The position numbers and the translations under genes are program-made. From positions 1 through 46,669 of the forward strand of contig NZ_JABXKQ010000040.1 in assembly GCF_017114945.1 (NCBI RefSeq): a stretch of 46,669 bases of DNA, read 5' to 3'. Shown piece by piece: positions 1 through 46,669 of this stretch (positions are counted from its first letter, which is position 1; each line of letters opens with the position of its first letter). Below the pieces are notes generated by a model. It was not told the DNA's origin and made no database searches. It saw only the letters and a program-made list of their open reading frames with translations. The DNA is from Nostoc sp. JL34. GTDB taxonomy: Bacteria; Cyanobacteriota; Cyanobacteriia; Cyanobacteriales; Nostocaceae.

Positions 1-68
1 ATTGCTATATCAGGCAAGTCCTATTGTCAATAGGCTTTGAGACGCGCTAACCCTGTATCACTTAGTCT

Positions 69-1139
69 TTATTTAAGTTTTTCGTGAGCAGCCAAAATAA
101 TTTTTTCGGTTTCTTCCCAACCAATACATTTATCAGTTACAGAAATACCATATTTTAATTCTTCTCTACCAGTAATTGGCTGACTACCTTCGTGCAAATG
201 TGATTCCAGCATCATGCCAACTATTGATGTATTACCATCCACTATTTGCTGAATAATATTTTCTAAGACAGCACCTTGTAATTTGTAATCTTTATTAGTA
301 TTGCCGTGGCTACAGTCGATAACAATTCTGGGTGGTAAATTTGCCTGTTTTAATTTCTCTTCTACCAGTTTGACATTTGCTAGATCAAAATTGGGTTGAC
401 TACCACCCCTTAAAATTACGTGACCGTAACCATTACCTTTAGTTTTAAATACGCTGACCTGTCCATTTTGATTAATTCCCAGAAAATTATGCGGGTTTCC
501 AGCTGATTGGAGAGCATTCAAAGCTACTTGAATATTGCCGTCAGTACCATTTTTAAAACCCACAGGCATCGAAAGTCCACTTGCCATTTCGCGGTGAGTT
601 TGTGATTCGGTTGTGCGCGCTCCAATGGCAGACCATGTAATCAGTTCACTAATGTATTGAGGGATGATTGGATCTAGTGCTTCTGTACCAGCAGGTAATC
701 CCAACTCTGTAATTTTTAATAATAGATCCCGTGCAATTAATAACCCATTCTCTACATGAAAAGAATCATCCATATCTGGATCGTTAATTAACCCTTTCCA
801 GCCTACGGTTGTCCTTGGTTTTTCAAAGTACACTCGCATAATTAGTAGCAAGTTATCCTGGACTCGCTCGGCCAATATTTTCAATCTCTCAGAATATTCG
901 AGCGCTGCTTTTGGGTCGTGGATTGAGCATGGGCCAACTACTATAAATTTTCTGCGATCTTGAAAATCCAGGATATGTTCTATTTCTTGCCTATATGCTA
1001 AAACTCTTTGTTCCGCTAATTGTGTTAAAGGTAATTTTGATTTGACTTCATTGGGAGTTAATAAAATGCGATCGTTCTCAATGTTAGCGTTGTCGATATT
1101 ACTATTAAATAATGTGTTGTGCATGGGATGGTCTGACAA
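69..1139 (-). CDS. 3-deoxy-7-phosphoheptulonate (DAHP) synthase, class I
   Basis: First enzyme of the shikimate pathway; condenses phosphoenolpyruvate with erythrose 4-phosphate in the cytosol. The 356-aa length fits the class I AroF/G/H family. Visible family blocks are VVGPCSIHDP (metal-binding Cys about residue 71), MRVYFEKPRTTVGWKG (phosphate and substrate contacts), PAGTEALDP, VGFKNGTDGN, and DCSHGN plus MLESHLHEG near the C-terminus. The N-terminal 40 residues are Asn-rich and variable, and probably form the extension that carries feedback control in this family. The gene stands alone; the GH13 gene upstream is on the same strand with a terminator-like hairpin between them. Which aromatic amino acid inhibits it cannot be read from the sequence, so no aroF/G/H letter is given. 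Confidence 0.95.
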   Translation of the reverse strand: MSDHPMHNTLFNSNIDNANIENDRILLTPNEVKSKLPLTQLAEQRVLAYRQEIEHILDFQDRRKFIVVGPCSIHDPKAALEYSERLKILAERVQDNLLLIMRVYFEKPRTTVGWKGLINDPDMDDSFHVENGLLIARDLLLKITELGLPAGTEALDPIIPQYISELITWSAIGARTTESQTHREMASGLSMPVGFKNGTDGNIQVALNALQSAGNPHNFLGINQNGQVSVFKTKGNGYGHVILRGGSQPNFDLANVKLVEEKLKQANLPPRIVIDCSHGNTNKDYKLQGAVLENIIQQIVDGNTSIVGMMLESHLHEGSQPITGREELKYGISVTDKCIGWEETEKIILAAHEKLK

Positions 1140-1254
1140 TTTTCTATACGCACTTCAACTCAAAAGTGTAACACAAACCCATGAGATTTTAAAATAGCTT
1201 ATTTTTTACTTGACAAATTTCTAATGAAACTGTACATGAGTAAGATAATAACTG

Positions 1255-1284
1255 AAAAAGGGGAAATATCTTCCCCCTTTTCTT
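1255..1284. terminator. Terminator-like hairpin downstream of the GH13 gene
   Basis: AAAAGGGGAA at 1256-1265 pairs with TTCCCCCTTTT at 1271-1281 with one bulged base. The A- and T-rich ends would allow termination on either strand. It lies just past the stop of the minus-strand GH13 gene and upstream of the DAHP synthase gene, so it probably separates their transcripts. Confidence 0.6.
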
Positions 1285-1321
1285 TGCTATTGGACTACTG
1301 AATGAGTCGTAGTGTATATGA

Positions 1322-2980
1322 TTACTGCCATACAAACACTTTGGCTTCGTATGGCCCCAAGTCAGTTATAATGCCATCCTCACCAGCTTCGACATCATAA
1401 TTGCCTGTCCACTCGTGCCATGTACCAGCGCTAGGAAAGTTAGGAACATGATATTCAGCTAGGAAGTTTTCTGAGAAATTTGCAATTACGACTACACGAG
1501 AACCTTCATCATTCCAACGAGTATAAGCTAATACTTTTGCCTCTGCATTTTCGTGGATAAAATCAATATTTTCTGTATAGAGGGCATGATTGCTTTTACG
1601 CAGGTTGGTTAAGCCTTTGTATGAATCAAATAAACTACGATTTAAATCATTCCCTAACAGCGTCCAATCGATTTTGGATGATTCAGGTTGTTTAGGCTTA
1701 TACTCGCCAAATTCTTCTCCCATCCAAATCAAAGGTACGCCAACAGCAGTCATTAGGATGGCTACTCCTAATTTGGCCCGCCTAAAGGCTTCTTCATCAA
1801 AAATCTCACGGTTCCCCAATTCAACCATGACATGGTTATGGTCGTGGTTAGTGAGGTAATTTACCACATTGGTTGCACCCATAAAGCCTTGGCGCTTGCA
1901 GTCAATCACATCTTTGAGACGCTCTAAATCAAATGTATCACCACAGATATGTTCTAAAATGCAGTGATAAAAACTGTCATGCCAGCAACCATCCATTGGC
2001 CCATCTACATTGGTAATACTAGTAGTTTCAGGAATGTGTTCTGCAACATTATAAAAAGGCTTCATGCTAGCAGTTTTTTTAGCTTCCTGAACAATCCAAT
2101 GCATGAAATCGTAGTTGGCAATTTGCCGCGCTGCATCATAGCGAATACCGTCAAGGTGATATTCCCCAATCCAAAAACGAATTGCCTCACTAATAAATTT
2201 CCACGCTGGCTTAATATCTAATTTTTCGTCATAATGTTCGTAATTAAATTCAGGCCCCCAGTTATTATCAGGGTCACGAGGTTCGTGATGATACCAATAA
2301 TCGTGGTCAATTTGTGTTAAGGGAGCGGATGCTTCTGAGTGGTTATAAATACCATCAAGAATTACGCGAATCCCTTTAGCATGACACTCATCAATCAAAT
2401 TTTTCAACTCAGTAGTCGAACCATAACTTGATTCTGTTGCAAAGAAGTGGCGGGGATTATAACCCCAGCTATAATCACCAGGATATTCTTTAAGTGGCAT
2501 CAACTCAATAGCATTGATTCCTAGTTCACACAAATAGTCTAACTTTTCAATGACGTGTTTGTACTTACCTCGTGCATAAGGATCGTCCTCACCACCAGAA
2601 AAGTCACCAACGTGCAATTCATAAATTACTAATTCGTGGTCAGCAGGTAAAGGTTTATCATCATGTTGCCAAACATAAGTATCGGTAATCTTTTTCCCAT
2701 CTTTGACTCGGATAATACCATCATCTTTTCCACTTTGTTCATCTATGTCAGTTGCATAAGGATCTGTAACATCAACCCATTGTTCTGGTTCAAAAAACCA
2801 TGAATTTGACTGAACGCGGAATTTATATTTATAAACGCCATCTTCTAGTTCAACACTTGTGCGGAAATAACCATCATCACCTCTTTCCATTGGAATTTCT
2901 TGCCAATCAGAAAAAGAACCAATTAATGCGGCTCCTTTGTTGTAAGGTGCAAATAAATTAAATTCAATTGGCTTTGCCAT
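1322..2980 (-). CDS. Alpha-amylase family glycoside hydrolase (GH13) with N-terminal E-set/CBM48-like domain
   Basis: 552 aa. Residues about 5-90 form an Ig-like starch-binding (CBM48/E-set) domain (LIGSFSDWQ, DGVYKYKFRV). A GH13 TIM barrel follows, and a C-terminal beta domain ends the protein. Catalytic residues are visible: nucleophile Asp about 282 in GIRYDAAR, acid/base Glu about 314 in NVAEH, and the third acid Asp about 380 in TNHDHN. The N-terminal module and the ELHVGDFSGG motif resemble branching enzymes, maltooligosyltrehalose hydrolases and other glycogen-active GH13 enzymes, but the protein is shorter than GlgB (usually 630-760 aa). It therefore probably acts on glycogen or maltodextrin in the cytosol; the exact reaction is not determined. 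There is no signal peptide. ATG at 2980 begins directly with the E-set domain. Confidence 0.9.
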   Translation of the reverse strand: MAKPIEFNLFAPYNKGAALIGSFSDWQEIPMERGDDGYFRTSVELEDGVYKYKFRVQSNSWFFEPEQWVDVTDPYATDIDEQSGKDDGIIRVKDGKKITDTYVWQHDDKPLPADHELVIYELHVGDFSGGEDDPYARGKYKHVIEKLDYLCELGINAIELMPLKEYPGDYSWGYNPRHFFATESSYGSTTELKNLIDECHAKGIRVILDGIYNHSEASAPLTQIDHDYWYHHEPRDPDNNWGPEFNYEHYDEKLDIKPAWKFISEAIRFWIGEYHLDGIRYDAARQIANYDFMHWIVQEAKKTASMKPFYNVAEHIPETTSITNVDGPMDGCWHDSFYHCILEHICGDTFDLERLKDVIDCKRQGFMGATNVVNYLTNHDHNHVMVELGNREIFDEEAFRRAKLGVAILMTAVGVPLIWMGEEFGEYKPKQPESSKIDWTLLGNDLNRSLFDSYKGLTNLRKSNHALYTENIDFIHENAEAKVLAYTRWNDEGSRVVVIANFSENFLAEYHVPNFPSAGTWHEWTGNYDVEAGEDGIITDLGPYEAKVFVWQ

Positions 2981-3284
2981 AGAAGTTTTTGTAATATTAT
3001 AGGTTGATAGAGATATTCTCTAATGCTCAATTGAATTTGCAAATAGCTCTAGAGAAATAATTAGATCGTGAATGCTTCTATCTTCAGGAATAATTGATAA
3101 ACATTTTATTAATTAAAACTATAATTTTTTGAGTATTAGCTTTTTATAGCATTTGTTAACTGACGAAAATACAGATTAAATGTAATGCAAAACATCAGAA
3201 TAAATTTAATGATTTCAAAAAAAATCTGCATATAGCTACAAAAGTCAAGAAGAGAAGCAAATAGTTTTTTATTAACTTTAATAC

Positions 3285-3330
3285 AGCAGATATTCAGCAA
3301 AAAACATCCGGCTTTTGCTGAATATCTGCT
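3285..3330. terminator. Perfect 18-bp inverted repeat after the DUF1823 gene
   Basis: Arms 3285-3302 and 3313-3330 are perfect inverted complements (AGCAGATATT... / ...AATATCTGCT) around a 10-nt loop. The hairpin starts 8 nt past the stop of the minus-strand DUF1823 gene, so transcript termination or 3'-end protection is the likely role. A 69-aa open frame that crosses it is probably not a gene. The rest of 2981-3284 is AT-rich with no gene that I can support. Confidence 0.6.
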
Positions 3331-3337
3331 AATAGGA

Positions 3338-3715
3338 TTACTCAAGCTTGCCGTTACTTTGTTGCAGATAACTTAATAACCAATTTGCTGCTGTTGCCCT
3401 ACGAGTTTGTCGAGGCCCAAATTCCCCAATTTTATAACCTTTGAAACCTAATTTTTCTTTTAACATTTGTTTATTTTCAGTAGGAATGGAACGAGTCAAC
3501 TTAACTGTCGCAGGGCGAGATTCAATGAAATCTGGTGGTTGTGGGTACTCATTCTGCCATTCTGGTGCAACTTGGTTAGTGTCCCATTGTGCAGTTGAAG
3601 AGTCATAGCGATAGCCTAAATAATGCCATAGCAACTGATTAACTGTAGCATCATCAAATTTATCTTCAAGAATTGCCCAAATTGTTTCTGTATTGAGTGG
3701 TGGCAGGTTAGACAT
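3338..3715 (-). CDS. DUF1823 family protein (cyanobacterial conserved hypothetical)
   Basis: 125 aa from ATG at 3715; a GTG six bases upstream would add two residues. The sequence matches my memory of the cyanobacterial DUF1823 family: TIWAILEDKFDDATVNQL near the start, LGYRYDSSTAQWD, VAPEWQNEYP, FIESRPATVKLTRSIP, LGFKGYKIGEFGPRQTRRAT and a final NWLLSYL helix. There is no signal peptide or membrane segment, so it is probably cytosolic. No function is known to me. It is a single gene followed by a strong hairpin. The conserved basic GPRQTRRATAANW stretch could contact nucleic acid, but that is only inference from charge. Confidence 0.8.
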   Translation of the reverse strand: MSNLPPLNTETIWAILEDKFDDATVNQLLWHYLGYRYDSSTAQWDTNQVAPEWQNEYPQPPDFIESRPATVKLTRSIPTENKQMLKEKLGFKGYKIGEFGPRQTRRATAANWLLSYLQQSNGKLE

Positions 3716-3938
3716 AAACACTTCAAAATTACAAATTGAAAAACTGACTACTGATTAATTAAATTCACAACAATTAGTAGGGAGTAAAAAATACTTTATC
3801 ACTACCTTGCTACACTCCCAAAGATAGGAATGATTTTATTTTTATCTACACCTGCAATCTGCGGTATCTGCTACAAGCATTAGACAAACTACTAAAGTAG
3901 CCCTGGATAAAAAGATTCGCCAACTCAGCAGGAAAATT

Positions 3939-4004
3939 ATGGCAATAGGGGATCTGTTCAGAAATATAGTCGGTGGCAAGCAGAAATTACGTGATGAAGA
4001 GTGA
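3939..4004 (+). CDS. Possible 21-aa small protein, or remnant of a 38-codon frame with an internal TGA
   Basis: ATG at 3939 has an AGGA ribosome-binding site at about 3930-3933. It encodes MAIGDLFRN...GGKQKLRDEE and stops at TGA (4002-4004). Past the TGA the same frame stays open to TAA at 4053-4055 and keeps the same Arg/Asp-rich style (DNRDRYYRPRNHEDHN), so the TGA may have shortened a slightly longer basic protein. Part of the Arg/Asp composition comes from a HIP1 octamer in this frame, so chance is possible. The rest of 3722-4133 shows no other gene. Confidence 0.25.
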   Translation: MAIGDLFRNIVGGKQKLRDEE

Positions 4005-4133
4005 GATAATCGCGATCGCTACTATAGACCTCGCAATCATGAAGACCACAATTAATTTCACGAGTTGGAGTTAAAAACAGATTGTGTATACACAAACTAG
4101 GTAAACTGGAAATCGTAAAGATTAGACCAGTCT

Positions 4134-4436
4134 ATGCAGAATTCCACAGCACTGCCAAAGATCATCCGCGCCCATGTATTCATTTCTGGCCGAGTCCAAG
4201 GAGTGGGTTATCGCTATTCGACTGTGGACACAGCTAGTCAGTTGGGATTAAGCGGTTGGGTGCGGAATCTCCCCGATAATCGAGTAGAAGCAGTCTTTGA
4301 AGGGGCGCGAGAGGTTGTAGATAACATGGTTCGCTGGTGTCACTCTGGGCCACCTGCTGCTGTGGTGAAAGATGTTGTGGTTGAGTATGAAGAACCAGAA
4401 GGGTTGCGGGGATTTGAAGTTAAGCGGGTTAAGTAA
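4134..4436 (+). CDS. acyP: Acylphosphatase
   Basis: 100 aa, the normal size of this small cytosolic enzyme, which hydrolyses the carboxyl-phosphate bond of acylphosphates such as 1,3-bisphosphoglycerate and carbamoyl phosphate. The signature GRVQGVGYRYS holds the catalytic Arg (residue 27), and GWVRNLPDNRVE holds the catalytic Asn (residue 45), 18 residues apart as in known family members. GPPAAVV and the final FEVKRV strand also fit. It is a single gene. A weak hairpin (AAACCCAA 4450-4457 with TTGGGTTT 4476-4483) follows the stop and could end the transcript. Confidence 0.95.
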   Translation: MQNSTALPKIIRAHVFISGRVQGVGYRYSTVDTASQLGLSGWVRNLPDNRVEAVFEGAREVVDNMVRWCHSGPPAAVVKDVVVEYEEPEGLRGFEVKRVK

Positions 4437-4704
4437 GTTGAACTGAGTGAAACCCAACCTATACATTTTTATTTTTTGGGTTTAACCAAACCTGATATTA
4501 AGCTGATATCAGAATCTAGGGTTTGTTTATTTATTTTATATTTACTTTGCGATCGCTAGTACTGAGTATCCTAAATTACCCTAAAAGAAAACTGATGACT
4601 TTTATCAGCTAACCGTAGTTTAGCGCCTGTGAAAAATTTTGATTACAATGCAGATGTCCACTAGGCGGCGTGCTGTCTATCCACGTAAATCCAGAAGATA
4701 TTTG

Positions 4705-5748
4705 ATGAGTAATCAACTACAAGACTACAATCCCAGCGGCATAGGTGAAGTAAATGGCAACCTCTTAGGTTTACCCTGCAATTACGAGTCTGCAAACCTG
4801 ATTGTCTTTGGTGTACCGTGGGAAGTCACTGTTTCTTATGGTGCTGGCACTGCTAACGGCCCACAGCGAATTCTAGAAGCTTCGACTCAACTGGATTTGT
4901 TCGATTTTGATAACCCTAATGGCTGGAAGCAGGGAATTTTCATGGTGGAAATTTCCCAGGATATTTTAGAAAAGAACACATATTACCGCACTTTGGCAGC
5001 AAAAATTATTGAGCGATTAGCCCAAGGTAAACAACTCTCAGATACACCAGATTTAACACCTGTTTTGACAGAAATTAATCAGGCTGGTCAACAGATTAAT
5101 CAATGGTTGTTTGAAAATTGTCAAGAAGCAATTAATAATGGTAAGCGAGTTGCAGTTATTGGTGGAGATCATAGTTCGCCTTTAGGTTATTTCCAAGCAT
5201 TAGCGGCTAACTACGCAAATTATGGCATTTTGCACATTGATGCCCACGCAGATTTACGCGATGCCTATGAGGGATTTGAGTTTTCCCATGCGTCTATTAT
5301 GTTTAATGCGATGAAAATACCGCAAATTTCCAAACTAGTGCAGGTAGGTTTGCGTGATATTAGTCATGATGAAGTGCAAATGATTGACCAATCTGATAGT
5401 CGCATTATTGCTTATTACGACCCAACCATTAAGCAAAAGCTTTACTCTGGAACAACTTGGATTGATTTATGCCGAGAAATTATCAGTCATTTACCTGAGT
5501 ATGTTTACATTAGCTTTGATGTAGATGGTCTAGATCCCAAACTCTGTCCGAGTACAGGTACTCCTGTTCCAGGTGGGTTGGAATTAGAGCAAACTTTTTG
5601 TCTGTTCCGGGAATTGGTGAATAGTGGGAGAAAAATTATTGGCTTTGATATCTGCGAAGTTGGTGATGCAGAGTGGGATGGTAATGTTGGGGCACGGGTT
5701 GTTTACAAGCTGGCAAATTTGATGGATTTATCTCGGCAAAAAATATAA
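4705..5748 (+). CDS. Agmatinase/arginase-family ureohydrolase
   Basis: 347 aa from ATG at 4705, which follows AGAAG and begins the conserved part; an upstream frame-extending ATG at 4639 adds only an Arg-rich stretch. The binuclear metal-site motifs of the ureohydrolase fold are all present: IGGDHSSP, HIDAHADLRD, and SFDVDGLDP followed by STGTPVPGGL. The closest family labels are agmatinase (agmatine to putrescine and urea) and arginase. A related cyanobacterial branch (Synechocystis Sll1077) was shown to be a nickel-dependent guanidine hydrolase, so the substrate cannot be fixed from motifs. No hypA/hypB nickel-insertion genes, guanidine transporter or recognisable guanidine riboswitch sits next to it here, which slightly favours a polyamine or arginine role. 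A short inverted repeat (GGCAAAA/TTTTGCC, 5735-5764) overlaps the end. Confidence 0.85.
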   Translation: MSNQLQDYNPSGIGEVNGNLLGLPCNYESANLIVFGVPWEVTVSYGAGTANGPQRILEASTQLDLFDFDNPNGWKQGIFMVEISQDILEKNTYYRTLAAKIIERLAQGKQLSDTPDLTPVLTEINQAGQQINQWLFENCQEAINNGKRVAVIGGDHSSPLGYFQALAANYANYGILHIDAHADLRDAYEGFEFSHASIMFNAMKIPQISKLVQVGLRDISHDEVQMIDQSDSRIIAYYDPTIKQKLYSGTTWIDLCREIISHLPEYVYISFDVDGLDPKLCPSTGTPVPGGLELEQTFCLFRELVNSGRKIIGFDICEVGDAEWDGNVGARVVYKLANLMDLSRQKI

Positions 5749-5965
5749 ACGATAAAATTTTGCCAGAGTGGCAATGAGACTAAACTCAAGACGATGATAA
5801 CAGCAACGCCTTCGTCTCTTACCCTCGAATAATTCCTCAAACTGCCGGAAACCAAGGTTGCCAGTAAGTTTATTGCCGTCAAATTTACCAAATAGTTATA
5901 CCTGAGATCAAATAGTAATATTGAGGTGTGAGAACTTACTTATTCTTTATAGTTATAAAACTTAA

Positions 5966-6907
5966 ATGAACGTTGAGGGTATTCGTCTAAAAAATATCAA
6001 AGTGCAACAAAATGCTCTGTTGTATAAAATTTTTAATTTAGCTTCAAATCCTAATTCTGATTCAACTCAAATACAACAACTAAATAAAATTTTAATAACA
6101 ACAGCAACAACAGTTGAAAAAATATGTTCTAAGCAGCAAGGAACGCCAGCAAATCTAACTCATCTATCCCGTAGAATCTACTCATGGATAAAGTTTCTGA
6201 CAGATGAACACTATTTACAAATCCACTTGAAAACTACTGGCTATCTATTAGAAAGTGCTAAACAAATCCTGAGTATACGTGGTCAACAGCCACTCCAACT
6301 AATGATGGAAATAACTAATTTAGCTGGGCTATATCGGGGTGAAAGGTCTAATAGCGCAGCCAAAATTGTAATTAGTGAAGGATTTATAAATGCACCCAAA
6401 GCAGTATTAGAAGCTTTAGTGGAATCTGCTATTTTTGGTAAAAGTCAAAATAATACACGACTTATCAGGACATTTGCAAGTACAGAAGAATACAGCAATG
6501 TATTGCTAGAACTGGATTTGATTGCCGAGGTAGTGGCAGAAAATCCACAAGGCAAGTTTTATAACTTGGATGAGTTATTTGATAAAGTTAACCATGAATA
6601 TTTTGCGGGAAGTCTAGCTAAACCACGCCTAGCATGGAGTCGAATTAACACTTACCGCAAATTGGGACACTACGAGTCAGCTAGAGATAGAGTAGTGATG
6701 AGTTTAACCCTTGATCGTGCTAATATACCTGGCTTTGTAGTTGAGTTTGTGTTGTATCACGAATTGCTGCACAAGTACTATGGTGCGAAGTGGGTTCGGG
6801 GCAGAAAAATGGTTCACACTAAAGAGTTTCGTGTCAGTGAAAGTCAGTTCAAATCGTACAACGAAGCATCAAAATGGCTAGATAAGTTGGTACTTTTTGT
6901 GCATTGA
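5966..6907 (+). CDS. SprT-like zinc metallopeptidase domain protein
   Basis: 313 aa. The C-terminal third carries a SprT-like pattern: LDELFDKVNHEYFAGSL, then the Ser/Arg-rich strand region KPRLAWSRI, and the zinc motif HELLH (His265-Glu266...His269) in VLYHELLHKYYG. A late His (VHTKEF) could be a further ligand. The N-terminal 180 residues are helical and match nothing that I recognise. There is no signal peptide. SprT/Spartan proteins cleave DNA-bound or other proteins, but here only the fold and zinc site are supported and the substrate is unknown. The gene stands alone between AT-rich gaps, with a slightly AT-rich coding sequence. Confidence 0.75.
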   Translation: MNVEGIRLKNIKVQQNALLYKIFNLASNPNSDSTQIQQLNKILITTATTVEKICSKQQGTPANLTHLSRRIYSWIKFLTDEHYLQIHLKTTGYLLESAKQILSIRGQQPLQLMMEITNLAGLYRGERSNSAAKIVISEGFINAPKAVLEALVESAIFGKSQNNTRLIRTFASTEEYSNVLLELDLIAEVVAENPQGKFYNLDELFDKVNHEYFAGSLAKPRLAWSRINTYRKLGHYESARDRVVMSLTLDRANIPGFVVEFVLYHELLHKYYGAKWVRGRKMVHTKEFRVSESQFKSYNEASKWLDKLVLFVH

Positions 6908-7777
6908 ATTAACTTCTTGCACCGAATGAGATAGTTACTTGGTTAGGCAGTTTAATACCTGATTAGTGCAAATGTGATGTTATCGATATTCCATAAAGCA
7001 ATAATCGAAGTAGAAAGCTGAAACTATTACCCAATCAAGAATTGATATCATGTCTGGATAATTAGTTACGATTAATCTCAGGTTCGGTTAAATACTTATA
7101 ATATCTGTAGGTTAATTTGAGGAACAAAACCCAACATTTAATTCTTGTTTATGTTGGGTTTCACTGTCGTTCAACCCAACCTACGTTGAGAGATTTTATT
7201 ACAAGTAATCACTCGAACTCTATATTAAACCAGGAAATAGATATTTTTAATTTCACTACAAAGCGAAATTTTCTTCTCACATTATTGTCAGAACATTGCC
7301 GCTGTTACTACATCTGTATCACTTAATTATTAGGATATTCTTAATATTTTATTTATGACAACTGGGCTATGAATTTTTTTTAATAGTCCTGAATTATCAT
7401 CTTTTTTTTAATTTTATATCTTGATAGATAAGCTATATTTTGGCAATTTACTAATAATTATAGTATTTACTGATTAATTTACTATCAAGCAATTTTGATT
7501 ATTGATTGCTACTGATTGAGGATACCTTTTGGTGGCTTTTACTTTATAAAATGTCTTGATCCCGTGATTTTATGTATGTTTTTATTCATGAAGTTAAATA
7601 AGTTACTTAACGAGCCACAAGTTAGAGATTTTATTAACAAGTAGTATCAAGGGCGAATAGTACCTGTATTTTAAAGATGGCGAAAGAATGAAGGATGACA
7701 ATTTTGTTATGTTACTTCATCTTTCCTAAGTTAGCAGCTACCAAACTGAAATTGTGACATTACTGGAGAATAAAGCA
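6908..7777. other. 870-bp gap with one hairpin element
   Basis: This stretch is AT-rich. At 7107-7184 lies a copy of a GTAGGTT...AACCTAC terminal-repeat element with an inner hairpin (AAACCCAACAT pairing with ATGTTGGGTTT). Related copies lie at 21725-21798 and 37294-37383. A 69-aa open frame across it is explained by the repeat. I see no gene and no clear promoter in the rest. Confidence 0.6.
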
Positions 7778-7984
7778 ATGTTTTTTGGACAAGTTGAAAA
7801 AGAATTATTTTGTGGAGAAATTTGGTCTATTTGGCAAACAACGAAATTACCAGATCATCTACAGTTATTAGTGGAACAAGAACTAGGAAAACGTGATATT
7901 TGGGAATTGCAGACCCAAAAGCCTGATGATAAGCCTATTCATCTAAATCTTGATCGGGAGTCCAGTCATTCAACAAGTATTTAA
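7778..7984 (+). CDS. Small hypothetical protein (68 aa)
   Basis: ATG at 7778 with GGAGAA at 7765-7770, seven bases upstream, is a better start than the GTG at 7754. The product begins MFFGQVEKELFCGEIW and has an acidic middle and a hydrophilic tail ending HSTSI. There is no signal peptide or membrane helix. I do not recognise the family. Support is the good ribosome-binding site and the strong perfect hairpin nine bases after the stop, which looks like its transcript end. It could still be a chance frame. Confidence 0.45.
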   Translation: MFFGQVEKELFCGEIWSIWQTTKLPDHLQLLVEQELGKRDIWELQTQKPDDKPIHLNLDRESSHSTSI

Positions 7985-7992
7985 TTAAGAGA

Positions 7993-8043
7993 GGCAGTTC
8001 TTGCGTAGGGCAGTAATCCCTCCTGCCCTACGCAAGAACTGCC
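7993..8043. repeat. Perfect 21-bp inverted repeat with 9-nt loop
   Basis: Arms 7993-8013 and 8023-8043 are perfect complements (GGCAGTTCTTGC... / ...GCAAGAACTGCC). No T-run follows, so it is more likely a dispersed palindromic element or 3'-end stabiliser than a classical terminator, although it sits directly after a small gene. Confidence 0.7.
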
Positions 8044-8785
8044 GCGATGCCTACTGCGGTAAACTATGCGCTTAGAGTAAGGGTTTAAGTCTTCTATCAA
8101 AATCTTCTCTGTGAGACGCTGCGCGAACGATTTAGTGGCTTGGAATTAGATGGGGTTGAGAGCAACAGTTTAATTGAGCATCAATCACCCAAACCCTTTG
8201 CTGCTTTGCGGTAGGGATTGTGGGTTGACGAAGGCAGGAGGCAGATCGCGCTTTTAGCGTCTTCCCTTGGGAGAAGGCAGAAGGTTCCGCTCAGATGGGG
8301 ATTCAACCCCACCGAAGCGGGGGCCACGTAAAGTTAGTTGTGAGCGATTCAAACCCTTGCTCCGTCTGGTGGCGGCAGGAGGCTGTATTCCTCCTGCCTT
8401 TCCTGTTGATTTGTAAGAATTGTGGGTATTCGACCAGACATGGTATGATATGTAGTCTAGTAATGGGTCAGTTATTTTTTGATCTAATAGTAAGCACACA
8501 AACTTTCTGTATTACTAACATTAAGCATTGCTAACGCTCTCGCAGGGCTGGTGATATGCAAGTCTGCTGAAACTTCATCAAAAAAATTAGTAACAAAGGA
8601 TGAAGACTTTTGATCTCTAGTGGTTCCTGTCATTAGTTTTGATGGGTTGTGAAAGTCCGTAGTCAGGACTTTTTAGTTGAAATTGAGCGATAAATTGCTC
8701 ATTACGAACCACTAGTTACATATTTTCAAGTGAAGTCTATTTTGACAAAACAGGGCTGCAACAATTTTCAAACAGGGAAATACTC
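8044..8785. repeat. Repeat-rich gap upstream of the MFS gene, including a MITE-like unit
   Basis: No gene is supported here. Pieces of common cyanobacterial dispersed repeats are visible (GAGACGCTGCGCGAACG near 8112, a GGGATTCAACCCCACC block near 8299). A hairpin GGCAGGAG/CTCCTGCC lies near 8373-8400. A 99-bp unit at 8617-8715 has 10-bp terminal inverted repeats (CTAGTGGTTC 8617-8626, GAACCACTAG 8706-8715) and two inner hairpins (AAAGTCC/GGACTTT, and GAGC/GCTC). It resembles a miniature inverted-repeat element and lies about 70 bp upstream of the MFS start, so it may carry regulatory signals. Confidence 0.55.
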
Positions 8786-10105
8786 ATGCTACCAAGTAAT
8801 AGAGAGAACTTCCAAAAAGATAAACTAAAGTTTGTTTATTTTGAACTCCCATCTGCGCTTAAATCTCTAAATTTTTCTTGTTTTGTTATCGGAGAAAGCT
8901 TATCTTTCTTTGGGTCTTGGATGACTCAAATTGCTTTGGTTTGGCTAGTTTATCAATTAACTAATTCGGCTGTATTGGTAGGTGTCGCTGGATTTACAAA
9001 TCAAGCTACGGGCTTGATTATTACTCCTTTGGTAGGAGTCTTACTGGATCGGTGGAACTTACGATATGTCTTATTAACTACTCAGCTAGTATCTATTCTG
9101 CTATCATCTACCCTAACTTTTCTAACTCTTAGCGATAACATCAATGTTGCATGGATTATTGCCATTGGTACGATTCAGGGGACGGTGAAAGCTTTCGATT
9201 TGCCAGCACGTCAGGTAATTATTCCCAGACTTCTGGATAAGAAGTCAGATACTTATAGTGCGATTGCTTCCCATTCATTCTTGATTAATACAGCGAAGTT
9301 TGTTAGTCCTATGATTGGGGGTTTACTGATTGCTAGGTCTGGTGCTGCTTCCTGCTTTTTAGTAGATAGTATGAGTTATCTACCATTTATATCTGCAATC
9401 TTAACTGTGAAAGTAAACCCAGTTATAAATAATTCATCCACTCAAAAATCTCAAATTTGGAACAATCTCAAAGAAGGATTTGTTTATGCATACGAATTCT
9501 TGCCAATTAAATATTTATTGTTATTACAAATAATTATCTGTTTTATGGGAATGACTCACGTAAATCTAGTGCCCATTTTTGCCCAAGAGGTTTTGAAAGG
9601 TAATGCAGAAACTATGGGATTTTTAATGACAGCTTCGGCTCTTGGTTCGATTGTTTCAGGTATTTATCTCATTTCCAGAAAAAATGTCATAGGACTGGGG
9701 AAGATAATAGCAAGCTCTGCTGCAACTTTAGGTTTAGGTTTAATAGTTTTTTCCCAGTCAACCAATCTAGAGATTTGTTTAGTATTCATGTTTATCATAG
9801 GGATGAATAATACTCTGACTCTGGCTTCAATTAATAACTTTATGCAATCGATTCTTCTTGAGGAAGATAAAAGAGGTAGAGTAACTAGTATATTTACAAC
9901 TGGTTTCTTAGGAATACTGCCTTTCGGTAATTTATTTTTTGGAGCATTGGCAGGTTACTTTGGTGTTACCAGTGCTTTACTATTTGGTGGTATTTGTTGC
10001 ATATTAGGAGCATATTTCTTTAGTAGACAACTGCCCCGAATCGGAAAGATAGTACATCCAATTTATGCCCAGTTGGGCTTACTTTCACAGTCAAATAAAG
10101 GCTAA
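8786..10105 (+). CDS. MFS transporter, MFS_3/EntS-like exporter
   Basis: 439 aa with about 12 hydrophobic helices. The start LNFSCFVIGESLSFFGSWM and the loop GVLLDRWNLRYVLL (the MFS motif A region) are typical of the MFS_3 group, which includes the enterobactin exporter EntS and macrolide-efflux-like proteins. FDLPARQVIIPRL is another typical block. It is in the inner membrane and probably exports a small molecule by proton exchange. ATG at 8786 follows AGGGAAA. The following haloperoxidase-like gene is 612 bp away, so sharing a transcript is doubtful. No substrate can be named. Confidence 0.88.
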   Translation: MLPSNRENFQKDKLKFVYFELPSALKSLNFSCFVIGESLSFFGSWMTQIALVWLVYQLTNSAVLVGVAGFTNQATGLIITPLVGVLLDRWNLRYVLLTTQLVSILLSSTLTFLTLSDNINVAWIIAIGTIQGTVKAFDLPARQVIIPRLLDKKSDTYSAIASHSFLINTAKFVSPMIGGLLIARSGAASCFLVDSMSYLPFISAILTVKVNPVINNSSTQKSQIWNNLKEGFVYAYEFLPIKYLLLLQIIICFMGMTHVNLVPIFAQEVLKGNAETMGFLMTASALGSIVSGIYLISRKNVIGLGKIIASSAATLGLGLIVFSQSTNLEICLVFMFIIGMNNTLTLASINNFMQSILLEEDKRGRVTSIFTTGFLGILPFGNLFFGALAGYFGVTSALLFGGICCILGAYFFSRQLPRIGKIVHPIYAQLGLLSQSNKG

Positions 10106-10717
10106 AGGATCAAGGATCTATCAAATGTGGTGTGTAGCTTTTATTTTATGTTGTCTAGAAGCGATCGCCTAATTCTCTCAACTCGATCTTTCACCAAAAC
10201 CCACTGTGTAGCGTTTCATCGTCGGTAGCACAGAATACGCGCTGTGTACCTCTGACTCCGGGGCTTTCGCACTCTTGCTAAGTTTATTGTAAAAACCTCT
10301 TGATTTTCATCACCGTTTGTGGGAAAGTCTGATTTAACATCTAAAATACGGTAAATCGATAAACTTACAGGTCTTTAACGGTCTAACTGGAAGAAAGTAC
10401 AGCTAATATAGCGACACTTGAATCCTGGCAACAAGCTATCGGACTAATTAAGACTACGGAAGTGTAATTAGCCATGCGAGCAAAGCTTGAATATTAGCAT
10501 TAAATACCTACATAACTGTCAGGAGAATAATCTCCAGTGCAAGTTACCTTTTACTAGAAAAACCCCAGATTTTATCATAAATTCAGTGAGATTGCCTTCT
10601 TTCTTTGGAGGTGGGTATTCCGTGTGTGGCTCAAAGTGATTCTAGCTTTTAGCTACTCATGTATTTACTCATGCCTGGATTTTTGAATTATTTTTTGCCA
10701 GTGGAGAACAACTTAAA
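10106..10717. other. 612-bp gap with no gene seen
   Basis: The region contains one HIP1 octamer near 10161 and short GC-rich patches around 10200-10280. I find no convincing reading frame, tRNA or strong hairpin. The promoter of the haloperoxidase-like gene must lie here, but no clear -35/-10 pair stands out. Confidence 0.4.
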
Positions 10718-12559
10718 ATGCAAGCAGATCCCAACCAATACCAAGATTCTGAAAAAAATGCTCAGGCTGATAGTGAAATAAGAAAAACTAAGCAATTTCA
10801 AACTAACACAGGTAGTAGAAGATTATTCCTCGGTCGTGCCAGCAGACGCTCATTTCTCGGTCGCGCCGGCTTATTTAGTGCAGCTAGTGTTGTTGCAGGG
10901 GTTTTTAGCTCATCCTTTTCCTTGAAGAAAGGAGAAAATATTGTCCAGGCCCAGGAAGCTGCTGTCAAGCCAAACTATAGCGACTTACGTGAGAAAGCCT
11001 TTCAAGTCCGTACAACAGCAGCCAAGGTTAATCGGGAAATTCCCATTCCTCCCCATCCCACCAACGGAGATGAGGCGAAGTATGCCAACAAAATTGCCAC
11101 GGATACACGAGGATTGCCCCATAATCAACTGGGCGAAGTCGATCTGAAGGCTTATCAATCTTTTATTAATGCGCTGAAATCTGGCGATCCCAACGAGTAT
11201 GAAAAGATCATCCTGGGCGGCAAACGGAAGCTGGTACAACCGCTCACCCCATTAGCAATTAGCTTGAGTGGGGTGAATACTTGCCAATTGGCGATTCCAG
11301 TACCACCCACCCTGGATAGTGCAGAACAGGGGGCTGAATTCCTGGAAATTGCTTGGCAACAACTCTTGCAGGATGTACCTTTTAGCGAATTCCGCAATGA
11401 TACAACTAACCCGCTGATTTTGGCGGCTGTTAAGGATCTGAATCGGTTATCAGCATTTAAAGGGCCTAAACAAAACGGCCGGGTTACACCCGAACTGCTG
11501 TTTCGAGGCACTGCGATTTACGTTGATGCCTCTGGTCGAACGATCTACCACACATTACCAGGGGTAGATGTGGGCCCTTATGTCTCCCAGTTTTTACTGC
11601 GTCCAATACCCGCAGGAACACATAGTTATGCTCAACTTAACCGTGTTCCTCTAGCTATTCCCGAAAACAGTTTCCAAACTAACTATGACGAGTGGTTGCT
11701 AGTACAAAATGGTGGCGATCCTGGTCGAACGATTAAGTTTGACTCAACCCGTCGCTACTTTATCAACGGGCGCGACCAGTCAGAGATTGCCCACACACCA
11801 CCGCCAGTCTATGGAAATGCAGCTCTAATTCTACTCGCCAAGCCAGTCAGTGATAATCCCCTAGCTGGCGGTGTTGGTTCACCTTACAATGCCGGTAATC
11901 CTTACAACAAGTCAAAGACACAATCTGGTGGTTCTGGAACATTTGGCCCAGGATATTCACAATCTCTGATCGGTTGGGTTAGTCCACATGCAATTAGAGC
12001 GGCTTATTGGCAAAAGTATTACGTACATCGTCGTCTGCGAGCCGAGGCTTATGGTGGATTAGTTCACAACAACAAGGTGAATAAAACCAACTATCCGATT
12101 CACTCTGAAGTTTTCAAGTCAGAAGCACTCGATCGCTTCTTCAGCAAAAATAAATCCTATTTGCTACCACAAGCCTTCCCCGAAGGGGCACCGTTACACT
12201 CTTCTTATCCAGGGGGCGCTTCGGTGTCAGCAGGTGCTAGTGTCACAATCTTGAAGGCGCTATTTGATGAGAATTATGTGATTCCGAATCCGGTAGTGCC
12301 CGATCCCAAAGATCCGAGCAAGTTGATTCCATATCAAGGGCCACCACTGACAGTTGGCGGCGAATTGAACAAACTGGCGGCGAATATTGGCTTAGGTCGT
12401 GATAGTGCGGGGATTCACTGGCGCACGGATGCAGCAGCTTCGTTGGCTCTGGGCGAAGCGATCGCTATTGGTATTCTCAAAGACGAGAAGCTAACGTTCC
12501 GCGAAAACTTTGAAGGTTTCACATTCACCAAATTTGATGGTACAAAAGTCACAATTTAA
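10718..12559 (+). CDS. Tat-exported vanadium-dependent haloperoxidase homologue lacking the acid-base His
   Basis: 613 aa. An N-terminal Tat signal is visible, with two twin-arginine cores in a row (RRLFLGRA then RRSFLGRA) before a hydrophobic stretch, so export of a folded protein is expected. The C-terminal half matches algal/cyanobacterial vanadium bromoperoxidases. KYYVHRRLRAE gives the vanadate ligands Lys433 and Arg441 (spacing 8 as in Corallina). GRDSAGIHWRTD gives Arg561 and the vanadium-coordinating His567. The central motif, normally HPSYxSGHA, reads HSSYPGGAS, so the acid-base His is Ala501 and the Ser two before it is Gly499. The 66-residue spacing to His567 equals that in the algal enzyme, so the alignment is firm. 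It may be inactive as a haloperoxidase, or may use vanadate or phosphate differently. ATG at 10718 follows GTGGAGAA. Confidence 0.85.
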   Translation: MQADPNQYQDSEKNAQADSEIRKTKQFQTNTGSRRLFLGRASRRSFLGRAGLFSAASVVAGVFSSSFSLKKGENIVQAQEAAVKPNYSDLREKAFQVRTTAAKVNREIPIPPHPTNGDEAKYANKIATDTRGLPHNQLGEVDLKAYQSFINALKSGDPNEYEKIILGGKRKLVQPLTPLAISLSGVNTCQLAIPVPPTLDSAEQGAEFLEIAWQQLLQDVPFSEFRNDTTNPLILAAVKDLNRLSAFKGPKQNGRVTPELLFRGTAIYVDASGRTIYHTLPGVDVGPYVSQFLLRPIPAGTHSYAQLNRVPLAIPENSFQTNYDEWLLVQNGGDPGRTIKFDSTRRYFINGRDQSEIAHTPPPVYGNAALILLAKPVSDNPLAGGVGSPYNAGNPYNKSKTQSGGSGTFGPGYSQSLIGWVSPHAIRAAYWQKYYVHRRLRAEAYGGLVHNNKVNKTNYPIHSEVFKSEALDRFFSKNKSYLLPQAFPEGAPLHSSYPGGASVSAGASVTILKALFDENYVIPNPVVPDPKDPSKLIPYQGPPLTVGGELNKLAANIGLGRDSAGIHWRTDAAASLALGEAIAIGILKDEKLTFRENFEGFTFTKFDGTKVTI

Positions 12560-12665
12560 AGCTTTCACTGTTTAGAAAGGCAGACTTAGAGATGCGTTAA
12601 GAGCGAAAGTGCTATTTCGTGTCTCTACAACTTGTTTGCATCCTATTGAGTTGAAGAATTACCCA

Positions 12666-13706
12666 ATGCCTACTTTTGAGAAATTTTACTCGCGATGCCT
12701 GCGGCGGGCTGCGCCTACGCGGTTATTGAGCATAGTAGTCGCGATCGCCCTCTTGATCTCTACAACACAAGTATTCAACGCCAAGAATACAGCATCAGCA
12801 CAAGACGCATCGCCGGACATAGTACTAGCTAAGAAAATCGCCAAAGAAATCATGGCGGCTTGTCCCGTTGTCTCTGATGCTAAAAATTTAGCTGCCTTCA
12901 ACTCATGCGCTGACAAACTCGCGAAGTTAACAATCCTCCGCGACACGATGAACGTACCCTTCTTGTGGGGCGCTCAAAATAAAGTTGGTAACTATAATCT
13001 CAAAGATCATCAAAAAACTGAATTTGATCCCTTGGTCTGGCGACGCACTTACCTTTCTACCTTTATGTTTAAAGGTGAACCCAAGGTTGAACAGATAAAC
13101 AATCTGATTGTCATCCACCTGCCGACTCAGTTTCGGAATCAGCTTGATATTGGAGATTTTCCTTATCCGTTCTGGCATTCATCGAAAAAGTGGGATTCTT
13201 ATCAGCAAACTACTGAATTACTTTTCTTTCTAGAACAAAAGAAGCTCATCGGTTCGCTACGTTCAGCTGTAGTTGATCCAAAGCGTCCAAAAATAAATCA
13301 TGCATGGGATGGTAAATGGGTTTGGAATGACGCTAGGGGTAAGAAGCAGCCTTATGTGACACTATATACACATTTATTTTCTTCATCGAACCCACACGTT
13401 GCTAAAGTTGATGCTGCTTATCGAGCATTGGAGGTCAAGCTAAGGGAAAATTCTTGTGTTGTTTGCCACAGTCCAGACAACGCAGCCAAGCAGAATCCTA
13501 TATTAATACTGAATTATCCGAATCAGGCTCTCACCTTACGACATGAAACGGTGCGCCAAATCAAAGAAAAACGGATGCCTCCTCCGGCTGGTATTGCTAA
13601 CGAGCAAGAGCGACAACAGCTAATTGAACTCGCCCAGACATTTGCCCAAGCAGGCGATCTGGCTCTGGCTTACGAAGGTGAAAAAATAACTTCTGGAAAA
13701 AACTAA
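12666..13706 (+). CDS. Exported one-haem cytochrome c-like protein
   Basis: 346 aa from ATG at 12666; an upstream in-frame start at 12609 would put 19 residues before the signal peptide. The N-terminus has an Arg-rich region, a hydrophobic core (LLSIVVAIALLIS) and a probable cleavage site near ASAQDA, so it is periplasmic or lumenal. The haem c motif is CVVCH (Cys264, Cys267, His268), and MPPPAG (Met304) is the likely sixth ligand, so the last 100 residues form a cytochrome c domain. The middle 160 residues match no family that I recognise. The gene starts 106 bp after the haloperoxidase-like gene on the same strand and may share its transcript; the two could form an exported redox pair. A dispersed repeat lies inside the signal-peptide codons. 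Confidence 0.75.
   Translation: MPTFEKFYSRCLRRAAPTRLLSIVVAIALLISTTQVFNAKNTASAQDASPDIVLAKKIAKEIMAACPVVSDAKNLAAFNSCADKLAKLTILRDTMNVPFLWGAQNKVGNYNLKDHQKTEFDPLVWRRTYLSTFMFKGEPKVEQINNLIVIHLPTQFRNQLDIGDFPYPFWHSSKKWDSYQQTTELLFFLEQKKLIGSLRSAVVDPKRPKINHAWDGKWVWNDARGKKQPYVTLYTHLFSSSNPHVAKVDAAYRALEVKLRENSCVVCHSPDNAAKQNPILILNYPNQALTLRHETVRQIKEKRMPPPAGIANEQERQQLIELAQTFAQAGDLALAYEGEKITSGKN
12693..12720. repeat. Dispersed GC-rich repeat inside the signal-peptide coding region
   Basis: The block beginning GCGATGCCTGCGGCGG and ending GCGCCTACGC is a common intergenic repeat in Nostoc-type genomes; a diverged relative (GCGATGCCTACTGCGG) lies at 8044. Here it stays in frame and supplies the codons for RCLRRAAPTR, the positively charged start of the signal peptide. 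Confidence 0.6.
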
Positions 13707-13810
13707 TATCAATCATTGTTAAGCTCCGGCAACACGATTAAGATACAGTAGTTTATAGCCTAGCTTTTGCAAAGTAATGCTTGTAGCAGTGCAATGCTCT
13801 GGGAAAATCA

Positions 13811-15187
13811 ATGGTAAAAGATTTATCTGGACTCGAAATTACTACCGATTCATCAGCTGCGGTAGATGCTATCAATAGCTTTGTCGATCAATTATTGGGT
13901 GTTGGTAACGATGCCCAAGTTATTCTTAAAGCAGTTGAGGCAGATCCAGCGTGTGCGATCGCCAACGCTCAAACTGCCGCCTTTTATCTGTTTGCTGGTG
14001 GCTCTGTTGCCTTAACCGAGGCGAAATCTTATCTTAATGTGGCGAAAGCAAACTTAAAAAGAGCGAGCGATCGCGAAAAACTTTACGTTGCGGCAATTGA
14101 AGCATGGGCAAACCGAGACATTGCTCAAGCGATCGCTTCATGGTGAGCGATCGCCATTACCTTTCCCTGCGATTTAGCTTCGGTACATCTGGCCCAATAC
14201 CACTATCGAAATTCCGGTAACAGTCAGGGAATGCTACTGATTGCCGAAAAAGTTTTCGCCGCCAATGGTGACAACCCTTATATGTATGGGATGCTGGCCT
14301 TTGGGCTAGAAGAGTGCCATCGAATAGCCGAAGCAGAAGAATATGGGCGACAAGCGATCGCTCTGAAACGAGATAACCGTTGGGCACACCACGCCGTTGC
14401 TCATGTATTAGAAACTCAAGGACGCCTAGAAGAAGGAATTAGCTTAATGGAGAGTCTTAGCGATACTTGGGAATATGGTAGCTCGGCTTTTTATGGACAC
14501 CTTTGGTGGCATACATCCCTTTACTACCTGGATATTGAAAATTTTGCCAAAGTACTAGAAATATATGACACGCGCATTTGGGGACGTGCCAAAAAAGACA
14601 ATGGACGCGAACAGATTAATGCGATCGCCTTGTTGCTACGGCTGGAGTTACGCGGTGTAGATATCGGTTCGCGCTGGCAGGAAATTGCTGCTTACCTGCA
14701 ACCACGAATACACGAACATACCCTCGCCTTTTTGGATTTGCAATATATCTATGCATTGGTACGGGGCGGTAAAGATGACTGGGCGGCAGAGATGTTAGAG
14801 AGTATGCAAACTCATGGAGAGAACGTCTTACCCTATGCGCGGCCAACTTGGGTAGAGGTAGGAGTACCAGCGGCTAGAGGGATGATTGCTCATGCTCGTG
14901 GGGATTGGAAAAGTGCGATCGCGGAACTAGAGCCAGTATTACCCGATTTACACTCCACAGGTGGATCTCATGCTCAACGAGATTTATTTGAGCAAATTTA
15001 TCTTGATGCACTGATTCGCGATCGGCAGTATCACAAAACCTTGAATGTCCTGGAAAAGCGCAATGCATCTCGGAGCAACATTCCCGTGATTCAGCGGGAA
15101 TTGGCTAATACCTACAGCCAGCTAGGACGCAGCGATGAAGCACATCAAGCCTCTCAACTTGCATTGGAACTATCACAACGTTATTAA
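13811..15187 (+). pseudogene. TTC38/StaR-like TPR protein interrupted by an in-frame TGA
   Basis: Read as one frame this is 458 codons, the usual size for the TTC38/StaR-like tetratricopeptide family. Codon 112 is TGA (14144-14146). The frame is the same before and after it: before it reads ...REKLYVAAIEAWANRDIAQAIASW, and after it AIAITFPCDLASVHLAQYHY, a smooth family match, so this is a nonsense change and not a frameshift. The downstream part has the family hallmarks WAHHAVAHVLETQGRLEEG, HLWWHTSLYYL and IYDTRIWG. ATG at 14231 could restart translation and give 318 aa. Two HIP1 octamers (14129 and 14147) flank the stop. StaR-like proteins occur in several biosynthetic clusters, but their role is unclear. 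The aldo/keto reductase starts 19 bp after the end. Confidence 0.8.
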
Positions 15188-15206
15188 AAAAAGTAGAGCA
15201 AACAGG

Positions 15207-16187
15207 ATGACGACATACGTAAATCTCGGAAAAAGTGGATTAAAAGTATCACGCTTGGCTCTGGGTACTATGACCTATGGTTCTCGGAAATGGCGAGAAT
15301 GGGTACTAGAAGAAGAAGAAAGTCGCCCGTTTATTAAATTGGCTTTAGAGTTGGGGATAAACTTCTTTGATACCGCCGATGTTTACTCCTTAGGTGTCAG
15401 TGAAGAAATTCTGGGACGGGCACTCAAGGATTTTGCCAAAAGAGATCAAGTTGTCATTGCTACCAAAGTCTTCAATAAAATCGGTGATGGCCCCAATGAT
15501 CGGGGGCTGTCTCGTAAGCATATTTTTGATGGCATTGATGCCTCATTACGGCGTTTACAAACAGATTACGTCGATTTGTATCAAATTCACCGCTGGGACT
15601 ACGAGACACCAATTGAGGAAACCCTAGAGGCGCTACATGATGTAGTCAAATCAGGTAAGGTTCGTTACTTAGGAATCTCAAGTGTTTATGCGTGGCAGTT
15701 CGCCAAAGCCCTTTACACGGCTGACAAACACGGCTGGACTCGCTTTATATCTATTCAAAATCACTACAACTTGGTTTATCGAGAAGAAGAGAGAGAGGTG
15801 ATACCTTTATCTCTAGATCAAGGGATTGGGATCATTCCTTGGAGTCCCCTAGCGCGTGGTTTCCTGGCTGGAAATCGCAGCAAACAAGACTATGGTGAAA
15901 GCGTGCGAGCAAAAACCGACGAATTCGCTCACAATCTCTACTATCAAGATTCAGATTTCCAAATAGTCGATCGCGTCGTCGAATTAGCTCAAAAACGCGG
16001 CGTGAAACCAACACAAATTGCCTTAGCTTGGTTATTGCATCAACCGGGCGTAACGGCTCCGATAGTTGGTGCTAGCAAGATAGAGCATCTCAAAGAAGCA
16101 GTTGAGGCTTTGGATTTGAAGCTTTCTGATGATGAGCGTAAATTCCTGGAAGAACCTTATACACCTCATCCCATTTTAGGACATTAG
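15207..16187 (+). CDS. Aldo/keto reductase
   Basis: 326 aa from ATG at 15207 (MTTYVNLGKSGLKVSRLALG), 19 bp after the TPR gene. An ATG at 15135 would overlap that gene and add 24 unrelated residues. The catalytic tetrad of this NAD(P)H-dependent family is visible: Asp55 and Tyr60 (FFDTADVYS), Lys87 (IATKVF) and His128 (YQIHRWD). IIPWSPLARGFL and the cofactor-binding end PIVGASKIEHLKEAV also fit. The closest general type is the cytosolic YajO/AKR-like class acting on aldehydes and ketones; the substrate is unknown. Its tight spacing suggests co-transcription with the TPR gene and perhaps with the exported redox genes before it. Confidence 0.92.
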   Translation: MTTYVNLGKSGLKVSRLALGTMTYGSRKWREWVLEEEESRPFIKLALELGINFFDTADVYSLGVSEEILGRALKDFAKRDQVVIATKVFNKIGDGPNDRGLSRKHIFDGIDASLRRLQTDYVDLYQIHRWDYETPIEETLEALHDVVKSGKVRYLGISSVYAWQFAKALYTADKHGWTRFISIQNHYNLVYREEEREVIPLSLDQGIGIIPWSPLARGFLAGNRSKQDYGESVRAKTDEFAHNLYYQDSDFQIVDRVVELAQKRGVKPTQIALAWLLHQPGVTAPIVGASKIEHLKEAVEALDLKLSDDERKFLEEPYTPHPILGH

Positions 16188-16201
16188 TATCTAGGGTAGA
16201 A

Positions 16202-16236
16202 GGGACTGGGGACTGGGGACTGGGGACTGGAGACTG
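16202..16236. repeat. Heptanucleotide tandem repeat (STRR type)
   Basis: Four exact GGGACTG units and one GAGACTG unit run head to tail at 16202-16236. The complement of this heptamer is one of the short tandemly repeated repetitive sequences described from filamentous cyanobacteria. Confidence 0.9.
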
Positions 16237-16270
16237 GTTTTCTCCAGCAAGAACTGCCTTCCTCGATAAA

Positions 16271-16321
16271 ATCCCCTCTCCCCATTTCCCCCTAAAAGGG
16301 GAGAACCGGGTTAGAGGGGAT
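16271..16321. terminator. Hairpin between two convergent genes
   Basis: ATCCCCTCT (16271-16279) pairs with AGAGGGGAT (16313-16321), and an inner CTCCCC...GGGGAG pairing extends the stem. It lies between the ends of the aldo/keto reductase gene (plus) and the DUF4912 gene (minus) and may end both transcripts. Confidence 0.45.
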
Positions 16322-16335
16322 AACTCAGGGTAATG

Positions 16336-19300
16336 TTAGCTTTCGGAAGTTTCCTGGGAGAACTTCTTATGGATAGTTCTTGTGGATTCCCCATCAGCAG
16401 CTACCGTTATGAGATAGTCCATTAAACCATCTGAAAAAGGAAGACGTAAGTGGAAAGTACCATCGGGTTTGATTTTGATGGTATGACCACCAATATTTAC
16501 GTTTGTATTTGGTTCGGTTGCTCCGTGAATAATCAACTCAGCATCTGCCACAAACCAAAAATCTCCGTGGGGACGACTGAAGACCCGAACGTTAGGGGAA
16601 CGGGCTATGAGTAACCAGGGTAGTTTACCGCCGTAGGCATGACTATCAGCGATATAGCCAATTTCAACTATGTAGTCGCGATCGCTCACGGGAATAGCCA
16701 CAAAGCGATCGCGTGCTACCTCTTCACATTCATATTGCTGTACAAGCTGCGGACTTTGATAACTCAAGTCAATGCCAGTTACATCGTAGAGTCGCACTAC
16801 CAGTTGTGAAGCACCCTGTTGTTGCAGCGCTTCGGACTGAGTTTTGGAAATGTGCCAAGAGACATAAGCCCATTTGGGAGTGCGGGGTGTGAGGACAATA
16901 CTGCTCTCTTCTTCAGGGATCTCTTCTTCAGGGATTTCTGCTTCTACATTTGCCCAGCCAATAGCTGTTTCGCTTGTTAAGGCGACATTTTCAACTGGAG
17001 AAACTGTAGAATCTGTTGTGGGATCTGGATTAACAGGACTGAAGACACGAACGATCGCCGAATGGGCGATGAATAACCAGTGATCGCCATCAGCGACATA
17101 GCCAATTTCTGCTATGTAGTCGCGATCGCTGATGGGAATTTCCACAAAGCGATCGTGTGCTGTCTCTTCACATTCGTACTGCTGGACAAACTGAGGACTT
17201 TGATAACTCAGGTCTATGCCAGTCACATCGTATAGCCGCACTACCAATTGAGAGCCGCCCTGTTGTTGCAGTTCTGCTTTCTTGGTTTCGGAAATCTCCC
17301 AAGAGACTTCAGCCCATTGCCAAGTGCGGGGTGTGAGCAAAATACTGCTCTCTTCTTCACCGATCTCTTTTTGGGCATCTACCAAGTCAATATCTGTTTC
17401 ATCCGCGTTCGCCACAGGATCAACTATGGGATCTGGATTAACAGGACTGAAGACACGAACAATCCCTGAACGGGCAATAAATAACCAGCGGTCGCCATCA
17501 GCAGCATAGCCAATTTCAGCTATGTAGTCGCGATCGGTGACGGGAATATCCACCAGCCCATCGTCTGCTGTCTCTTCACATTCATACTGCTTTAGAAGGT
17601 GAGGAATTTGATAACTCAGGTCAATGCCAGTCACATCGTAGAGCCGCACTACCAATTGATAGCCGCCCTGTTGCCGCAGTGCTGCTTTCTTGGCTTCGGA
17701 AATCTCCCAAGAGACATGAGCCGATGTATAAGTATGTGGTGTAAGCACAATACTGCTCTGTTCATCTACATCTACCAAACCAATAGCTGTTTCGGCTGCG
17801 ATTGGCTCATGATCAACTGTAGTATCAGTTTCTCTTTGGGGATTTGATGCCCAAGTGCTAGCCCAGGCTCCCATCCCTGCACCTGCTGCTAAAGCCCCAA
17901 TGGCGGCAAAATCTGTAGAGTCAGTTTCAGCAACACCTTCCCCAATAGTCGGCTCTGCTGGAGATTCTTCCTCTAGCAAATTGACAGGGGGTTCGGCTGC
18001 ATCTGCTACCACGTTCAACAAATCGTCTGGCAATTCTGGCAAATCGAGCAGTGAAGATGTTTGTGCCGTTGATGGTTCCACATCGGCTGCCACTTCTTCA
18101 GACTCTGGTAAGGGCAATTCATCTACTGAGTCTGTATCTTCAGTTGAGGTAATACTATCTAGCCAGTTCAATTCTGCCTGAAGTTCCTCATCCATCTGAT
18201 CTTCATCAATTGCTGTGTCCCAATATCCAAAATCAGATGTGACTTCTGGCACATCTGGTAATTCTGGGAGTGGGGCTGTCACGTCAGATGAAGGCAGTTG
18301 CACATCAGATGCCTCTTCTGGAATATTATTAGCCAGGTGAGGGTATGAAGTATTGACTACAGCTGCTGGGGCTTCTATATCCCATGCAACTTCATCAGAC
18401 TCAGGATGATTTGTCTCTGGATAATTATTTAGCTCAATTGTCTCATCAATGGCGTCTGTTTCTGTTTCCTTGTTGGTAAAGGCAGACCAGGTAGCCGCGC
18501 CGATGCCCGTTGCTAGAGCCGCACCACCGGTTAAAGCGGCGGCTCCCAAGTTGTTATTTTCTGACGATCCATTAGCTACGCTCGATGTGCCTTCATAGAG
18601 GTTAGAGGTACCATTAGTTGTCTCTTTTACTAAATTTGATGTTCCCTGAGTAGCATTCTGGGTCAGGTCAGATTGTGTTTGAGCATAGATGTTGAAAGGA
18701 GTGCGATCGGGGTTTTCTTGCTCTTGGAAGTGCGATACTGCCTGCTCCTCAGGCATCGCTCCATTCAGGGAGGAAACTGTGCTGGCATCTAGCACCGTCG
18801 TTTCTGTATCTTCTGTGCTGGGTGGATGAGGATTTGATTCTGGTAAGTTGTCTGTTTTCTCAGTAGATAATGGGCGTTTTCCTAGAGTCCACCATAGTAA
18901 CCCTCCAGCTACAGCCAGAAAAAATACTGGTAGCAGCAACCAAATTGGTGTTTCTTTGTTTACAATGGGGCTATTTTGTGCAGGAGCAGCCACAAAGGGC
19001 TGTTCGCCAAATGCAGAAGTAGTCGCATTAGGGGAAGGCGTAGCAACTGGTGTCGTCTGGGCACTGGGAGAAGGCGTAACAGCAGGTTGTAATACGCTGG
19101 TTGCGATCGCTTCTGCTTCAGCAGTTCTACCTTGTTCTATAGCCCGCTGTCCTGGAGGTGCTAGGGTATAGCCGAGAAAATCAACTATGGTTAAGCTGGG
19201 ATTTTTTTTGTAAACGTAAACTAAAGGTTGCGAGAAGGGATATCTAGCATCATCTGGCAAAGCTTGATGTAATTGCAGAACTCGCACACCTTTCAACTTG

Positions 19301-20001
19301 GATACCTGATTAGCTAGCACGTAGCTGATACCGTCTTTGCCCAGTTGTTTGATGATTTCTGCGGTATTATCCTCAGTTACTTGGGTCGCATTAGACCCTG
19401 TAGCAAAGTCAGCAGTTTTGAAGGCTGGATAAGTACGAAAAGTATCGCGAGTTTCACTCGTGTTAGGGTGATCGATTAACCGAATCTTCCCTGAAGTCCC
19501 TCCCAATTGTGACCAATTTGTAATTTGTCCCCGGAAAATCCGGGCAAATTGCTTACTGGTCAAACTTCCTTTGAAAGGACTATCTGCACCAACCACGATC
19601 GCAATCTTCTCACGGCGCAAGCGAACTTGCTCTAGTCCTTGGGCTTTTTCTGCTGGCGTTAACCCACGCCCCATTGCTACGATGTCGACTTTGCCATCTA
19701 GCAAATCTTTCAGTGCCGTATTAGTGCCGTTAGCAGCAACTTCAACCTTTGTGCCGGCAAACTGTTTTTCAAAACTTTCTTTCAGGCTTTGGTTAATTGC
19801 ACCCAAGCTACTGGAACCGTCAATCCGCACTGTTGATCCATTCTGCACTGTTTGTGGCAGTGGAAAAGTGGTAGCTTCAGGTGTAGATTGTGCCAGCATC
19901 GGTGCTGATACCACCAGAGTTGCTGCCATCGGGGTTGTAGCTAAAGCAACCCATAATACCAGCCTGAGTATCGAAGTATCTTTTTTTTCTTGTTGCCACA
20001 T
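16336..20001 (-). CDS. PstS-like substrate-binding domain, transmembrane segment and three DUF4912 modules
   Basis: 1221 aa. The N-terminus has a membrane signal (about residues 13-38). Residues about 50-290 form a PstS-like periplasmic binding domain (TVRIDGSSSLG, DIVAMGRGLTPAE, GQITNWSQLGG, DGISYVLANQ). A Pro/Thr linker leads to a membrane helix at about 353-377 (WLLLPVFFLAVAGGLLWW). Then come 370 acidic low-complexity residues with two Gly/Ala-rich segments (about 484-509 and 697-720). DUF4912 modules start near 748, 883 and 1031; each has an SSI(V/L)LTP start, VSW(E/H)IS, LVVRLYDVTGIDLSYQ, RDYI.EIGY and VRVFS. The tail is the usual DUF4912 end (ELIIHGATEP, GTFHLRLPFSDGL). If the signal is used and the helix spans once, DUF4912 would be cytoplasmic and the binding domain periplasmic. 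The role is unknown; a sensor or anchor is possible. Confidence 0.85.
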   Translation of the reverse strand: MWQQEKKDTSILRLVLWVALATTPMAATLVVSAPMLAQSTPEATTFPLPQTVQNGSTVRIDGSSSLGAINQSLKESFEKQFAGTKVEVAANGTNTALKDLLDGKVDIVAMGRGLTPAEKAQGLEQVRLRREKIAIVVGADSPFKGSLTSKQFARIFRGQITNWSQLGGTSGKIRLIDHPNTSETRDTFRTYPAFKTADFATGSNATQVTEDNTAEIIKQLGKDGISYVLANQVSKLKGVRVLQLHQALPDDARYPFSQPLVYVYKKNPSLTIVDFLGYTLAPPGQRAIEQGRTAEAEAIATSVLQPAVTPSPSAQTTPVATPSPNATTSAFGEQPFVAAPAQNSPIVNKETPIWLLLPVFFLAVAGGLLWWTLGKRPLSTEKTDNLPESNPHPPSTEDTETTVLDASTVSSLNGAMPEEQAVSHFQEQENPDRTPFNIYAQTQSDLTQNATQGTSNLVKETTNGTSNLYEGTSSVANGSSENNNLGAAALTGGAALATGIGAATWSAFTNKETETDAIDETIELNNYPETNHPESDEVAWDIEAPAAVVNTSYPHLANNIPEEASDVQLPSSDVTAPLPELPDVPEVTSDFGYWDTAIDEDQMDEELQAELNWLDSITSTEDTDSVDELPLPESEEVAADVEPSTAQTSSLLDLPELPDDLLNVVADAAEPPVNLLEEESPAEPTIGEGVAETDSTDFAAIGALAAGAGMGAWASTWASNPQRETDTTVDHEPIAAETAIGLVDVDEQSSIVLTPHTYTSAHVSWEISEAKKAALRQQGGYQLVVRLYDVTGIDLSYQIPHLLKQYECEETADDGLVDIPVTDRDYIAEIGYAADGDRWLFIARSGIVRVFSPVNPDPIVDPVANADETDIDLVDAQKEIGEEESSILLTPRTWQWAEVSWEISETKKAELQQQGGSQLVVRLYDVTGIDLSYQSPQFVQQYECEETAHDRFVEIPISDRDYIAEIGYVADGDHWLFIAHSAIVRVFSPVNPDPTTDSTVSPVENVALTSETAIGWANVEAEIPEEEIPEEESSIVLTPRTPKWAYVSWHISKTQSEALQQQGASQLVVRLYDVTGIDLSYQSPQLVQQYECEEVARDRFVAIPVSDRDYIVEIGYIADSHAYGGKLPWLLIARSPNVRVFSRPHGDFWFVADAELIIHGATEPNTNVNIGGHTIKIKPDGTFHLRLPFSDGLMDYLITVAADGESTRTIHKKFSQETSES

Positions 20002-20453
20002 ATGCCCCTTAATTAAAGTAAAAAATAGAAAGCCTGCCAGTCCTAAATCGCGATCTTTTTTAGAGATTATGGAGGAGACGGGCTAATTATACATCTGAGT
20101 TATCTTTAGTTCTAATTACTTCCAAGCACTTATACTTATTTATACTTCGCTGTAGCTTGTATAGCATGATAATTTATACTCTAATTGCCAAAGTCTGTTT
20201 ACTATAAATTCTTCTAAGTTATATTGCAACTTATACCAAGTTGGTAGCTTATGGCCACAATTATGAATTATTGAATTACTAAAACTGGTAAAGTGTAGCA
20301 AATTCAATATTATTTAACAATATTATTTTCAGTAGTGCTGAGTTTGAGTGCTGAGTTATGAGTGCTGAGTGCTGAGTAAAAATTCCAGTTTCTAGAACAT
20401 TTTCATACAAGGCTTTTGAAACTCGTTTCATTAAGACTGGCTTAAGTGAATAC
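20002..20453. other. 452-bp AT-rich gap with short tandem repeats
   Basis: It lies between two minus-strand genes. At 20334-20377 the unit AGTGCTGAGT or its variants repeats several times, a low-complexity type frequent between genes in this group. A small hairpin (ACCAAGTTGGT) lies near 20235. The promoter of the long DUF4912 gene should lie near 20002-20100. A 69-aa open frame at 20279-20488 is not supported. Confidence 0.5.
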
Positions 20454-21560
20454 TTATTTGAGATAACAATGACAATCTGGCTTATCAATCAGTGACTCCA
20501 CCAAGGCATTTAGAGCAGTTGCAGCTAAAGCACCACCTCCCAAAGTCCCTTCAACTGTAATATAAGGTATCCCTTGTTGCATCAGTTGTCGCTTGGCTGC
20601 GGGAGCATGGCTAAAGCCAATGGGCATTCCAATTACTAATGCAGGCTGAATTTTCTGGTTGCTAACCGCTTCACAAGCTTCCAGAAGTACTGAGGGAGCA
20701 TAACCAACTACCAGCACACAACCATTACTTACTTGCTGCAATTTTGATCGCCATTCTCGATGTTGCCAAAAGGCCAGTTCTGCTTCTGTGGCGGTGGTAA
20801 TATGGGGGTTATCAATCAAGGTTTCGGTGCGGCATCCCAAGTGCAGTAATCGGGTTTGATCTAAAGCAGCAGCAACCGTTTGGGTATCGACAACAATTTG
20901 ACAGCTTGAAGATAGGGCTTCTCGACTAGCTGCGATCGCATCTCGACTCAATTTGATAAAGGACACCAAACTGACATCGCCACAAGCCAAAACCAATTGA
21001 GAAATTAAATGCTGTTCAATTTCCGAACGCTGAGACAAATCAGGTAGTAAGCGTTGTAGCGATTCGGTAAAAGCTTCTGAATGAGTATGAATTTCAGCAT
21101 CCAAGCCACTCCAGAGATTTTCCAATCCTCCCAATCCAGCTTGAGTTTCGACATCGAGTAACTTCAGTTGTGCCAAAACTTCCGCTTGGATAATTTGACA
21201 ATGGCGATCGCGCCCCAATAATCCTTCTAATGCTGATGCAGTTTGCCGCAGTTGAGAAATTTGTTGCATCACCGCGCGATATTGCTGCTGGAGTTGTCCC
21301 ATGAGGTTAACGGTTGTATCGGCTTCTGGTTCCACTTCCAAAATATTACGGATATGGTTTAGCTGAAAACCTTGCTGCTTGAGTGCGACAATCCGTTGCA
21401 ACCGGAGGACATCTTTTTTGGTATAGAGACGGTAATTGCTGCGCGATCGCACTGGTTGCGGTAACAGTCCCAATTGATGGTAATGGCGCACCATTCGCGG
21501 AGTCAAACCGCCGCCAACTGCATCGGTGAGTTCTTTGATAGTTAAGCAACCAGCGTTCAT
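20454..21560 (-). CDS. coaR: CoaR-type cobalt-responsive MerR regulator with precorrin isomerase-like domain
   Basis: 368 aa. Residues about 5-75 are a MerR winged helix (LTIKELTDAV, MVRHYHQLGLLP, NYRLYTKKDVLRLQRI), followed by a dimerisation helix to about 115. Residues about 170-355 match the CobH/CbiC precorrin-8X methylmutase fold (VLVVGYAPSVLLEA, GMPIGFSHAPAAKRQL, TLGGGALAATALNALV). The protein ends in DCHCYLK, a Cys-His-Cys motif (363-365). This architecture is that of Synechocystis CoaR, which senses cobalt, also through the terminal Cys-His-Cys, and activates the exporter gene coaT. There the two genes are divergent neighbours. Here the P1B-4 ATPase gene lies 12.4 kb away, also divergent, with a MerR-type dyad in its promoter. 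The regulator is cytosolic and DNA-bound. Confidence 0.92.
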   Translation of the reverse strand: MNAGCLTIKELTDAVGGGLTPRMVRHYHQLGLLPQPVRSRSNYRLYTKKDVLRLQRIVALKQQGFQLNHIRNILEVEPEADTTVNLMGQLQQQYRAVMQQISQLRQTASALEGLLGRDRHCQIIQAEVLAQLKLLDVETQAGLGGLENLWSGLDAEIHTHSEAFTESLQRLLPDLSQRSEIEQHLISQLVLACGDVSLVSFIKLSRDAIAASREALSSSCQIVVDTQTVAAALDQTRLLHLGCRTETLIDNPHITTATEAELAFWQHREWRSKLQQVSNGCVLVVGYAPSVLLEACEAVSNQKIQPALVIGMPIGFSHAPAAKRQLMQQGIPYITVEGTLGGGALAATALNALVESLIDKPDCHCYLK

Positions 21561-21687
21561 GATTTACTCCAACAACGGCAAAATTCTTTTTTCTTGAGAG
21601 CGTAACCGCACTTTTCACCCATCTAAGCAGACCAGTTTGGAGGGGACAAGTCCACTTTTTTACATAGTTATGGACAGTATTCGTATA

Positions 21688-21823
21688 AATACTGCGTAGG
21701 TTTTGCCTAAAAAAGCACTCCGGGGTAGGTTGGGTTGAGGAACGAAACCCAACATTTTGCGGGGTTGTTGGGTAACGCATTGCCTCAATCCAACCTACGA
21801 ATATTCAAAACCTACGCAGTATT
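21688..21823. repeat. Nested MITE-like element with two sets of terminal inverted repeats
   Basis: Outer arms 21688-21705 and 21806-21823 are a perfect 18-bp inverted repeat (AATACTGCGTAGG... / ...CCTACGCAGTATT). Inside, GTAGGTTGGGTTGAGG (21725-21740) pairs with CCTCAATCCAACCTAC (21783-21798) with one mismatch. The inner part is a relative of the elements at 7107-7184 and 37294-37383. No transposase is present. It lies just upstream of coaR. Confidence 0.75.
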
Positions 21824-22081
21824 GGCATTCGTATGGCCTCTCTATTCGCTAGTTACCATCGCGAATATTTTCCCCTTCCTTTTATCTTCTCGCCAAATAG
21901 TGATGCTCTCCTGTGTAAGTAACTTGTACAGAACTTTGTCTGTAGATTTATGGTCTTACACAAAAACTCAAAAACTCAAAATATATTAACTAAATGATCA
22001 ATATTTTATATAAAACATCTTCCTTTGGTATGATATTTGTGTGATTTTATTAGGTATTTGACATCGTGAAAACATTAGTAA

Positions 22082-22144
22082 GAAAAGTAGGAAAAGTAGG
22101 AAAAGTAAGAAAAGTGGGTTAAGTAGTAAAAGTAGGAAAAGTGG
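22082..22144. repeat. Seven tandem 9-bp units before the first precursor gene
   Basis: Units of the form GAAAAGTAG (variants GAAAAGTAA, GAAAAGTGG, GTTAAGTAG, TAAAAGTAG) run without gaps at 22082-22144, ending a few bases before the promoter block of the first precursor gene. They could be a repeated protein-binding site or simple slippage. Confidence 0.75.
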
Positions 22145-22150
22145 GATCTT

Positions 22151-22239
22151 TTGTATAAACTGTTGACAAGCTTTTAGATAAATTGATATTTATAAGTACA
22201 TCCAAGGCACAAATGCCTACGTACTTTCCGGAGAAAATT
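22151..22239 (+). promoter_or_regulatory. Conserved promoter and 5'-UTR of precursor gene 1
   Basis: About 90 bases match the region before precursor gene 2 (23075-23164). Shared parts are TATAA(A/T)CTGTTGACAA (TTGACA at 22163-22168), an AT-rich spacer, TACATC, and a short hairpin GGCA-CAAA-TGCC at 22206-22217, then GGAGAAA before ATG. Whether TTGACA is a -35 box or TATAAA is the -10 box is unclear. Confidence 0.6.
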
Positions 22240-22428
22240 ATGACTAACGTTAATGGTTTGACACAACTCACCAATCAAGAAGCTATTTTGGAAGAAATTA
22301 ACGAGGAAGAATTAGAGGGAGTAGTGGGAGGAGCAGGATTGCTTTCAAGTTTAGTCTTCCCACTGCTTAATTTCGTTGCCACTACGGTCGTAGCTGTCGA
22401 GGATTTATTAGTTCCACCAGCTGCCTAG
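22240..22428 (+). CDS. Double-glycine leader peptide, precursor 1 (hydrophobic core)
   Basis: 62 aa from ATG at 22240, chosen because CCGGAGAAA lies just upstream and the leader starts there; an ATG at 22183 would add 19 unrelated residues. The leader is 31 residues, acidic, ending EEINEEELEGVVGG, the pattern cut by C39 peptidases. The 31-residue core is AGLLSSLVFPLLNF followed by VATTVVAVEDLLVPPAA: very hydrophobic, with no Cys or Lys. This fits a membrane-active bacteriocin-like peptide, but activity is inference. The matching exporter is encoded about 4-11 kb downstream on the same strand. Confidence 0.75.
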   Translation: MTNVNGLTQLTNQEAILEEINEEELEGVVGGAGLLSSLVFPLLNFVATTVVAVEDLLVPPAA

Positions 22429-22706
22429 TAATTGAACTGCTCAATTCGACGAAGTAAAGTGTAAGAAGTGTAATTTCTAAGATATTAGGTGAATTTGAGC
22501 CAACCAATATCATAATCTTAAGGTGATTATTGAGAGCTAAATAAAGGTAGGGAACCAGCTATCATAAAAAGATTAGCCCGTAAAGGCTGTAATTTTTATG
22601 AAAGTTTGTTGATTGAAGAGAGTACTACAAATTCATCTTCGTTTTTGTTCAACCAATACCTAGTATAACTCCAATTATACACTCCTGATTGTTTAGTAAA
22701 ATAGCC

Positions 22707-22730
22707 AGAAGTCAGAATATTCTGACTTCT
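22707..22730. terminator. Perfect 24-bp palindrome in the gap after precursor 1
   Basis: AGAAGTCAGAAT (22707-22718) is directly followed by its complement ATTCTGACTTCT (22719-22730), then a T-containing stretch. It may end the precursor 1 transcript. The rest of the 736-bp gap 22429-23164 is AT-rich; one more hairpin (GTCGG/CCGAC) lies near 22922-22944 and I see no further precursor gene. Confidence 0.45.
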
Positions 22731-23074
22731 GAATTTTCTCATGCCACTTCTGTATTCACAAAGAACCTATTTGTACCAGAAGTTTTAATTGAGATTGAAG
22801 ATTTGAGATTTTAGTGGTTCAGTGCCGTAATAAAGATGCGTGATACTGCAAACATCAACAGGCGTTTGGCAAGTATCGAATGAATATTTTCACCACAGCC
22901 TTTATTGAGAGTTTACTTTCGTCGGATGGCAAAGACTAGCCGACAATCTTTTCTCATTAAAATTGTAGTTTTAAGTTTGTATATCGAACAAACATTAATA
23001 ATGCAACTATAGAAATTTAGAGAAGTAAAAACTAAAAAATTATAAAAATAAGTTATTTGTAAAAAGTAAGAGAT

Positions 23075-23164
23075 TCTTTATAATCTGTTGACAAATTATT
23101 AAATAAACTGTTATTTGTAAATACATCTTAGACACAAAATGTCTGCATACTTCTGGAGGAATTT
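23075..23164 (+). promoter_or_regulatory. Conserved promoter and 5'-UTR of precursor gene 2
   Basis: It aligns with 22151-22239 over its whole length: TATAATCTGTTGACAA (TTGACA at 23088-23093), TACATC, and hairpin GACA-CAAAA-TGTC at 23131-23143, then CTGGAGGA before ATG. The stem differs from precursor 1 by a G-C to A-T pair change on both sides, which suggests that the hairpin itself is kept. Confidence 0.6.
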
Positions 23165-23452
23165 ATGGCTAATGTCAATCAAGTGAGTTTTAAATCTACC
23201 TGTAATCACAAAGTTATTGTAGAGGAATTGATAGACAGTGAATTAAAAGAAATAGTAGGAGGAACTATTGTTGTGGATTCTTCATCACAGATAACTGTAA
23301 GTTCAACTGATGGAAATGATGCTATTATTCAAGACTCCAGTCAGGAAGTTGTAAATTTGAAGAATAAGCAAAGAACACGCAGAAAAAGAATATTTACGCT
23401 TGTAAATGGAGTGAGAGAAATAATAGATTCAACAGTGACTTCAGCTATTTAG
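23165..23452 (+). CDS. Double-glycine leader peptide, precursor 2
   Basis: 95 aa; ATG at 23165 has a very good GGAGGA site. The 33-residue leader ends VEELIDSELKEIVGG, the same type as precursor 1. The 62-residue core starts TIVVDSSSQITVSS. It contains GNDAIIQDSSQEVVNLKN, which aligns with GGNAIVKQSSYGEINNSKN of the tandem array precursors, so it is a distant paralogue. A basic stretch RTRRKR follows, then a hydrophobic end. There is no Cys in the core. It is probably secreted by the C39/ABC system downstream; the function of the mature peptide is unknown. Confidence 0.75.
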   Translation: MANVNQVSFKSTCNHKVIVEELIDSELKEIVGGTIVVDSSSQITVSSTDGNDAIIQDSSQEVVNLKNKQRTRRKRIFTLVNGVREIIDSTVTSAI

Positions 23453-23507
23453 CATTCACAATAACACAAATTAAACTCACGATTTATGTACCCAATTGAA
23501 GGTACGT

Positions 23508-23535
23508 ATCCCCAACTTCTAAAGAAGTTGGGGAT
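23508..23535 (+). terminator. 13-bp stem hairpin after precursor 2
   Basis: ATCCCCAACTTCT (23508-23520) pairs perfectly with AGAAGTTGGGGAT (23523-23535), followed by ATTATTTAT. A near copy lies at 41561-41589, so this is a dispersed hairpin that probably serves as a terminator here. The remainder up to 23963 is AT-rich with no gene seen. Confidence 0.6.
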
Positions 23536-23963
23536 ATTATTTATGAATAATTTGATATGTTACCTGTTGCCTATTTCGCAAGGATTTGTAATACCTATAG
23601 TAACTTTTAAAAAACTTGATTTTTAGATATAGCTTATACTTATCCTAGCTTTATTGATTTGAATTAATGCCAATATTTGATAATTCTTAAAAGACTAATC
23701 TTTGAAAACATTTTTATGAACTTTATCATTTCTTTATATAAATTTCTTTCAAGAACCTGTATTATTTAAACATGGTGAAATTGCAAAACAAACCAAAAAC
23801 AAATGTAGTTATGCACATTAGATTAGTGTGTTTTAACAGCAAGTTTGATAATAAAAATCATCAGATGTTTATTATTTAAAGCATCTAACTATTTTTATTA
23901 TTTGGTTAAGTAGAACAAAGATTTCACTGTTCCAAAACCATTTTGTACAAAGAAGGAAAATTT

Positions 23964-24230
23964 ATGTCAGTTGTAACACTTGAACAACAAACAGTCGCAG
24001 TTATGACCGAGTTAGCTGATGAAGAAATCAGTGGAATTGTTGGAGGAGGATACAAATCAATTTTCAAGCCCGAAACTAAGATCAAGTCTGAAGCCGAAGG
24101 TAAAAATGTAATATCAACCATTCAAGTTGGTAACGCATATGCAACTGGTGGTGGAGATGCTGTTGTTAAGCAAGATTCATACAGCGAGATTAATAACAGC
24201 AAAAACAAAGTGAGAATTTTTGGCTATTAA
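23964..24230 (+). CDS. Double-glycine leader peptide, tandem array copy 1
   Basis: 88 aa from ATG at 23964 with GAAGGAAAA upstream, kept in all three copies; the ATG at 23943 is not. The 28-residue leader MSVVTLEQQTVAV...ELADEEISGIVGG ends in the double-glycine cut site. The 60-residue core starts GYKSIFKPETKIK and holds VGNAYATGGGDAVVKQDSY and EINNSKN. It has no Cys and is rich in Gly, Asn, Ser and Thr. The GGGxAxVxQ pattern faintly recalls curlin repeats, so a beta-rich or amyloid-like product is a possibility. It is the first of three copies with an exact 328-bp period. Confidence 0.8.
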   Translation: MSVVTLEQQTVAVMTELADEEISGIVGGGYKSIFKPETKIKSEAEGKNVISTIQVGNAYATGGGDAVVKQDSYSEINNSKNKVRIFGY

Positions 24231-24291
24231 TAAGTTATCTCTCTAGTCCGCTCTGCTTTGACTTATCACATTAACAAAGGAAGGAAAATTT

Positions 24292-24561
24292 ATGTCAGTT
24301 GTAACACTTGAACAACAAACAGTCGCAGTTATGACCGAGTTAGCTGATGAAGAAATCAGTGGAATTGTTGGAGGAGGATACAAATCAATTTTCAAGCCCG
24401 AAACTAAGATCAAGTCTGAAGCCGAAGGTAAAAACGTAATCTCAACCATTCAAGTTGGTAACGCATATGCAACTGGTGGAGGAAATGCCATTGTTAAGCA
24501 AAGTTCGTATGGCGAGATTAATAACAGCAAAAACGATGTGAAAATTTGGGGTGGTTACTAG
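24292..24561 (+). CDS. Double-glycine leader peptide, tandem array copy 2
   Basis: 89 aa. The leader is identical to copy 1, and the first 40 residues or so of the core are identical too. Differences are confined to the end: GGGNAIVKQSSYGEINNSKNDVKIWGGY against copy 1's GGGDAVVKQDSY and FGY end. The ribosome-binding site (GGAAGGAAAA) and the spacer before it are also duplicated, so each copy can be translated by itself. The near identity points to recent duplication, with change only in the C-terminal part. Confidence 0.8.
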   Translation: MSVVTLEQQTVAVMTELADEEISGIVGGGYKSIFKPETKIKSEAEGKNVISTIQVGNAYATGGGNAIVKQSSYGEINNSKNDVKIWGGY

Positions 24562-24619
24562 GTTATCTCTCTAGTACGCTCTACCTTGAGTTATAACCTC
24601 AACAAAGGAAGGAAAATTT

Positions 24620-24892
24620 ATGTCAGTTGTAACACTTGAACAACAAACACTCGTAGTTATGACCGAATTAGCTGATGAAGAAATCAGTGAAATCGTTGGA
24701 GGAACCTACGAAAGTCTAGCTTTCAAGAGCAGGACTAAGGTTGATGTTAAAGTCAAAGGTGGAAACGTAATAACATCGGTTCAAGTTGGTAACGCACTTG
24801 CAACTGGTGGAGGAAAGGCTGTTGTTGAGCAAAACTCATATAACGAGATTAATAACAGCAAAAACAATGTGAAAACTTGGGGTGGTTACTAG
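24620..24892 (+). CDS. Double-glycine leader peptide, tandem array copy 3 (diverged)
   Basis: 90 aa. The leader differs from copies 1 and 2 at a few sites (LVVMTELADEEISEIVGG). The core starts TYESLAFKSRTKVDV and keeps NVI, VQVGNALATGGGKAVVEQ, NEINNSKN and the KTWGGY end. Start and ribosome-binding site lie exactly 328 bp after those of copy 2. A further spacer remnant follows the stop (to about 24938), showing where a fourth unit would begin. The core is more diverged than the leader, as expected for a peptide family with selected cores. Confidence 0.8.
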   Translation: MSVVTLEQQTLVVMTELADEEISEIVGGTYESLAFKSRTKVDVKVKGGNVITSVQVGNALATGGGKAVVEQNSYNEINNSKNNVKTWGGY

Positions 24893-25196
24893 GTTATCTC
24901 TCTAGTACACTCTGCCTTGAGTTATCACCTCAACAAAAGTCACTTTAACAGTTTGTATTGCCAAAAAATTTTCCATCATGATTTGTATTATCACTACAAA
25001 TCAAAACATCACTAAGCTATTAAGTATGCAAGTTACACATTATTTCGTTAAGTCATTTATAAATCAGTAGTCCTTCGCCAATTGCTACGAACAACTGACA
25101 AAGGACTACAGATGACCTTTACGAATAAGTGTACAGACATCTTATAACGTAGTGGTCTGACTATTTCTGGCATTACAACTTACGACAACATTACAC

Positions 25197-25290
25197 AAAC
25201 ATTGGCGGGTGTAAGCCGGATAATGTGAAAGGCCAAAGATAAGCGACCAATCATTATTATTCCCTACTTCTTACCTACCCGTCAATGTTT
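25197..25290. repeat. 94-bp stem element upstream of precursor 6
   Basis: AAACATTGGCGGGT (25197-25210) pairs with ACCCGTCAATGTTT (25277-25290), 14 pairs with one G-T. The interior is unpaired except for short stretches. It lies 113 bp before the last precursor gene, in a 510-bp gap (24893-25402) that also holds GTAGTCCTT/AAGGACTAC near 25067-25109. It could be a mobile hairpin or a structured leader. Confidence 0.5.
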
Positions 25291-25402
25291 TCGTATCAAG
25301 ATTACAGAATCGTTACTTTAACGGAAGTTACTGTAATTTTTGGTTAAGTGACTGAAAAAATTTTGCTAGACCATACTCGTTTTGTAGACGGAAGGATTTG
25401 TT

Positions 25403-25645
25403 ATGTCTAACATCACTCTTGAACAAGAAGAGCTTGCAGTTATTACAGAGTTGGATGACGAAAAAACGGTTGCCCTCGTAGGAGGAATTTCTTGGAAACC
25501 ACCACTAAAATGGCCGAAACCACCAAGACCTGAGCAACCGGAATCTTACCCACCTAAAGGCTATGGTGCTTTGATAAACCTAAAGATTGATCTTGATGTT
25601 GATCTTGATCTTAATCTTGGCAAGCTTCTTGGTGGCCTGTTGTAA
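25403..25645 (+). CDS. Double-glycine leader peptide, precursor 6 (Pro/Trp/Lys and Asp/Leu core)
   Basis: 80 aa; ATG at 25403 follows GACGGAAGGA. The leader MSNITLEQEELAV...LDDEKTVALVGG is 28 residues and clearly related to the tandem array leaders. The 52-residue core is different: ISWKPPLKWPKPPRPEQP, a basic Pro/Trp-rich part, then GYGALINLKIDLDVDLDLNL with alternating Asp and aliphatic residues, and LGKLLGGLL at the end. It has no Cys. The shared leader with an unrelated core is typical of precursor families that use one exporter. Confidence 0.78.
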   Translation: MSNITLEQEELAVITELDDEKTVALVGGISWKPPLKWPKPPRPEQPESYPPKGYGALINLKIDLDVDLDLNLGKLLGGLL

Positions 25646-25784
25646 ATTGCACATTTTTCGTTAAGGCTATCATTAATTCAGTGTTTAGATGTCAGTTAAT
25701 ATCTGACATCTGAACAAAGGATAGAAAGCGACGCTTACGGCTAAGTAGACTTTTCACGAGTTCTGTAAACTCTGTTTGATACTA

Positions 25785-25861
25785 GGGTGTAAAGGTGTAC
25801 AAGGGATTGATTATTTACGTTTAAGTAAAAGTGTTTTCCCTAAACCTTTACACCCTTTTTT
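25785..25861 (+). terminator. Terminator after the precursor genes
   Basis: GGGTGTAAAGGT (25785-25796) pairs perfectly with ACCTTTACACCC (25844-25855), followed directly by six Ts. The loop is long (47 nt) with weak inner pairing. It fits a Rho-independent terminator that separates the precursor genes from the exporter genes. No gene is seen in the rest of 25646-26166. Confidence 0.65.
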
Positions 25862-26166
25862 AAATGCTGTAAAAAGTTGGCTGGATTTCTACTGAATTTA
25901 TAAGTAAAGGCTTCTTCGCTGAGAATTAAATTCATGTATGAAAGATCAAAGATTTAACAATGTTTAATTTTTAATTTTCCGACTTCTCATAAGATGATAT
26001 GATAGTTTAACTTCTATTTCTGAGCATTAATACTGTCAAATAAGCAAACAATTGTATTGCTTATTTGATATTTAGGCTTGCAACTGCCAGTGATTGCAGC
26101 AGCAGTATTGTACTCACTCAAAACTGTTTTTTGTTTTCATTCCCATAGAGATTGGGACGGTGTTCG

Positions 26167-27606
26167 GTGATTAATCAAAAAAACGACCTGTTCCGCAAAG
26201 AAGCTTTAGAGCGTGCTTCTTCGCCTGAAGAACTAGATCAAATTATGCAGGTAGTCAGCCCGAAAAAGTGGCTACCTCTAGTTGCTGTTGGTTCGTTGGT
26301 GGCAACGGGGCTGACTTGGAGTTTTTTAGGTCGAATCCCAATTACGGTGACGGGTACTGGAATCATAGTCTATCCCAGTACAATTACCTCATTCCAGTCA
26401 CCGATCGCAGGTAAATTGCGAACAATCAACGTCCGAGTTGGCGACTATGTAAATAGAGGAGATGTGCTGGCGACGCTAGACCAAAGCGAACTGATGAAAC
26501 AGCTACAACTAGTCCGCTCTAAATTAGGGCAACTACAAACAGAAGATCGTGCTGTGAGCTTAGTCCAAGTACAACGGCAAAATGCAGACAAAGAAGCGAT
26601 TAAACAACAACGCCAATCTTTGCAGCAAAACCTCCAGGCGGTACAGAAACTCACCCCAATTTTAAGAGAGAAAGGGCTAAATTCGATTCAACGCGATCGC
26701 GCCAACCAAACCCAAAGCTTACAAGCACTGCGGGATCTCTTACCTACCTTCAAACAGAGATTGACCAACCGCCAGCAGCTATTGCAGGAGGGAGCAATTT
26801 CTGGCGATACAGTTTTACAGTCACAGCAAGACTACTTAAATGCTGTGACACAAATTAATGAAGCCGAATCACAAATCAAACAACTCGATGTCAAAGAAGC
26901 AGATGCCCAACGACAATACTTAGAGAATTTGAACTCAATTAAAGATTTGCAAGCGCAGTTAAAGCAACTAGATAGTAAAGAAGCGACAGCCGCGCAACAA
27001 GACTTAGAAACTGTAACCAACCGCAAAAAAGAAATTCAGGAAGTCCAGCGGAATATTGTGCAATTAGCACTGCAACTATCGAGCAACAGCTTAGTCAAGA
27101 GCAGTTACTCTGGACGAATTTTAGAAATCTCCGCAAGTCCTGGACAGGTTGTTTTACAGGGTACACCCATAGGAGCGATCGCTGCACAAAAGCGATCGGC
27201 TCAACCTGTGAGTGTGGCATTTTTTCCCGTTGGTGATGGTAAGCAAATTCAGCCAGGGATGAAGTTACAAGTTACACCTAGTACAGTGCAACGCGAACGC
27301 TTTGGTGGCATCATCGGTGCTGTCACAGATGTGTCAGCTTTTCCCGTGACTAAAGAAGGTGCATTAAGTGTAGTAGGCAATTCCGAATTTGTGGAAGCTT
27401 TGATGTCACAAGGGCCACAGATGCTAATTACTGCGCGACTGCAACCAGACAATTCGACCTTTAGCAATTACAAATGGTCTTCTTCCCAAGGGCCACAGAT
27501 GAAAGTCACTTCTGGAACGACTACCTCAGTCCAAGTCACTGTGGAAGAACGCGCCCCGATTACTTTTGTTCTACCGATTCTAAGATCCTGGAGTGGCATT
27601 TCGTGA
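26167..27606 (+). CDS. HlyD-type periplasmic adaptor of an NHLM-like peptide export system
   Basis: 479 aa from GTG at 26167; a TTG at 26152 is also possible. The N-terminus NDLFRKEALERASSPEELDQIMQVVSP matches my memory of the NHLM bacteriocin-system secretion protein family. One membrane helix lies at about 35-57. A biotinyl-lipoyl-like half motif (SPIAGKLRTINVRVGDYVNRGDVLATLD, about 78-105) is followed by about 200 residues of Gln-rich coiled coil, then the returning lipoyl half and beta-barrel (SGRILEISASPGQVVLQGTPIGAI). It would link the inner-membrane ABC transporter to an outer-membrane channel, which is not encoded here. It belongs with the precursor peptides upstream and the ABC fusion gene downstream. 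Confidence 0.88.
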   Translation: MINQKNDLFRKEALERASSPEELDQIMQVVSPKKWLPLVAVGSLVATGLTWSFLGRIPITVTGTGIIVYPSTITSFQSPIAGKLRTINVRVGDYVNRGDVLATLDQSELMKQLQLVRSKLGQLQTEDRAVSLVQVQRQNADKEAIKQQRQSLQQNLQAVQKLTPILREKGLNSIQRDRANQTQSLQALRDLLPTFKQRLTNRQQLLQEGAISGDTVLQSQQDYLNAVTQINEAESQIKQLDVKEADAQRQYLENLNSIKDLQAQLKQLDSKEATAAQQDLETVTNRKKEIQEVQRNIVQLALQLSSNSLVKSSYSGRILEISASPGQVVLQGTPIGAIAAQKRSAQPVSVAFFPVGDGKQIQPGMKLQVTPSTVQRERFGGIIGAVTDVSAFPVTKEGALSVVGNSEFVEALMSQGPQMLITARLQPDNSTFSNYKWSSSQGPQMKVTSGTTTSVQVTVEERAPITFVLPILRSWSGIS

Positions 27607-27746
27607 TATTGGCAATGAGAGGAATGAGGAAGAAATTATTAAAAATTTTACCCATCGAATCAATCTTGACGCTGTACTAGAGTGCGGAAATTACTTAAAT
27701 AAGAATGCATTTTGGCGTACTGAGAAAACAATGTATCTAATTATCT

Positions 27747-28019
27747 GCGGAAAACACTAAAATGAATACGCGATCTACTGAAATGAGAAGGCATTCAGGC
27801 ATTTTGCTTGCGGAAAACACCAAAATGAATAAACGATCTCTTGAAATGAGAAAGCAATATGTCTTTTTGCTTGCTGAATCTACTGAAATGAGTCCGCGAT
27901 TTACTGAAATGAGAAAGCATTTAGGCAAAATGAGAAAGCAATATGCCTTTTTGCTTGCTGAATCTACTGAAATGAGAAAGCATTTAAGCAAAATGAGAAA
28001 GCAATATACCTTTTTGCTT
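27747..28019. repeat. 13 x 21-nt periodic repeat between the adaptor and ABC genes
   Basis: Blocks starting at 27747, 27810, 27873, 27957 and ending at 28019 have lengths 63, 63, 84 and 63, all multiples of 21 nt, with words such as CTACTGAAATGAGAAAGCA and TTTTTGCTTGCTGAATC recurring. Because the period is 7 codons, both strands stay open. The plus strand could encode a heptad-patterned 117-aa peptide (27762-28115) with EMRKHLS KMRKQYA FLLAEST units, but there is no good ribosome-binding site, so it is not called as a gene. Confidence 0.7.
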
Positions 28020-28063
28020 ATTAATTTGGCTTACAGCTATTTTCAGGTAAATAGACCACGTGG

Positions 28064-28091
28064 TAGGGGCACAGCATTGCTGTGCCCTTAC
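28064..28091. repeat. Dispersed hairpin of the 'GGGCACAGCA' type
   Basis: TAGGGGCACAGCA (28064-28076) pairs with TGCTGTGCCCTTA (28079-28091) with one G-T pair across a 2-nt gap. It is a common small intergenic palindrome, here between the 21-nt repeat array and the ABC transporter gene. Confidence 0.65.
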
Positions 28092-28257
28092 GACAGATGT
28101 GGTTCAAATACATAAAAACTGCTGTAATCAATACAATCAAGACTTCCGAAGGGAACAGTAGTGTAATACAGCAATTTTAGTCATGTTGAAAAATAGCTAA
28201 AAATTTATGTTTAAACGCTTAAATTAAGCCAAAGTCCAAGTTTTAAAAAATATTTTT

Positions 28258-31200
28258 ATGTTCTGGCGAAATCTGCAAAATATATTAGGGCGCTTGCGTA
28301 AAAACAAGCGGTGTCATACTCCTACTCTGCTGCAAATGGAGGTAGTAGAATGCGGCGCTGCTGCTTTGGGAATTATTCTCGGTTATTACAATCGCATTGT
28401 CCCATTGACAGAACTAAGACAAGCGTGTGGTGTCTCGCGGGATGGAGTTAGTGCCTTAAATATCTTGAAGGCTGCCAGAAATTATCGACTCAGCGCTAAA
28501 AGCTTTAAAACCAACTTAGCTGGCTTATTGCAGTTAAAATTTCCCTACATTGTATTTTGGAACTTTAACCATTTTTTAGTAGTAGAAGGAATCGGCAAAC
28601 AGCGAGTTTATCTCAATGACCCTGCTACTGGACGGCGCATCGTCTCCTTAGAAGAATTCAGCGGCGCATACACGGGTGTGGTGCTAGTTTTAGAGCCTAG
28701 TTCCGAGTTCCAGCAAGGAGGACGCAAGCCCAGCACAATCTTAGCTTTGTGGTCGCGGTTGCGAGGCTCCATTGGCGCATTACTTTACTGCGTGCTGGCA
28801 GGATTTTTGTTAGTAATTCCGGGACTGGCGCTACCTGCATTCTCCCAGGTATTTGTAGACAACGTATTGATTGAGCATCGGTATGAGTGGTTGCGTCCCC
28901 TAATTTTAGGCATGATCTTTACAGCCGGACTCAGTGGATTTTTGACGCTGCTACAGTTGCAGTTTTTGCGTCAAATGAAAATTAAATTGTCCGTGGGCAT
29001 GGAGAGTAAATTTCTCTGGCACATTTTACGCCTACCCATGAGTTTTTACGATCAGCGGTATGCTGGGGAAATCAGTAGCCGTATGCAACTCAACGACAGC
29101 ATCGCTAATATGCTTTCTGGTGAATTAGCGACTACAGCGATCGCAACAGTATCAGTATTTATATATGTAGTGGTGATGCTGCAATATGATGTTGTACTAA
29201 CTTTAATTGCGATCGCCTTTGTCATTATCAACCTTGCCGCTTTACAGTGGGTAAGAGGGCGGCGCATAGATGCCAATATCAAACTCATCCAAGAAGAGGG
29301 AAAAGTTCGCGGCGTAGAAATTTCTGGTCTTCAGAGTATGGAGACGCTAAAAGCATCTGGATTAGAGTCAGATTTCTTCTCCCGTTGGGCGGGTCACTAT
29401 GCCAAAGCCATTAACACCCAGCAGGAATTAGAGGAAACAAACCAGACAATAGGTATTTTACCATCTTTTCTGTCAGCGATCGCTTCGATGCTGCTTTTAG
29501 CTGTAGGCGGTTTGCGAGTCATGGATGGAGCCTTGAGCATCGGCATGTTAATAGCCTTTCTCGGCATGATGCAAAGGTTTTTTGCCCCAGTAAGTAATCT
29601 CATCAGCCTGGGGAGCCAACTCCAAGAGATGGAAGGTAATCTGACTCGCCTTGATGATGTCTTATGTAACCCTATTGACCGGCAGTTGCAGCAGGGAGGC
29701 AGGGAGGCAGGGGAGCAGGGGAGCAGGGGAGCAGGGAAGAAAGAGGACAATTGCAATCTTTCCCCTCTGCCCCTCTGCCCCTCTGCCCCCTTGCCCAAAC
29801 TCCAGGGGTATGTTGAATTACGCAATGTGACATTTGGCTATAGCCAAATTGCCCCGCCGTTAATTGAAAATTTTAATCTTTTGCTCAAGCCAGGGCAGCG
29901 AGTTGCCTTGGTGGGTGGGAGTGGTTCTGGTAAGTCTACTGTTGCCAAACTTTTATGTGGACTTTACGAACCGTGGCAGGGAGAAATTCGATTCGACGGC
30001 AAATCTAGAGAGCAAATTTCTCGCCAGGTACTAGCCAATTCTATTTCTGTTGTAGAGCAAGAGATTTTGTTATTTGCTGGCAGCGTCAGAGACAACTTGA
30101 CGCTTTGGGATACTACCATACCTGACAGTCATCTTGTCCGAGCTTGTCAAGACGCAGCGCTTCACGATGTAATCCTTTCACTGCCTGGAGGCTATCATGC
30201 TGACCTTTTGGAAGGTGCTACTAATTTGAGTGGTGGTCAGCGACAGCGGCTAGAAATTGCCCGTGCTTTGGTGAATAATCCCAGTATCCTAATCATGGAT
30301 GAGGCCACCAGCGCCCTGGATGCCGAAACAGAAAAGACCGTCAGTCGTAATCTGCGGTTGCGCGGTTGCACTTGCATCATCGTGGCGCATCGACTCTCAA
30401 CTATCCGAGATTGTGATGAAATTATTGTCCTCGATCGCGGCAAGATAGTCCAACGGGGAAGCCATGAAGAATTGCAGCAAGTTGAAGGGCCGTATTTACA
30501 ATTAATTCGCAGTGAGGGAGCAGGGGAGCAGGGGAGCAGGGGAGCAGGGGAGGCAGGGGAGGCAGGGGAGGCAGGGGAAGAAAATACTTCCTTGTCTTTG
30601 TCTTCCTTGTTTCTCTCATCTCCCTCATCCCTCTTGTCCTTCGCAAATCTCAAAGGACAACACTATCGTTTTCAATGCAATGAATCGCTACTGCTAAATG
30701 ACCCAGAGACAATTTGGCTGGTAAAATCTGGTTATTTGGCGCTATTTGCGATCGCAGTCAATGATGGCATTCCAGAAGGCACTCGTCGCTATTTATTTAG
30801 TAGCACAGCCGGACAGGCGATGTTTGCGATTGCACCAAGTTTAGCGGGTAAGCAGCAAGAGGTTTTAGCAGTGTCGCTGGAGGAGACAGAAATTCTCAAA
30901 GTATCCAGAGCAGACTTTAACCAGTTGTTTGCTGACGCTAATAAAGAAGTAGTGTTTTTGATAGAACGCTGGATTGATCAATTAAGTTTGGTAATTGCTG
31001 GTATCACTACGCCAACGACACCAACATCGCTGCCAAAAATCCGCCAGTTCTCCTTAGTCGAAGACCAAATCTTCCAGCCACATCAAATATCGTGGGTGCA
31101 AATTCTCCAAGGACGTGCTAAATGGATGGGGTTTGCAGAATTGCCGTTAACTCCTGCCTCTGGAATATTGCCTTTAGCTGCAAATATGTGGTTACAAGCA

Positions 31201-33567
31201 AATAACACTGTGGAGTTGAAAAGTGTTAACACCGCAGAAATCGCAGATATCAATTCCCTGTTAGGTGGTTTGTCCCAACTACAAACCTACTTCCTCCACT
31301 GCATTAATCTCCTACAACGCCAGGAGATGGATGCAGAATTACTAAGATTTCAAGCCAGAGAACGTCTTGAAAGCCAAGTGATGCAAGAGACGTTAGCAGA
31401 ATTAGCATCTGTATTGCCACAGCCAAAGTCAGACGGGCTAAATAATAGTTTAGGATTCAGTAGTAATCTTGATGCAACTGACCCAAATCAAGCCTTACTA
31501 ATTGCTGCTGGTGCTGTGGGACGAGCATTAGGAATTAAAATTTGTCCGCCAGCTGCCTCAGAAGATTCTAATCGAGTCCAAGATCCTGTAGAAGCGATCG
31601 CTCGTGCTTCGCGTATCCGCGTGCGGCGGATTCAGTTGCGGGACAATTGGTGGCAAAAGGATTGCGGGGCGATGTTGGCATTTACGCTTGCCGATAAACA
31701 ACCAGTGGCACTATTACCAGTGTCTGATACACGTTACAAACTCTACGTTCCTGGGGAACAAAGGACTATCTCTGTCGATGCACGCATAGCAGCAGTCCTA
31801 GCTAAGACTGCCTACGCATTCTATCGACCTTTACCTGATAAAAAGCTGAAAACTTTTGATTTACTTCAGTTTGCTCTCCAAGGACATTACAAGGAACTAA
31901 TTATAGTTTTAGTAATGGGAATTACCATCAGTCTGTTAGGAATGCTAACACCTCAAGCTACGGCTATCCTGATCGATAAAGCGATCCCAGATGCTAATCG
32001 AGGCTTGTTGAGCCAAATTGCTGTTGGTTTAGTGGCTGCTGCCTTTGGTGGAACGCTGTTTCAATTAGCCCTTGGGTTTGCCACAATTAGGCTGGAAACT
32101 TTTGCCGATTCCTCCACCCAAGCCGCAGTGTGGGATCGATTATTAAACTTGAAGGTTTCCTTTTTTCGCTCTTTCTCAGTTGGTGACTTGGATTCTAGAG
32201 TCACGGCTATTACTCAAATTCGCCAGCGACTGGGTAACACAGTCTTAAAAACAATTTTCTCCAGTTTGTTCTCACTACTAAATTTGGGATTGTTATTTTA
32301 CTACAATGTTTCCTTAGCTCTCATAGCTTGTGCAGTGGCACTGGTAAATATTGCCGTCACTATCATCTCTGGTACTCTGATTGTCCGTAAAGTTCGCCCA
32401 TTACTAGAGTTACAAGGACAAATTTTTGGCGTGATGGTGCAGTTAATTAATGGAGTTGCCAAACTCCGAGTCGCCAAAGCTGAAGCCCGCGCTTTTGCCT
32501 ACTGGGGTAAACAGTATACACATCAACTGAAATTAATGCTGAGTACCCAAGGCATTGAAGACAGCCTCGCGGTGATCAATCAAGTATTACCTGTGTTAAC
32601 CACTGCTGCTCTCTTCTGGTTTGCTACTAGCTTAATTGGGCAATCCCAAACTCCTGGAGGAGGTGGTTTATCCACTGGCACTTTCTTAGCATTCAACGTT
32701 GCTTTTGGCACGTTTATTAATGGAGCCACTAGCTTAAGCAGCACAGTTGTGGAAGTTTTGCAAGTCTTACCCTTGTGGCAACGGGCCCAACCAATTTTGC
32801 AAGCTGAACCAGAAATTAGTTCTGCTCAAGCAGATCCGGGTAGGCTATCGGGTAAATTAGTTGTAGACCGGGTAACTTTCCGCTATCGCGATGATGGCCC
32901 CTTGACGTTGGATAATGTCAACATTCGGGCTGAACCAGGAGAATTTATTGCCATTGTTGGGCCTTCTGGCAGCGGTAAATCAACTTTATTAAGGTTACTT
33001 TTGGGGTTTGAATTCCCGAAATCTGGCACGATTTACTACGACGGACAAGACTTAGCTTCTTTGGATGTCCATGCTGTACGCCGTCAATTGGGTGTGGTAC
33101 TGCAAAATAGTCGGTTGATGTCAGCCTCTATTTTCGAGAATATTGCCAGTGGTGCTTTGGTGACGATGGACGAAGCTTGGTCAGCAGCCCAGATGGCAGG
33201 TTTTGCAGATGATGTTGCAGCAATGCCCATGCAGATGCATACAATCGTCAGTGAGGGAGGTAGTAATCTTTCTGGTGGACAACGACAACGGCTGTTGATT
33301 GCTAGAGCGTTGGTGTTGAAACCCCGGATTTTGCTATTCGATGAGGCGACTAGCGCTTTAGATAACAGAACCCAGGCAATTGTTAGTGAAAGTTTACAAC
33401 AGCTAAAGGTAACTAGGGTTGCGATCGCTCATCGCCTCAGTACTATTCAAAACGCTGATCGAATTTACGTACTTGCAAATGGCAAAGTAGTGCAGCAGGG
33501 TAGTTTCGTTGAACTAGGAAATCAATCAGGGCTATTTGCACAACTCATGATGCAACAGTTGCTTTAA
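28258..33567 (+). CDS. Fused NHLM-type exporter: C39 peptidase-ABC transporter joined to a second ABC transporter
   Basis: 1769 aa. Part 1 (1 to about 750): C39 peptidase with Cys32 (QMEVVECGAAAL), His105 (NFNHFLVV) and Asp121 (YLNDPATG); an ABC membrane domain; an ATPase with Walker A GGSGSGKS (553-560) and LSGGQRQR (from 657). Part 2 (about 800-1769): the cyclic-nucleotide-domain-like N-terminus of the second NHLM transporter (IWLVKSGYLALFAI), a second membrane domain, Walker A GPSGSGKS (1568-1575) and LSGGQRQR (from 1671). These halves are usually separate genes of about 720 and 950 aa. The joint (about 752-795) is low-complexity sequence from a G-rich intergenic repeat, and a second such insert lies at about 480-516 between membrane domain and ATPase 1. 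It should cut leaders at VGG and export the six upstream peptides. Confidence 0.9.
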   Translation: MFWRNLQNILGRLRKNKRCHTPTLLQMEVVECGAAALGIILGYYNRIVPLTELRQACGVSRDGVSALNILKAARNYRLSAKSFKTNLAGLLQLKFPYIVFWNFNHFLVVEGIGKQRVYLNDPATGRRIVSLEEFSGAYTGVVLVLEPSSEFQQGGRKPSTILALWSRLRGSIGALLYCVLAGFLLVIPGLALPAFSQVFVDNVLIEHRYEWLRPLILGMIFTAGLSGFLTLLQLQFLRQMKIKLSVGMESKFLWHILRLPMSFYDQRYAGEISSRMQLNDSIANMLSGELATTAIATVSVFIYVVVMLQYDVVLTLIAIAFVIINLAALQWVRGRRIDANIKLIQEEGKVRGVEISGLQSMETLKASGLESDFFSRWAGHYAKAINTQQELEETNQTIGILPSFLSAIASMLLLAVGGLRVMDGALSIGMLIAFLGMMQRFFAPVSNLISLGSQLQEMEGNLTRLDDVLCNPIDRQLQQGGREAGEQGSRGAGKKEDNCNLSPLPLCPSAPLPKLQGYVELRNVTFGYSQIAPPLIENFNLLLKPGQRVALVGGSGSGKSTVAKLLCGLYEPWQGEIRFDGKSREQISRQVLANSISVVEQEILLFAGSVRDNLTLWDTTIPDSHLVRACQDAALHDVILSLPGGYHADLLEGATNLSGGQRQRLEIARALVNNPSILIMDEATSALDAETEKTVSRNLRLRGCTCIIVAHRLSTIRDCDEIIVLDRGKIVQRGSHEELQQVEGPYLQLIRSEGAGEQGSRGAGEAGEAGEAGEENTSLSLSSLFLSSPSSLLSFANLKGQHYRFQCNESLLLNDPETIWLVKSGYLALFAIAVNDGIPEGTRRYLFSSTAGQAMFAIAPSLAGKQQEVLAVSLEETEILKVSRADFNQLFADANKEVVFLIERWIDQLSLVIAGITTPTTPTSLPKIRQFSLVEDQIFQPHQISWVQILQGRAKWMGFAELPLTPASGILPLAANMWLQANNTVELKSVNTAEIADINSLLGGLSQLQTYFLHCINLLQRQEMDAELLRFQARERLESQVMQETLAELASVLPQPKSDGLNNSLGFSSNLDATDPNQALLIAAGAVGRALGIKICPPAASEDSNRVQDPVEAIARASRIRVRRIQLRDNWWQKDCGAMLAFTLADKQPVALLPVSDTRYKLYVPGEQRTISVDARIAAVLAKTAYAFYRPLPDKKLKTFDLLQFALQGHYKELIIVLVMGITISLLGMLTPQATAILIDKAIPDANRGLLSQIAVGLVAAAFGGTLFQLALGFATIRLETFADSSTQAAVWDRLLNLKVSFFRSFSVGDLDSRVTAITQIRQRLGNTVLKTIFSSLFSLLNLGLLFYYNVSLALIACAVALVNIAVTIISGTLIVRKVRPLLELQGQIFGVMVQLINGVAKLRVAKAEARAFAYWGKQYTHQLKLMLSTQGIEDSLAVINQVLPVLTTAALFWFATSLIGQSQTPGGGGLSTGTFLAFNVAFGTFINGATSLSSTVVEVLQVLPLWQRAQPILQAEPEISSAQADPGRLSGKLVVDRVTFRYRDDGPLTLDNVNIRAEPGEFIAIVGPSGSGKSTLLRLLLGFEFPKSGTIYYDGQDLASLDVHAVRRQLGVVLQNSRLMSASIFENIASGALVTMDEAWSAAQMAGFADDVAAMPMQMHTIVSEGGSNLSGGQRQRLLIARALVLKPRILLFDEATSALDNRTQAIVSESLQQLKVTRVAIAHRLSTIQNADRIYVLANGKVVQQGSFVELGNQSGLFAQLMMQQLL
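29691..29797. repeat. G-rich/C-rich repeat inside the exporter gene, first copy
   Basis: Repeated GCAGGGAG/GCAGGGGA units at 29691-29746 are followed at about 29759-29797 by CCCCTCTG units, which can fold back on the G-rich part. The frame stays open and encodes Gly/Glu/Arg- then Pro/Leu/Cys-rich residues (about 480-516) between the first membrane domain and ATPase. Confidence 0.85.
30512..30580. repeat. G-rich repeat at the fusion joint of the exporter gene, second copy
   Basis: GCAGGGGA and GGCAGGGGA units run from 30512 to 30580 and are read as repeated EQGSRGAG and EAGEAG. A T/C-rich stretch (to about 30640) read as Ser/Leu follows. This lies exactly between the first and second transporter halves. 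Confidence 0.85.
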
Positions 33568-33685
33568 CTGAGTATTGGGAAAATTTCTTCAGATTAAAAA
33601 GTGATAAAAACCAATCAATCTGGAGAAATCGTTCTATTTACCCACATTCCGCTTTTAAAAAACCCTCCAATAATACATTTAGACC

Positions 33686-33768
33686 GCAGGGGGCAGGGGG
33701 AGGCAGGGGAGGCAGGGGAGCAGGGGAGCAGGGGAGGCAGGGGAGTAGGGGAGGCGGGGAGAAAGAGG
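33686..33768. repeat. G-rich repeat downstream of the exporter gene, third copy
   Basis: About ten GCAGGGGA/GGCAGGGGA units lie between the exporter gene and coaT. They are the same repeat family as the two copies inside the exporter gene, here in its usual intergenic position. The rest of 33568-33939 holds the coaT promoter. Confidence 0.85.
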
Positions 33769-33875
33769 TTTTCCTGACTTTTGCACGGATGCGGTAATCA
33801 TAAGTAATTAACCGGACTTGATATCACACAGATAAAAATTTAACTCTGCGTACCTCTGCTTTTCAAAATCATTAT

Positions 33876-33912
33876 AAACCTTGACATTAACATTAATGTC
33901 AAGGTTTAGCGT
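33876..33912 (+). promoter_or_regulatory. MerR-type operator/promoter of the P1B-4 ATPase gene, probable CoaR site
   Basis: A perfect 15-2-15 dyad: AAACCTTGACATTAA (33876-33890), CA, TTAATGTCAAGGTTT (33893-33907). The -35 box TTGACA (33881-33886) lies inside the left arm. A weak -10 (TAGCGT, 33907-33912) would follow a 20-bp spacer, the stretched spacing typical of MerR-family promoters. The dyad ends 32 bp before the start codon. CoaR, encoded at 20454-21560, is the obvious candidate regulator. Confidence 0.8.
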
Positions 33913-33939
33913 GAGAGAGTCCTTGTAAATTCACCTCTC

Positions 33940-35847
33940 ATGCTCTACCCCCAACGTTTGGGCCAATTCACCAGAGAACACGCAGATACCGTAGCTGCAC
34001 TTTTGTGTGGATTCCTATTATTTCTCGGATGGTTCGCCTTGCATCTCGGTTGGTTGGGGTTGGCATTCCTGCTGCTACCTGCTGCTTATATAATTGGTGG
34101 TTACGAAAGTGCGCGGGAGGGATTGACTACCCTCTTCAAAGAAAAGGAACTTGATGTAGATTTGCTGATGATTGTCGCTGCCATTGGTGCTGCTAGCCTC
34201 GGCTTATGGCGAAGAGAATATCATCTAATTATTGATGGGGCAATTTTGATTCTGATCTTTGCCATCAGTGGCGCATTAGAAGGCTATGCAATGGCGCGAA
34301 CTGAGCGGAGTATCCGCAGTTTAATGAGCTTGACGCCAGATACAGCAAGGGTTTTACATCAGGGAAGGGAAGAGGAAATTCCTATCAATCAGCTAAAAGT
34401 GGGTGATGAGATTGTCGTCAAACCTGGAGAGCTAATTCCCACTGATGGGATAATTTTATCTGGTTACAGCACCCTCAATCAAGCTGCAATTACAGGCGAG
34501 TCTTTACCTGTAGAGAAAACAGTGGGCGCAGAAGTATTTGCTGGTACACTCAACGGCTATGGTGCATTGCAAATTAAAGTACACAAACCAGCCCAAAGTA
34601 GTTTAATCCAGCGGGTGATTCGTTTGGTAGAACAGGCGCAGACAGAAGCACCACCTTCGCAAGAATTTATCGATCGCTTTGAGAAAGGATATGCCAAAGT
34701 TATTGTAGTCGCTGGGATATTACTGGCAACTTTACCGCCATTCCTCTGGGGTTGGGATTGGGAAACAACGATTTATCGCGCTCTTACCTTCCTTGTGGTG
34801 GCTTCTCCCTGTGCGCTGATGGCTGCAATTATGCCCACCCTGCTGTCGGGAATTGCCAATGGTGCAAGACAGGGGATTTTGTTTAAGAATGGGGCGCAGT
34901 TGGAGAAGATTGGCAAAGTCCGAGCGATCGCATTTGATAAAACTGGTACTCTCACAACCGGACAGGTGCAGGTATTCCAAATAATTTCCGTTAGTGAATA
35001 CACTACAGATGATGTATTAAAAACTGCTGCTAGTGTAGAATCATCTTCCGAACATCCCATCGGGAAGGCAATTGTACAGGCGGCTAGGGATTTAAATTGG
35101 GTTGGTGCAATCGAAGTGCAAGCCTTACCTGGACAGGGAATTGTTGGAATTGCTCAAGAACAACAGGTAATTGTTGGGAATGCCATTTTTGTGCAGCAGT
35201 ATGTGACAAATTTACCTGAAGAATTGCAAGAACTAGTTAAATCTTGGGAGCAAGAGGGTAAAACTGTGGTTTGGGTAGCACGGGGAGCAGAGGTGATGGG
35301 TGTAATTGCGATCGCAGATGAAGTAAGATCGCAAGCAGCCGCAACCATTAACCGGTTAAAGAAACTGGGAGTTGAACAAATTGTCATGTTAACCGGGGAT
35401 AATCAGGAAACTGCTCACAGTGTCGCCAAAGCAGTCGGAATTGATCGGGTTTATGCTCAACTTCTACCAGAAGATAAGCTAGATGTTATCCGCCGTCTAC
35501 AGCAACAATATCAAATGGTTGCAATGGTGGGTGATGGAATTAATGATGCACCAGCCTTAGCCCAAGCATCTGTAGGTATAGCGATGGGAGTGTCTGGTAG
35601 TGATGTGGCATTGGAAACCGCAGATATAGTACTGATGGCAGACAGGTTAGAAAAAATTGCTGTAGCGATACATTTGGGCAGGCGATCGCAACTCATCGTA
35701 AAGCAAAATATAGTCGTAGCGTTGGGTTTCATTATATTGCTTATACTAGGCAACTTTTTGGGAAATATTAACTTACCCATCGGCGTTATTGGCCATGAAG
35801 GTTCTACAGTGTTAGTTACCCTCAGTGGACTAAGATTACTGAAATAA
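33940..35847 (+). CDS. coaT: P1B-4-type heavy-metal exporting ATPase, probable cobalt exporter CoaT
   Basis: 635 aa, an inner-membrane ATPase without N-terminal metal-binding domains. The membrane motif is SPC (Ser289-Pro-Cys291 in VVASPCALM), not CPC, and the last helix has HEGST (His619-Glu-Gly), together the marks of P1B-4 pumps such as CoaT. Other motifs are TGES in the actuator domain, phosphorylated Asp333 in DKTGTLT, SSEHPIG, and GDGINDAPAL. In Synechocystis the CoaT pump exports cobalt and is activated by CoaR; other P1B-4 members move Zn, Cd or Fe, so the metal is inferred. The promoter dyad and the presence of coaR in the same window strengthen the call. The gene faces away from coaR, as in the classical divergent pair, but with the peptide locus between them. 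Confidence 0.88.
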   Translation: MLYPQRLGQFTREHADTVAALLCGFLLFLGWFALHLGWLGLAFLLLPAAYIIGGYESAREGLTTLFKEKELDVDLLMIVAAIGAASLGLWRREYHLIIDGAILILIFAISGALEGYAMARTERSIRSLMSLTPDTARVLHQGREEEIPINQLKVGDEIVVKPGELIPTDGIILSGYSTLNQAAITGESLPVEKTVGAEVFAGTLNGYGALQIKVHKPAQSSLIQRVIRLVEQAQTEAPPSQEFIDRFEKGYAKVIVVAGILLATLPPFLWGWDWETTIYRALTFLVVASPCALMAAIMPTLLSGIANGARQGILFKNGAQLEKIGKVRAIAFDKTGTLTTGQVQVFQIISVSEYTTDDVLKTAASVESSSEHPIGKAIVQAARDLNWVGAIEVQALPGQGIVGIAQEQQVIVGNAIFVQQYVTNLPEELQELVKSWEQEGKTVVWVARGAEVMGVIAIADEVRSQAAATINRLKKLGVEQIVMLTGDNQETAHSVAKAVGIDRVYAQLLPEDKLDVIRRLQQQYQMVAMVGDGINDAPALAQASVGIAMGVSGSDVALETADIVLMADRLEKIAVAIHLGRRSQLIVKQNIVVALGFIILLILGNFLGNINLPIGVIGHEGSTVLVTLSGLRLLK

Positions 35848-35938
35848 GACAGGACGAAAATAGTAGAGCAGGGTAATAACCGCATAATTCTTAATTACGA
35901 ATTACGAATTATCACAAGAGCTTTAGTGCTGGAAAGCG

Positions 35939-36505
35939 TCAAAGAATCTGGTAATGTGATGGATATGGCTTTTGCTGACTGATAAGTGCGATCGCGATCT
36001 TCAACCAATCAATGTAAGTCTGTTCTCTTCGGATCACCAACTCCAGCACGAGCCTTTGCATTACCTGCTCACGGTTAGCAGATTCATCACCCAGTGATGG
36101 CAAATCGATGGTTTCACATTCAGTAAGCTTTTTGCTTCGAGCCGCCAATTGTTGCTCCAGTAGGTGAATGATGGTTTCATTCGACAACTGATCTGCAAAA
36201 TGTAACTGGACTAGCATTGGTTCTCGTACAGTCGGTAAAGGCTGATGAATCCCCAGCCATCGGGCGAATTCGGCTTTTCCTGGCTCCGTCACACTGTAGA
36301 CTTTGCGGTTGGGGCGATCGTGCTGAATCTCAATCGTGCAGTTAATCCAGCCTTGCTCAACTAGCTTATCGAGAGTTCTGTAAATTTGTGCCTGGTCTGC
36401 TGGCCACAAATGGGCAATGCATTGATCAAAGCAGCTGGTTTTGAGGTCGTAACCAGTCATTTCTTGCTGCTGAAGAAGACCTAGAATTACATTGGCTAGC
36501 GACAT
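35939..36505 (-). CDS. PadR family transcriptional regulator
   Basis: 188 aa. Residues 1-80 form the PadR winged helix: LANVILGLLQQQEMTGYDLK, IYRTLDKLVEQGWI, then the wing RPNRKVYSVTEPGKAEF. The C-terminal part (about 90-180) is the helical dimerisation domain often found with it (Vir_act_alpha_C type; REPMLVQLHFADQL, ELVIRREQTYIDWL). It is cytosolic, probably a ligand-responsive repressor. It converges with coaT, and no divergent transporter partner is evident, so its target is unknown; autoregulation is usual for the family. Confidence 0.9.
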   Translation of the reverse strand: MSLANVILGLLQQQEMTGYDLKTSCFDQCIAHLWPADQAQIYRTLDKLVEQGWINCTIEIQHDRPNRKVYSVTEPGKAEFARWLGIHQPLPTVREPMLVQLHFADQLSNETIIHLLEQQLAARSKKLTECETIDLPSLGDESANREQVMQRLVLELVIRREQTYIDWLKIAIALISQQKPYPSHYQIL

Positions 36506-36773
36506 GAAGACGGTTTTCCCATAATTGATATTTTCTCGATTGGTTCTACACTATGTACTTCTTATAAGTTTATGCTAATATATGATTAATCCAATATAAG
36601 ATATAACAGTTAAAAAAACATGTTGATTATAATGCTTCTTAGCAAGGAAACCAAATACATAAAAAACTTCACTCACAAGAGCATCGGGCATGGAGAACAA
36701 TTACCAATGCCCAATGCTTAGAAATTATTTAAGCGATTGAAGACTATTATTTGTAACGAGAGGATGGGTAACA

Positions 36774-37187
36774 TTGACTTCTAACACACTTACACTCAGA
36801 ATACGTCAACATCAATATCTGCGTGATTTACGAAACAAATTACTCGACCTTCACAAGATGTTGCTGGAGACAGAACGCATTGCCTACGAGCAGGTTAGTG
36901 GAAGAGTATCAAGCGGAGAACTTCTTCAACTCGTCATTGCTCATGAACAATTTGCTTGGCTACATCGCATTTCTGAAGTAGTTGTGCAAGTTGATGAAAT
37001 GCTCGAAGCAGATGAACCAATATTGCTAGACAATTTCCAAAAGTTGATTGCTGATGTCCGCACGCTGATTGTACCCTTAGAAACCGGCAATACCTTCGAG
37101 AGAAAGTATTACAACGCTCTCCAGAACGAACCTGGTGCTGTGTTGGCACATGCGGAGATATCCAGATTTCTCACGTCTAAGGTTTAA
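36774..37187 (+). CDS. Helical conserved hypothetical protein
   Basis: 137 aa from TTG at 36774, preceded by GAGAGGA. An ATG ten bases earlier is out of frame. The sequence is almost all helix-forming (LRDLRNKLLDLHKMLLETERI, LLQLVIAHEQFAWLHRISEVVVQVDEML, then a C-terminal ERKYYNALQNEPGAVLAHAEI), without Cys, signal peptide or membrane segments. It looks like a small cytosolic helical-bundle protein; I do not recognise a named family. It stands between padR and the element before holB. Confidence 0.65.
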   Translation: MTSNTLTLRIRQHQYLRDLRNKLLDLHKMLLETERIAYEQVSGRVSSGELLQLVIAHEQFAWLHRISEVVVQVDEMLEADEPILLDNFQKLIADVRTLIVPLETGNTFERKYYNALQNEPGAVLAHAEISRFLTSKV

Positions 37188-37293
37188 GGGTAAAGAATTT
37201 CCATCAAAGCTACCATTATTTACCCAAGGAGTGTTGAGTAAAAGAGTAAGAATCATACTCAGCCAACAAAATGAAACCCAACAAAATCAAGGA

Positions 37294-37383
37294 TTAAAGG
37301 TAGGTTGGGGAGCCACTGCGTTGGGCGGCTATGCCGACTTGTAGCACGTGGCGTTTGAGGAACAAAACCCAACCTACCTTTAA
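37294..37383. repeat. 90-bp MITE-like element directly upstream of holB
   Basis: Perfect 16-bp terminal inverted repeats: TTAAAGGTAGGTTGGG (37294-37309) and CCCAACCTACCTTTAA (37368-37383). The interior is GC-richer and has no coding capacity. It ends 18 bp before the holB start codon, so it probably lies within the holB leader. It is related to the elements at 7107-7184 and 21725-21798. Confidence 0.75.
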
Positions 37384-37401
37384 CGACTAATGCAATGACT
37401 A

Positions 37402-38376
37402 ATGACTAATGACCCATTTGCGCCAGTTGTAGCACAACAGCAAGCCATAGAATTACTTACTCAGGCTGTCAGACAAAACCGGGTTCCTCCAGCCTACCTA
37501 TTTGTGGGGCCAGATGGTGTAGGCAGGAGTTTAGCAGCCAGGTGTTTTGTGGAATTGCTATTTTCTAGTGGGATGGGAGTTACTGCGTCTTTACAAAACC
37601 GTCTGCGTCAAGGCAATCATCCAGCCTTATTGTGGGTGCAACCAACGTACCAACACCAAGGACAACGATTAACAGCAGCAGAAGCAGTCGAGAAAGGACT
37701 GAAGCGTAAAGCACCACCTGTAATTCGACTAGAGCAAATTCGAGAAATTACCGAGTTTCTAAGTCGTCCACCCTTGGAAGCGCCGAGGAATGTGGTGGTG
37801 CTGGAGGAAGCCCAAACAATGGCTGAAGCCGCAGCCAATGCTTTACTTAAAACCTTGGAAGAACCGGGACAGGCGACGTTAATTTTAATTGTACCTACAC
37901 CTGAGTCTGTATTGCCGACTTTGGTATCACGCTGTCAACGCATTCCTTTTTATCGCTTAGATACACAGTCTTTGGCTATTGTACTTACACAAACAGGTCA
38001 TCAAGAAATTTTGCAAAGTCAGGCAGTTTTGAGCATAGCAGCTGGTAGTGCGGGAAGTGCGATCGCATCTTATGAGCAATTACAAGCTATTCCTGATGAA
38101 TTACTTGAAGACTTGAAAAAAGCGCCTAAATCCTACCGTAACGCCTTGGAGTTAGCCAAAAAAATTGATAAAGATTTAGATACAGAAGCACAATTGTGGT
38201 TAGTTGATTATCTTCAGCAATTTTACTGGCAGCAGTGGCATCAACCTAGTATAATTAACCAACTAGAACAATCTCGAAAATACTTGCTTTCTTATGCTCA
38301 ACCCCGGCTAGTTTGGGAATGTCTGCTTATATCTGTGTATCAAAAATCAAATTCTATTTATCCTACTCATCGCTGA
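37402..38376 (+). CDS. holB: DNA polymerase III subunit delta prime
   Basis: 324 aa. The clamp-loader delta prime subunit helps open and load the sliding clamp during replication. The N-terminal AAA+ part shows FVGPDGVGRSLAARCF as its P-loop region. Arg42 replaces the usual Lys, as expected for a subunit that does not hydrolyse ATP. Later blocks VVVLEEAQTMAEAAANALLKTLEEPG and LIVPTPESVLPTLVSRCQRIPF (sensor and Arg region) are highly typical. A zinc-binding module is not evident. Cyanobacterial genomes often pair it with tmk, which is absent here. ATG at 37402 is the first in frame. Confidence 0.92.
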   Translation: MTNDPFAPVVAQQQAIELLTQAVRQNRVPPAYLFVGPDGVGRSLAARCFVELLFSSGMGVTASLQNRLRQGNHPALLWVQPTYQHQGQRLTAAEAVEKGLKRKAPPVIRLEQIREITEFLSRPPLEAPRNVVVLEEAQTMAEAAANALLKTLEEPGQATLILIVPTPESVLPTLVSRCQRIPFYRLDTQSLAIVLTQTGHQEILQSQAVLSIAAGSAGSAIASYEQLQAIPDELLEDLKKAPKSYRNALELAKKIDKDLDTEAQLWLVDYLQQFYWQQWHQPSIINQLEQSRKYLLSYAQPRLVWECLLISVYQKSNSIYPTHR

Positions 38377-38465
38377 GTGCGATTGTATTTCTATAGTTCC
38401 TCATAAAAGTCTCAGTACAATATTTAATTAATTCGTAGCGAAATAAATTAAGTAAAACTCTGCGT

Positions 38466-38519
38466 TCCTACCCTGCGGCAAGGCATTCGCGTAGCGTCTC
38501 GTAGAGAAGCGCCTATGCA
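38466..38519. repeat. Dispersed 'GCGTAGCGTCTC' repeat upstream of bciB
   Basis: The stretch with CCTGCGGCAAGGC, GCGTAGCGTCTCGTAGAGAA and GCGCCTATGC belongs to a repeat class seen between genes in filamentous cyanobacteria. The reverse-orientation word GAGACGCTGCGCGAACG occurs near 8112. No gene is seen in 38377-38641. Confidence 0.55.
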
Positions 38520-38641
38520 TTTACTTTGCGTCCCTCTGCGTTTCAAAATCTTACAATGTCTTGTTCATCCTCTATCGTCAAGTTTATAGCGAGTGAAGGT
38601 ATTGTAATAAAAGCGATTCCTGGATAAAACAAAAAATTTAT

Positions 38642-39835
38642 ATGACCTCAGTTTCTCCTCACAAAAAAGCCAGAGCCTTAAAACCTACCAGCCGCCGCCC
38701 TGCGAAAGAACTGTGTAGCGAGTGTGGACTATGCGATACATACTATATTCATTATGTCAAGGAAGCCTGCGCTTTTATTAATCAGCAAATAGGCGAACTT
38801 GAAGAAGAAACCCATACGCGATCGCGCCATCTGGAAAACCCTGATGAACTTTACTTTGGTGTTCATCAAGACATGATAGCGGCACGAAAACAACAACCCA
38901 TCGAAGGCGCACAATGGTCGGGTATTGTTAGCAGCATTGCTATTGAAATGCTCAATCGTGGCTTAGTTGAAGGTGTCGTCTGCGTGCAAAACACCAAAGA
39001 AGACCGCTTTCAACCCATGCCCATCATCGCCCGGACTCCAGAAGAAATACTAGCAGCGCGGGTAAATAAACCAACACTTTCCCCGAACCTTTCTGTGTTG
39101 GAACAGGTGGAAAAATCGGGGATGAAGCGACTGTTGGTAATTGGTGTTGGTTGCCAAATTCAGGCATTACGAGCCGTAGAAAAACAACTTGGTTTAGAAA
39201 AACTGTATGTTTTGGGTACGCCCTGCGTAGATAATGTTAACCGCGCCGGACTGCAAAAATTCTTAGAAACCACCAGCAGATCCCCTGAGACAGTTGTGCA
39301 TTATGAATTCATGCAAGACTTTCGGGTTCACTTCAAACATGAAGATGGCTCATCAGAAACAGTGCCTTTCTTTGGCTTGAAGACCAACCAACTCAAAGAT
39401 GTCTTTGCCCCATCTTGTATGAGTTGCTTTGATTACGTCAACTCCCTAGCCGATTTAGTCGTTGGCTACATGGGCGCACCCTTCGGCTGGCAGTGGATTG
39501 TAGTTAGAAATGACACTGGTAAGGAAATGCTGGATTTGGTAAAAGACCAGTTAGATACTCAACCAGTGATGTCTAAAGGCAACCGCAAAGAAGCCGTACA
39601 GCAAAGTATTCCCGCTTACGATAAAGGCGTTACCCTGCCAATGTGGGCAGCAAAACTGATGGGTGTGGTGATCGAAAAAATCGGCCCCAAGGGTTTAGAA
39701 TATGCGCGATTTTCCATTGATTCTCACTTTACTCGGAATTATTTGTATGTGAAGCGAAATCATCCAGAGAAATTAGAAGCGCACGTTCCAGAGTTTGCCA
39801 AGCGTATTGTGGGGCAATATAAGTTACCAGAATAG
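38642..39835 (+). CDS. bciB: Ferredoxin-dependent 3,8-divinyl (proto)chlorophyllide a 8-vinyl reductase
   Basis: 397 aa. It belongs to the family with the F420-hydrogenase beta-subunit N- and C-terminal domains that includes BciB (Synechocystis Slr1923) and plant 7-hydroxymethyl chlorophyll a reductase. It reduces the 8-vinyl group during chlorophyll synthesis with iron-sulfur clusters and flavin, using ferredoxin. The cluster Cys motif CSECGLC (Cys25, 28, 31) is near the N-terminus, and other conserved Cys occur in GTPCVDNVNR and SCMSCFDYVNSLADLVVGYMG. In a cyanobacterium BciB is the expected member. It is a single gene with an upstream repeat and a strong hairpin downstream. Confidence 0.9.
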   Translation: MTSVSPHKKARALKPTSRRPAKELCSECGLCDTYYIHYVKEACAFINQQIGELEEETHTRSRHLENPDELYFGVHQDMIAARKQQPIEGAQWSGIVSSIAIEMLNRGLVEGVVCVQNTKEDRFQPMPIIARTPEEILAARVNKPTLSPNLSVLEQVEKSGMKRLLVIGVGCQIQALRAVEKQLGLEKLYVLGTPCVDNVNRAGLQKFLETTSRSPETVVHYEFMQDFRVHFKHEDGSSETVPFFGLKTNQLKDVFAPSCMSCFDYVNSLADLVVGYMGAPFGWQWIVVRNDTGKEMLDLVKDQLDTQPVMSKGNRKEAVQQSIPAYDKGVTLPMWAAKLMGVVIEKIGPKGLEYARFSIDSHFTRNYLYVKRNHPEKLEAHVPEFAKRIVGQYKLPE

Positions 39836-39946
39836 AGGGCATTGGGCATTGGGCATTGGTTATTCTTCTTGTCTTCCGATTCCCGATTCCCAATTTCAGT
39901 AAACCAAAAAGTTTTTTAGGATTCTTACCTAGACATTTCAGCTAAA

Positions 39947-39994
39947 TTCAAGGCTCAACAAAACTCACAAAACAACGTTTTGTTGAGCCTTGAA
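39947..39994. terminator. Perfect 18-bp hairpin between convergent genes
   Basis: Arms 39947-39964 and 39977-39994 are perfect complements (TTCAAGGCTCAAC... / ...GTTGAGCCTTGAA) with a 12-nt loop. It lies between the ends of bciB (plus) and the TIGR02588-type gene (minus) and may serve both. There is no T-run, so termination strength is uncertain. Confidence 0.55.
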
Positions 39995-40040
39995 CATCAT
40001 TATTCATGTTCCTAGATTACATCTTTTGCTTACTTTTTGC

Positions 40041-40088
40041 TTAAGTTGACACCAATGGGCACTGCCGTGCCCCTACAACTCGCGATAT
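40041..40088. repeat. Dispersed repeat, copy A
   Basis: The block TTAAGTTGACACCAATGGG to CTCGCGATAT also occurs at 45026-45071 (same strand, two bases shorter) and, inverted and shortened, at 44816-44851. It is intergenic in all three places. Confidence 0.8.
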
Positions 40089-40182
40089 AATTTTGTACGG
40101 CATCTGAATGGGAACCGCTATATTCTCTGCAACATATATACATATATTCTTAGTTCGTGTTTATCTGCATTTTAAATCTTCC

Positions 40183-40581
40183 CTACGGCAATTTATAGCT
40201 ACCAATACGCAGATTTAACTGACCTTGGCGCGGGTTTTTGCTAAATATAAATGCCCCTTCTTCACTTTCCCCACTAGATAAAAAGTCGATCTGTTGCTCT
40301 CCTGTTTCTGTAACTTTGCCGTCAATCAGTAACTCAGCCATAATCTGAACCGACTCAGCTGTATCTCCTCCACTATTCACAACTTCAAAAGGAACATAAA
40401 ATTGGCCATCAATTTCCCGAATTTTTTCTTTTTTAGTAACAGAAAGAATGGGAGGTTGATTTTTTTCGTTTAGCCAAGTGTAGCCCACTAGACTTACAAT
40501 AATTGCTAGGATTAGTGAGGCGACGCTGAATGTTACCCACTCAGCTATTGAACGCTTTGGTTGTTGTTCTGTTTGATTCAT
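40183..40581 (-). CDS. TIGR02588-like single-pass membrane protein
   Basis: 132 aa from ATG at 40581, whose ATGA overlaps the stop of the gene before it, so the two are translationally coupled. It has a short polar N-terminus, one membrane helix (VTFSVASLILAIIVSLVGYTW), then an outside beta-rich domain (PPILSV, FYVPFEVVNSGGDTAESVQIMAEL, SGESEEGAFIF, LRIGSYKLP) with an Ig-like look. The pairing with a DUF2391/TIGR02587 membrane protein matches the known TIGR02587/TIGR02588 gene pair of unknown function. A longer frame from 40650 would run into the upstream gene and is not preferred. Confidence 0.78.
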   Translation of the reverse strand: MNQTEQQPKRSIAEWVTFSVASLILAIIVSLVGYTWLNEKNQPPILSVTKKEKIREIDGQFYVPFEVVNSGGDTAESVQIMAELLIDGKVTETGEQQIDFLSSGESEEGAFIFSKNPRQGQLNLRIGSYKLP

Positions 40582-41465
40582 ATTGCTAACCTTCCGGCTG
40601 CACCGCCAATAGTTGCAGGTAACCCCAGTATTAAAGTGTGATCTAACCACATTGTCCAGGGGTCACTAAAACTTAACTTTTGAAAGAACCACAGCATAAA
40701 AGCGCCTGCTAGCAGTGATACTAGGTAGGACACAAGAGTTTCGCTTGATGGTCGTTGGAAAATTCCCTTTTGCTCTTTGCGCTTTTGCTGGTCAGAAAAG
40801 CCTGCCTGAAATACAATGCCATAAGAAATCAGCAAAGATGTGGCGATCATTGCTAACTGCCAAGGTGGCGAGGCGGCGGCTGCAAGCATGGGAATTTCAT
40901 CTGTCGGAGCAATGTTAAATGCAATTACAGTTGCACCAATTAGAGTTGCACCCAAATCGGCGAAGGTGGCGTGTAACTCATCCCCTTTGTTCTTGGTTGT
41001 GCTGTTTACCCCATCGGTAGTTTGTCCTTCTGCATTGCTGTTTTCAGTATCTCCCAAAAGCTGGTTGGCTAATGCTACACCGAGAGCGAAGGGTACACTT
41101 TCAAAGATGATTTTACCTAAAGATTCCTTGAGGGAAGTTTCTGGTGTCAATTCTCGCAATAGTAACAGCACAAAGGTAGAGCAAGCTAGTCCGATGGCGA
41201 TCGCTTCTACAGTATCCATTAAAGTTTGATAAGCTAGCCAGCTATATCTGCGTTTGCGAAAGCCTTCTATCTGATTGAGCAAGTAAACCACAACAAACAT
41301 CAATGCGATCGCCATCATCATCAGTTGTGGTTTTGCCAGCGATCCAATCCACCAAACCTCCATTGTGTACAGCAAGGGTATGCCAAATAAAAAACCTCCA
41401 CAAGCACCGCGAATGATGTCATTAATCTCACTCATCCAGACATTTTTTTGACGTTTTGTTGGCAC
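40578..41465 (-). CDS. TIGR02587/DUF2391 family integral membrane protein
   Basis: 295 aa with seven or so hydrophobic helices (ACGGFLFGIPLLYTMEVWWIG, LMMMAIALMFVVVYLL, AIAIGLACSTFVLLLL, LVSYLVSLLAGAFMLWFF and others). RGACGGFLFGIPLLYTMEVWW at the start is typical of the family. A polar loop around 140-160 (GDTENSNAEGQTTDG) is variable. The start is GTG at 41465 with AAAGGAAAG upstream; ATG at 41435 (MSEINDIIRG) is a fair alternative. Its last four bases overlap the start of the next gene (ATGA). No function is known; the pair probably forms one inner-membrane complex. Confidence 0.8.
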   Translation of the reverse strand: MPTKRQKNVWMSEINDIIRGACGGFLFGIPLLYTMEVWWIGSLAKPQLMMMAIALMFVVVYLLNQIEGFRKRRYSWLAYQTLMDTVEAIAIGLACSTFVLLLLRELTPETSLKESLGKIIFESVPFALGVALANQLLGDTENSNAEGQTTDGVNSTTKNKGDELHATFADLGATLIGATVIAFNIAPTDEIPMLAAAASPPWQLAMIATSLLISYGIVFQAGFSDQQKRKEQKGIFQRPSSETLVSYLVSLLAGAFMLWFFQKLSFSDPWTMWLDHTLILGLPATIGGAAGRLAI

Positions 41466-41560
41466 TCCTTTACTTTCCTTTTATTTAAAATTTGCTTTGA
41501 CTTATACTAATTCTCTATGAAGATGCATATAGCTGTCCTTAATCATTCGTGAAAAGTTAA

Positions 41561-41589
41561 ATCCCCAACTTCTCAAAGAAGTCGGGGAT
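41561..41589. repeat. Dispersed hairpin related to that at 23508-23535
   Basis: ATCCCCAACTTCT (41561-41573) pairs with AGAAGTCGGGGAT (41577-41589) with one G-T pair. It lies between divergent genes, so here it is not a terminator of a known gene. No gene is seen elsewhere in 41466-41769. Confidence 0.7.
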
Positions 41590-41769
41590 CTGGACACCAC
41601 AAATTTACTCTTATCTTCATATTTTTTAAGTTAGTGTTACGTTGCACCCCGGATCTATCTTAAGATATATATTTTAACAAATTATTCTATCGGTTGATGG
41701 ATGTAAAAAACAATATACTGTTGTTAGTTTATGTAGTATATGAATCAACTACAAGCTGGAAATAAAAAC

Positions 41770-41952
41770 ATGAGTGCCGAAAAAAGAGTAGAAGCTACTG
41801 CAAAAAATATTGAAGGAAAAATTCAAGAGGTAGTGGGTGAAATAACTGGGAATCCACAAGATAAAGCTGAAGGACAAGCAAAGCAAGCTGAAGCCCAAGT
41901 TGCTCACACTGTAGAAAACATTAAAGACGAAATTAAGAAAGCTGTAGACTAA
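41770..41952 (+). CDS. CsbD family stress protein
   Basis: 60 aa from ATG at 41770 (MSAEKRVEATAKNIEGKIQE), preceded by GGAA; an ATG ten codons earlier is less typical for the family. The CsbD pattern VEATAKNIEGKIQEVVGEITGNPQDKAEGQAKQAEAQ is clear: a small, hydrophilic, Lys/Glu/Gln-rich helical protein. CsbD-like proteins are induced by general stress in many bacteria; the molecular role is unknown. The GlsB-like gene 180 bp away on the other strand is another stress-type small protein, facing it. Confidence 0.92.
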   Translation: MSAEKRVEATAKNIEGKIQEVVGEITGNPQDKAEGQAKQAEAQVAHTVENIKDEIKKAVD

Positions 41953-42132
41953 TTGAGTTTTCCCAGTGCAAATAGCATTACTAGCGATGATTCATTACTA
42001 ATAGTCTTACATTAATTACTCCACTAACTTTTAGAAAGTGGAGTTTTTGTTGTATTGGTGCAAAATCGGAAATGGTTAATTACTAACAACTTGGCTCTCA
42101 ACATGATTCTTCTACAATTCAATTCAATTCAA

Positions 42133-42408
42133 CTAATAACTGGTACGCCCAGCCAATAAGTTCCATAAAAAGATAGCAATTATTGCGCCAATGATAGCAA
42201 CAATTACACCAGGGATACTGAGGGTTGCAGCAGCTAATTGAAATCTTCCTGTTTCTAAAAGAGTAACTAAAATTCCCCCGATTACAGCACCTACGATACC
42301 TAAAACCATAGTTGAAGCAATTCCACCACCTTGACGACCAGGATAAATAGCTTTCGCTATAGCTCCAGCAATCAAACCCAGGATTATCCAAGCAATAATG
42401 TTCAGCAT
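42133..42408 (-). CDS. GlsB/YeaQ/YmgE family stress-response membrane protein
   Basis: 91 aa from ATG at 42408 (MLNIIAWIILGLIAGAIAKAIYPG), the usual family start; an ATG at 42420 adds four residues. Three hydrophobic, Gly-rich helices are visible: WIILGLIAGAIAKAI, STMVLGIVGAVIGGILV and IPGVIVAIIGAIIAIFLW. GRQGGGIASTMVLGIVGA is the family signature, formerly called transglycosylase-associated protein. It is a small inner-membrane protein linked to stress in other bacteria, without known enzymatic activity. Confidence 0.92.
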   Translation of the reverse strand: MLNIIAWIILGLIAGAIAKAIYPGRQGGGIASTMVLGIVGAVIGGILVTLLETGRFQLAAATLSIPGVIVAIIGAIIAIFLWNLLAGRTSY

Positions 42409-42553
42409 AATTTCATCCATCAGAAAACTTCATAACTAGCTTAGAAATTACAATATTGTTTTCCTTCTACCCGAAGATATAGGTATTAAACTTCAATAAA
42501 ATTTAACAACAGTTACAAATCTTTGAGATGTAGGCTGGTAAATGCTTTTGCTG

Positions 42554-42583
42554 TTTGTTAGGCTGCTATGAGTGCCTAACAAA
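42554..42583. terminator. Hairpin downstream of mutL
   Basis: TTTGTTAGGC (42554-42563) pairs perfectly with GCCTAACAAA (42574-42583). It lies about 190 bp past the mutL stop on the minus strand and upstream of the GlsB-like gene, so it may end the mutL transcript. Nothing else is seen in 42421-42770. Confidence 0.45.
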
Positions 42584-42770
42584 GGCTTGATTTGTATAAA
42601 TTACAAATTCGGGACGCGGATTAACTGCTAATTATTGAATTTTTAAATCGATTCGTTCTCTAATATCAGTTGAGAGTTTTTTAAGTTGTTTTGAAAAACC
42701 CTGAGTCAATTCAATTTGATAGGTCACAATTTAAATTCTTGCTTTTATTGCTCCCAAGATACTGAAAATA

Positions 42771-44507
42771 TCAAATCCCATGACTTTTACCAATTACCCA
42801 ATTACGCCGGAAAAACCGGGCTAAAGCTGATTCTTCTAAGGATAGATAAATTGGGCGTCCGTGGGGACAGGTGCGGGGGTTGCGAGTGCGTTGCCAATTG
42901 TCTAAAAGTATCTGCATTTCTTGTTGATTCATTGGTGTACCATTACGAATGGCACTACGACAGGCAACAGCTACTTGGGCTGTTTGTAAATCGCCTCCCC
43001 AACTAAGTTCTAAAATTGCTTCTGCACAGTCGTCTCGCTGCTGCAAGGGTGCGGGGATGTTACGGACTGCCCAAAGTTGTTCGCCAAAGGGTTCTATTTC
43101 TAAACCGATGCGTTGCAGTTGAGATATTTGTGCTGACGATAATTGATAAAGAATTATTGGTGGTTCGATAGGGACAAGTTGCCAATCATCGCATAATTGC
43201 TCATACAAAACTCGCTCATGGGCAATGTGCTGTTCTACTAACCACATTCCCCCAGGATGTTCTGCCACAATATAGGTATTGCTAACTTGAGCGACAGCTT
43301 TTAAGGAGTTAGGAGAGACGCGATTAATCGCATCTGTACAAGGGTTAGAATCTTTGTGATTTTCGTTGGAATTTTGAGGATTGAAATTATAGCCACCTTT
43401 AGCTTCTGCGGCTTTGAGTAATTTACTAACTCGTGTTGTGTGAACCGCTTCTTTGAGATTGGTAGAAGAGATGCTGAGTGCTTGGTTAATTGCCAGGGTA
43501 ATTTGCTCTTGCCAATAAATGATTTCGTTAAGGTAAATTTCTGTTTTTGCTGGATTGCGATTCCAGTTAATTTGATCGGGGGAAATGGCAAGATGTAAGA
43601 AACAAATTGGATAGCGATCGCGTGGTAATGTTCTATGAAATGCTGATAATATCGTTTGCTCTAGTTCCGGTGTCTTCACCATCCTGCCGTTAATGGCGAC
43701 ACGTACCCAATCTGGACGATGACGATGACAGCGATCGGGTAATCCTACCACTAAATTTAGTGCTGAATGGGGAGAGACGCGATGAATCGCGTCTTCTGTA
43801 TAGGAGTTTAGTGGGTTGGGTATTTCGAGTTTTACTTCTTGCAAGTCACCTTGTCGTACTTGCGGTAAAATCTGCGGTAGCAACTGCCCAGTTGTAGCAG
43901 CAGGACAGATGGTGAACCATTGACGATCATTTTGCCAAATTTGCCAGGTGACGTGGGGATGACAGAGGGCGATTTGGTGAATTGTGGCTTGCACGGCTTT
44001 CATTTGCTGTGCTGTTGTGGGTAATCCCTGACGACGAGATGAGCAATTACCGAAAAGATGAGAAACTGTAACTACTGTACCAGGTGCGATCGCAGTTACT
44101 TCAACTTGTACAACTTTCCCGCCATCGCCATAAATCATCCGCCATCCTAATTTTCCACCCACAGGACGACTCAAAATTTCTAAATCTGCCAGAGTCGTCA
44201 AACTGTGCAACGCCTCACCACGAAACCCCAAACTGTTAATTTTCCATAAATCGGCACTAGAGCGAATTTTACTAGTGCTGTGGGCTGTAGCTGCTTGTTG
44301 CAAATCATCTAGGTTCATTCCACAACCATTATCTGCCACACGAATTCGCCATTGCTGGGGCCACAGAGAAACCACAATTCGCGTTGCACCTGCGTCTAGG
44401 GAATTTTCTACCAATTCCCGCACGACAGAAGCTAAAGAGTCGATTACCTCTCCAGCTGTAATGAGATATACAACTTCTGTTGGTAGAGCTTGAATAGTAG
44501 ATGCCAT
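42771..44507 (-). CDS. mutL: DNA mismatch repair protein MutL
   Basis: 578 aa. The N-terminal GHKL ATPase is clear: IQALPTEVVYLITAGEVIDSLASVVRELVENSLDAGAT, VADNGCGM, TSKI and GFRGEALHSL. The transducer domain follows to about 330 (VRVAINGRMVK), then a linker, and a C-terminal dimerisation/endonuclease domain from about 400. The endonuclease motif reads EQHIAHERVLYE (from Glu425), with Glu and Ile where DQHA is usual, while CPHGRP near 547 is kept. Two stretches (about 240 and 395) come from a dispersed GC-rich palindrome and both read DAI(N/H)RVSP(N/H)S. ATG at 44507 gives a normal MutL start. Single gene. Confidence 0.95.
   Translation of the reverse strand: MASTIQALPTEVVYLITAGEVIDSLASVVRELVENSLDAGATRIVVSLWPQQWRIRVADNGCGMNLDDLQQAATAHSTSKIRSSADLWKINSLGFRGEALHSLTTLADLEILSRPVGGKLGWRMIYGDGGKVVQVEVTAIAPGTVVTVSHLFGNCSSRRQGLPTTAQQMKAVQATIHQIALCHPHVTWQIWQNDRQWFTICPAATTGQLLPQILPQVRQGDLQEVKLEIPNPLNSYTEDAIHRVSPHSALNLVVGLPDRCHRHRPDWVRVAINGRMVKTPELEQTILSAFHRTLPRDRYPICFLHLAISPDQINWNRNPAKTEIYLNEIIYWQEQITLAINQALSISSTNLKEAVHTTRVSKLLKAAEAKGGYNFNPQNSNENHKDSNPCTDAINRVSPNSLKAVAQVSNTYIVAEHPGGMWLVEQHIAHERVLYEQLCDDWQLVPIEPPIILYQLSSAQISQLQRIGLEIEPFGEQLWAVRNIPAPLQQRDDCAEAILELSWGGDLQTAQVAVACRSAIRNGTPMNQQEMQILLDNWQRTRNPRTCPHGRPIYLSLEESALARFFRRNWVIGKSHGI
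43312..43340. repeat. Dispersed palindromic repeat inside mutL, copy 1
   Basis: GGAGAGACGCGATTAATCGC followed by ATCTGTACA lies within codons for about residues 390-400 of MutL, in the linker before the C-terminal domain. It is read in frame as CTDAINRVSP on the minus strand. Confidence 0.75.
43771..43808. repeat. Dispersed palindromic repeat inside mutL, copy 2
   Basis: GGAGAGACGCGATGAATCGC followed by GTCTTCTGTA, with palindrome GACGCGAT/ATCGCGTC (43776-43783, 43786-43793). It is read in frame as TEDAIHRVSP at about residues 235-245, within the transducer domain. Confidence 0.78.
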
Positions 44508-44815
44508 AAATTATAGTTTATAGCTTCTGGAGTCCCCTCTCGAAGAGCGGGCAGGGGATTGGGAGTGGAGTTCTTGTCTCACAAGGGCCGAAAACCGCTA
44601 TATCACTTTACCTTGCTTTTGACCTTAACCGAAAAGTCTTGACTTGAGTTCTATCTATCTCAATTATCGCTCTGGCGTAGACGCTAGAGATCGCCTTTAG
44701 CTGCCAAACTTTCAAACGGCTGACTTGACACTATTTCCGGCAATTACTGAATGAGCGGCAGGGACATCCAAAGAAAGACTTAATCAGTGATTTAATTGCG
44801 TAGCGAAGTACACCC

Positions 44816-44851
44816 GTAGGGGCACGGCACTGCCCATTGGTGTCAACTTAA
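44816..44851. repeat. Dispersed repeat, copy B (inverted)
   Basis: GTAGGGGCACGGCACTGCCC and the following ATTGGTGTCAACTTAA are the inverted form of the block at 40041-40076 with one or two changes. It lies in the 858-bp gap between mutL and the deaminase gene. Confidence 0.75.
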
Positions 44852-44890
44852 GCTAGAAATAGCGTACTGATTGGATGTTGTTCACCCGCT

Positions 44891-45006
44891 AGGGAATATA
44901 ATTCCCTGACTAATTGCTCAAGTCTACTGAAGTAGACTGAAAATTTTCGCGCTATTTAGTCCTCTTCAGAGGACTTTAGTTATGAGACAGGGATTTACAA
45001 TCCCTG
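44891..45006. repeat. Array of four small perfect hairpins
   Basis: Four short palindromes in a row: AGGGAAT/ATTCCCT (44891-44907), AGTCTACT/AGTAGACT (44921-44938), AGTCCTCT/AGAGGACT (44958-44975) and CAGGGAT/ATCCCTG (44988-45006). Starts are 30-37 bp apart. No reading frame is supported in the gap 44508-45365. This looks like a structured intergenic element, perhaps transcribed. Confidence 0.65.
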
Positions 45007-45025
45007 GCGGACGTGCGGTTTCACG

Positions 45026-45071
45026 TTAAGTTGATACCAATGGGCACTGCCGCCCCTACAACTCGCGATAT
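45026..45071. repeat. Dispersed repeat, copy C
   Basis: TTAAGTTGATACCAATGGGC to CTCGCGATAT, matching copy A at 40041-40088 except for one substitution and a 2-bp deletion. It directly follows the four-hairpin array. A further hairpin (AACCACAAATGTAC pairing with GTACATCTGTGGTT, about 45184-45230) follows before the deaminase gene. Confidence 0.8.
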
Positions 45072-45365
45072 AGAATGAGAACCACAATACATTGTTGGCT
45101 GACTAATTATCTACACCAATAACCCTTAACCCAAGCGTATTGCTATATAAGACTTAAGTAAAAATCCTTTCTCAGCAAAGAAGGAACCACAAATGTACGC
45201 CGATAATTTATCTGTGTACATCTGTGGTTTAATTTCTAAAACATTAATTTTTGCAAGATATCTATTGTGCATTAAAACTTTTTCTGATGCTGTAGAAAAA
45301 GTTAGTAATTGCAACATTAATTAACATTAAATTACCTGACTTTATGAATATCTTTAGGCAATTCG

Positions 45366-46415
45366 TTAATTAGTATCTCTCATGGACAAAATTTTAGATG
45401 GTTCAGGTTTCAGTAAACCGTTCAACAGTGATGCTGGAGGTTGACTGTAAGGCCAAGCAAAAGCATGACGGAAAGCTGCATCTTGACAAGCTTGTAGTTG
45501 TGCAAAATTAATAATGTCGTAAGTCAAGAGATTCTCATACTCAAACGGTAGACGCACATTGTGCAATCCGGCATTATCAGTACAGATAGCGATATCAACC
45601 CCAGCATCAAGACAACGGTCAAAAACTAATTTGAGTTGACGTATATCTTGCAAAGTTCCAGTTTTCAGGTAAGTTGTCGGACAAACCTCCAAACATTGTC
45701 CGCGTTTAGCCACATCATTAAGTAACTCTGGATATAGTAGGGGAATTTGAATGCCGTGACCAATCCGCATCAAATATGGTAATAGTTCTGGGTAACAACC
45801 GGCGGTGGTTTCATATAGATGTCCGGTGGTGTTAACGCCCAGCGATCGCGCATAATCATATAAGCTAATCCATTCTTCTAAGCGATCGGCGTAATAACTA
45901 TCACCCCCTGCTACATCTACTGCACAGACATACTGCTTATTTTGCGCCGCCAAATCAACAATCGCCTTGTTCACCTCATAAGGTAGGCGCGTGTGCATAC
46001 AGAGAATTTGGCTAGTAACAATCGGATATTCTGGCTGGTGGCTGGCAAGTCCTACTACTTGCACAATTTCTGCCATCTTGTCAATTCTTTCGGATTGACT
46101 CAGATGTTCAGGTGTCCGTAAATAGGGAGTGTAGCGCAGTTCCAGATAAGCCAAATTTTCAAAAATGTAAGCACCCCGCACCAAGCGATAGATAAAGTAA
46201 GGCAAAGTGTCCACAGTTTGTACACTTTCTACCAGGGTGTGTAATTCTAGATACTCATCTAGGGTGTTGCGTGGACGGGTATAAAAATCTTCAAATTCTG
46301 AATAGTCAGCAAAGCGGGAAATTAACTCCGAAGAATGTCGCTCGAAATATCGCCATAAAACTCGTGGTACCACCGAGCCGCCTAAATGTCTATGTAATTC
46401 AGCGTATAAAGCCAT
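45366..46415 (-). CDS. Adenosine deaminase-family amidohydrolase (divergent)
   Basis: 349 aa from ATG at 46415 (MALYAELHRHLGGSV); the frame extends upstream to 46460, but conserved sequence starts here. The metal motif HRH (ELHRHLGGSV) and later family blocks are present but altered. HLYE replaces HAGE (His and catalytic Glu kept three apart), RIGHGIQI keeps the His, CPTTYLKTG replaces CPTSN, and CTDNAG has Asn where the second Asp of TDD is usual. That second Asp contacts the purine in adenosine deaminases, so the substrate may be another aminopurine or a related compound. It is cytosolic. The last 200 bases of the window upstream hold no clear gene. Confidence 0.82.
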   Translation of the reverse strand: MALYAELHRHLGGSVVPRVLWRYFERHSSELISRFADYSEFEDFYTRPRNTLDEYLELHTLVESVQTVDTLPYFIYRLVRGAYIFENLAYLELRYTPYLRTPEHLSQSERIDKMAEIVQVVGLASHQPEYPIVTSQILCMHTRLPYEVNKAIVDLAAQNKQYVCAVDVAGGDSYYADRLEEWISLYDYARSLGVNTTGHLYETTAGCYPELLPYLMRIGHGIQIPLLYPELLNDVAKRGQCLEVCPTTYLKTGTLQDIRQLKLVFDRCLDAGVDIAICTDNAGLHNVRLPFEYENLLTYDIINFAQLQACQDAAFRHAFAWPYSQPPASLLNGLLKPEPSKILSMRDTN

Positions 46416-46669
46416 AGTGGTATTTTTAGGTAAAAATTTCAATAATTGTAACAAAAACATAGAAAGAAAAAATCTGTACTCGAAAAAATTTAGCTCCAGA
46501 GAAGTTGAAGCAGAGGTTTCCCACCATCTGGATTTTCCAATAGAGGCTCCGACCTAGAGGCTGCGCGAAGGTTGAGATTTTATCCTTGTTTTCCGAAAAT
46601 CCAGCGTTTACGTTTATAGAACCCATTTGACATCTAAGAAGGTGCAGCAAGCCTCTTAACCATCAACCG

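Follow-up and report, generated by a model that had tools for sequence, protein, structure and literature searches.

Both halves of an NHLM-type exporter predicted as a single protein across a repeat-containing linker in Nostoc sp. JL34

One gene of Nostoc sp. JL34 encodes both halves of an NHLM-type exporter in a single open frame. At a probability that we put at roughly 0.8, it is predicted to yield one protein of 1769 residues, a covalent heterodimer that would likely pass the products of the upstream precursor genes out through the HlyD-type adaptor next to it. The gene lies in a window (the whole stretch of DNA that was analysed, 46,669 nucleotides) that makes up the whole of contig C9; the assembly totals 7.82 Mb in 184 contigs. 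Close relatives keep the fused state, as judged from their genome sequences, and a single covalent heterodimer is the likely product. The features of the window are collected in Table 1.

Gene and domains

A stop-free run of 1769 codons would be expected by chance with a probability of about 2e-48 at the window GC content of 41.6%, and a chance open frame was rejected on this ground; a pseudogene was likewise rejected, as the catalytic motifs are intact. In an NCBIfam scan TIGR03796 (ABC1) was matched over its full model length at residues 20–751, with a whole-protein score of 1450.7 bits in two stretches (curated cut-off 853.3), and TIGR03797 (ABC2) at residues 1078–1768 (model positions 2–686 of 686), with a whole-protein score of 1357.9 bits in three stretches (curated cut-off 709.4) and 1017.8 bits on the ABC2 part alone. 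An earlier note on this DNA had proposed that one open frame encodes both NHLM ABC transporters, and these matches bear it out. The two membrane domains and two complete ATPase sites that it described were also found: Pfam gave one Peptidase_C39, two ABC_membrane and two ABC_tran stretches on the 1769-aa protein, and both ATPases carry Walker A, Q-loop, signature, Walker B, catalytic Glu and H-loop residues. The Gln, Cys, His and Asp residues of a C39 peptidase are all present in the first half. The C39 Cys is kept in 64 of 65 fused rows, the remaining row having a gap, and one signature glycine of ATPase 2 is replaced in 8 of the 65 fused rows (seven Val, one Ala) versus 0 of 61 split rows.

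Table 1. Features of the window, with residue numbers referring to the 1769-aa protein
Feature	Residues	Position	Strand	Basis
Double-glycine precursor 1, 62 aa		22240..22428	+	GG motif
Double-glycine precursor 2, 95 aa		23165..23452	+	GG motif
Double-glycine precursor 3, first of three tandem copies (period 328)		23964..24230	+	GG motif, repeat
Double-glycine precursor 4, tandem copy		24292..24561	+	GG motif, repeat
Double-glycine precursor 5, tandem copy		24620..24892	+	GG motif, repeat
Double-glycine precursor 6, 80 aa, core rich in Pro and Asp/Leu		25403..25645	+	GG motif
HlyD-type adaptor, NHLM system		26152..27606	+	TIGR03794, 400 bits, above cut-off
Fused NHLM ABC1-ABC2 exporter gene		28258..33567	+	ATG start, single frame, 1769 aa, no internal stop
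Intact C39 peptidase domain	22-149	28321..28704	+	Pfam PF03412; Q26, C32, H105, D121
First membrane domain	178-445	28789..29592	+	Pfam ABC_membrane
In-frame repeat arrays in the loop joining membrane domain 1 to ATPase 1, two opposite-sense arms (AGCAGGGA-like, then CCCCTCTG)		29690..29796	+	
First ATPase domain	about 514-750	29797..30507	+	Motif residues
Fusion linker, 138 nt, 46 codons	753-798	30514..30651	+	
Octamer array GGGAGCAG, 7.5 copies, inside linker		30516..30578	+	Period 8
Two predicted cyclic-nucleotide-binding-like barrels	about 799-993	30652..31236	+	AlphaFold2 model; Foldseek; VIA-align
Long predicted helix	about 998-1052	31249..31413	+	AlphaFold2 model
Predicted degenerate C39-like domain	about 1076-1189	31483..31824	+	Structure
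Second membrane domain (approximate, inferred span)	1200-1500	31855..32757	+	Pfam ABC_membrane x2; TIGR03797 reaches 1768
Second ATPase domain	1551-1699	32908..33354	+	Pfam ABC_tran; motifs
Third array, same kind of repeat as linker, downstream of gene		33686..33761	+	

The earlier note also gave ABC2 an N-terminus resembling a cyclic-nucleotide-binding domain. Structure is in agreement with this, since the two predicted barrels have that fold by the AlphaFold2 model, Foldseek and VIA-align; at the level of sequence the agreement is weak, with PF00027 at E 0.007 and 16.7 bits against a cut-off of 27.5. The claim of one peptidase stands in so far as the intact C39 domain is single, but the second half also carries a further domain whose predicted structure has the C39 fold. 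The structural matches of this degenerate domain at E 0.001 or better were two, both HlyB (3zua and 7sgr). Conserved Cys or His residues were looked for at the expected catalytic places and were not found, and in the N-terminal helix of the domain (residues 1079–1092) no column held more than one Cys in 43 rows. A profile comparison with true C39 domains gave the assignment no support (probability 0.4%), leaving structure as its support. Of the two C39 domains that the fused chain would thus carry, one would be live and the other, predicted to lie behind the barrels, dead.

The linker and the reading frame across it

The octamer array agrees with the repeat that the earlier note placed at the junction. 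Both the linker and a second inter-domain loop (29690–29796) contain a repeat that is dispersed in the genome; for the linker this is indicated by a three-unit repeat pattern which, with at most two mismatches, had 160 overlapping genome matches versus 0 for the pattern read backwards. We call the linker repeat STRR-like. An STRR sequence can form a hairpin and such sequences are not unusual in filamentous cyanobacteria, according to the available text of PMC2670836. No frame of the octamer unit contains a stop codon.

When 217 Nostocaceae genomes were scanned with the ABC2 N-terminus as query, 53 matches were obtained at E 1e-120 or better. The 17 with at least 60% identity in the ABC2 N-terminus, the window's own gene counted, were defined as the fused clade, and in 15 of these 17 closest genomes a frame of 1505–1829 aa is open through the junction; the other 36 matches (52–58% identity) have frames of 974–1064 aa. 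The same fusion, which the earlier note had proposed to look for elsewhere, is therefore found in other genomes, and it was published in 2011 (see below). The linkers of the 17 genomes comprise 17 sequences of 14 lengths (93–228 nt). Fifteen are stop-free multiples of three, spanning 31–76 codons. The remaining two, in G400 (frame of 1028 aa, assembly of 10 contigs) and G330 (1009 aa, one contig), are each 163 nt long and one base off frame, so these genomes would make two proteins. If relatedness is ignored, the probability of at least 15 of 17 linkers being in frame is 4.5e-6 when each has a one-in-three (1/3) chance, and 5e-4 when the same-frame rate of distinct split junctions (37 of 79) is taken instead. 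In these junction counts identical linkers were taken once, linkers longer than 700 nt and the 17 fused-clade genomes were left out, and L124, L137 and L140 (negative distance, wrongly marked as fused) were set aside. Since the linker is in frame in 15 genomes despite its varied sequence, a single protein containing both halves is the likely product.

An ABC1 census of 388 genomes of the order, in which mostly two matches were kept per genome and the window's own fused gene was missed, gave as a lead at least seven matches with frames of 1532–1823 aa. A plasmid search for a closer relative found none near, the 17 records all being 60–80% identical. One fused relative, G419 (Nostoc sp. NMS4; L051/L089), has an in-frame fused gene with an internal deletion of about 242 residues in the second half, running from the last part of membrane domain 2 into the first part of ATPase 2.

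The earlier note had named a sequencing or assembly error at 30512–30580, hiding a stop codon, as a possible refutation; a hidden frame shift was considered along with it. Short repeats are hard to assemble and the genome is in 184 contigs, but the array of about 63 nt is below the usual read length, and relatives with different linkers are open across the junction, so that an assembly slip was rejected for the linker. The junction is open on contigs of 8.33 Mb (P0002), 9.91 Mb (P0007) and 8.39 Mb (P0018) and in assemblies of six (G427) and three (G443) contigs, with G427, G443 and P0002 having other arrays. We regard such an error as highly improbable.

The arrays also bear on a second alternative. 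G-rich tandem arrays were detected in 15 of the 17 linkers (Tandem Repeats Finder, score 52 or more), those of G445 and G531 being weak (scores 34 and 33). The period is 8 (or 16, 24) in six, 7 (or 14, 21) in three, and 9 or 27 in six, and in this last group, which includes G400 and G330, gain or loss of a unit is frame-neutral. The in-frame excess is for this reason weaker evidence than the figure based on 1/3 suggests. A slip-prone switch could be envisaged, in which gain or loss of an octamer or of a G toggles the ABC2 frame and a population mixes cells with fused and with split (or scarce) ABC2. The 8-base unit here, of which a one-unit change would shift the frame, the long G-rich arrays of the out-of-frame G400 and G330, each one base off, and a linker sequence that differs in all 17 genomes are consistent with this idea. 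Against it, the in-frame excess speaks for out-of-frame states being short-lived, the frame-neutral arrays would not switch by unit change, and the offsets in G400 and G330 may be homopolymer errors. A switch of this kind is improbable in our view. It is similarly doubtful, to much the same degree, that mobile G-rich repeats landing at the ABC1–ABC2 junction fuse the halves, with changes of unit or G number then flipping strains or cells between the covalent and split forms as a reversible protein-fusion switch.

A third alternative is that two proteins are made, ABC2 being started at TTG codons of the linker or the linker being cut, and that the frame stays open as a side effect of repeats without stops. 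Internal initiation is possible because TTG codons occur in 13 of the 15 fused linkers (four in that of the window), in 12 of them 4–23 codons ahead of the ABC2 domain, and the array unit here is stop-free in any frame. ABC2-only entries with 80–96% identity also make up 12 of the best 120 database proteins (P0032–P0034, P0036–P0039, P0041, P0043, P0046, P0048 and P0050), and two of these, P0041 and P0048, were compared with DNA. The P0041 locus is L081 (Brasilonema sp. UFV-L1), on a contig of 26,023 bases, where the frame is open through both halves; its start seems to be a CTG codon inside this open fused frame, and the split is probably an annotation artefact. For the same reason the count of fusions in the database may be too low. 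P0048 fits G330 (8.59 Mb contig), which is out of frame. Several observations weigh against two proteins, besides an in-frame excess that exceeds chance under either null. An ATG in the ABC2 frame of the linker was found in one of the 15 fused genomes (G397, where it lies within the array), and it is present in 78 of 79 distinct split junctions (Fisher P 1e-14, relatedness ignored). The linker of G405 has no ATG, GTG or TTG, and the type of exporter on contig C91, described below, lacks the whole barrel part of ABC2. The production of two proteins is therefore considered unlikely, and the fused chain remains the preferred reading.

A second fused copy and the history of the fusion

A second fused exporter (P0023, 1521 aa) is encoded on contig C91 of the same genome (G000:C91:47439-52291). 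It aligns only to residues 1–753 and 1022–1769 of the window protein; both cyclic-nucleotide-binding-like barrels are gone and the frame is kept. This barrel-less form (1519–1540 aa) accounts for 8 of the best 120 database proteins (P0021–P0025 and P0028–P0030, P0023 included). As P0023 sits inside the Nostocaceae fused clade in trees, one fusion probably underlies both copies. The only HlyD neighbour listed for P0023 is a weak match in a 129-aa frame, and this exporter perhaps borrows another HlyD. Two split NHLM pairs, on contigs C158 and C121, are also present in the genome, each with HlyD close by.

Proteins longer than 1400 aa make up 60 of the best 120 database matches. A FastTree phylogeny of 65 fused and 61 split rows, from which the partial P0019, P0031 and P0071 and 11 of 79 named loci were omitted (for coverage, identity, strand or stops), required at least six changes between the fused and split states, five of them forced by well-supported branches. 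A quick IQ-TREE phylogeny of 24 fused and 31 split rows, a hand-picked subset of the 126, required four. The two states have thus changed at least four times on the trees, and the counts fit fusion and fission alike. Placing all 24 fused rows in one clade was rejected (p 3e-10), as was a clade of the Nostocaceae fused rows with the group of P0059 (p 2e-120), in tests that used a quick search under LG+G4 and groups chosen after a tree had been viewed. P0059, whose listed name ends at 'Trichode', falls in another fused clade than the Nostocaceae rows. Because the fused rows come mostly from a protein search and the split rows from a genome scan, the tree gives no frequencies of the two states.

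Proposed working, known systems and neighbourhood

The single fused protein that we favour would fold on itself, pairing its halves intramolecularly. Its one intact C39 domain, going by its catalytic residues, would cut double-glycine leaders, and the peptides encoded upstream would likely be exported through the neighbouring HlyD. The linker may act as a floppy cytosolic tether from ATPase 1 to the barrels of the second half, and such a tether could tolerate very varied low-complexity sequence provided that the frame holds; this tolerance might explain the build-up of dispersed G-rich repeats there. Contact with the substrate requires C39 and C39-like domains, whether cutting or not, in the accessible part of PMC10986499, and by analogy the degenerate domain may be a docking site that holds the precursor uncut. 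In the same part its authors suggest that transport by HetC is gated by a nucleotide signal, and the barrels here could likewise gate transport. The covalent linkage would fix a 1:1 pairing, so that the halves would not combine with those of the two split NHLM pairs that the genome also encodes.

If the choice of partner is so fixed, then together with a live C39 domain and a second that is predicted to be dead it would give an asymmetric transporter ready for study, with every peptidase, ATPase and barrel open to mutation on its own. The linker, with 17 sequences in 17 genomes and 15 of them in frame, is a natural experiment on the requirements of inter-half linkers, and it lets one ask how dispersed repeats turn into protein.

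Several known transporters resemble parts of the fused protein. Full-length ABCB1-type exporters, which are eukaryotic, have two membrane domains and two ATPases per chain and are not known to carry peptidase or cyclic-nucleotide-binding-like domains; they match the fused protein strongly in the ATPase domains. HlyB is a half transporter that is not known to carry such barrels, and its C39-like domain (3zua, 7sgr) is a structural match to the degenerate domain of the second half. PCAT1 and ComA carry C39, membrane domain and ATPase on one chain. They match in sequence (4ry2, 8vp3, 8hf4), best over the ATPase, but are half-size chains of 717–750 residues, whereas the window exporter has both halves on a single chain, with a live C39 domain in the first and a predicted dead one in the second. 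PCAT has two peptidase domains, two membrane domains and two ATPases in the available text of PMC6959990. In HetC of Nostoc PCC 7120 the N-terminal cyclic-nucleotide-binding domain binds ppGpp in vitro, as far as the accessible part of PMC10986499 goes. The window exporter is likewise a cyanobacterial exporter with a domain of this type, here known from its predicted fold; in HetC the barrel and an active C39 share the same half, whereas here the barrels lie on the half with the predicted dead domain.

The NHLM export system was described, in the part of Haft et al. (2010) (PMC2887384) that is available, as a three-gene cluster with ABC1 and ABC2 separate. The same three parts (TIGR03794, TIGR03796 and TIGR03797) are present here, all above the NCBIfam cut-offs, but unlike in that description ABC1 and ABC2 are fused. 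The fusion itself is not new, since a short C39 ABC transporter fused to a peptidase-less ABC transporter defines group VII of Wang, Fewer and Sivonen (2011) (PMC3140520). In the accessible text of that paper group VII comprises three of the 145 clusters from cyanobacteria (Nostoc punctiforme PCC 73102, Trichodesmium erythraeum IMS101 and Cyanothece PCC 7425), and is derived from group V through a recent fusion; the definition was repeated in 2015, when none was found in Subsection V genomes (PMC4558948). Like group VII as described there, the window has a fused transporter, HlyD and double-glycine precursors (six, 22240–25645); the paper's recent fusion from group V differs from our trees, which need at least four state changes. 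The available text of PMC3140520 mentions neither a linker built from repeats nor a second half with a C39-like domain, and neither was found in the accessible portions of the literature searched, which leaves their absence unproven. The state changes on the trees, the repeat-built linker and the predicted C39-like domain of ABC2 are what this analysis adds.

In the neighbourhood, ORFs with a GG motif lie upstream in seven of eight named fused relatives (none at L089), and HlyD was matched in all eight, partially at L089. Precursors 2–6, the five of the six that were scanned, had no NCBIfam (NHLP and N11P included) or Pfam match at E 0.001, and a Pfam scan of 20 of the 56 listed window ORFs turned up no recognisable peptide-modifying enzyme. 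The three tandem near-copies of the precursor extend over 23947–24937 with 88% matches. Tandem repeats of 63 and 84 bases occupy 27746–28003 in the gap between hlyD and the exporter gene, and the overlying 117-aa frame matched no family.

The cluster is flanked by a gene for a MerR-CbiC protein (20454–21560, minus strand) and one for an SPC-type heavy-metal P-type ATPase (33940–35847, plus strand), which look like CoaR and CoaT. This pair is divergent and about 200 bp apart in G417 and G383 (L183, L187); here the two are 12.4 kb apart with the whole bacteriocin cluster in between. Among 14 other loci, viewed with 1.5 kb flanks, 6 have the MerR-CbiC gene next to the ATPase, and in G419 the fused exporter likewise adjoins a P-type ATPase. 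Further upstream, on the minus strand, 16336–20001 encodes a protein of 1221 aa that contains three DUF4912 stretches along with a domain of the PBP superfamily (PF12849).
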